NCBI RefSeq assembly: GCF_000374165.1
Contig: NZ_KB893759.1
Location: forward strand, 1 to 33,399
DNA: 33,399 bases
Source of the DNA: Parafrankia elaeagni
Lineage (GTDB): Bacteria > Actinomycetota > Actinomycetes > Frankiales > Frankiaceae
Reading direction: 5' to 3'
Numbering within the stretch: the first letter of the stretch is position 1; each line of letters opens with the position of its first letter. Shown here in pieces: positions 1 to 33,399 of this stretch. The notes beneath the pieces were generated by a model. That model had not been told where the DNA came from. It saw only the letters and a list, made by a program, of their open reading frames with translations, and did no database searches. The position numbers and the translations under genes are program-made.

Positions 1-81
1 CGTCCCCCGCGGGAACGCCGCCCGCGCGACCGCCACCGTCTGCGCCGGGATCTCCGGCAGCCCCTTCGGCTGCAACGACAT
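1..81 (-). CDS. IS1182-type transposase, N-terminal fragment (cut by window edge)
   Basis: Only the first 27 codons are inside the window. The peptide begins MSLQPKGLPEIPAQ and continues with VARAAFPRG, the typical opening of IS1182-family DDE transposases. The ATG at 81-79 follows a strong GGGAGGTGGGG ribosome site about five bases upstream, which decides the start. It lies on the same strand as the integrase but in another frame, directly after the point where integrase homology fades, so the insertion sequence probably landed in the 3' end of the integrase gene. The catalytic residues are outside the window, so whether this copy is intact cannot be judged. Confidence 0.6.
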   Translation of the reverse strand, partial: MSLQPKGLPEIPAQTVAVARAAFPRGT

Positions 82-165
82 GTGCCCCACCTCCCGCGGC
101 CCACGAGGCGACCCGGACCGCACAGGAGATCATGCCGCACCCACGACACCCAGCCGAATTAAGCA
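1..165 (-). mobile_element. Left part of an IS1182-like insertion sequence (approximate end)
   Basis: The element is inferred from the transposase start and from loss of integrase-like sequence at about 165-175. The exact terminal inverted repeat cannot be recognised because only one end is visible, so the boundary is a guess within about 20 bases. Confidence 0.4.
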
Positions 166-1630
166 GCAGAGTCATCGCCGCGGCGACCGTCTCCGCCGCC
201 GCCTGCCCGGTCGACCGCAGCAGATGCGCGTACGTGTTCCCGGTCATCGACGTCGAAGAGTGACCAAGGATCTTGGACACGGTCGTGATGTCGATGCCCT
301 CGCCCAGCATGATCGACGCCGACCCGTGTCGAAGGTCGTGTAGCCGCTTGGGGGAGAGCAGCCGCTCGCCGATCTCGTCTCCCACCTCCAGGTCGAAAGG
401 CAGAGGCTCGGCCAGGCGCAGTACCGACCGGGCGCCCTGGGCGGCGATGCCGAGTACGGTCACCTGTCCGACCGGCAGCCGGTTCCGGTACAGGGTCCAC
501 ACGCCCGCCGCCGGCTGGTAGCGGGTGCCGATGACGACCATGTCGTCGCCGGACTCCGTAGCCACCCGCACCGTGCCGAGCAGGCCGACCCGCCGCGCGA
601 TTCGCTGCATCTGCCGGGTGAGGTACTCCGGCGCCAGGTGCCGGCCCGACGGATGGGTGAAGATCAGATCCCGGAGTTGGACCGGGCGGCCGTGCTCGTC
701 GGGAAGAACGCCGTTGTCCCACGCTGGCCCGACGGCCTCGCGTTCGTCGTCCTGGCGGAGCCGGTGCACGCCGAGAGACCCAACCGTGACCTTCGCCAGG
801 TCGACCTTCCGGCGGCCGGACTTCGTCTTCGGCGCCCACACCCCGAGCGATGCACCGGACCGAGTGATCTGCTGGCGGACCACGAGTACTCCGGCGTCCT
901 CGTCCAGTCCGGGCCAGGTCGCCCCGCACACCTCACCCCGGCGCAGGCCATGCAACGCGATCAGCTCGTACGCCGCGGCGAGCCGGTCGCCGGCCGCCTC
1001 GTCGAGGAACCGGCCGACCTCTTCGGCCTCCCACGGCTCCACCTCGGGCGTCGAGTACGACGCCAGCTCAACACCGTTCGCCGGATTGAAGTCGAGCTTC
1101 CGCTGTCGGACCGCGTCGTTCAGCGCGGTCCGCAGCATCTCCAGTACGTCCTTCACCGTCGCCGGGCCGACCGGCCGCCCGGGGCGCTCCTGAGACGCCT
1201 TCACCGCGAGCTTCAGCGCCGTGTCGATGTGTTCGGAGCGCAGACCCGCCAACGGCATCTCTCCGAGGAACGGCACCAGGTGCAGCCGGATGAACTGCTC
1301 GTAGCGGGCCCGAGTGGTCGGCCGCAGCGCGTTCTTCCTGCCCAACCAGTCGTCCAGATAGACGCTCACCGTGAGCTTGCCGATGTGCTGCTGACCGGCG
1401 CGGATCGCCGCCCACTTCGCCTCTCCATCGGCCTCGGCTTCCTTGCGGGTCGCGCCCTTGAACCGGACCCGGTCCGTGCCTGCCAGGGCGACGAGCTCTT
1501 TCGGCACGCGGAACTCGCCGGAGTAGAAGCCGTGTCCACGCTTGGTGCGGTCGGGGCAGGTCCCGGCCGGGTACTTCTGCTTGGTCTCCGGGTGGCGGCA
1601 CCCGCACCTGTGCTTAGCGGTGATCTTCAC
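1..1630 (-). CDS. int: Tyrosine recombinase / phage-type integrase, 3' end overrun by an IS
   Basis: Site-specific recombinase that would integrate and excise the element. The start is GTG at 1630, preceded by GAGG at a good distance and overlapping the end of the upstream regulator by 17 bases. An N-terminal Cys/His-rich strip (HRCGCRH) is followed by a SAM-like core-binding domain and the catalytic domain. Catalytic residues visible are Arg I in ALHGLRRGE (about residue 229), the HxxR box HDLRHGS (about 432), the LGHSS histidine, and the nucleophile Tyr in NTYAHLL (about 467). Recognisable integrase sequence ends near base 170. Beyond that the frame stays open to the window edge through IS1182-like DNA, giving a foreign C-terminal tail of more than 50 residues. 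All catalytic residues are kept, so it may still be active. ATG-only searching misses this gene because it starts with GTG. Confidence 0.85.
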   Translation of the reverse strand, partial: MKITAKHRCGCRHPETKQKYPAGTCPDRTKRGHGFYSGEFRVPKELVALAGTDRVRFKGATRKEAEADGEAKWAAIRAGQQHIGKLTVSVYLDDWLGRKNALRPTTRARYEQFIRLHLVPFLGEMPLAGLRSEHIDTALKLAVKASQERPGRPVGPATVKDVLEMLRTALNDAVRQRKLDFNPANGVELASYSTPEVEPWEAEEVGRFLDEAAGDRLAAAYELIALHGLRRGEVCGATWPGLDEDAGVLVVRQQITRSGASLGVWAPKTKSGRRKVDLAKVTVGSLGVHRLRQDDEREAVGPAWDNGVLPDEHGRPVQLRDLIFTHPSGRHLAPEYLTRQMQRIARRVGLLGTVRVATESGDDMVVIGTRYQPAAGVWTLYRNRLPVGQVTVLGIAAQGARSVLRLAEPLPFDLEVGDEIGERLLSPKRLHDLRHGSASIMLGEGIDITTVSKILGHSSTSMTGNTYAHLLRSTGQAAAETVAAAMTLLLNSAGCRGCGMISCAVRVASWAAGGGAHVVAAEGAAGDPGADGGGRAGGVPAGD

Positions 1631-2729
1631 TGGTGTCCTCGGTGGTCGGGTCGATGTCGCTCGTGTCGGGTGCGTCCGCCGCACCGAGTGGTTCGCTGGC
1701 AGCGGCCACCTGTGCCAGCGCGCTCACGTCCGGGTCCAGGTTCGGGAAACCGTCCGGCAGGGCCGGTAGGGGCAAGCCGAGTTCGCGGAACTGTTCACGG
1801 ACGTCGGCAACGGAACGCTCCGCAACGTCCATCTCGCTGCGGCTGGTGTTGGTCAGCCACTCATCGATCGAGCCCGGGCTGTCCGTGTCGACCCGGTACT
1901 GATGAAGCTCCGGGTCGGACGTGGCCGACACGGCGTGGTACTTGTCGCGCATCCGCAACCAATGCTGGACGTGGCGTGCGTGCTCGGCGTACAGGTCGCC
2001 ATGGGCCTCTCGCCGTCCGATTTCCGCTGTCATCTCGTCGATCAGTTGTCGGGTGACCCGGCCCCGTAGTGCACGCAGACGTGCCGGGTCGTCTCCGGCG
2101 TCGGCGCGTTCCGAGACCAGCCGGTCTCGCTGTTCGCCGAGCGGGCGACCCCACAGGATGCGCGACAGGTAGGCCACAACCAGGGGGCGTTCACCGATCC
2201 GGCGGGCGGTTCTTTCCTCGGTCAGACCGACGGTTGCCGAGGCCACTAGGGCGTGCAGGTCGAAGTGGTCGGAGTTGTCGGCGATGGCGCCGAGTCGCAT
2301 GAGCCTGTCTCTGTCATCCCAAGCTCGCGTGACCTCGACGTTGCGTCGGACCCAGTCGTCGCGGTTCGTTTGCGCAGCCTGTGCCCTGAGAGCACCTTGC
2401 CCGGCGTAGATCTTGATGAGGTCGGACCCCGGCATGACCCGGTCTCCGACCTGAACCCAAACGTCCGGGTCGATCAGGTCCGGCAGCTTCACCAGGCGGA
2501 CGCACGCGATCGAGAGGATGTCGGGCAGAAGCGCAAGCTCCTCTGCGCTGATCGCTTTCTCGCCGCGTTCGAGTGCGGCTACCCGGGAGTAGTCCCAGCT
2601 CAGGCCATAGGAGCGTGCGGCTTTGGCGACATCTTCCTGTCGGACGCCCTTCCTCGCGGTCCGTACTCGGCGCACGCCCTCACCGATCACCGTGCGCAGT
2701 GAGCGTGAGTCGGTGTGATCCGGTGTCAT
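1614..2729 (-). CDS. XRE-type helix-turn-helix regulator next to the integrase
   Basis: A 371-residue protein with an N-terminal Cro/C1-type HTH (about residues 10-75, including EDVAKAARSYG and RVAALERGEKAIS), followed by a long alpha-helical region with no family I recognise. It ends in an acidic Asp/Glu/Thr-rich tail. I chose the ATG at 2729 over one ten codons upstream because the HTH starts shortly after it. No clear ribosome site precedes it, so it may be translated from a near-leaderless mRNA. It overlaps the integrase start by 17 bases, so the two are probably co-transcribed. It diverges from the excisionase operon across a short region with a palindrome at 2810-2827. By position it is the likely switch controlling integration versus excision and replication; that role is inference. 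Confidence 0.8.
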   Translation of the reverse strand: MTPDHTDSRSLRTVIGEGVRRVRTARKGVRQEDVAKAARSYGLSWDYSRVAALERGEKAISAEELALLPDILSIACVRLVKLPDLIDPDVWVQVGDRVMPGSDLIKIYAGQGALRAQAAQTNRDDWVRRNVEVTRAWDDRDRLMRLGAIADNSDHFDLHALVASATVGLTEERTARRIGERPLVVAYLSRILWGRPLGEQRDRLVSERADAGDDPARLRALRGRVTRQLIDEMTAEIGRREAHGDLYAEHARHVQHWLRMRDKYHAVSATSDPELHQYRVDTDSPGSIDEWLTNTSRSEMDVAERSVADVREQFRELGLPLPALPDGFPNLDPDVSALAQVAAASEPLGAADAPDTSDIDPTTEDTSEDHR

Positions 2730-2809
2730 GTGACCGGACGATACCCCACACGTAGGCAAAGATCCCCCTACTTGACAGGAGGTGGATCACGCGGGTTCAC
2801 TCTGTCGCG

Positions 2810-2827
2810 TTGATGCAGATGCATCAA
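2810..2827. promoter_or_regulatory. Perfect palindrome between divergent regulator and xis operon (putative operator)
   Basis: TTGATGC and GCATCAA face each other across a four-base spacer, a perfect 7-bp inverted repeat just upstream of the xis ribosome site. A -35-like TTGACA lies at 2772-2777, but no convincing -10 follows. Position and symmetry fit a binding site for the neighbouring XRE regulator; binding is inferred. Confidence 0.45.
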
Positions 2828-2845
2828 TGAGAGGGAGGTGGCCCT

Positions 2846-3079
2846 GTGGACGATGCCGTGAGCGCGGACGCGCGAGAGCAGCGACAGGAGTTCCTGACCA
2901 CGGAGGATCTCGCGGCCAAGCTGCACAGGCCGATCGGGACGATCAGGAACTGGCGGCTCCGCAGTTACGGACCGCGCGGATTCCGGGTCGGCAACGCTGT
3001 CCTCTATCGGCGTGAGGTGGTGGATGCCTGGATCGCCGGGCAGGAGCAGGCGGAGGCCGATCGGCAGCCGTCGGCATGA
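2846..3079 (+). CDS. xis: Excisionase-like HTH protein (AlpA/MerR-type fold)
   Basis: A 77-residue protein with one winged HTH: LTTEDLAAKLHRPIGTIRNWR, then the GPRGFRVGNAVLYRR wing and an EVVDAWI helix. This is the standard layout of small excisionase/AlpA proteins of actinobacterial integrative elements. The GTG at 2846 is chosen because GGGAGG lies seven bases upstream (2833-2838). The next gene overlaps in an ATGA arrangement, so both are translated together. It is expected to act with the integrase in excision or to activate the downstream replication genes. The HTH assignment is firm; the choice between Xis and activator is not settled by sequence. Confidence 0.8.
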   Translation: MDDAVSADAREQRQEFLTTEDLAAKLHRPIGTIRNWRLRSYGPRGFRVGNAVLYRREVVDAWIAGQEQAEADRQPSA

Positions 3080-3333
3080 CACCGCAGATCCAGCCAAAAC
3101 GTGGCCAGTGGACCTCCCGGCAGCTCCGGGCCTTGCCCGCGACGACCGATGTCAAGACGGCGGGCAGTGCCCTCGGCATGGGGCTGTGGAAGGCCCGTGC
3201 GCTGATCCGCGACGGCCAGTTCCCCGTGCCCGTGATCCGTCACGGGTCGCGGTACATCGTCCCGACCCGGCCGATCCTGGCCTTGCTGGACGTCGAGCCC
3301 GCAGGCGTGGACGGGGCGGTGAGCGCCGGGTGA
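3076..3333 (+). CDS. Small HTH/excisionase-like DNA-binding protein
   Basis: An 85-residue protein whose ATG overlaps the stop of the preceding xis-like gene (ATGA). It has a Trp-Thr-Ser-Arg start, a possible recognition helix around GSALGMGLWKARALIRDG, and a short beta wing (FPVPVIRHGSRYIVP), consistent with a winged-helix DNA-binding fold. Tandem pairs of small HTH genes ahead of a replication gene are common in integrative elements of actinobacteria. I do not recognise a named family, and the exact role (second excisionase or replication activator) is open. Confidence 0.7.
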   Translation: MTPQIQPKRGQWTSRQLRALPATTDVKTAGSALGMGLWKARALIRDGQFPVPVIRHGSRYIVPTRPILALLDVEPAGVDGAVSAG

Positions 3334-3382
3334 GCCCTCGTCGCCGACCACGACCGTGCCGACGATTCCAAGGGCAGACCGA

Positions 3383-3694
3383 GTGAACTCCCAGAACGAA
3401 AGAGGCCACCTCCGGCGGGAAGGTGGCTCTCGCGCAGATCAGCAGGCGGGCGGCCGAGTAGATCCCGTACAGCGTACGACGGGCCGTGCCCGTGTCGAGG
3501 TCGAGGGCGACGTGATGCGGGTGACCGCCCCGTTCGGCGCGGACCTTCGGGACAGCCTGCGGACCCTGCCGGGTGCCCGGTGGGTACCCGGGCACTGGGC
3601 GGTGCCGGTCGAACATCTGTCCGAAACGATGGACATCGTGGCTGATGTGTTCGGCCCGCCGGTCATCGACACGGCCCGTGGTGTTCGCCGGTGA
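3383..3694 (+). CDS. Small hypothetical protein coupled to the primase-polymerase
   Basis: The conserved-looking part is the last ~60 residues, starting near base 3500 (MRVTAPFGADLRDSLRTLP, then WVPGHWAVP). It resembles the short beta-rich HARP-like modules in small phage and element proteins; this is weak similarity by eye. The start is uncertain: GTG 3383 has AGGGCAG upstream, GTG 3356 is also in frame, and a start inside the conserved part cannot be excluded because a strong hairpin (3401-3431) lies in the 5' section. The stop overlaps the GTG of the primase gene (GTGA), so the two are translationally coupled. Confidence 0.55.
   Translation: MNSQNERGHLRREGGSRADQQAGGRVDPVQRTTGRARVEVEGDVMRVTAPFGADLRDSLRTLPGARWVPGHWAVPVEHLSETMDIVADVFGPPVIDTARGVRR
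3401..3431 (+). promoter_or_regulatory. Stem-loop near the 5' end of the primase operon
   Basis: GCCACCT (3405-3411) pairs perfectly with AGGTGGC (3421-3427), and flanking AGA/TCT can extend the stem with a one-base bulge. The nine-base loop contains GGCGG. It could be an attenuator, a translation-blocking structure or a pause site. No T-run follows, so a simple intrinsic terminator is less likely. Confidence 0.4.
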
Positions 3695-4947
3695 GCCGCC
3701 ACGACCACGCCGTCGAGCTCCTGACCGCGCTGGTCTGCGAGGGCGGGACCCGTCGGGCGGGCGTCCTGTCCACGCCGCACCGGGTCCCCGGTCGAGACGG
3801 GTTCGTGCCCCGGTTCGCCTGCCCGGATGCCGACCTGGACGCCGTCGCCGCGCGCTGTCTGCGGATCGGTGACGCCGGGGCCGACGTGTACGCCGGCGTC
3901 CAGCTCCTCCGGGGAGTCCCTGCCCGCGGCCGGGGCGGTGCCGCAGACACGTCCGGCCTGGTCGCTCTCGCCGGCGACCTCGACGTCCAGGGCGGCGCGC
4001 ACGCCACCACCACGGATACTGGCCTTCCCCTGCCCCCGACTCGTGCCGAGGCGCTCGGCATCCTCGCCGGCCTGCCCGACCCGACGTTCACCGTGTGGAC
4101 CGGCGGCGGCATCCACCCGTGGTGGGTTCTGCGTCGGCATGAGCACCTGGACGTCGACGAGGCGCGCGGCATCGTCCGCGGGTGGGGTGACCTGCTCCGC
4201 GACCGGGGCCGGGCGCGCGGATGGCACGTGGACCAGACCGGTGATCTCGCCCGTGTGCTCCGGCTCCCCGGGACGGTCAACCACAAGTACTCGGACCGGC
4301 CGGTCGTCGAGATCATCGCGACCGGGCCGCGGTACGGCCTCGACGAGCTCGCCGCCCTGATCCCGCCACCCCCGGCGCGGACCGCGGCGGGGCCCGTGGT
4401 GCCTGCCTCCGGCGGCGGTGACGCGGCGGAGGTCACCGCCCGCTGGTCGGCGGAGACGGACTGGTCCGTGCTGCTGGAACCGGCCGGGTGGCGCTGCTGC
4501 CGCGACGACGGCCACGGGGAGCGGCACTGGACCCGGCCGGGCAAGACGGCCGGGACAAGCGCGCAGTCCCACGACGATCCGCCGGTGCTGTGGGTCCACA
4601 CGACCGGTTCGACCCTGCCCGCCGCCGAGGCGCTGACCAAGCTCGACGTCTACGCCCACCTGGTCCACGGCGGGGATGTCCGCGCCGCATGGCACGCGAT
4701 CGCCCCACCGCTGGACATGTCGGTACCTGACGTTGATCGGCTCGCCCGGTTCGTCGCTGACGGCGGCCCCGTCGACCGGCTCGGAGGCCGCCTTGTCTGG
4801 GCTGCCCGTCAGATCGCCTACGAGGCCGACCGGGATGTCCTCGTCGTCCCGCTGATCCGCGCGGCCCATGCCCGCGGCCTGTCCCTCGCCGCCGCCGCCC
4901 GCGCTGTTGCCTGCGGCCTACAGACCCCCGGAAGGACCCCGTGCTGA
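3691..4947 (+). CDS. AEP-family primase-polymerase (replication initiator of the element)
   Basis: A 418-residue archaeo-eukaryotic primase superfamily protein. The three AEP signatures are visible in order: motif I DLD at residues 96-98 (AGDLDVQ), motif II GGGIHPWW at 138-145, and motif III RVLRLPGTVNHK at 188-199. A PriCT-like C-terminal region follows. Such PrimPol proteins replace RepSA-type initiators in some actinomycete integrative elements, priming and extending DNA during excision and replication. The GTG start overlaps the upstream stop, and the stop overlaps the next gene by seven bases, giving a tight operon. The Cys pair and His in CCRDDGHGERHW (about 268) may be a small metal site. 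Function is well supported by the motifs; element replication is inferred from context. Confidence 0.85.
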   Translation: MSRHDHAVELLTALVCEGGTRRAGVLSTPHRVPGRDGFVPRFACPDADLDAVAARCLRIGDAGADVYAGVQLLRGVPARGRGGAADTSGLVALAGDLDVQGGAHATTTDTGLPLPPTRAEALGILAGLPDPTFTVWTGGGIHPWWVLRRHEHLDVDEARGIVRGWGDLLRDRGRARGWHVDQTGDLARVLRLPGTVNHKYSDRPVVEIIATGPRYGLDELAALIPPPPARTAAGPVVPASGGGDAAEVTARWSAETDWSVLLEPAGWRCCRDDGHGERHWTRPGKTAGTSAQSHDDPPVLWVHTTGSTLPAAEALTKLDVYAHLVHGGDVRAAWHAIAPPLDMSVPDVDRLARFVADGGPVDRLGGRLVWAARQIAYEADRDVLVVPLIRAAHARGLSLAAAARAVACGLQTPGRTPC

Positions 4948-7016
4948 ACAACGACGACGGTGTCAGCGACGAGGAGATCCTCGACGCCGTCCAGGACGCA
5001 CAGCAGCCTTCCGCGCCCCCGGTGGAACCGGTCGACGTTGACGCCCTGGCCGCCGCCCTGACCGCGATCGACGACGTGAACGAGCGGTCGGAGCGGGTGC
5101 GCGCCGAGATCTACGAGCTCGGCCTGAACGGCACGGACTTCGGTGTCGTCGGGCGTCTCCGTGACCGGCTCACCGCCGGCGGCCCGAAGGATCGCCTGAT
5201 CACCAAGGGCGAGTTCGACCGGGCGCACCAGCGGGGCGCGAAGGAACGAGACCAGCAGGAACGGGACCGCGCCGAGGCGGACCGGCGGGACCGCGCCGAG
5301 GCGCGCGGCCTGCGCCGGGTGGAGATGGCGTGGGCCAAGGGCCTCGGTCTGCCCGACGGGTTCACGGTGCCCGACGAGTGGGATGTCAGCCACGACGGGG
5401 TGCTGTTCTTCCCGGCTGAAGGTGCGGTGCTGCGCGCCGCCTACGCCCCGCTGGTGCCCGTCCGGGTCCTCCTCGACCCGGACGGTGCGCAGAGCGTCGA
5501 GCTGGCGTGGCGTACCGGCGGCCGGTGGGTCCGGCGCACCATCCCGAAGTCGACGATGAAGTCCGGCCGCAGGCTGGTGCAGGCTCTCGGCGACGCTGGC
5601 ATCCCGATCATCGAGGCCGACGCCAGGACGGCGGAGCGCTGGTTGGCCACCGTGGAGGCCGCGAACGAGGCGGTCATGCCACCGCAGGATCTCGCCCGCT
5701 GGTTGGGCTGGCAGCCCGACGGGTCCTTCCTCTCCGCCGCGGACGGCTCGCGCCCTCTGGAACCGAAGTACCCCGAGCAGGCCCCGTACGTGGCCGCGCA
5801 CCATCCCGCGGGCACCCTCGCGGACTGGCAGGCCGCCATCAAGTCGGTGGAGTCCTTCCCGGCGGTGCGGGCGGTGCTGGCCGCCGGCTTCGCCGCCGCC
5901 CTGCTCCGAGTCCTCAACGTCGACTCGTTCGTGCTCGACGTCGCCGGAGCCAGCAGCAGGGGCAAGACCACCGCGGCCCGTGTCGGGCTGTCTCCGTGGG
6001 CGGACCCGGGGGAGAAGGCCGACGGCATGTACACGTGGAAGACAAAGATGCTCGCCGCCGAGTACCGGCTGAACATTGTCCGCGGCATCCCCGTCCCGTT
6101 CGACGAGTCACAGCTCGTCGAAGACCCCGGCGTTGTCGACACGCTTCTGTACCAGGTCCCGAAGAACCACGGGCAGCACCGCGGCGGCGGTTGGCCCTCC
6201 GGTCTGCCCTGGGAAACCGTCGTCATCTCGACCGGGGAACGGCCCGCGCTCTCGTTCACCAGCAGTCAGGGTGCCGCGGCCCGGGTGTTGTCGCTGCGCA
6301 CCGCGCCGATGGGCGAGAACACGCCGGACAACGGGCAGGCCGCCCGGGACATCGTCACCGGGGTCACCAGCAACTACGGCACCGCCGGCCCGGAGTTCGC
6401 CGCCCGCCTGGTCGCCGAACTCGCCAGCGAAGATGCCGCCGACCGCATCCGGGCCCGACATGAGGAGCTGTCCGGCCAGCTCGCCGGTACCACGGGCATG
6501 TCCGGGCGCCGCGCACCAATGGTCGCCGCACTGGTGCTGGCGGACCGGTGCGCCTGCGGATGGGGCATCGTCCCGTTCGGTCCTCTTCCCCTGGAGATCT
6601 GGCGGGACCTGCTGGTTGCGGACGATCCCGCGGACAATCGGCCCGAGATGGCGTTGGACGCCGTCCGCGAGTTCGTCGCGGCCAACCCGAACGGCCTGTG
6701 GTGGCCGAAGACCAACCGCATACAGCCCCCCGCGGGGTGGATCGGCCGGGTGACGGTCGAGGCGGGCAGAGAGTGCGTCGCTCTGTTCGCGGGACGGCTG
6801 CGGGAAGCGCTCGAGCGGCGCGGCATCGAACTGGACGCGGTCGCCCCCGGATGGGTCGAGGTCGAAGCCCTGGTCAAAGACGAGAAGTTCCGGCCGGCGC
6901 ACGTCCCTAACCGATACGTCAACGGCACCCGCAGCAGGGTCTACATCTTCGCCCCCGGCATCGTCGACGTCCCGTTCTACGAGGACACCCCCACACCGGA
7001 TGGTGACGGTACGTGA
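4941..7016 (+). CDS. DUF927-type ATPase/helicase partner of the primase
   Basis: A 691-residue protein with an N-terminal acidic stretch, a charged Arg/Glu/Asp-rich predicted coiled coil (about 95-125), and a DUF927-like P-loop domain in the middle. Walker A is GASSRGKTT (336-344); a Walker B-like IPVPFDESQ is at 383-391, and ISTGERP plus the arginine-rich RVLSLRTAP follow. The C-terminal ~110 residues look like a winged-helix DNA-binding domain. DUF927 proteins are helicase-like ATPases that accompany PrimPol proteins in mobile elements, so this is the likely replicative helicase. GTG 4941 overlaps the end of the primase gene. The non-coding block with alternating repeats begins right after its stop, a typical place for an origin. 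Confidence 0.85.
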   Translation: MLNNDDGVSDEEILDAVQDAQQPSAPPVEPVDVDALAAALTAIDDVNERSERVRAEIYELGLNGTDFGVVGRLRDRLTAGGPKDRLITKGEFDRAHQRGAKERDQQERDRAEADRRDRAEARGLRRVEMAWAKGLGLPDGFTVPDEWDVSHDGVLFFPAEGAVLRAAYAPLVPVRVLLDPDGAQSVELAWRTGGRWVRRTIPKSTMKSGRRLVQALGDAGIPIIEADARTAERWLATVEAANEAVMPPQDLARWLGWQPDGSFLSAADGSRPLEPKYPEQAPYVAAHHPAGTLADWQAAIKSVESFPAVRAVLAAGFAAALLRVLNVDSFVLDVAGASSRGKTTAARVGLSPWADPGEKADGMYTWKTKMLAAEYRLNIVRGIPVPFDESQLVEDPGVVDTLLYQVPKNHGQHRGGGWPSGLPWETVVISTGERPALSFTSSQGAAARVLSLRTAPMGENTPDNGQAARDIVTGVTSNYGTAGPEFAARLVAELASEDAADRIRARHEELSGQLAGTTGMSGRRAPMVAALVLADRCACGWGIVPFGPLPLEIWRDLLVADDPADNRPEMALDAVREFVAANPNGLWWPKTNRIQPPAGWIGRVTVEAGRECVALFAGRLREALERRGIELDAVAPGWVEVEALVKDEKFRPAHVPNRYVNGTRSRVYIFAPGIVDVPFYEDTPTPDGDGT

Positions 7017-7377
7017 TGGCCTGTCGCCCCAGCGGGTTTATCTCTTCCGGCGTCCCCGTATGTACCTCCCTCTCTTGCCCGGGGGTGCGTACCACAGCCG
7101 ATAAGGCCTTTGACCTGGGAAAACCGGTGGTACGCAGGATTCGGCTGGTCTGCGTACCACCGGCATCCCCACGTCCGCGTGGTACGCGCCGCAGCGGGGG
7201 GCTGCGTACCACGCACCACGGGCCCCCGACAGCAGCCCTGACCTGGACTTTCTTGCTGACGGTCCGTCGGAGCGTCAGTGGTACGCACCCGCCGGAAAGA
7301 CAGGGACGTACTTGCGCGGCGCTCCGAGGACATATCTCGCTGCATGTCACTCGCGGTTATCGACGTGGGGCTGTCGA
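7017..7377. other. Gene-free 361-base block, candidate replication origin
   Basis: No convincing gene is seen in any frame. The block lies directly downstream of the PrimPol-DUF927 pair and contains six copies of a 10-bp motif in alternating orientation (listed separately). It also holds a few T-rich patches that may ease melting. An origin (oriV) is the best guess; a transfer or partition site is also possible. Confidence 0.5.
7086..7287. repeat. Six alternating inverted copies of GTGGTACGCA (iteron-like)
   Basis: TGCGTACCAC occurs at 7086-7095, 7151-7160 and 7203-7212. Its complement GTGGTACGCA occurs at 7127-7136, 7179-7188 (last base G) and 7278-7287. Orientation strictly alternates, so neighbouring copies make three or more large palindromes. 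Start-to-start distances are 41, 24, 28, 24 and 75. The repeat is clearly seen; its role as initiator-binding iterons is inferred from location. Confidence 0.8.
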
Positions 7378-7563
7378 ATGATCACCACGTCTGCCGCCAC
7401 CATCACCGCCGAGTCCCTCGACCGCGTCCAGGCCGCCATCGACGCCGCCCGCCGTCGCGCCGCCAACCAGACCAAGAGGGCCCGCCGCGCCGTCGGCGTT
7501 GACGCCCGCAACCGCCGCAAGCTCCGCCGGCTCGACGGCGAGAACCAGGAGACATCCCGATGA
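7378..7563 (+). CDS. Small basic hypothetical protein
   Basis: A 61-residue protein starting MITTSAATITAESLD, mostly alpha-helical and rich in Arg and Ala (AARRRAANQTKRARRAVG, RNRRKLRRL). It is strongly basic and may bind nucleic acid. The ATG at 7378 follows GTGGGG, and its stop overlaps the next ATG (ATGA), so it heads a coupled run of small genes. An in-frame upstream ATG at 7312 has no good ribosome site. I recognise no family. Confidence 0.6.
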   Translation: MITTSAATITAESLDRVQAAIDAARRRAANQTKRARRAVGVDARNRRKLRRLDGENQETSR

Positions 7564-7757
7564 CCACCACGATCTCCGAGCCGGCCGTCTGCCGGCGGTG
7601 CGGGCGGCCGCTCACCGACCCGCGTAGCCGCGCGCTCGGCCTGGGCAGTGGCTGCGCCACCCACCTACGCCCGGCCGCCCTCGAGGTGCTCGCGGACGCC
7701 GCGGCGGCGGCAACCGCACAGCTCACCCTGACCTACGCCGACAAGGACGACGAATGA
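7560..7757 (+). CDS. DUF6011-like zinc-ribbon protein
   Basis: A 65-residue protein with the compact motif CRRCGRPLTDPRSRALGLGSGC at residues 11-32, the pattern of DUF6011 proteins found in actinophages and integrative elements; the Cys cluster should bind zinc. A helical Ala-rich tail follows. It overlaps both neighbours by ATGA junctions. The biochemical role of the family is not known to me. Confidence 0.75.
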   Translation: MTTTISEPAVCRRCGRPLTDPRSRALGLGSGCATHLRPAALEVLADAAAAATAQLTLTYADKDDE

Positions 7758-8173
7758 CCCGCCTCCATCCCCCTCACCCCGGACCGCGCGGAACTCGGCT
7801 CACAGCACGACACCACGCCCCGGGAACAGGCGTCCGCGTCCTGCCGGTGCGGCGCCCGATGGCCCCTCACCGCCGCGCCGGGGTCGCGCACTGCGCCGGA
7901 TGCCACCTCACGTTCACCTCGACCCACTCGTTCGACCAGCACCGCACCGGCCACTCCGACCACCGCCGGTGCCTCACCCACGACGAGCTCACCGCCGCCG
8001 GATGGTCCGCCAACGAGTACGACCGCTGGCGGATCCCCTGGACCCGGACGCCGCCGCCCGCCTCACCGGCCTTCCGGAACCCGCCGACCGACCGAACACC
8101 TCGACCCCATGAGTCGAACACCCGGTCGACCAGAACGACCCGCCCTCGGGTTGCGCCGCCCGGGATGACGTAG
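7754..8173 (+). CDS. FDXHR-type putative zinc-binding protein
   Basis: A 139-residue protein with a central Cys/His module: HCAGCHLTF, then FDQHRTGH, then RRCLT (residues about 46-75). This matches the FDXHR putative zinc-binding family, named after its F-D-x-H-R core, common in actinobacterial phages and integrative elements. The N-terminal 40 residues and the Pro/Thr/Arg-rich C-terminal 50 look low-complexity and may be poorly conserved. The start overlaps the DUF6011 stop, so the three small genes are translated as a chain. Function is unknown; DNA or RNA binding is plausible. Confidence 0.7.
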   Translation: MTRLHPPHPGPRGTRLTARHHAPGTGVRVLPVRRPMAPHRRAGVAHCAGCHLTFTSTHSFDQHRTGHSDHRRCLTHDELTAAGWSANEYDRWRIPWTRTPPPASPAFRNPPTDRTPRPHESNTRSTRTTRPRVAPPGMT

Positions 8174-8187
8174 GAGGTGAAACACCC

Positions 8188-8832
8188 ATGGACCACATGC
8201 CCCCCACCCCCCGGCCCCGCGGCGGCCCCATCCCGCACCTGCGCCGCCAGACCCCGGACATCGTGAAGCTCGACGAGGGCGACGCCGTCATCCGCGCGAT
8301 GCTCCGCGGCCTGTCGCTACGTGCCGCCGCCGGCGCACTGGGCCTGTCCACCACCACCGCATGGCGCCGGTACTGGCTGGTCATGGACTGGACATTGCCC
8401 GCCCGTGAAGGCCGTCCCCGCGGGCCCATCCCGCCGCAGCGCGGAACCCGGGCCTGCCCGTCCAGCCGCCCGTGGCTGCCAACCCTTGACACCCCACCCC
8501 TGAGAAAGCCGGTGGTCGACCGGGCCGGCGGCCTGGACGTCGTCCGCTACCCCGACGGCCGGCGCCGCATCGTCTGGACCACGGGAGCGATCGCCCGGCG
8601 CATGGGCCTGTCCCGGGAACGGGTCCGCCAGCTCACCCACACCGACGGGTGGCCGGCCCCGGTGGGCAAGGTCGGGTCGGCCCGCTGCTGGGATGCCGAC
8701 GACATCGACGAGTGGATCGACCAGCATCGGCCCGACCTCGTCGACGGACCCATCGACCAACTGCATCACGCCCGACCCATCGATCAACCGGTTGATGAAA
8801 CGGCACAGCCCGTCGAACGGGCGACCCCATGA
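8188..8832 (+). CDS. DNA-binding protein with two predicted HTH segments
   Basis: A 214-residue protein with a near-ideal ribosome site (AGGAGGTG about nine bases before ATG 8188). The first HTH is at about residues 35-65 (GLSLRAAAGALGLSTTTAWRR) and resembles resolvase-type HTH segments. A second winged HTH is at about 128-180 (TGAIARRMGLSRERVRQLT, then GSARCWDADDIDEWI), the excisionase/AlpA layout. The C-terminus contains the short repeated idea PIDQLHH/PIDQPVD. It ends in an ATGA overlap with the next small ORF. It is probably an element regulator; the target is unknown. Confidence 0.7.
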   Translation: MDHMPPTPRPRGGPIPHLRRQTPDIVKLDEGDAVIRAMLRGLSLRAAAGALGLSTTTAWRRYWLVMDWTLPAREGRPRGPIPPQRGTRACPSSRPWLPTLDTPPLRKPVVDRAGGLDVVRYPDGRRRIVWTTGAIARRMGLSRERVRQLTHTDGWPAPVGKVGSARCWDADDIDEWIDQHRPDLVDGPIDQLHHARPIDQPVDETAQPVERATP

Positions 8833-9068
8833 GTCAGCCCGACCCCATGGACGCCCCGGCCGGGCCTGCCGGCGGCCGGACGGCGGCAGGGGCCATGAGT
8901 CAGGGCTACCCCATGGCCCCCAGCTCTGGACGGAACGGCACAACTGGACCCGCAAACCATCCTCGTTGGGGCGGGCAGTTCGATGCTCCTATGGATGTCA
9001 AGCAGCTGGGTGCCCGTTGGTGGCACATACGGATAGCGGGAACGAGGCCATGGCAGCAACACTCGTAG
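8829..9068 (+). CDS. Small hypothetical ORF bridging to the glycosyltransferase
   Basis: A 79-residue ORF overlapping the previous stop (ATGA) and overlapping the start of the glycosyltransferase by 19 bases. Composition is Gly/Pro/Ala-rich, with MSQPDPMD and MSQGYPM as an internal near-repeat. No domain is recognised. The gene junctions favour translation, but the sequence could equally be a leader region, so confidence is low. Confidence 0.35.
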   Translation: MSQPDPMDAPAGPAGGRTAAGAMSQGYPMAPSSGRNGTTGPANHPRWGGQFDAPMDVKQLGARWWHIRIAGTRPWQQHS

Positions 9069-9895
9069 AAGCCTGCATTGTTAACCACAACAGTTCCGAG
9101 TTCACCGAGCTCGCGCTGCGCACCCTGGCCGCGACGCACGACAGCCGCATCAAGGGCGGGGAACTGCGGATCACCGTTCTCGACAACCACTCCACCGACG
9201 ACGGGCTCGCTGATCTCCGGGCCGCGGCACAGGATCTCGCCGTGGCGTGGGAACTCTCACCGTGGCCGGCGGCCGAGTCGGCGGTCAACAGCCACGGTGA
9301 TGTCCTGCGTGCCTTCGTGCTGGCACACGAGGACGCATCGCACCTGTGGTTCCTGGACTGCGACGTGACCTTCACCCAGCCTGACTGCCTGGGCGTCATG
9401 CTCGCCGACCTGGCCGCGGAACCGGACCTGTGGGCGGTCCAGGCCCGGTTTCACTGGCTCGAACAGCACCAGGGGGCGGGGGCCAGTCTCGACATCTGGG
9501 CGGGACGCCGTCACGAACTGTGGGCAAGTGTCGGACTACCACCGGCACGGTCGTTTCCCGGGGTGCACAAGCGGCGATGCCACCCGGCGTGCACCCTCGT
9601 TGCCAACACCCCGGTCTTCCGCCGAGTCGCCGACATCATCGGCCTGTCGGCCGGTTTGATCCTCAGCGTGGACGAGCGGTTCGCCGGCTTCGCTGACACG
9701 CTCGGCCCCGCCTCCCTCGCTCTGGAAACCCACGGGCTGCGCTATGCGCTTTCCGACGCCGTCGTCGGCCACCACCACGGCGTGACCTACCACGACCCCG
9801 CAAACCCCGTCGACGCCAAACGTGCCGAATGCCGACAGCGCCTCACGGCGCTGCGGGCAGGAAGCGACAGCAGAGGTCACCCGCCCGCCCGGTGA
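9050..9895 (+). CDS. Family 2-like glycosyltransferase
   Basis: A 281-residue GT-A fold glycosyltransferase. The N-terminal nucleotide-binding part reads ACIVNHNSSEFTELALRTL, then ITVLDNHSTDDG (residues 42-52), followed by FLDCDVTF with the metal-binding DxD at 103-105. A late VDERFAGF segment and a His-rich VVGHHHG may belong to the acceptor/catalytic side. It transfers a sugar from a nucleotide donor; the acceptor is unknown. No membrane segment is seen, so it is probably cytosolic. ATG 9050 is taken because family similarity starts there. It is followed by a long inverted repeat that looks like a terminator. A lone sugar transferase inside an integrative element suggests surface modification or DNA/protein glycosylation cargo, which is inference. 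Confidence 0.75.
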   Translation: MAATLVEACIVNHNSSEFTELALRTLAATHDSRIKGGELRITVLDNHSTDDGLADLRAAAQDLAVAWELSPWPAAESAVNSHGDVLRAFVLAHEDASHLWFLDCDVTFTQPDCLGVMLADLAAEPDLWAVQARFHWLEQHQGAGASLDIWAGRRHELWASVGLPPARSFPGVHKRRCHPACTLVANTPVFRRVADIIGLSAGLILSVDERFAGFADTLGPASLALETHGLRYALSDAVVGHHHGVTYHDPANPVDAKRAECRQRLTALRAGSDSRGHPPAR

Positions 9896-9904
9896 GTGCA
9901 CACA

Positions 9905-9979
9905 AGCCCCGCACCGACACGGCCGGCAGATCGATCGCAGGACACCACAGTCAGTCACGTGACGGGCCGGTGCGGGGCT
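9905..9979. terminator. Long inverted repeat between convergent genes
   Basis: AGCCCCGCACCG (9905-9916) is perfectly complementary to CGGTGCGGGGCT (9968-9979) across a 51-base loop containing smaller GGCC pairings. It sits between the glycosyltransferase and the opposing gene pair, so it probably acts as a two-way terminator. No T-run is seen, as is common in GC-rich actinobacteria. Confidence 0.5.
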
Positions 9980-9996
9980 CGCCTACATCCTCACTG

Positions 9997-10206
9997 TCAC
10001 GTCCCGGGCCAGCGGCCCATCGAGGCCGGCAGGTCTTTCTCCCAGACGAGCAGGTGGTCCAGGGCGTCACCCTCGCACGTCCGCGTCCACATCAGCCGCC
10101 CGTCGGCCGGAACCCGGTCCAGAATCGCTGCCAGCAGCGCGTCTCGAGAGATGCCCGCGGACAGCCGCAGGTCGATCACCCGGGCAGGCCCGATCACCGT
10201 CATCAT
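9997..10206 (-). CDS. Small hypothetical protein coupled to the HD hydrolase
   Basis: A 69-residue protein (MMTVIGPARVIDLRLSAGIS...) whose ATG overlaps the TGA of the HD gene, so the two are co-translated. It contains WTRTCEGDALDHLLVWEK and no membrane segment. No family is recognised. The coupling suggests it modulates or partners with the HD enzyme. Confidence 0.55.
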   Translation of the reverse strand: MMTVIGPARVIDLRLSAGISRDALLAAILDRVPADGRLMWTRTCEGDALDHLLVWEKDLPASMGRWPGT

Positions 10207-10901
10207 GCCGGGCGCGCGGCGTGGGGTCGGATCGTCGGCACGTGGGCTGCGAGTACGAGCGCTCGGCGGGCCTCTCGGAGCAGGCCGCCGAGCTCGTCGG
10301 CCAGGCCATCGGGGAGCTGGGGGCCGGTCGCCTTCAGGAAGGTGCGCAGGTACGGGACGAGCAGCAGGAACGGGCGCCGCGCCGCCCAGTAGGCGCGGAT
10401 GTCCGGCGCCTGGCGGGCGTTCCCGAGGACGTAGGTCAGGCTGATCACCTTGTCCGCGGCGAGCGCCGCCGCGATGTCCGGGCGCAGCTGGGACAGGCGG
10501 TGGACGGCGCCGTCAGGGTCGTGCCGGTGCTGCTCCATCGCGATGTGTTCGCCGTGGATCAGCCATAGGGCGATCAGCGTGTCGGTGCCGCAGCGGTCGC
10601 TGACCTCGGCGCCGAACTGTTCGGGGCCGGTGTAGTCGGGGACGTCGTGCAGCAGCACCGCAGCGACGAGCGCGGGAGGCGCGTCGGGTAGGTGCTGGCC
10701 GAGGAGGTCAGCGACGCGGACGGCGTGTGTGATCGCGGGTGCGCCGTCGATCTCGTGGCCGTCGCACCAGCGGCGCGCGATCGTGAGGGCCTCGACGACG
10801 ATCGGATGCCGCGGGGGCGCAAGGACGGACCTGCGGGTGGGATCCCGCCCTGGTTCGGTGGCTGGCAATGATGGGCTGGTGACGTCCGGCGACACTGACA
10901 T
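10203..10901 (-). CDS. HD-domain protein, RelA/SpoT-hydrolase-like
   Basis: A 232-residue protein with an HD-type metal site: HPIVVEAL start, His59 in PAITHAVRVAD, and the LLHDVPDY pair at 85-86. This layout matches the HD4 hydrolases of the SpoT/MESH1 group that remove pyrophosphate from (p)ppGpp, although single-domain relatives may use other nucleotides. No synthetase domain is present. ATG 10901 is supported by AGGGA six bases upstream. Its 5' end overlaps the start of the divergent gene by about 23 bases if that gene starts at 10879. The C-terminal part holds an Arg-rich helical stretch. The HD motif is clear; the ppGpp substrate is only inferred. Confidence 0.7.
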   Translation of the reverse strand: MSVSPDVTSPSLPATEPGRDPTRRSVLAPPRHPIVVEALTIARRWCDGHEIDGAPAITHAVRVADLLGQHLPDAPPALVAAVLLHDVPDYTGPEQFGAEVSDRCGTDTLIALWLIHGEHIAMEQHRHDPDGAVHRLSQLRPDIAAALAADKVISLTYVLGNARQAPDIRAYWAARRPFLLLVPYLRTFLKATGPQLPDGLADELGGLLREARRALVLAAHVPTIRPHAARPA

Positions 10902-11331
10902 TGATCGTCCCTGGGATGAGGATGCGCTGTGTGCGGTGTGCCCCGGGCAGGTGCACGACCGGGGCCGGTTCGACATTGCGGACGGGCCGGGCCCGGGCAG
11001 CAGGTACGACACCAGCCGCGGCTACCGGCGCGATCTGGCCACCGGGGTGCCGGTCTGCGTCCACCCCGAGAAGATCGGACACCCGCCCGGCCGGTACGCA
11101 TCCGCCGGCGAACGGTGGCCCGTGGAAGCGCCTGCGGGACCTGCCCCGGGCCCGATGCCGGCCGCGGCGGGGGAGCTCGCCGCGTGGATGACGGCGGTGG
11201 TCCGCCACGCCAGCGCGGGCACGGGGCAGGTCGATCAGGTGCTCGCCGACGCCGAGCGGGCCGCGGCGAACCGGTTCCCGGCGGAGGTGGTGGTGGAGGC
11301 GCTGCGGGCGGCGCTGGCCGCGGTCGGCTAG
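10879..11331 (+). CDS. Hypothetical protein, divergent to the HD gene
   Basis: A protein of about 150 residues beginning VTSGDTDIDRPWDEDALCAVC if GTG 10879 is the start; no strong ribosome site supports it, and GTG 10951 is another option. A short Cys pair (CAVC) and a later VCVHPEKIG could form a metal site with nearby His residues, but spacing is loose. The C-terminus is helical and Ala-rich (QVLADAERAAANRFP). Its TAG stop overlaps the stop of the opposing gene (11328-11331). Codon position bias favours this frame; the family is unknown. Confidence 0.5.
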   Translation: MTSGDTDIDRPWDEDALCAVCPGQVHDRGRFDIADGPGPGSRYDTSRGYRRDLATGVPVCVHPEKIGHPPGRYASAGERWPVEAPAGPAPGPMPAAAGELAAWMTAVVRHASAGTGQVDQVLADAERAAANRFPAEVVVEALRAALAAVG

Positions 11332-11960
11332 GAGCCCGTCGGGATGCTGTGGCCGAAGGTGAAGTAGTGGGCTCGGCCGCCCTGCTGCACGCCGATGGAC
11401 TCGTAGTGCTCGAACAGGACGCGCAGGCGGCGCTGGGTCTCCTGCTGGCCGATCCAGTACCGGCGGGGCATGACGCCCCAGTTCGCCGCGGCGTACACCT
11501 GGTCGGTGTAGCCGTCCGTGTCGTACTGGAACCGCTCGTTGTCGGTGCTGTGGATGAACACGACGTCCAGCTCGGTCTGTATCCGAGACAGGATCGTGAA
11601 CTGGGCAGTCAGCGCGTGGACCATCTCGTCGACGGGGGCGGACACGTCGAGCTCGGCGAGCCGCTCGTCTCCGGTCTGCTCGTACACCGCGGCCTTCATC
11701 GCCATGACCTTCAGTGCCTCGTCGAACAGGTGCTCGCCGTCTTGGTCGAGGTCCCATTCGGCGATGATCGGGTAGCCGGTGAAGGTCGCCCAGCAGTCGG
11801 GGTACTTCAGCGTGGACGCGCGGAGCCGGTCGAACTCGCCGCTGTCCCGGATCGCGTCGAAGATCTCGACCGCGCGCGGGGCGACCGCGAACGGGTCGGG
11901 CATGTCCTCCCGGCCGTCCGAGTCCTGCTCCAGGGTGGCGATGGCGGTGCTGGTGTCCAT
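11328..11960 (-). CDS. Hypothetical protein, distantly like GRDP/glycine-rich-domain proteins
   Basis: A 210-residue protein; ATG 11960 is chosen for its GGAGG four bases upstream. The middle reads VMAMKAAVYEQTGDE, then APVDEMVHAL, then ELDVVFIHSTDNERF. That order (helix, VDxxxH, ~20 residues, FIH) recalls bacterial proteins annotated as glycine-rich domain-containing, which carry VDxxWH...FIHH. The similarity is by eye and partial, since the usual Trp and second His are missing. The C-terminus has YAAANWGVMPRRYWIGQQ. It is probably cytosolic, and no role is proposed. Confidence 0.6.
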   Translation of the reverse strand: MDTSTAIATLEQDSDGREDMPDPFAVAPRAVEIFDAIRDSGEFDRLRASTLKYPDCWATFTGYPIIAEWDLDQDGEHLFDEALKVMAMKAAVYEQTGDERLAELDVSAPVDEMVHALTAQFTILSRIQTELDVVFIHSTDNERFQYDTDGYTDQVYAAANWGVMPRRYWIGQQETQRRLRVLFEHYESIGVQQGGRAHYFTFGHSIPTGS

Positions 11961-12167
11961 GGGAGCCTCCAGGCTCGACGAGGGGGTCGGGTCGTGCCCA
12001 CCGCGGGTCACGTAAATGGAGCGTTCCGTCTCACCTCCGCCGCCCCGGCGTCGCCGGTGTAGGCCGTGAGATAGGCGTGCACGTGAACTACTCGGCGAGC
12101 GCCTAGACCACGTGAGGGCCTATTCACACCCCGCACCAGCCCGGCTACTTTCAGGGCTGGAGGTGCC

Positions 12168-13430
12168 ATGCAGGACAACGCATTCGGGCGCGAACTTCGG
12201 CGCCGCCGGGAAGCAGCTGGCCTCAATCAGCGCCAGCTGGCAGAGGCCCTCTCGGCCCTTGCATGGGACGAGCTACGGGTGCGCGTCGGCGCCGATGGCA
12301 ACCTCGTCAGCAGGTGGGAACGAGGAACTGCCGCCCCGCGGCCGCCCTACCCGGACCTGCTTGCCCGCCTATTCCGAGCCACCCCTGAAGAGCTTGGTCT
12401 GCGGCCCGGCCTACCTCCGGGCGCCGACAGCAGGGCCGCCGGTGAACCGATCTTCGAACCGACGATGAAGATCCTCGACCGGATGCGCAGAGCCGGCTCC
12501 ACCAACGTCTCCGACAGCGTCCTCGACCAGCTGGAACGCATGACCAAGGACGCCGTTGGCGAGTACGAGCGGCTCGGCCCGCTGGTGCTGGTGCCGCGGC
12601 TGGTGAAGAAACGGGAATGGGTCGACGGGCTGTGTGACGGACGCCAGACCCTCCGCCAGCGTGCCCGCCTGTACGGGGTCGCTGCCCGCCTGTCTGGCCT
12701 GCTCGGCTCGCTGGCCGTCGACCGCGGCGACATGGCCGCCGCGCGGGCGTACTGCGACGAGGCATTCCAACTCGCCGACCTCGTCGAAGATGACAACCTG
12801 CGCGCGTGGGTGCGCGGCACACAGGCCCTCGCCGAGTACTACGCCGGCGAGTACCGCACCTGCCTCGACCTAGCCGTCGACGGGCTGGAGTACGGCCGTG
12901 GAGGGCCACAGGAAGCCCGGCTCCTCGTCCAGGGCCAGGCACGGGCCGCCGGCCGGCTCGGTGACACCCGCACGGTCCTGGCCGCCGTCGACCGGGCGCG
13001 GGAGCTGGCCGCCGACTACCCGCCCGGCGCTGTGAGCCCCTGCCTGGCGCTGGACGGCTACTGCTCGGCCCGCATCGACGGGAACGCGGCCACCGCGCTG
13101 CTGTCGGCCGGTGATGTGGAGGGCTCCCGCCGGTTCGCGTTCTCCGCGCTCGCCCGGTTCGACGCCGCGGGAATGGCCGGGCCGCGGTCCCTGACCCGGA
13201 TCGACATCGCCATGACGTTCCTGTCCGCCGGCGAGCCGGACCGGGCCGCCGAGCTCGTCGGACAGGCCCTCACCATCTCCGCGGCACGGCCCATCGCCAC
13301 CGTGGCGGTGCGCACCGGCCAGTTTCTCGAGGAGGGCCGCCGGTACCTGCCCGCCGCGTCGATGCGCGGCCTGGTCGAGTTGGCCGCCGACTGGGAGAAC
13401 CCGCCCCGCCCGGCCCTTGCCCGGAGCTAG
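12168..13430 (+). CDS. XRE-family regulator with TPR-like C-terminal region
   Basis: A 420-residue protein with a GGAGG ribosome site four bases before the ATG. The N-terminal HTH is at about residues 5-72 (FGRELRRRREAAGLNQRQLAEAL, then NLVSRWERGTAAPRPPY), with an insert between recognition helices. The long C-terminal part consists of helix pairs rich in Ala/Leu/Arg (such as AARAYCDEAFQLADL and GEPDRAAELVGQAL), typical of TPR-bearing XRE regulators of actinobacteria that sense peptides or partner proteins. The 2H phosphoesterase gene follows directly after the stop, forming an operon. The ligand and targets are unknown. Confidence 0.8.
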   Translation: MQDNAFGRELRRRREAAGLNQRQLAEALSALAWDELRVRVGADGNLVSRWERGTAAPRPPYPDLLARLFRATPEELGLRPGLPPGADSRAAGEPIFEPTMKILDRMRRAGSTNVSDSVLDQLERMTKDAVGEYERLGPLVLVPRLVKKREWVDGLCDGRQTLRQRARLYGVAARLSGLLGSLAVDRGDMAAARAYCDEAFQLADLVEDDNLRAWVRGTQALAEYYAGEYRTCLDLAVDGLEYGRGGPQEARLLVQGQARAAGRLGDTRTVLAAVDRARELAADYPPGAVSPCLALDGYCSARIDGNAATALLSAGDVEGSRRFAFSALARFDAAGMAGPRSLTRIDIAMTFLSAGEPDRAAELVGQALTISAARPIATVAVRTGQFLEEGRRYLPAASMRGLVELAADWENPPRPALARS

Positions 13431-13431
13431 C

Positions 13432-14115
13432 GTGCCGCCCATGGCCACACCTGAGCAGGAACATGTCGCGGCGCGCCGTGAGGCGTTCGCCCGCCTGGAC
13501 CGGATGCGTGATCACTGGTGGTGGCGGCCGGGATGGCAGGTGGGCCGCTCCTTCTACACCTTCCACGTCACCTTCGATGACGCGCCGGAGGTCGCAGAGC
13601 TGGCCGGCTACTACCGGGCGGCGCTCGACCTGCCGACCCTCGACCCGGTGCCCGACGAGGGCCTGCACCTGACAATGCAGGGCATCGGCTTCGCCGACGA
13701 GGTCGCCGACGGCGATGTGAGCGCCATCGTGGAGGCGGCGCGGTCCCGCGTGGGCGACTTGGCGCCGTTCGACCTGGTGCTCGGCCCGGCGGACGCGGAC
13801 CCGGAGGCCGTCATGCTCCAGGTCGCGCCCTGGGCTCCGCTCGAGATCCTGCGGGCCGCGGTCCGATCGGCGATCGGTGATGTGTGGGGGGCCGCCCGGG
13901 TGCCGGAGCGAGCCGACGGGTTCACGCCCCACGTGTCGGTCGCCTACTCCGGCGCTGATGCCCCCACGGAGCCTCTCCGCCAGCTACTCGCCGGGGCCAA
14001 GCCGAGAACGGCGCGGACGAGGGTCACGGCGGTGGAGCTGATCGACCTGAACCGGGACGAGCAGGTGTACCGCTGGTCGACGGTCGCGGCGTTGCCTCTT
14101 GGCGTGGGCAGGTGA
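13432..14115 (+). CDS. 2H phosphoesterase / 2'-5' RNA ligase family protein
   Basis: A protein of about 227 residues with both 2H-superfamily catalytic motifs: HLT at about 79-81 (GLHLTMQG) and HVS at about 167-169 (TPHVSVAYS). Enzymes of this fold hydrolyse cyclic or 2'-5' phosphodiester bonds in RNA or nucleotides. GTG 13432 is taken as the start because GGAG lies five bases upstream and the preceding stop is only one base away; ATG 13441 is an alternative. Tight coupling to the XRE/TPR regulator suggests a regulated RNA-processing or nucleotide-signalling unit. Substrate not predictable. Confidence 0.8.
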   Translation: MPPMATPEQEHVAARREAFARLDRMRDHWWWRPGWQVGRSFYTFHVTFDDAPEVAELAGYYRAALDLPTLDPVPDEGLHLTMQGIGFADEVADGDVSAIVEAARSRVGDLAPFDLVLGPADADPEAVMLQVAPWAPLEILRAAVRSAIGDVWGAARVPERADGFTPHVSVAYSGADAPTEPLRQLLAGAKPRTARTRVTAVELIDLNRDEQVYRWSTVAALPLGVGR

Positions 14116-14202
14116 GCGAGACGACCAGGCCGATGATGCCGGCCGGCTGACCGGCGCAGGCCTGGGTGGCGAGACGGCGGTTGATGCTGCGGTCTGCAAC
14201 AT

Positions 14203-14277
14203 GACCTGGTTGTCCAACAACCTGGTCAAGAAAGGTCTGGCCGAAGAAGGTTGACCAGGTTGTTGGACAACCAGGTC
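14203..14277. repeat. Perfect 27-bp inverted repeat, likely regulator-binding site
   Basis: Arms at 14203-14229 and 14251-14277 are perfect complements with a 21-base spacer. Each arm contains two ACCTGGT half-sites around TTGTCCAACAA, itself nearly palindromic. The TGGTTGTCCAAC core resembles operator palindromes I associate with GntR-type regulators of actinomycete plasmids and integrative elements; that link is from memory and unverified. As RNA it would form a very stable hairpin. Confidence 0.75.
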
Positions 14278-14333
14278 AAGAAGACTCCGACTCAACGCGC
14301 GCCGGGCGCGCCGGGCGCGCTGGGACATGGGAC

Positions 14334-14372
14334 GGGGCCGGCGGATTGGGTGGTTCGACGCCCGCCGGCCCC
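14334..14372. terminator. GC-rich hairpin, putative terminator
   Basis: GGGGCCGGCGG (14334-14344) pairs perfectly with CCGCCGGCCCC (14362-14372) across a 17-base loop. It lies downstream of the 2H phosphoesterase gene. Confidence 0.5.
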
Positions 14373-14454
14373 TGCACATTCCAACCCCACAGAGGGATCA
14401 GCACACCCTATCGGCGCCGGTCCGGGGCATGGCGAGGCTAGGCCCCAACGACAG

Positions 14455-14493
14455 CCGCCGGACTCCGGAGAGGCTGTCTCGGGAGTCCGGCGG
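14455..14493. terminator. Second GC-rich hairpin, putative terminator
   Basis: CCGCCGGACTCC (14455-14466) pairs perfectly with GGAGTCCGGCGG (14482-14493) across a 15-base loop. With the hairpin at 14334-14372 it separates the convergent genes at 14115 and 14567. Confidence 0.5.
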
Positions 14494-14566
14494 GCGGGTG
14501 CCCTAGGTGCCTAGGGCGCAGGTCAGGGGCGGTTTCCGGCCCTAGGGGGCCCTAGACCTAGGTCGG

Positions 14567-14872
14567 TCAGGCCCTAGCGGCGACCGCCTCTCGGAGGGCA
14601 TCGCGGGTCACGCCGACAGCGTTGGTCGGCTTGCCGCGGATGCCGGGCGCCCACACCTGGTCGTCGACCTGGACGCCGGCCGCGCGTAGGTGCGCGCCGA
14701 GCTGCTGCGCCGCCCACGGTGCCGGACCGTCGGGGCCGTCGAGGGTGTACCGGCCGGGCCAGGTCTCGGCGAGCCGGGCCGCCAGAACGGCCAGGTGAAC
14801 CTTGTCGTCGCGGGCGACCTCGAGAGCGTGACCGAGCAGGACCACCGGGCCGTGGTCGTCGACCTCGACCAC
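14567..14872 (-). CDS. Small hypothetical protein, possibly the 3' part of a frameshifted gene
   Basis: A 101-residue ORF from GTG 14872 (MVEVDDHGPVVLLGHALEV...). The frame continues upstream to about 14984 with protein-like sequence (GAYVDAPAAERVADRARAL) but has no start codon before a stop. An ATG in a neighbouring frame sits just there (14990), so a one- or two-base indel may have split the N-terminus. The C-terminal QVWAPGIRGKPTNAVGV may be nucleic-acid binding. No family recognised. Confidence 0.45.
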   Translation of the reverse strand: MVEVDDHGPVVLLGHALEVARDDKVHLAVLAARLAETWPGRYTLDGPDGPAPWAAQQLGAHLRAAGVQVDDQVWAPGIRGKPTNAVGVTRDALREAVAARA

Positions 14873-15178
14873 CTCTCCGGCTGCCTGGCCGGACAGGGTG
14901 CCGGCCGCGGCCCGGAGTGCCCGTGCCCGGTCGGCGACCCGCTCGGCGGCGGGTGCGTCGACGTAGGCGCCGCGGGCGACGAGCGGTCATCCTCGACGCC
15001 GGTCAGTAGGCCGGACGTTGCCCTGGAAGAGTTCCTGGCCTAGGCCCTCGTCTGGACCGCGGTGACCCCGACCGCTACCAGCAGCAGAAAGGAGGGCATT
15101 CCGGACCCCGCCCAACCCGGACAGGTCAATCCGTGCGTTCCGTACCCAGCTCCTGGGTTACCCCGAGAGAGTCCATCC

Positions 15179-15865
15179 GTGGCGCGATACCGATACCGCA
15201 TCGTTACAGGGCGTCCCGGGAAGCTGAAGGACTTGGAGAAGGAGCTCGACGACCTTGGTGAGCAGGGTTGGCGCGTGGTCGGGATGACCGGCCGTTGGCG
15301 ACCGGTGATCCTCCTGACCCTAAATCTCGACCAGCATGAAAAGGACATGGCGAAGGCCCGACAGGCTGCCGAGAAGGTTCTCCAGGGATCAGATGCGGCG
15401 GCAGCTCCGGTCCGCGGGGACGAGTCGGAACCGGAGGCAGAGCCACCGGAACTGACCCCCAAACGGCACCGAGGACTCCGCGAGGCACGAAAAGACCAGG
15501 CCAGGATCAGGAAGGTACCCAAGCTGCGCGGGGAGTCGCCCCGCTGGCTTCGACTCGGCGACGTGCTGGACGTCGAACTACAACGGCCCTACGCCGACGA
15601 GGACCGGGCGAAGCTGGAGCAGGCCGCCGACATGCTCTTCAACTCCGCTCCCGACCGGTCTGCCGAGGAAACGCCCTCTCGGGTCGACTTCGACCTGACC
15701 GGAACACGGCGCCACTACACCGACTCGGCCTTGTGGGTCGCAGCCTGGATACGAGAGGACCTGTCCACCTACGGTGACGCGCAGCAAGCGATCCTCATGG
15801 GCGCCATCGAGGCCCTAGAGGCGTACCCGGGGCCTGCCGCGGCACCCGAAGAGACCGACAGGTAG
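15179..15865 (+). CDS. DUF4177-like N-terminal domain protein
   Basis: A 228-residue protein; GTG 15179 has GAGAGAG seven bases upstream and opens exactly at the domain (ARYRYRIVTGRPGKLKDLEK, then LDDLGEQGWRVVGMTG). This is the small beta-alpha pattern of DUF4177 proteins. A charged linker rich in Glu, Lys and Arg follows, then a C-terminal helical part with DSALWVAAWIREDLSTYGD. An upstream in-frame ATG (15062) would add 39 residues of Pro-rich, unlikely sequence. It is the last gene before the attachment remnant, so it is terminal cargo. Function is unknown. Confidence 0.65.
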   Translation: MARYRYRIVTGRPGKLKDLEKELDDLGEQGWRVVGMTGRWRPVILLTLNLDQHEKDMAKARQAAEKVLQGSDAAAAPVRGDESEPEAEPPELTPKRHRGLREARKDQARIRKVPKLRGESPRWLRLGDVLDVELQRPYADEDRAKLEQAADMLFNSAPDRSAEETPSRVDFDLTGTRRHYTDSALWVAAWIREDLSTYGDAQQAILMGAIEALEAYPGPAAAPEETDR

Positions 15866-16165
15866 ACGGACTCGGACGCCACCAGTTCTGGCACCGCATC
15901 CGGCGGAATGCCCGTCTTCCTCACCGGCGAGCACGAGGTGACCGGGTCCCACGCCCGACGCATCGTGTCCGGCCGGCTCGACGCAGGTCACGCCGTGTCA
16001 CACCGTCATGCCGCCGCCCGGTGCGGGCACTGGTGCGGACATGGTGCGGACACCCGGCCCACTTTCAGGCCCTCGACTACCATCGTCCGCACCCGTCCGT
16101 GACCAGAAACCCCATACGTTGCAGGCACTTTCGCCTACTCGCATTCTCGGCCACTCGGCTGGTCG
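15866..16165. other. Gene-free end of the element
   Basis: No credible gene is seen in these 300 bases. The stretch contains short repeats (16031-16093) and leads into the attachment remnant. Confidence 0.5.
16031..16093. repeat. Tandem and inverted GGTGCGGAC repeats beside the attachment site
   Basis: TGGTGCGGACA occurs twice head-to-tail (16031-16041, 16042-16052) and its complement core GTCCGCACC at 16085-16093. Repeats of this size close to an attachment core often serve as arm-type sites for tyrosine integrases or excisionase sites; that use is inferred. Confidence 0.55.
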
Positions 16166-16193
16166 AAGGGTTCGATTCCCGCCACCTCCACCA
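16166..16193 (+). other. Attachment-site remnant: 3' end of a tmRNA/tRNA gene
   Basis: GGGTTCGATTCCCGCC followed by ACCTCCACCA is a T-arm, acceptor strand and encoded CCA. The A before CCA and the CTCC acceptor fit the 3' end of tmRNA (ssrA) better than tRNA-Ser, which normally has G there. Only three of five T-stem pairs form (AAGGG against CCCGC) and there is no matching 5' half, so it is a duplicated target fragment, not a working gene. It marks the distal end of the integrase-bearing element. Confidence 0.65.
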
Positions 16194-16343
16194 CGATGAG
16201 TAACAATGCCCTGACCTGGGCAAATAGGTAAAATCTATGAGATCCGATGCTTGATCGAATAGGAGATGTCCAGGTCGGGGCATTGATCGTTTGGTTCGAT
16301 TCCCCGAACGTGCCGCAGATCTTGGTTGCGGAGCGTAGTTGCG
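16187..16343 (+). repeat. Copy A of the ~157-bp structured direct repeat
   Basis: It starts at the TCCACCA of the attachment remnant and is about 90% identical (counted by eye) to 29611-29768. It can fold: 16206-16220 pairs with 16269-16283 (15 pairs, two of them G-T), enclosing an AT-rich segment, followed by a small hairpin at 16294-16309 (GTTCG/CGAAC). Confidence 0.8.
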
Positions 16344-16440
16344 CGGAGGATTGGTCGGTCAATGGCCGCCGGACTTGTTCTGCGGGGGGACTCTCCGGTT
16401 TCGGTGCCGTGATGGAGCTGCTGACTACGGCAGCTGTTTG

Positions 16441-16859
16441 CCCGCCGCCGTCGCGCTGGTCGCCTTGGATGAAGCGGGGCAGGTAAATGCCGAGGTGCGC
16501 CGGGCGAACGAGAACACCTACGTCCGCGAGCTCTACGCGGAGGCCGTCAAGATCCTCAACGACGCCGACTGCGGGATCCATCCGTCTCGCCGGCATCTAT
16601 GCCTTGGAACGCATCGCCACCGACAGCCCGGCCGACCAGCGCACGGTGGTGGAGGTGCTGTCCGCTCGTCCGCGACCGCAGCACCAACCCGTTACTGCGT
16701 CTTCCGGCGCCTGCTGACAGTGATCCTTCAGTTCCGGCCGAGCGTCCCGCGGCGGACATCCGCGCTGCCGTTCAAGTCTTCATACGCCTTCCGGTGGACA
16801 CGACCATCCCTCGCTCTGACCTTGCTGGTGCGGACCTTACCGGGCCGGTAGTTCTAGAC
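16441..16859 (+). pseudogene. Frameshifted pentapeptide-repeat protein remnant
   Basis: Three reading frames join to give one recognisable protein: VNAEVRRANENTYVRELY in the first, RLAGIYALERIATDSPADQ and TVVEVLS in the second, and LPVDTTIPRSDLAGADLTGP in the third. This is the N-terminal to middle part of actinobacterial pentapeptide-repeat proteins, where an ALERIA...D..TV.EVL block precedes DLxGADLxG repeats. At least two frameshifts (near 16570 and near 16665) and loss of the C-terminal repeats make it non-functional. It is cut on the right by the opposing ImmA/IrrE gene. Confidence 0.65.
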
Positions 16860-17981
16860 GAGGCGGAGCCGCGGTCGGGTGTCCGTGTCGGTATGGCCGA
16901 GTAGCAGGCGGAGTCTGGGAAGGGTGCAGGCGAGTTCCTTGGCGAGGATGGCCTGGGTGAGGCCGTGCTCTTCGGCGAGGGCGTAGGCGCGGTTGAGGAG
17001 GATCGGGATCTCACCGGGGTATCCGGCGACGGGGCCGCGGGTGAAGAGGCCGAGTTGCCGGAGTTGGTTGAGGCGCTGGTAGGCGCGCCGGTAGGCCGCG
17101 TCCGAGACTGCGCCGACTTCCCGGCAGCGGTAGACCAGGGAGTCGACGGAGACGCCCCACTGTTTGCTGAGCTGGTCGAGAGCGTGCAGGTCGATGCGTG
17201 CGGGTAGTTGCGGTGTGATCTCTGCGCTCGGGGTGAGGAGTTCGGCGGCGAACGCGTCGGCTTCCTTCTCCTGGATGGCGTCGCCGGGTGCGGTGTCCGG
17301 GTGCAGGAGGAGGTGGCCGAGTTCGTGGGCTGCGGTGAACCGGTGACGGTAGACGTCGTTGGCGCGGTCCGGGGTGAGGACAACGACGGGGCGGGGCAGG
17401 TGGGAGGTGGAGAAGGCGTCGACGGTGGCCGTCGCGGTGCCGGCGAACGGGACGAGGGTGACGATCAGGCCGTGGTTCTCCATCGTCCGGACCAGGTGCG
17501 AGATCGGTCCGGTGCCTAGGTTCCACGCCTGTCGAAGTGCCCGCGCGGCTCCGGCCGGATCGGTCCCGGCGACGTCGGTGACGACTTCTCCTGCGGAGAA
17601 GCCTGGCAGGTCGACCGGGGGTAGCTGGATCCGCTTCTCCAGGGCGTAGGTCAGTTCCCACACCTGTTCGGTGAAGGCGATCGCCTTGTTGCGCTGGCTC
17701 ACCGGTGTTCGGCGCAGGCTCCGGAAGTGCGCCGCTGAGCTCTCCAGGCGGGCGTAGGGGCGACCGGCGGCGAGGAAGGTGGGCGGCACGTCGAGCACCT
17801 CGGCGAGCCGGCCGACGTGGTCCGGGCGCGGCGCGTGGGTTCCCGCTTCCCATTGGCCCACCGCAACCGGGGAGACTCCCATCTGGATGTTGGTGCGGCG
17901 GTGCCGCGGCGGCGGGCCCGAGCGGGCCTGCGTCGTCCCCGAACACGCGGTTTTCTGCCTCGGAGGTCGCGGTAGAACCAT
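16854..17981 (-). CDS. XRE/ImmA-IrrE metallopeptidase with eroded HTH
   Basis: A 375-residue protein. From residue 35 (GVSPVAVGQWEAGTHAPRP) the second half of an XRE HTH is normal, but the first helices are replaced by Pro/Arg-rich sequence that looks like an out-of-frame remnant. The ImmA/IrrE peptidase domain carries zinc motif HELGH at 219-223 with a downstream KEADAFAAELL providing the third ligand. Related proteins cleave repressors to induce mobile elements or stress genes. The start codon is uncertain because the true N-terminus seems lost: an IS630 fragment lies 60 bases upstream, so a rearrangement probably removed it. The peptidase may still fold; DNA binding is doubtful. Confidence 0.7.
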   Translation of the reverse strand: MVLPRPPRQKTACSGTTQARSGPPPRHRRTNIQMGVSPVAVGQWEAGTHAPRPDHVGRLAEVLDVPPTFLAAGRPYARLESSAAHFRSLRRTPVSQRNKAIAFTEQVWELTYALEKRIQLPPVDLPGFSAGEVVTDVAGTDPAGAARALRQAWNLGTGPISHLVRTMENHGLIVTLVPFAGTATATVDAFSTSHLPRPVVVLTPDRANDVYRHRFTAAHELGHLLLHPDTAPGDAIQEKEADAFAAELLTPSAEITPQLPARIDLHALDQLSKQWGVSVDSLVYRCREVGAVSDAAYRRAYQRLNQLRQLGLFTRGPVAGYPGEIPILLNRAYALAEEHGLTQAILAKELACTLPRLRLLLGHTDTDTRPRLRLV

Positions 17982-18040
17982 GTAATTTCCGCTTCCAAGG
18001 TTCGAAGTCCTCGCCGCCTTCGTTCGCGATCACACTTGAC

Positions 18041-18227
18041 CGCAGGGCCTGCGCCCCGCCGGTACGCCAGGTCTGCTGCCACGCGTAGGCGGACTTCCTC
18101 GAGACCCGCAGCCGCACAGCGATCTGCGGCGGGGACAGACCATCGGCGAACACCGCCGCGGCCCGCAGGGGGACCTGCGCACGGCGGGCAAGTCCGAAGC
18201 CGTCAACCCGCCACCATCGGAATACCT
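18041..18227 (-). pseudogene. IS630-family transposase, N-terminal fragment with frameshift
   Basis: The piece opens in one frame as RYSDGGGLTAS, the classic IS630 N-terminus, and continues in another frame as RRAQVPLRAAAVFADGL, then VRLRVSRKSAYAWQQTWR with TGGAQAL. These are the HTH of IS630-type transposases. The DDE catalytic domain is absent, so it is a relic. It abuts the damaged N-terminus of the ImmA/IrrE gene. Confidence 0.65.
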
Positions 18228-18350
18228 CGTATCCCGGGGCTACCCCACGCCCCCAAGGTCACCCCACGGATTCACGGTCGTTAACTTCGCACTCCGCATC
18301 CAGTTGTCCGATCAGCAGATCACTTTTCCATCAGGACTGATGGTTGTCGA

Positions 18351-19271
18351 TTATAGTAAGAAAAAATAAAAGCCGTCGCGGAGATGTTTGATGATTTGCG
18401 ATTTCAGGGCGGCGATGTTCTCGGGGGAAAGTGGTGCGATGGTATCTGGCGAATCCCGTGAGACTTGAGGAAGATATCGCTCGATCCAGAAAACTTCCTC
18501 TCCGTCGCGTTTCTTCCAATTTTTTATCATGATGGTGCGTGCTTCAGAGAGTGCGTCAGGGCGCTCTCGGGAATGCTGTGCGATGTAGTTCAATTCGTAC
18601 TCGATGAGTCGAGTATCGGGGTTCGATTTACGTGCAGCATCGACTCTCAAGCGCTCGAGAATTTGATCTACCGCCCGTGCGTCGCCGACCGACCCCAAAG
18701 CCTTGATAACAGCTTCACGAGTGAAGCCATCCGGTCGTATTAGTGCTTCTAGGAGATTCGGCGTGCAGGTAGGGTCGCCACGCATCCCAAGAATACCTAG
18801 AGCGCCGCTTCTGACAAACTTATTGGGATGGTTGGTGTACTTACCTACGGTCGCAGCGTCGACGGGACCGGATCCGAACCTCAGCGCACCGATGCAGGTA
18901 GCGAGAGTATTGCCTCGGAGCTTCGAAAGCTCAAGTATCAGAGCTCGCTCCCCGGCCTGCCCCCCCAAAACCAGGAGGCCTGATGCCAGTTCAGAGACGC
19001 TCGGATGCTGTACGGAGGCTAGCTTGACCAGTATATCAATTGGACAACTTAGGCACGAGCCTACGATCATAGCCCGCATGAGTTCTATCCGTCGAGTGTC
19101 GGACTGCTCCACGCTCAGCCTTTGGTAAAGAAGTTCACATGCCCAGGGAGAGCGTGATTTCGCGCTCTGAGCGATCCGGTCGACGAGCATTGCGAATTCT
19201 TCGTTTGAGAGTCGCTCCGCAAAGCGCCGCTCGTACCGGGATTTCTCTTCTGGGTCGCTACTCCCAAGCAT
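18351..19271 (-). CDS. HEAT-repeat protein, likely immunity protein of the RHS toxin
   Basis: A 306-residue alpha-helical protein built of HEAT/Armadillo-like helix pairs (HPSVSELASGLLVLGG, PNKFVRSGALGILGMRGD, TREAVIKALGSVGDARAV). It has no signal peptide or membrane segment, so it is cytosolic. It lies 100 bases downstream of the RHS toxin gene on the same strand, separated by a strong hairpin. AAGGAGA precedes the ATG by about ten bases. Base composition is clearly AT-richer than its surroundings and matches the toxin tail, as expected for a toxin/immunity pair acquired together. HEAT-repeat proteins are used as immunity proteins in polymorphic toxin loci; here that role is inferred from position. 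A small hairpin (18328-18343) follows the stop. Confidence 0.7.
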   Translation of the reverse strand: MLGSSDPEEKSRYERRFAERLSNEEFAMLVDRIAQSAKSRSPWACELLYQRLSVEQSDTRRIELMRAMIVGSCLSCPIDILVKLASVQHPSVSELASGLLVLGGQAGERALILELSKLRGNTLATCIGALRFGSGPVDAATVGKYTNHPNKFVRSGALGILGMRGDPTCTPNLLEALIRPDGFTREAVIKALGSVGDARAVDQILERLRVDAARKSNPDTRLIEYELNYIAQHSRERPDALSEARTIMIKNWKKRDGEEVFWIERYLPQVSRDSPDTIAPLSPENIAALKSQIIKHLRDGFYFFLL

Positions 19272-19300
19272 GGTTACGTGGTCTCCTTTGCATTCCCTGC

Positions 19301-19349
19301 AGGCATCCCATTACCCTAGAATCGCCCTTTGTCGGGTAATGGGATGCCT
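19301..19349 (-). promoter_or_regulatory. Perfect 16-bp inverted repeat between toxin and immunity genes
   Basis: Bases 19301-19316 and 19334-19349 are exact complements (AGGCATCCCATTACCC and its reverse) with a 17-base spacer. On the minus strand no T-run follows, so it is not a standard terminator. It could be an mRNA-processing or stabilising hairpin, an attenuator, or the site of a binding protein. Confidence 0.7.
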
Positions 19350-19373
19350 ACGAAATACGGAAGCTCGGTGGTG

Positions 19374-22300
19374 CTAGATTACGGCATTAGGATACCATCC
19401 GTCTCCGACCTTGTATCGCCACAGTATCCGCGTCCAGCCGTATGTTGCCGCGAGATAATTATCGGCGGCTTGCTGAGAGCGGGTATAGGATGAATTGTTT
19501 GCCTTTACTTCAATGATGTAGACCTTTTTAGTCTTGAGATCAACTACCAATAGATCTACAATGCGAAGGGCCCTCTGGCCCCCTCCGATCGGAATATTTT
19601 TATAGTGCACCTGCTCTTGCAGTCTGTGAGACGGCCACCTCTTCTTGACGTCCTGGCGGGCGTAAACCATCGCAATGTTTTCTTTTTCCTTGATCGTATA
19701 TTTGTGATAACCGTTACGATCTTTTATCCATAGAAACCTAAATGCGGGGCATGATACGGAAATTATGAAGCATTTTCCGTTTAGATCGAAGACGTTGTAG
19801 GGATCTTGACCTGCGTATTCGTATGGGTTGTTAGAGCCGCCGAAGATGGGGTCGACGGAGAGGAATCGGCCAGTGTGGGGGTTGTAGAGGCGGACTCCCA
19901 TGAGAACGATGCCGGAGAGCGTGTCGTGGGAGCGTTGTTGGCTACCGAGCCAGCCGTAGCGGGCGTAAGTAGTGGCAGGGGTGTAAGGCTGGCCGAATTC
20001 CTGGGTTTCTTGGAAGGTGGCCGGGGCGGTGGCGGCGGTGTCGTCGCCGACGGTGGCGACGATGTCGCCGTGCAGGTTGGTGAGCTGGAGGGTGACGGTT
20101 CCGCTGCTGTCCTGGATCGCGGCGAGGCCTCCGCTAAGGCCTTGGACGTTCCTGGTCCAGGTGCCGCCGGTTTGGCCGATCCAGGCCGGGCTGTCCCCGG
20201 AGGCAGAGATGTAGTGGTTGGTCCAGGTGGTGGTGCCCTGGGTCCAGGTGCGGATGCGGCGGGCAGTGTCGAGGGTGTAGGTACGGGTGGTGGTGCCCTG
20301 GGTTTCGGACGCGATCATGTCGTCGGCGTAGTAGCCGACGGTGAGGGCGCTACCACCGGCGTGGGTAGCGGGCACGGCAGTGGTGCGGCCGAGCAGATCG
20401 TAGGTGTAGCCGCTGTCGGTGATGCGGTCGGCTTGGTCGTAGCTGGAACTCAACGAGTAGGTGGGGGTGGTGGAGGTGGAGCAAGTGGGGTTGGGGGCAT
20501 TGGTGCCGGCGTCGGGGTAGGAGATGTGCTGGGTGCGGTTGTAATCGGCGTCGTAGACGTGGCGGCGGGAGGTGCACAGCAGACTGCCGGTGTCGTTTCG
20601 AATGTCGCGGGCTACTCCGAGTCGCCCGGCAGCGTCGTACAGATATTCACGGGCGCCGCTGGGGGATTCGATGACACGACCCTGGCCATAGATGTTGTCG
20701 ATCTGGGTGAAGGTGAGCCAGGTCGAGGCACCCTTGGTATAGGTGAGGCTGGTGGGGCGGCCAGTGCTGTTGTAGCGGGTGGTGGCGACGATCCCGTTCG
20801 GGTATGTCTGGGAAGTCGGTTTCCCGTCGCCGTCGTGAGTGGCGGTGAAGACGGAGGGGGCGGTTCCTGCGCCGATGTCGAGGCTGGTGACGAGACCGCG
20901 GTGTTCGGTGGCATTGTCGTAGGTATAGGTGTAGGTGCCCTTGCCGTCGTTGACCGTGGAGACCTTGCCATCGGTGTTGTAGGTGGTGCTGGTGGTGTTG
21001 CCGTCAGCGTCGGTCTGCGAGGTGATCTGCCCCCAGGTGTCATAACCGGTGGTCAGGGTGATGCTGTCCGCAGTCGCTGTGGTCTGCAAGCCTGTGGTGG
21101 TGCTGTAGCCGTAGGTGGTCGTGGGAACCGCGGCGCCGCCGTTGGCGGCGGGGCTGACCGCGAGTGCCAGCGAGGTCTTCCGTCCGGCTGCGTCGTAGGT
21201 GTAGTTGGTGGTGCGGGTGGTGGTGCCACCGGAGGTGACGGTCTCGGCCTTGGTGAGGGGCTGGTTGAGGTTGTCGTAGGTGTAGGTGATGACCGGCAGC
21301 GGGTTTCCGGAAGTGGGCTGGGCGGCGGGGCCGGTCGAGCAGGTCAGCCCGGCCCATGAGGCGTTGATGCAGCCGCCGGAGCCGTTAGGGGTGAAGTAGG
21401 AGAAGACAGTGGTGAACGCGTCGGTGCCGGCGGTGTTTGCCTTCGGCTGGCGAACTTCGAGGGGCTGGCCGGCGGTGTTGTAGTAGATGGCGCGGACAAT
21501 ATCGGGAGAGGCCCCGCCGCCCATCCAGGTCGTGACAGTGGTGGGCTTACGCAGGGTCCAGCCGGAGGTGGCGATATCCGCGCCGGTCTTCGCGGCGTAG
21601 CCGTTGATGGTTTTACGGGGGTCCACCTCAGCGCTGCCGGTGTAGGCAGTGGTCGTCACAGTGGTGGGTAGCCAGTACGGATCCGCCGAGGGCGGAGCAC
21701 CCTGGTCATAATCAGTATGGACGTGCTGGCGCACTGAGGACCGGACACCGTCGTTGCTAATGTAGCGGTGTTTGGGTCCGTAAGCATCGACAGGCGCGAT
21801 GCCTTCCGCACTGTAGATGGTGTCGGTATCGAGGAGTTGAGCACGGGCGGCAGAGTCGGTGAGGGCGGCGACGGTGGGGTCGGTGTCGGCAGTGGGGGTC
21901 AGTGCCTGGTTCCGGTTCTCCGCGGGCAGTTCACGGATGACGTTGCCGAACGTGTCGTATTCGGTGGTGGTGACCTGCCAGGCGCCGGCGCCGTAGGCAG
22001 CGGTGTTAACGGCCCGGCCGTCGCTGTTCAGATAGGTGATGTCGGCGTAGGGCCAGTCGGTGGCGGTCGGCGGGCTGGCGGGGGCGTGGCTGGCGGGAAA
22101 CACTGCGGTGCCCCAAGCCGGCAGATCCTGCTGGCCCCAGTCGTCAACCCGACCCGGGGACATGTCGACGGGTGCCGAGGAGCCCGACAACGGCACACCG
22201 TAGGCGATCCTGCTTGTGGCGGTTCCCGCCCCGACGGGGCGGGGCCGGCTGACAGTGATGAGTCGACCGAAACTGTCATAGTCAAACCCCCAGGTCTCCT

Positions 22301-25300
22301 GGCCGGGGGGAATGTAGCCCTGGATGCGGCCTTGAGCGTTATACCAGTAGAGGGTGGCGAGGTGTTTTCCACCCGAGGTGTCGAGGCGGGGGTCCCACTC
22401 GGCGCGGAGATGGCCGGTGGTGTCGTAGCTGTAGCGGGCGACCTCGACAGGGGCGGCGCCGTTTAGGCTCATGGAGATGGAGGTGAGCTGGCCGGTGTAG
22501 TTACCCCAGTCAGTCGAACTTCCACCGCTGCCAGTGGCTGTGGTGCTGGCAGCGTAGGTGAGGGCGAGGGCGCGACAGCCGGAGCCGAGGGTGCCGGAGC
22601 AGTCAACGCCCTCGGGGACGGGGCCGAGGATGCGGGTGACCCGACCCTGAGCGTCAGTGGTGAAGGTGGAGGTGGTGTTGGAGCCGAGTTCTTCGATGCG
22701 GTCGACGACCCAGAGGGTGGAGCCACTGACGGTCTTGGCATACCAGATGGTCTTGGTGCCGCTGGCATCGGTATGGGTGAATTTGGTGGCGGAGTCCTTG
22801 ATGAGTGTGGAGCCGTCGGCGGCGGTGTCGGTGACGCCGGTGTATTGGTAGGGGTAGCCGCCGGTGCCGCTGCGGGTGTAGACGGAGGGGGCGCCTTCTG
22901 GTGAGGTAAGGCTGACGTAGCCGCTGGTAGCAGTGTTGTCTTTCAGTGTGCGTTCGGCGGCGCCAGTGTCAGGGCCGGCAATGTTTGAGGTCCACCCGGG
23001 GCCGAAGATGCCGGTGGGGTCGGTGGTGGCGGCTGGTGGGGTGAGGGTGGTCAGGGTGCGGCCGACGGTGAGGGAACCGGTATAGGTCGGTATGGAGGCG
23101 TCGGTGGCAGACAGTGCGTAGTCGCCTGTGAGGAGAGCGACGGAGCCTGGGCCGACTGCGCTGACCTCATGGGTGTCGCTGAATGCATTGCGGGTGAACT
23201 GGATGGTGGTCGCGTCCGTGCAGGTGACGATAGCTGCGGTGGTGCGGAAGCAGGCCTGGATCTGGATGGGTCCGTCGGAGCCGCCGCCAAGGGTGCCCGC
23301 GATGTTCCAGATCTGGTTGTCGAAGGTGCCTGCGCCGTTGCGGGGGACGGGCCAGGTGGGGTGGTTGGTGGTGCCCTGGGTGGTGGTTTCGGCAGTGGGG
23401 ACGTCGGTCCAGGCGGTGGAGGGGTTGGCGCCGACCCGGTAACGGTAGGTCACCGAGACCTGTGATGAGGGTGCTTCGCCGCGGAGGGTCGCGAATCGTT
23501 GGGTGCGGGACTGCTCCTCGGGGGACGCCAGTGCGGCGTTGCCGACGCCGAAGGGGTAGGAGATGACGGGGGAGAGGTTGCCGGCGGTGTCGAGGGTGCG
23601 CAGGTAGAAGGTGTGCAGGCCCTCGTCGGTGGTCAGCGACGCGCTGGTGGTGGCGGTCGTCGAGGTCGTGGGTGAGGGTTCGTCGAGGCCGTAGAGGAAG
23701 CCTGCGGTATCACCGCCGGGTGAGGTCCAGGTGAAGGTGCCTGAGGTGGCGCTGGCCCAGCCGCCGGAGGGCCAGGCGGTGGAGGCGAGGGCGGTGGGGG
23801 TGGCGGGGGCGGTGGTGTCGATGGTGAAGGGGATCCAGGTGGACCAGTTCTGGGAGTAGTCGGTGCCGTCGTAGGCGCGGACTCGCCACTGGTAGCTGGT
23901 GCCGTTCGTCAGCAGCCCGGAGGGGACGGTCCAGGTCGCTTCGCTGTTCTGGGCGACGAACCCGCTGGAGCCCTGGGTGATTTTGGTGGTGCCGGCGGAG
24001 TTCCACACCTCGAAGTCCAGCCGCAGGGTGCCGCCGTCCGCGTCGGTCGCGGAGCCGGCGAGCCGTGGGGTGGTCGAGTTCGTCAGCACCGTGGGTGGGG
24101 TGCCGCCGCACTGGGTTGAGCAGGGTGAGGTCGACCGGGTGCCGACGGTGGAGGGGTAGGAGTTGTAGGTGGTCTCGATCCGGGGCGGGGTGGTGGTGTC
24201 CCCGGAGGCGAAGAACTTGTACGGCTCCCACAGCACCTCGTCCGGAGCGCGCAAGGTCAACGTCTCCGGGGAGGGTGTGCTGTTGGTGGCCCAGGCCTGC
24301 GCGAGGCCGGTGATGTCCAACGAGACGTCGCCGGAGCCGCAGAAGCCGCCGGCGTTGAAGGTGGTGTCGGACCAGTTGATCCCGTCGGCGGTGGGCTGGG
24401 TGTTCCAGGTGGTGCCGGAGGACAGGGCGGCGGAGCCCTGGACGACCATGCGTTGGGGGGTGCAGGTGTAGGAGCCGGCCTGGGTGAGTTTGAGGGCGGC
24501 GGCGGTGACGTGCTTGCCGTCGATGCCTGTGGTGTCGAACCGCAGGAACGACCGGTGCACCGGCCCGATCCCGTTGCCGACGCGCAGGTATTCATAGGTG
24601 TCGTAGTTCGTGGTGGCCGAGGTGCTGACGACGTCGGTGTCGAGGTTGTCGGGCAGGACCGCGGCCGGGTCGATGGTGACCGGGTACTGCCGGTCCTTGG
24701 CGGTCAGCCAGGCCTTGTCCGGGCGCAGGGTCAGCGCCGGGGTGGCGGTGGTGGGGCGTTCGAGGGTGGCGTCGACGGTGCGGGTCCGGTCGGGCAGGCC
24801 GGTCTTGGGGTCGACGTGGGCGTCCCACATCAGCGGGGTGGGGGACCGGGCGGCGAGCTTTCCATCGGCGGACAGCCGTAGTTCACCGCCCGGGGTGCGT
24901 TCGGCGGTCACGCCTTTGAGTCGTAGGGGCAGGTTGAGGGCGGCCTGGGCGGCGGCGGGGGTGTGGGCGACGATCTGGACGTCGTAGCCGGTCGGGGTGA
25001 CCTTGACCCGCAGGTCGGTGTCCTTCGCCACCCCCTTGTACAGGGCGACGTTGTTCTTCAGGTCCGGTGCGGGCAGAGCGGTCGGCCAGGTGAACGCGAC
25101 GTCGCGGTCGCCGTCGGTCAGCGTGGCGACGTCCGCGCCTGGCTTCCCGCCGCCGGCGGACAGGGCGATGGTCGCCTTGATGGCCTTGGGGAGGACCTTG
25201 CCGTCGACCACGGTGAGGGTGGTGTCGACGGGCTGCCAGTGGCCGTCGCGCTGGACCCGTACCACCCCGGAGGCCGACTCGACGGTGATGGAGCCGTTCG

Positions 25301-25574
25301 GGTTGACCAGGGTGCGGGTCGTCTCGGTGGTCAGGGAGGTGACTTCGATGCGGCGCTGTTCCGCGCGTGCGGCGAGCTGCGCGGTGACCAGGTCGGGACG
25401 TTCGGCCGGTCCGACCGGTGCCTGCGGCGCGTCCCTCTCGGTGTCGGCCGGTGCGGCGGACGCCGGTCTCACCGTGGGGAGGAACTGGGTGATGGTGGCC
25501 GCCAGCAGCGCGACCAGCAGAACGGACAGAGAACGGATGATTGACCTGCGACGACGTACGGGGAGCACCCGCAT
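19374..25574 (-). CDS. Secreted RHS polymorphic toxin with PD-(D/E)xK-like nuclease tail
   Basis: A protein of about 2,066 residues. ATG 25574 is chosen because it opens a classical Sec signal peptide: Arg-rich start, hydrophobic SLSVLLVALLAATI, and an ASAAPAD cleavage site near residue 38-40; GGAG lies eight bases upstream. The order is a DNRLRE-type module (about 310-460, YEYLRVGNG, HRSFLRFDT), fibronectin/Ig-like segments (about 470-700), a long RHS/YD-repeat region (about 950-1860, many YDxxGR units), and the RHS core (GVRLYNPHTGRFLSVDP, NPYEYAGQDP, about 1885-1925). The last ~140 residues are variable, lower in GC, and carry RIVDLLVVD...YIIEVKAN, the D...ExK pattern of PD-(D/E)xK nucleases. 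The RHS shell should encapsulate and deliver this nuclease to rival cells. The cognate immunity gene follows. Confidence 0.85.
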   Translation of the reverse strand: MRVLPVRRRRSIIRSLSVLLVALLAATITQFLPTVRPASAAPADTERDAPQAPVGPAERPDLVTAQLAARAEQRRIEVTSLTTETTRTLVNPNGSITVESASGVVRVQRDGHWQPVDTTLTVVDGKVLPKAIKATIALSAGGGKPGADVATLTDGDRDVAFTWPTALPAPDLKNNVALYKGVAKDTDLRVKVTPTGYDVQIVAHTPAAAQAALNLPLRLKGVTAERTPGGELRLSADGKLAARSPTPLMWDAHVDPKTGLPDRTRTVDATLERPTTATPALTLRPDKAWLTAKDRQYPVTIDPAAVLPDNLDTDVVSTSATTNYDTYEYLRVGNGIGPVHRSFLRFDTTGIDGKHVTAAALKLTQAGSYTCTPQRMVVQGSAALSSGTTWNTQPTADGINWSDTTFNAGGFCGSGDVSLDITGLAQAWATNSTPSPETLTLRAPDEVLWEPYKFFASGDTTTPPRIETTYNSYPSTVGTRSTSPCSTQCGGTPPTVLTNSTTPRLAGSATDADGGTLRLDFEVWNSAGTTKITQGSSGFVAQNSEATWTVPSGLLTNGTSYQWRVRAYDGTDYSQNWSTWIPFTIDTTAPATPTALASTAWPSGGWASATSGTFTWTSPGGDTAGFLYGLDEPSPTTSTTATTSASLTTDEGLHTFYLRTLDTAGNLSPVISYPFGVGNAALASPEEQSRTQRFATLRGEAPSSQVSVTYRYRVGANPSTAWTDVPTAETTTQGTTNHPTWPVPRNGAGTFDNQIWNIAGTLGGGSDGPIQIQACFRTTAAIVTCTDATTIQFTRNAFSDTHEVSAVGPGSVALLTGDYALSATDASIPTYTGSLTVGRTLTTLTPPAATTDPTGIFGPGWTSNIAGPDTGAAERTLKDNTATSGYVSLTSPEGAPSVYTRSGTGGYPYQYTGVTDTAADGSTLIKDSATKFTHTDASGTKTIWYAKTVSGSTLWVVDRIEELGSNTTSTFTTDAQGRVTRILGPVPEGVDCSGTLGSGCRALALTYAASTTATGSGGSSTDWGNYTGQLTSISMSLNGAAPVEVARYSYDTTGHLRAEWDPRLDTSGGKHLATLYWYNAQGRIQGYIPPGQETWGFDYDSFGRLITVSRPRPVGAGTATSRIAYGVPLSGSSAPVDMSPGRVDDWGQQDLPAWGTAVFPASHAPASPPTATDWPYADITYLNSDGRAVNTAAYGAGAWQVTTTEYDTFGNVIRELPAENRNQALTPTADTDPTVAALTDSAARAQLLDTDTIYSAEGIAPVDAYGPKHRYISNDGVRSSVRQHVHTDYDQGAPPSADPYWLPTTVTTTAYTGSAEVDPRKTINGYAAKTGADIATSGWTLRKPTTVTTWMGGGASPDIVRAIYYNTAGQPLEVRQPKANTAGTDAFTTVFSYFTPNGSGGCINASWAGLTCSTGPAAQPTSGNPLPVITYTYDNLNQPLTKAETVTSGGTTTRTTNYTYDAAGRKTSLALAVSPAANGGAAVPTTTYGYSTTTGLQTTATADSITLTTGYDTWGQITSQTDADGNTTSTTYNTDGKVSTVNDGKGTYTYTYDNATEHRGLVTSLDIGAGTAPSVFTATHDGDGKPTSQTYPNGIVATTRYNSTGRPTSLTYTKGASTWLTFTQIDNIYGQGRVIESPSGAREYLYDAAGRLGVARDIRNDTGSLLCTSRRHVYDADYNRTQHISYPDAGTNAPNPTCSTSTTPTYSLSSSYDQADRITDSGYTYDLLGRTTAVPATHAGGSALTVGYYADDMIASETQGTTTRTYTLDTARRIRTWTQGTTTWTNHYISASGDSPAWIGQTGGTWTRNVQGLSGGLAAIQDSSGTVTLQLTNLHGDIVATVGDDTAATAPATFQETQEFGQPYTPATTYARYGWLGSQQRSHDTLSGIVLMGVRLYNPHTGRFLSVDPIFGGSNNPYEYAGQDPYNVFDLNGKCFIISVSCPAFRFLWIKDRNGYHKYTIKEKENIAMVYARQDVKKRWPSHRLQEQVHYKNIPIGGGQRALRIVDLLVVDLKTKKVYIIEVKANNSSYTRSQQAADNYLAATYGWTRILWRYKVGDGWYPNAVI

Positions 25575-26306
25575 AACGCCAACTCCGATCCACCAGGAGG
25601 CCCTTCTCAGGGCGCGCGGAACTGGCGCGGCCCTGTAGGGAAATAGGGGCCGCGCCAGATCGTCGAAAATGGCAGAACCGAAACCTTGGACGCAAACGAA
25701 GACCAACGATCAACAGCCCAAAGCCACTACACGCTGTAACTGGAGGGTTGATGTGACGGCAGCTTCGACTACTTTGCGTGATAGAACTTGGGGGCCCGTA
25801 ACGGGACATACTTGCACCGAACCCGCGAGATCCGTCGGCGAGATGTGGGTCTTCTGTAGTGAAACCTGATGCACTTCGTAGGCGATGTCGGATCGGACAC
25901 ACACAAGTGCGTTACCTTGTGGAAACAAAACGAGAGTATTTCCAGAGGCCTGATCCGCCTGCGAAGAGGTCGGGTACGTCGCGCAACTCCGATCTCAGGC
26001 ACGCCGTACCCCCACTGTCCTGGATCCACACCGTCAGCGAGAGGTGTGGCGGAGCGCCACCATGCTGGGGGCACCCGGCTGCGGCTGGCAGTTGCGTAGC
26101 GTCACCCCCGTCGGTCTGCCGGCCGGCGAACCGCAGCTGCGGGCAGTAGGGAACTTTCTTTCGCCGATTGGCTGACGTGCCATTCGGTTCGTGCCATAGT
26201 CCTATCTTGGATCTTTGCGGGGGCGATCCTTCTTTTCGGCCTGCGGAATGTACCGCTGCCGCCTTCGCGATCTGCGCAGTGTCGCGCGCCCAAGGAAGAG
26301 TCATGA
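25575..26306. other. 732-base gene-free region between divergent genes
   Basis: I see no credible gene. It must hold the promoters of the RHS toxin (leftward) and of the transposase-like operon (rightward), but no clear -35/-10 pair can be picked. A small hairpin GTGGCG/CGCCAC lies at 26046-26060. Confidence 0.5.
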
Positions 26307-26906
26307 ATGGCGGCGACGCCGTCCTTTCACCTCGACGTCGAGGCAGATCTGGTGTTTTTCGAAGCCCGGCGCTTCCGCGCGCCGTCGACCGCTCAACAGC
26401 CCGCCGACAGCGCACAGGAGCAGATCGCCGTGATCCGTCCGACCAGGTACCCGCCGCCGTTCCGAGCCCGCGCGATCGCCTACGTCGCCCACATCAGAGA
26501 CGACCACCGGTCCACCTGGCAGGCCATCAAGACCGTCTCCGCGGCGCTCGGCGTCAGCACCGAAACGCTCCGCAGGTGGGTCCGCCACGCGGACACGGCA
26601 CCAGACCGGCAGGGGCAGACACGCCGCCAACACGCCGACCTCAGACACCTGCAGGAACAGAACACCCGACTACGCCGCGAGCTACACCTGCTGCGGACCA
26701 CCGGCACCAGCCCCGCACCACACCTGGCAGCCGACCCGACCACGCAGGCCACACCACCAGCACCTGCGCCAACACCCCCACAGCCGACGAGGGTGCGCCG
26801 ACCCGGACCCACCGTCACCATTCCGGAGCAGCAACCAGCTGAGCCGCCAGCGGTCAGCATCCCCCGCCCGGCCACACCGCAGACCGCCGGCGACAGCCAG
26901 ACATGA
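26307..26906 (+). CDS. IS3 OrfA-like HTH protein with proline-rich tail (possibly domesticated)
   Basis: A 199-residue protein. Residues about 45-130 match IS3-type OrfA proteins: RPTRYPPPFRARAIAYVA, then TWQAIKTVSAALGVSTETLR with RWVRHAD, then a leucine-zipper-like helix (LRHLQEQNTRLRRELHLLR). Unlike a normal OrfA it has a 44-residue N-terminal extension and a ~70-residue Pro/Thr/Ala-rich tail, and no OrfB or slippery site follows. Its stop overlaps the next ATG (ATGA), and the following genes encode a membrane protein and a lytic transglycosylase. This suggests a transposase DNA-binding part reused in a stable operon. AAGGAAGAG precedes the start. Confidence 0.65.
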   Translation: MAATPSFHLDVEADLVFFEARRFRAPSTAQQPADSAQEQIAVIRPTRYPPPFRARAIAYVAHIRDDHRSTWQAIKTVSAALGVSTETLRRWVRHADTAPDRQGQTRRQHADLRHLQEQNTRLRRELHLLRTTGTSPAPHLAADPTTQATPPAPAPTPPQPTRVRRPGPTVTIPEQQPAEPPAVSIPRPATPQTAGDSQT

Positions 26907-27235
26907 GCAGGACGGCAACCCGACACCAGCGCCCCCGAACGGCACCGGCCACGCTCTCCTACACCCAGCCCCTCCCACCAGCCTGCACCCCTCCCGCGAC
27001 ACACGGCCGACACCGGCGAACCTCCCACGCCACCTCCCGGCACCGCCGCCGTAGCCGCCGGCCCGCCCACCGGAGGCGAAGCACCGGCCTCGTCCGCCGC
27101 GGGTTGATCCGCACCGCGCTCCTGCCAGCGGTGCTTGCCACGGGCCTGCTGCTGTTCTGCACCGCGGCCGGCCCCCGCACCCTCACCGAGCAGTCCGACA
27201 CAGGCGGCACTAGGCCGGTCCGGCCCGGCAGCTGA
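26903..27235 (+). CDS. Small Arg-rich single-pass membrane protein (N-terminal half of a split transglycosylase?)
   Basis: A 110-residue ORF overlapping the previous gene by ATGA. The first 80 residues are very basic (RHRRRSRRPAHRRRSTG), followed by one membrane segment (TALLPAVLATGLLLFCTAAG) and a short outside tail. It ends at TGA 27233-27235. The lytic transglycosylase ORF begins one codon later in the same frame, so this looks like the cytosolic tail and signal anchor of what was one protein. Confidence 0.6.
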   Translation: MSRTATRHQRPRTAPATLSYTQPLPPACTPPATHGRHRRTSHATSRHRRRSRRPAHRRRSTGLVRRGLIRTALLPAVLATGLLLFCTAAGPRTLTEQSDTGGTRPVRPGS

Positions 27236-27238
27236 ACG

Positions 27239-28300
27239 ATGCCCGCGCTCGTGCCCGCCGACAGCGGGGACACCTCAGCAGCTACTACCGTCCCCACCCT
27301 CCAGGTCCTAGCCGACAGCGCCGTCTCACCCGCGACCACCACGGCCAGCACGATCACCCTGACCGCCACCGACCGCGGAATCCCCGCACGCATGCTGGCC
27401 GCCTACCAGCAGACCGCCGACGATCTCGCCCGCGACGTTCCCGGCTGCCACCTACCCTGGGAACTCCTCGCCGCCATCGGCAAAGTCGAATCCGGCCACG
27501 CCCACGGCCACCCGATCACCGCCGACGGCACCATCACCCGCCCCATCCTCGGCCCCGCCCTCAACGGCACCGCCGGTGTCGCCCTCATCCGCGACACCGA
27601 CCACGGCACCCTCGACCACGACACGGTCTACGACCGGGCCGTCGGCCCCCTGCAGTTCATCCCCACCACCTGGACCAGCGCCGGCCGCGACGGCAACCAT
27701 GACGGACGCCGCGACCCCCACAACATCCACGACGCCACCCTCGCCGCCGGCCACTACCTGTGCGCCCACGGCCGCGACCTCACCCACCCCGACCAGCTCC
27801 GCGCCGCGATCCTCGCCTACAACCCCTCGAACAGCTACCTGCGCACCGTCCTCACCTGGATGAACGGCTACCAGCAGAACAGCCCCACCGCCGTACCCGA
27901 CACCCCTACCCCGTCGACATCCCCAACCACCGACCCGCCCGCCGCGTCCACCTCACCCGCGCACCCGCCGACGACAGAACCGGCACGTTCCCCGGATCCC
28001 GACCTGCCAGCGCCGGCTTTTTCTCCCACCCCGAGGGTCGTTCCCGGGGTCACAATCATTCCGCTCACCCCACGGACACCAGACCCGACACCACCAACCA
28101 CGCCGTCGGCAGCGCCAACCACTCCCACCCCACCCGTCGCACCGAGCCCGCCGGCCACCCCGCCGTCGGTTACATCGCAGTCACCTTCCCCATCGGCCCC
28201 CGAGGTGTCACCGTCGACGACCGGCAACGGACTCGACGAGCCGCCGCCGCCGATCGAGGGCCAAGACGGCGAGCCAACCGCCACAGAGTTGACCGGGTGA
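27239..28300 (+). CDS. Lytic transglycosylase (SLT/MltB-like), Pro/Thr-rich tail
   Basis: A 353-residue peptidoglycan lytic transglycosylase. Catalytic Glu84 lies in AAIGKVESGH. Other family blocks are AVGPLQFIPTTW, GRDGNHDGRRDP (a possible Ca-binding loop), ATLAAGHYLCAHG and ILAYNPSNSYL. The C-terminal ~130 residues are a Pro/Ser/Thr linker suited to cell-wall spanning. It lacks its own signal peptide; the missing anchor is in the ORF just upstream, in the same frame behind a single TGA. Without readthrough the enzyme would stay in the cytosol. Such enzymes open the wall for conjugation or secretion, fitting the nearby SpdB-like gene and the secreted RHS toxin, but this link is inferred. Confidence 0.75.
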   Translation: MPALVPADSGDTSAATTVPTLQVLADSAVSPATTTASTITLTATDRGIPARMLAAYQQTADDLARDVPGCHLPWELLAAIGKVESGHAHGHPITADGTITRPILGPALNGTAGVALIRDTDHGTLDHDTVYDRAVGPLQFIPTTWTSAGRDGNHDGRRDPHNIHDATLAAGHYLCAHGRDLTHPDQLRAAILAYNPSNSYLRTVLTWMNGYQQNSPTAVPDTPTPSTSPTTDPPAASTSPAHPPTTEPARSPDPDLPAPAFSPTPRVVPGVTIIPLTPRTPDPTPPTTPSAAPTTPTPPVAPSPPATPPSVTSQSPSPSAPEVSPSTTGNGLDEPPPPIEGQDGEPTATELTG

Positions 28301-28722
28301 CCGCGGAGACACCTACCGCCGCGCCACGCGGGGGATCCGACTGACTGGACCGGGTCGGCGCTCCGCAGATGTGGATCGTGGGCGGCCGGCGCGGTCCGAC
28401 TGCCGACGTTCAGCGCGACCCAGTGCACAGTGCCAGACCGAGGAGATGTCGAGGCTGCGCCGACTGTAGGCCGAGATCCTCAACCGGGTCCAGCCTGCGC
28501 GCGCCGTCCAGCCGGCGCCGACAGGGGCACCCGCCTCACGGCCAGCGGCCCAGTCTGCGCGGCTGATCGCATCAGCCGAGGCATCTCCTCCGCTACGACC
28601 GCGACCACACCGACGCGGCCCGGTCGACCAGCGAACCGCGTAAATGGCCCTTGCGCGGTTCGGAGCCCTGCTCGCACCGTGGGGCGCTCGCCAGCCATCC
28701 TGCGGCTCCCGAGCCGATGCGC
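28301..28722. other. 422-base gene-free region between convergent genes
   Basis: No credible gene, strong hairpin or repeat is seen. A long minus-strand open frame crosses it but has no recognisable protein features and is overlapped by the SpdB-like gene. Confidence 0.4.
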
Positions 28723-29511
28723 CTACTCGGTGTCGATGGTGGGCGGCTGACTGTCGACGGCGGCCCCGGTGTCTCGGCGTATATGCGTGACCAGGGTGCG
28801 CGCGGTGCCCGTGCCGATGTGAAGTCGTTTGCGGAGCGTCTCGGCGGAGATGGGGCGCTGGTAGTGCTGCCAGTGGAGGACGTCTTCGGCGCGTGCGCGG
28901 TGGAGGAGGTCTTGCCGGCGTGCTTCCCGTTCGGTCTGACGTGATGTGGAGTCTGCTGTCTTCTGTCGGTGTTGGGTCGGCGGGGGTGGTGTTTCTGATG
29001 CCCGCGAGGGGTCTGTCCTCGTCGTTTCGATCGATGGGTGAAGGGCGACGGGTGAGGAGGTGGTCTGGATGGCTTGGAGGAGACCGGGCCCGACCTCTGC
29101 CCATCCGATAAGTAGAAGGGGGCCGACGGCGTCGAAGGCTGCTCTGCCGTAGTGGCCGGAGATGAGGGGTTCGGCGATGTTGAGGGCGAGGGTTACAACG
29201 CTGGCGAAGATCAGTAGGCGTCGGGCGGTGCGAATGACGTCGGCAGGCCCGCCGTGCAGGGTGAGGTGGCGCGCGCCGAGGAGGAGTCCGATGACGGAGA
29301 GATCGACTGCGGGTGCCACGAGGATCGCGACGTAGGTCGGGACCCCGAGGCGGATGCCGAGTGTGGCGACGTTGCCCAGCCCGAAGAGGAAGGTGAGCCC
29401 GACGACGGTTCCGACGATCACTGTGACCATGCGGGCGGTGCCGTTCGGACCCACCAGGTCTATGGAACGTGTGTTCGATCCGGCTGGCGAGGTTGCTGGC
29501 CGGGCGCTCAC
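28723..29511 (-). CDS. SpdB-like (DUF2637) spread protein with C-terminal HTH-like domain
   Basis: A 262-residue protein with three or four membrane segments in the first half (MVTVIVGTVVGLTFLFGLG; YVAILVAPAVDLSVIGLLLG; RRLLIFASVVTLALNIAEP; AVGPLLLIGWAEVGPGLLQ). This is the DUF2637 layout of SpdB-type proteins that help plasmids and integrative elements spread between mycelial compartments after transfer. The second half is charged and ends in an HTH-like segment (SAETLRKRLHIGTGTARTL). GTG 29511 has AGGGA eight bases upstream. No other transfer gene is near it, so it may be a leftover of a degraded element. It lies just inside copy B of the structured repeat. Confidence 0.75.
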   Translation of the reverse strand: MSARPATSPAGSNTRSIDLVGPNGTARMVTVIVGTVVGLTFLFGLGNVATLGIRLGVPTYVAILVAPAVDLSVIGLLLGARHLTLHGGPADVIRTARRLLIFASVVTLALNIAEPLISGHYGRAAFDAVGPLLLIGWAEVGPGLLQAIQTTSSPVALHPSIETTRTDPSRASETPPPPTQHRQKTADSTSRQTEREARRQDLLHRARAEDVLHWQHYQRPISAETLRKRLHIGTGTARTLVTHIRRDTGAAVDSQPPTIDTE

Positions 29512-29610
29512 TGGGCATCGTCCCTGGTCAGGAACCTCGTGGAGACCGGTCGGACGGTGATCTCGGGACCCTGAACCAAGATCAGGCGGTTCTTATTGTG
29601 TTGCGTCAGG

Positions 29611-29768
29611 TCCACCACGATGCGTAACGATGCCCTGACCTGGGTAAATAGGTAAGATCTATGAGATCTGATGGTTGATCGAATAGAAGACGCCCAGGTC
29701 GGGGCATTGATCGTCTGGTTCGATTCCCCGAACGTGCCGGCGGACCCCGATTGCGGAGCGTAGTTGCG
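29611..29768 (+). repeat. Copy B of the ~157-bp structured direct repeat
   Basis: It matches copy A (16187-16343) from TCCACCA onward but lacks the T-arm part of the attachment remnant before it. The outer stem is 29630-29644 with 29693-29707 (15 pairs, one G-T). Inside it AGATC and GATCT flank a TATGA loop. The final hairpin GTTCG/CGAAC is conserved. Confidence 0.8.
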
Positions 29769-30027
29769 GAGGGCCGTGCGGAGGAGCCGGAACTCGCGCG
29801 GTCATGATCCAGAAGATCCCGAGATGACGGTGCGCGAGTTGTTTCGGGGCTTGCCTTCATCTCGCGGGACGTGTGACGGCCTACACCCAGGGCGGGGCTC
29901 TGTCTGCACTGCCGTCTGGCGCGGTGCTACCCCGCCGGGTTGCCGTGCGGTGTGTCCGGCTGGCACGTAGGTGCCCCGTAGCTTCTTGGGAGGCGAGGGG
30001 AGTGTCGGCTCTCTGCTGGGGTAGGCG

Positions 30028-30984
30028 GTGCTCGTGACTGACTTCGGCCTATTTCTGTCCGGGGAGGAGCTGAGCCCTCCGGAGATCGTCCGTTACGCCC
30101 AGGCGGCCGAGACAGCCGGGTTCGACCGGGTCTGGGTGTCCGACCACTACCATCCGTGGCAGTCGAGTCAGGGCGAGAGCCCGTTTGTCTGGGCGGTGCT
30201 CGGCGCGATCGCATCCACTACTGGCCTGCGTATGACTACGGCCGTGACCTGCCCGACGTTCCGGATCCATCCTGCGGTGCTGGCTCAGGCGACGGCGACG
30301 GTGACCGCACTCGCCCCCGGTCGGTTCACGTTCGGTGTGGGCTCGGGCGAGGCGCTCAACGAGCACATTCTGGGTGATGCGTGGCCGCCGGTCAGTGTCC
30401 GCCTCGAGCGGCTGGAGGAGGCGATCGAGGTCATCCGCCGTTTGTGGACCGGTGAGACCGTGACGCATCAGGGTCGGTACTTCACCGTGCACAACGCCCG
30501 GATCTGGAGCCTTCCCGAAACGCCGCCGCCGATCTTCATCAGCGGGTTCGGCGTGGAGTCGACCGAGCTCGCCGCTCGCGTCGGGGACGGGTGGATCACC
30601 GTCCAGCCCGACGCGGACGGGCTCCGGCGCTACCGGAAGAGCGGGGGAGCGGGCCGTACCCAGGCGGGTGCCAAGATCTGCTGGGCGCCGACCGAGAAGG
30701 AGGCTGCTGAGACGGCCTACCGCCTGTGGGGGTTCGAAGGTGTCGGCGGCCAAGCCGCCCAGGACCTGCCAATGTGGCACACCTTCGAGGCCCTCACCGA
30801 AGCGGGCAGCCCGGAGAAGACCGCGAGCGCGGTGGCCTGTGGGCCAAACGCCCAGCGCGCCGCCGAATCGATCCAGGCCTACGTCGACGCCGGATTCGAC
30901 GAGGTCTACATCTCCCAGATGGGCCCGGATCAGGAAGGCGGCATCCGCTTCCTGGCCGAGGAGGTCCTCCCTCTGCTCCGATAG
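30028..30984 (+). CDS. F420-dependent LLM-class oxidoreductase (TIGR03557-like)
   Basis: A 318-residue luciferase-like TIM-barrel oxidoreductase of the group related to F420-dependent glucose-6-phosphate dehydrogenase. Visible blocks are VTDFGLFLSGEELSPPEIV, FDRVWVSDHYHPWQ, the GRFTFGVGSGEALNEH segment, and HNARIWSLPETPPPIFISG. The Gly-Ser-Gly-Glu and Asn-Glu-His cluster fits the F420 phosphate and substrate pocket. It should use reduced F420 to oxidise or reduce an unknown small molecule in the cytosol. GTG 30028 or GTG 30034 can both serve as start. It is the first intact gene to the right of repeat copy B and looks like ordinary chromosome. Confidence 0.85.
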   Translation: MLVTDFGLFLSGEELSPPEIVRYAQAAETAGFDRVWVSDHYHPWQSSQGESPFVWAVLGAIASTTGLRMTTAVTCPTFRIHPAVLAQATATVTALAPGRFTFGVGSGEALNEHILGDAWPPVSVRLERLEEAIEVIRRLWTGETVTHQGRYFTVHNARIWSLPETPPPIFISGFGVESTELAARVGDGWITVQPDADGLRRYRKSGGAGRTQAGAKICWAPTEKEAAETAYRLWGFEGVGGQAAQDLPMWHTFEALTEAGSPEKTASAVACGPNAQRAAESIQAYVDAGFDEVYISQMGPDQEGGIRFLAEEVLPLLR

Positions 30985-31293
30985 GCCGCCACAGGGCGCG
31001 AGCCGGCAGCCGCGCCTTCTCGCCCGAATGATCTGGTCGGAGAGGCCGGATCGCCGCACGGCGACTCCTATGCGGCGGTTCTGCGGTCACGGCTGCCTAT
31101 CGCCGGATCAAGGTCAGCGGTTCAGCCAGCTCCCAGTCGCATGTGCCGGGCGTCGTGGTGCCGGGGCTCTGTCTGTCGGCAACGTGCACGGTCACGTTTA
31201 CGGCTCCGGCTTCTGAACAGACCTCGGTCAGATCTGGTTCCGTCCGGGCCCTGATCCGGCAGGCCGATGTGGGAGCAGGACGAGGAGTTCTTG
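30985..31293. other. 309-base gene-free region
   Basis: No convincing gene, repeat or hairpin is seen between the LLM gene and the next small ORF. Confidence 0.4.
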
Positions 31294-31770
31294 ATGAAGA
31301 CGCAGATCCGGAACAGGCCCGACTCGGGGCGTCGCAAGGGTCGGGTGCGCCGGTCGGCGCTGCTGCTCAGCGCAGGGGTCGGGCTCGGGATCGCGGGCAA
31401 GCGCCTCGCGGACCGGCGTGACTCCGGTCAGGGGCCAGGCGGCGAACCGTCCCTCACGGAAGCGAACGCCCCAGCCCCGGGCGCCCCCGCCGACCCCGGC
31501 GACGCACCCGCCAGGGCGGTGGGAACCAACCCGACCGCCGTTTCGGCTGAGGAGTGGACCGTGGCCGCCGTCAGCACCAGCGACCCGGTGTCGGCACTGC
31601 GGTTCGGTGAGCAGCCGGGCCTGCTTGCGACCGAGGATGCCGCCAGCGCACCCGACGAGCGCCTTTCCGCAAACACCAGTTTCGCGAACGAGGTCATGGG
31701 GCGGGACCGCCCCGGCCGGCTCGACAACGAACGGGACGACCCACCGCGGCACCCCCTGAAAGGCCAATGA
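31294..31770 (+). CDS. Hypothetical protein with short N-terminal hydrophobic segment
   Basis: A 158-residue protein; ATG 31294 is chosen for GAGGAG six bases upstream. A basic start (MKTQIRNRPDSGRRKGRVRR) is followed by a short hydrophobic stretch (ALLLSAGVGLGIAG), then a Pro/Ala/Asp-rich, probably disordered region. It could be a membrane-anchored or secreted protein. No family is recognised. Confidence 0.45.
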   Translation: MKTQIRNRPDSGRRKGRVRRSALLLSAGVGLGIAGKRLADRRDSGQGPGGEPSLTEANAPAPGAPADPGDAPARAVGTNPTAVSAEEWTVAAVSTSDPVSALRFGEQPGLLATEDAASAPDERLSANTSFANEVMGRDRPGRLDNERDDPPRHPLKGQ

Positions 31771-31849
31771 TCATCAGTGTGCCCGGATGCGGGGCTGTCT
31801 GGCGCCGGTACCTGGTGAGAAGGATGAGTGAGGAATACGAACGAGACCG

Positions 31850-32826
31850 TTGGACGAGCAGGTCGTGGTGGTCGTCGGGGCGTCCAGCGGCATCGGTCGG
31901 GCGGCCGCGCTCACCTTCGCCCGTCGCGCGGGGCGCGGGTGGTATGCGCGCGGCCCGCGGCATCGCTGCCCTGCATGCCCTGACCGGCGAGATCGCCGGC
32001 GAGGTCGGTACCGGGCGCGCTCTCGCCGTGCCGACCGACATCGCGAACCCGGAGGGCGCCCGTGCGCTCGCCGCCAGCGCCGAGCGGACCTTCGGCCGTG
32101 TCGATACGTGGGTGAACGCCGCCGCCGTCAGTGTCTGGGGCCGGGTCGAGGAGATCACCGACGCCGAGTTCGAGCAGGTCCTGCGCATCAACGTGCTGGG
32201 GCAGATCTACGGGGCGAAGGCGGCGCTGCCCGCGCTGCGGCGGGCCGGTGGTGGCGTCCTGATCGGCATCTCCTCGCGCGATGCCGCTGCACAGCGGCTA
32301 TGCGGCCAGCAAGTGGGCGGTGCGCGGCTTCTACGACAGCCTGCGGGTGGAACTCGCCCAGGAAGGCACTCCGATCGCGATCACCACCGTGCTGCCCCCT
32401 CCGTCGACACGCCCTTCTCTGCTCACGCCCGCAGCCGGATCGGTGGACGTCCCAAGCCGCCACCGCCGGTGTACGCGCCGGAGGTCGTCGCCGACGCGAT
32501 CGTGCGGGCGGCCGTGAGGCCAAGCCGAGAGGTGCTCGTCGGCGGGGCCGCGATGGCCGCATCGCTGAGCGTCCGGCTGTCACCGGCACTCAGCGATGCG
32601 GCTGCTCTCGCTGCGCCGGACCGGCGTCGAATCGCTGCGGGAGGAGCGCCCGGCCGAGCCGTCCGACATCGTCGACCAGCCCGGCCCCGGCCCGGGACGG
32701 ATCGACGGCGGCTATCCGGGCAGGGTGCTGCGCCACAGCCTCCTCACCTCGCTGCTCGGCGTGCCCCGCCGCCCCGTCGAGCTGCTGACAACCGTCGTCG
32801 GCCGCCTCCATCGCGGGCCGCATTGA
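31850..32826 (+). pseudogene. Short-chain dehydrogenase/reductase pseudogene
   Basis: The pieces of one SDR protein occur in successive frames. VVVVVGASSGIGRAAALTF (cofactor loop) is in the first; ALAVPTDIANPEGARAL, VDTWVNAAAVSVWG and IGISS in the second. GYAASKWAVRGFYDSLRVEL, with the catalytic YxxxK, is in the third. Then the second frame returns (YAPEVVADAIVRAAVRPSREV), and a last switch gives the C-terminus (LLSLRRTGVESLREE). At least four frameshifts (near 31925, 32275, 32400 and 32600) break it. Gene order of the blocks is normal, so it decayed in place by indels, or the sequence has errors in this GC-rich run. Confidence 0.7.
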
Positions 32827-33034
32827 CCATCATCGGCCACATCGTGATCGCGAAGAGGGTCATGAGTCGCACTGTTCATCCACCGGACGTTTCACCCGGA
32901 GACGTGTGGGGATCTGCGTCCCTAGCACCCGTTCCCGCCAGTCGTCATCGGCGGCGCTCGGGGCGGACGACCGGAGAGGAAGGGCGGGGGACGGCCGCGC
33001 GAAGCTCACCTCGTCGAGATTCGGAGGATCTGAA

Positions 33035-33399
33035 ATGTCGACGGACGCCATCGTGCTCCTGAAGGAAGATCACAGAGAGATTAAGGCTGCGTTCAGGCGT
33101 TTCCAGGAGACGGGGAAGAATGCCCACGCCACGAAGGGCAGGCTTGTCGAGAAAATCATCGAGCTGCTCACGGTGCACACCTACACCGAGAACGAGGTCA
33201 TGTATCCGGAGGTGCGTGGCCTGCTGCCGGCGCTGGAGGGCGACATCCTCGAATCGTACGAGGAGCATCATGTCGTAGACCTCCTTGTCATGGAGCTGGC
33301 CGCGCTCCCGCCGGAGGCAGAGCGTTTCGATGCCAAGACGGCAGTTCTGATTGAGAACGTGGAACACCACATCGACGAGGAAGAGCAGGAGTGGTTTCC
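33035..33399 (+). CDS. Hemerythrin-domain protein, 5' part (cut by window edge)
   Basis: The ATG at 33035 follows GGAGG by seven bases. The 121 visible codons begin MSTDAIVLLKEDHREIKAAF and show the hemerythrin HHE pattern: His in KEDHREI, HTYTENEVMYPEV with His and Glu ligands, EEHHVVDLL, and VEHHIDEEEQEWF. These four-helix proteins bind a di-iron centre and sense or store oxygen, NO or iron. The C-terminus is outside the window. Confidence 0.8.
   Translation, partial: MSTDAIVLLKEDHREIKAAFRRFQETGKNAHATKGRLVEKIIELLTVHTYTENEVMYPEVRGLLPALEGDILESYEEHHVVDLLVMELAALPPEAERFDAKTAVLIENVEHHIDEEEQEWF

Follow-up and report, generated by a model that had tools for sequence, protein, structure and literature searches.

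What the structured repeats represent

The window analysed here, a 33,399-nt stretch of a Parafrankia elaeagni contig, carries two structured direct repeats around a large island, which raises the question of whether such a repeat is a small RNA or the end of a mobile element. We consider it likely that the repeat is the left end (D arm) of an integrase-poor family of Frankiaceae elements that have a conserved right end (P arm), stack at a TCCAC core and would be served by a tyrosine integrase acting in trans.

The two copies (16187-16343 and 29611-29768) are 157-158 nt long and 89.9% identical over 158 columns. As originally proposed, their alignment opens at TCCACCA and they bracket an island, measuring 13,424 nt from start to start. 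The term attachment remnant, applied earlier to the sequence at the left boundary, is right, since 25 nt at 16168-16192 are identical to the 3' end of an intact tmRNA gene on another contig of the same genome; this fragment is all of ssrA that lies upstream of D in the window. The features of the region are the following.

16168..16192, + strand: 25-nt copy of the ssrA (tmRNA) 3' end, right end of the left-hand element
16187..16193, + strand: core TCCACCA (TCCAC is the shared core), left boundary
16187..16349, + strand: first D arm, forming the left end of the 13.4-kb element, with a 17-bp main stem, AT-rich interior and 3' hairpin
16187..29617, no strand: D-to-P element without recombinase match
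16854-17981: cargo, RmrA-type HTH/M78 protein
18351-19271: cargo, HEAT-repeat protein
19374-25706: cargo, RHS/YD-repeat protein
26307-26906: cargo, transposase-type HTH protein
27239-28300: cargo, transglycosylase-domain protein
29611..29617, + strand: core TCCACCA, at which the 13.4-kb element ends and the following one begins
29611..29774, + strand: second D arm, forming the left end of the tandem element that follows, which continues past the contig end

Neither copy is a free-standing repeat, and the 13.4-kb island is one element of the D-to-P kind. No integrase match was found in the island (16187-29611), nor any Rep or Tra domain in the eight island frames scanned.

Distribution and junctions of the D arm

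The covariance search suggested with the original prediction yielded 41 matches, spread over 22 of 36 Frankiaceae genomes, so that the repeat cannot be attributed to chance. In a class-wide genome sample the matches were confined to Frankiaceae; a 21-nt BLAST match in a genome from outside this family (G045) was taken as chance. With one additional local match, the set comprises 42 D arms. The attachment core opens 41 of them (three judged by eye), the other (G005:C54) being truncated, and remote matches absent from the model also begin at the core. A P arm directly precedes D in 17 cases and the 3' end of a tRNA or tmRNA in 24, always with D on the sense strand relative to that gene; 21 of the latter conform to a strict pattern (T-arm pattern within 30 nt), and three are degenerate and were recognised by eye. 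Because D arms start behind either a P arm or a tRNA/tmRNA 3' end, D is the left end of the element and P the right end, and a P-TCCAC-D junction is the remnant of a tandem insertion. The notion of a recombination element marking serial integrations is thus borne out. Its placement downstream of ssrA is correct for six intact tmRNAs but too narrow, since the eight intact upstream genes identified with ARAGORN also include tRNA-Ala(CGC) and tRNA-Lys(TTT), and other tRNA ends and the P arm are found in the same position. An encoded ACCA is present in 20 of the 24 tRNA-adjacent D arms.

Seventeen D-to-P elements could be delimited, with lengths from 1.37 to 15.07 kb. Tandem arrays occur, such as that of G025:C348, with four P junctions within 13.8 kb, one of them at the contig end; some element ends are truncated, as in the D arm mentioned above.

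Folding of the D arm

When folded, both copies are clearly more stable than dinucleotide-shuffled controls (z of -3.84 and -3.90, with 0 of 200 shuffles as good). The main stem around the AT-rich part is present as predicted, with 17 pairs in the family structure instead of 15, and the T16269/C29693 substitution facing a G is confirmed (alignment A1, columns 37/86). The small hairpin TTCG..CGAA, by contrast, falls outside the family consensus, whose 3' hairpin is CTACG..CGTAG. Wobble cells in 17 close copies amount to 70 G-U versus 3 A-C, so that plus-strand support for the hairpin is limited to close copies. The proposal of a plus-strand RNA is borne out only as a strand preference, which single-stranded DNA would explain as well.

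It is possible, with a rather low probability, that D acts above all as a structured RNA. It would then be either a small RNA made from the tRNA promoter or a 3' trailer, processing signal or terminator for the tRNA/tmRNA transcript, with which the element has to provide its target once inserted. Besides the bias in wobbles, its position on the sense strand right behind the 24 tRNA/tmRNA ends is consistent with such a role, as are the pairs changed on both sides, 4 of 27 in alignment A1 and 15 of 27 in alignment A2. The covariation seen in A2 seems strong (65 cells versus 22.9 in shuffles), but it is not claimed here, because the structure itself guided that alignment and remote arms gave no confirmation in an anchored permutation test: with 37 of 2000 permutations as good, the result for the 17 close arms is modest, and for 16 remote arms it is not significant (484 of 2000). 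The 17 copies located behind a P arm rather than a tRNA also argue against this explanation, as do the lack of an intrinsic-terminator pattern on the plus strand within D and the lack of Rfam matches in the window; at eight other loci the Rfam matches were to tmRNA, tRNA, intron, riboswitch and CRISPR families, and D itself was not among them. Promoter and terminator scans of D yielded nothing useful.

The P arm and the state of the elements

The right end of the 13.4-kb element contains the following features.

29495..29617, + strand: P arm, conserved right end
29508..29618, - strand: 36-codon frame inside the P arm, beginning at the core and reading into the element (VVDLTQHNKNRLILVQGPEITVRPVSTRFLTRDDAQ)
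28723..29511, - strand: membrane-protein-like frame of 262 aa; its GTG and the stop of the 36-codon frame overlap

P-arm matches are present in 32 of the 36 Frankiaceae genomes, with a maximum of ten per genome, and many of them end before reaching the core. Conservation of the 36-codon frame is seen in 54 distinct arms, where differences are in excess at third positions; the arms were compared as 87-nt windows after leaving out about 39 further segments without the motif. Two homologues of the 262-aa frame, from other P-ended elements, had no Pfam or NCBIfam family match. A 401-aa frame at 28313-29518 looks spurious, being arginine-rich; it is the one at 28723-29511 that other elements conserve.

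The elements may be fossils. If they were dead relics, that is, immobile deletion derivatives of actinobacterial ICEs (AICEs) of which only ends and cargo are left, truncated ends such as those of G005:C54 and of the P matches falling short of the core would be expected, as would the integrase fragments detected in G033, G003 and G017. We regard this as doubtful, however, given the conservation of the P-arm frame, the precise ends of 41 D arms and the modules that distant genomes have in common. The main pieces of the VapBC-P module of G001 are 90-95% identical to those of G017, G025, G030, G032 and G035, above the 84-88% of tmRNA, whereas identity to G000 and G002 (87-94%) is below that of tmRNA (97%), so that the sharing applies to distant genomes only and is measured against a single RNA gene.

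Recombinases and a model for insertion

Sixteen of the 17 D-to-P elements had no match to recombinase profiles, and the other (G033:C7) has a 110-aa fragment of a tyrosine recombinase. The serine recombinase profile, for which only the first 400 seed residues were used since a fuller one was contaminated by frames antisense to tmRNA, gave no match in the 17 elements. As an integrase of their own is mostly absent, the elements probably depend on that of related elements. A P-ended 7.0-kb element of G030 (L120 12150-19144) has a 656-aa open frame matching Phage_integrase and lies in a D-carrying array, on the same stretch as a D element. In the window, an integrase frame is present in the left-hand element:

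2..1723, - strand: tyrosine integrase frame of the left-hand element, of the same family as ssrA-adjacent integrases of other Frankiaceae genomes

The left arms of integrase-bearing elements have no recognisable similarity to D, and action in trans by their integrase is therefore a guess.

From these arrangements we infer excision, an attP circle, an acting integrase and a function for the D hairpin. The D arm would be the attL-side end, the P arm closes each element on the right, and the common core TCCAC lies where tRNA and tmRNA genes have their discriminator/CCA end. A circular form would join P-TCCAC-D (attP). Its insertion, whether after the 3' terminus of a tRNA or tmRNA gene or into the core of an element already in place, would give tRNA-TCCAC-D...P-TCCAC-(next), hence head-to-tail stacking. 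At most tRNA-end insertions the D arm additionally provides an encoded CCA. The tyrosine integrase would come in trans from related P-ended elements that bear an integrase and are of the ssrA-adjacent kind. The D hairpin would most likely serve for arm-type integrase binding, give the transcript of the upstream tRNA or tmRNA a terminal structure, or do both. Neither a circle nor excision nor an empty site was seen for D elements. The sequence GAGCTGGCC... after ssrA was considered as native empty downstream sequence, with P-TCCAC-GAGC as attR, and was dropped, because its homology extends into other elements, with which it has up to 1.4 kb in common; no clean occupied/empty pair is therefore claimed in this genus.

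It can also be the case, although we hold it to be rather unlikely, that the family constitutes an integron-like cassette economy without an integron, in which a pool of integrase-less toxin-antitoxin cassettes with a foldable D and a peptide-coding P would be captured in trans at the CCA ends of many tRNA and tmRNA genes. The D arm may then work in single-stranded, folded form, and expression of the P-arm peptide may require that the circle or the D of another element adjoin it.

Comparison with known systems

Integrons also have tandem cassettes, toxin-antitoxin cargo and foldable sites, and the D/P junctions could be taken for attC-like sites at which cassettes are captured by an integron-type integrase. 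This is improbable: none of the 36 Frankiaceae genomes has an integron integrase (IntI, TIGR02249) over the curated cut-off, the core is beside the hairpin and not inside it, and the D elements are kilobases long, contain several genes each and target tRNAs. That D is an independent small MITE- or REP-like repeat inserting beside tRNA genes would fit dispersed copies with an inverted repeat, but it is most improbable, since the core opens all 41 untruncated copies, including the three judged by eye, and a P arm lies further on in 17 cases.

The Dehalococcoides ssrA islands are likewise serial islands downstream of ssrA, and 15 of them without an integration module were suggested as possible cis-mobilizable elements (PMC3146451). 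They differ in having a serine recombinase, 20-bp repeats and insertion in the ssrA T-loop (PMC3146451), whereas the core of the Frankiaceae D elements is 5-7 bp long and lies at the CCA end, several tRNAs are used, and a tyrosine integrase is found nearby.

The AICEs of Frankia belong to the same host group and share tRNA 3'-end insertion and tandem elements; they were defined by Int, Rep and Tra genes, and one of them was excised despite a truncated integrase (PMC3218068). Integration at a tRNA/tmRNA 3' end is likewise found at 24 of the 42 D arms (three by eye), but D elements are mostly without recombinase, and in the 13.4-kb island the scans described above gave no match to the integrase, replication and FtsK-type transfer genes between att sites that characterise AICEs. 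Section 11 of that paper does not describe D or P arms (PMC3218068), and they are not named in the titles and opening parts of abstracts among the literature matches listed.

With the D and P end sequences, integrase-less islands can be detected and delimited in Frankiaceae, which are rich in integrative elements and poor in genetic tools. The simultaneous use of several tRNA genes by non-autonomous islands, the integrase serving them, and the reason for a conserved short reading frame that begins at the recombination core can now be tested.

The closest known kind is that of integrase-less islands accreting at tRNA/tmRNA sites. Like cis-mobilizable elements (CIMEs), the D elements mostly have no integrase, keep attL/attR-like ends, here the D and P arms with the TCCAC core, and are stacked in tandem at one attachment site; 16 of the 17 have no profile match and the last one only a fragment. 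Mobilisation by the recombinase of a related element would be a further resemblance; what was observed in this respect is a co-occurrence only, that of the integrase-bearing P-ended element in G030, and excision is here something we infer. Unlike CIMEs, the Frankiaceae elements use several different tRNA genes, and both of their ends recur as conserved modules in many elements, one being foldable and the other containing a short reading frame.

Distribution of the repeat and its junctions

The two direct repeats originally predicted at 16187-16343 and 29611-29768 are present at 89.9% identity over 158 columns, and their alignment starts at TCCACCA, as stated then. The 25 nt upstream of copy 1 (16168-16192) are those of the 3' end of the intact tmRNA gene of this genome, which is located on a contig other than the window (locus L037, 8630-9003). 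The window, which is the entire contig C90 of a 7.6-Mb genome, contains no intact tRNA or tmRNA gene detectable by ARAGORN and no Rfam match.

BLAST with copy 1 rendered matches in 16 of 59 genomes, the window's own (G000) included; all but one belong to the same genus or family, and the sole match outside them is 21 nt long. A pattern scan of named genomes found four stretches, in Frankia sp. EI5c and Parafrankia colletiae Cc1.17. The further homologues expected from a covariance search were indeed found: model R1, built from an alignment of 17 sequences (A1), gave 41 matches in 22 of 36 Frankiaceae genomes. A class-wide search, run with stricter filters than that of the 36 genomes, matched 17 of 296 genomes, all Frankiaceae; 10 more Frankiaceae genomes in this sample had no R1 match, nor had 269 others, provided that these 27 were the only Frankiaceae drawn. 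One further arm, adjoining ssrA in G010 (L110, 2753-2916), came from a local search and brings the total of these left-end repeats, or D arms, to 42. Most of the genomes compared are drafts.

A strict T-arm pattern (GTTCRANYC) lies at most 30 nt before the core TCCAC in 21 of the 42 D arms, as at the 3' end of a tRNA or tmRNA gene; three others (G019:C69, G027:C222 and G015) have a degenerate T arm upstream, judged by eye, and one (G005:C54) is truncated. ARAGORN called an intact tmRNA directly upstream in six genomes (G002, G006, G025, G001, G016 and G010), tRNA-Ala(CGC) in G007 and tRNA-Lys(TTT) in G024, while the remaining 16 upstream genes are 3' parts that it did not call. The predicted location downstream of ssrA is too narrow as a rule, since D arms also follow the two tRNA genes, other tRNA 3' ends or the conserved right end, the P arm. 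ACCA is encoded at the junction in 20 of the 24 D arms adjacent to tRNA or tmRNA sequence. Remote relatives outside the building set of R1 also begin at the core. The repeat thus forms one end of an entity that attaches to several genes of the tRNA type at their 3' ends.

Predicted structure of the D arm

None of 200 dinucleotide shuffles folded as well as either copy in the window. In A1, 97.9% of the main-stem cells are paired and 4 of the 27 pairs in the whole structure have changed on both sides; pairing fell to 30-38% when the partners were slid. The suggested preference for the plus strand is supported in these 17 close copies, with 70 G-U against 3 A-C among their non-Watson-Crick pairs (the copies are related, so that the events are not independent); the counts in 16 remote arms are 34 G-U, 17 A-C and 58 other mismatches. 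When the remote arms were included, 65 cells changed on both sides in 33 sequences versus 22.9 in shuffles, in an alignment fitted to the structure; a permutation test with two conserved anchors fixed and the flanks permuted gave 37 of 2000 for the close copies and 484 of 2000 for the remote arms. Because of the fitted alignment and this outcome, a plus-strand hairpin is accepted for the close family only, and the wider family is credited with no more than an inverted motif that is conserved (TGACCTG..CAGGTC) and a short inner hairpin (AATAGGT..ACCTAT). It is just as likely that the motif of the wider family represents several protein-binding sites, as expected for the arm of an attachment site.

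Elements, arrays and right ends

The P arm (29495-29617, left of copy 2) has matches, many of them partial, in 32 of the 36 Frankiaceae genomes, with up to 10 per genome. To its right come TCCAC and then a D-type arm, an arm with a strong short hairpin, or other left arms. Of the 42 D arms, 17 have a P arm that runs right up to the core, and clear arrays are found in G025:C348 (four P junctions in 13.8 kb), G019:C75, G014 and G033:C7, which upholds the view that the repeat marks serial integrations. Seventeen D arms have a P arm further on in the same sequence, giving elements of 1,372 to 15,070 bp (one, G005:C54, with damaged ends, and another, G025:C348:4905, reaching the contig end); that of the window measures 13,430 bp. 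The relevant features of the window are:

2-1723, minus strand, tyrosine integrase frame, at the start of the left 16 kb
16854-17981, minus strand, RmrA-type HTH/M78 peptidase protein (PADLOC RmrA models, E 1e-87), left end of the island
19374-25706, minus strand, RHS/YD-repeat protein of 2,110 aa with a DNRLRE domain
28723-29511, minus strand, membrane-protein-like frame of 262 aa, described in the earlier part

A short minus-strand reading frame in the P arm begins at the core; its peptide in the window, VVDLTQHNKNRLILVQGPEITVRPVSTRFLTRDDAQ, has no match in Pfam or NCBIfam. Pairwise differences by codon position among 54 distinct P-arm segments with the motif (8,806, 6,763 and 13,103; sums uncorrected for relatedness, about 39 further segments without the motif being excluded) fit a coding sequence. 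In the window the GTG of the 262-aa frame overlaps the stop of the P-arm frame, and two homologues of the former have no family match either. A resemblance to AICE spread (Spd) proteins is possible.

Toxin-antitoxin-type genes recur near P arms, such as PIN in G001:C202, Gp49 and HTH in G025:C348, NTP_transf_2 and HepT-like in the G014 array and AbiEii in G019:C75, and BLAST found relatives of three of these types in other D-to-P elements (G030, G004:C36 and G033:C7). The gene at 16854-17981 is a putative member of this defence or toxin-antitoxin class. The window element also carries genes for a HEAT-repeat protein, a transposase-type HTH protein and a transglycosylase-domain protein. The RHS/YD-repeat gene has a stretch 75.8% identical to one in a tandem D element of G006 (L035, 470-1272). 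The ssrA elements of G002 and G006 have in common 8.1 kb at 97% identity, with transport and phosphatase-type genes that we read as putative arsenic resistance; the shared stretch may be inherited, since the tmRNA genes of the two genomes show the same 97% identity. CRISPR-DR12 repeats (12 matches, L042 13627-14376) lie ca. 1.4 kb from the D arm in G007:C104.

Exchange of modules was assessed for the VapBC-P module of G001 in seven other genomes, with the tmRNA gene as single yardstick. Its main pieces are 91.1, 91.0, 89.6, 94.9 and 89.8% identical in G017, G025, G030, G032 and G035 (a second piece in G032, 87.1%), against 85.0, 85.3, 86.1, 84.2 and 88.2% for tmRNA, whereas in G002 and G000 tmRNA is the more similar of the two (module 90.6 versus tmRNA 97.3%, and 93.9 versus 97.1%). 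The stretch in common starts around base 210 of the G001 element, immediately beyond the D arm. The AbiEii module of G033 is 94.1% identical in G000, 93.5 and 89.0% in G013, and 90.0 and 88.2% in G014, with tmRNA at 84.7, 82.5 and 85.5%; the tmRNA comparison covered these three genomes but not G004, G019 and G023. These values suggest that right-end modules are shared horizontally and left arms exchanged; they do not prove site-specific movement.

Recombinases

A tyrosine-recombinase profile of 17 sequences detected a single 110-aa fragment (G033:C7) in the 17 D-to-P elements, and a serine-recombinase seed matched none of them. PF00589 and PF00239 searches, which covered nine genomes, gave, among the matches listed, none on the D contigs G002:C145, G002:C50, G006:C81, G001:C202, G025:C86, G025:C348, G003:C147, G007:C179 and G007:C104. 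No integron integrase was found at the curated cut-off in the 36 Frankiaceae genomes. A wholly recombinase-free picture is weakened by a sub-cut-off fragment in the unclosed G025:C180 element and by a 5.7-kb P-ended element (L114, 12619-18364) with a 510-aa Phage_integrase frame, the left arm of which is not an R1 match.

The integrase at 2-1723 belongs to one family with ssrA-adjoining integrases of G003, G007, G017, G019 and G030. In G030, an element of 7.0 kb that extends from a CCAC core at L120 12150 to a P arm at L120 19144 contains an open frame of 656 aa belonging to this family; it is followed by one hairpin-arm-type element and then a D element. A similar P-ended element in G003 holds a fragment of 206 aa. 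These integrase-bearing elements make the family the leading candidate to act on D elements in trans, a role that we propose only tentatively, because the left arms of the two kinds of element are not recognisably alike.

On its own contig (G000:C71), the genome's intact ssrA is followed by a different element, with a large serine recombinase frame directly downstream (L037 8877-10802, minus strand) and core TCCACC, which is a second element family using the ssrA site. Variant forms of this element's left arm (TGTAGGCATTGCG) occur after ssrA in both G009 and G028 and, in G013 (L138, 755), after a tRNA-like 3' end. In the single-contig G030:C1, a distance of 1.36 Mb separates the intact ssrA from a P-ended array like those of ssrA sites (4147698 and 2784139), which may reflect rearrangement or a second site. 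The element to the left of the island contains a perfect inverted repeat of 28 bp around a 21-bp loop (14202-14278).

Comparison with known systems

The Frankia AICEs described in PMC3218068 sit at tRNA 3' ends, with a tandem pair at tRNA-Lys, and one with a truncated integrase excises; section 11 of that article makes no mention of D or P arms. D elements resemble the serial ssrA islands of Dehalococcoides, 15 of which, according to PMC3146451, have no integration module and were suggested to be possibly cis-mobilizable. They differ from those islands in the recombinases around them, in having a very short core located at the CCA end, in using several tRNA targets and in ends that are conserved as modules.
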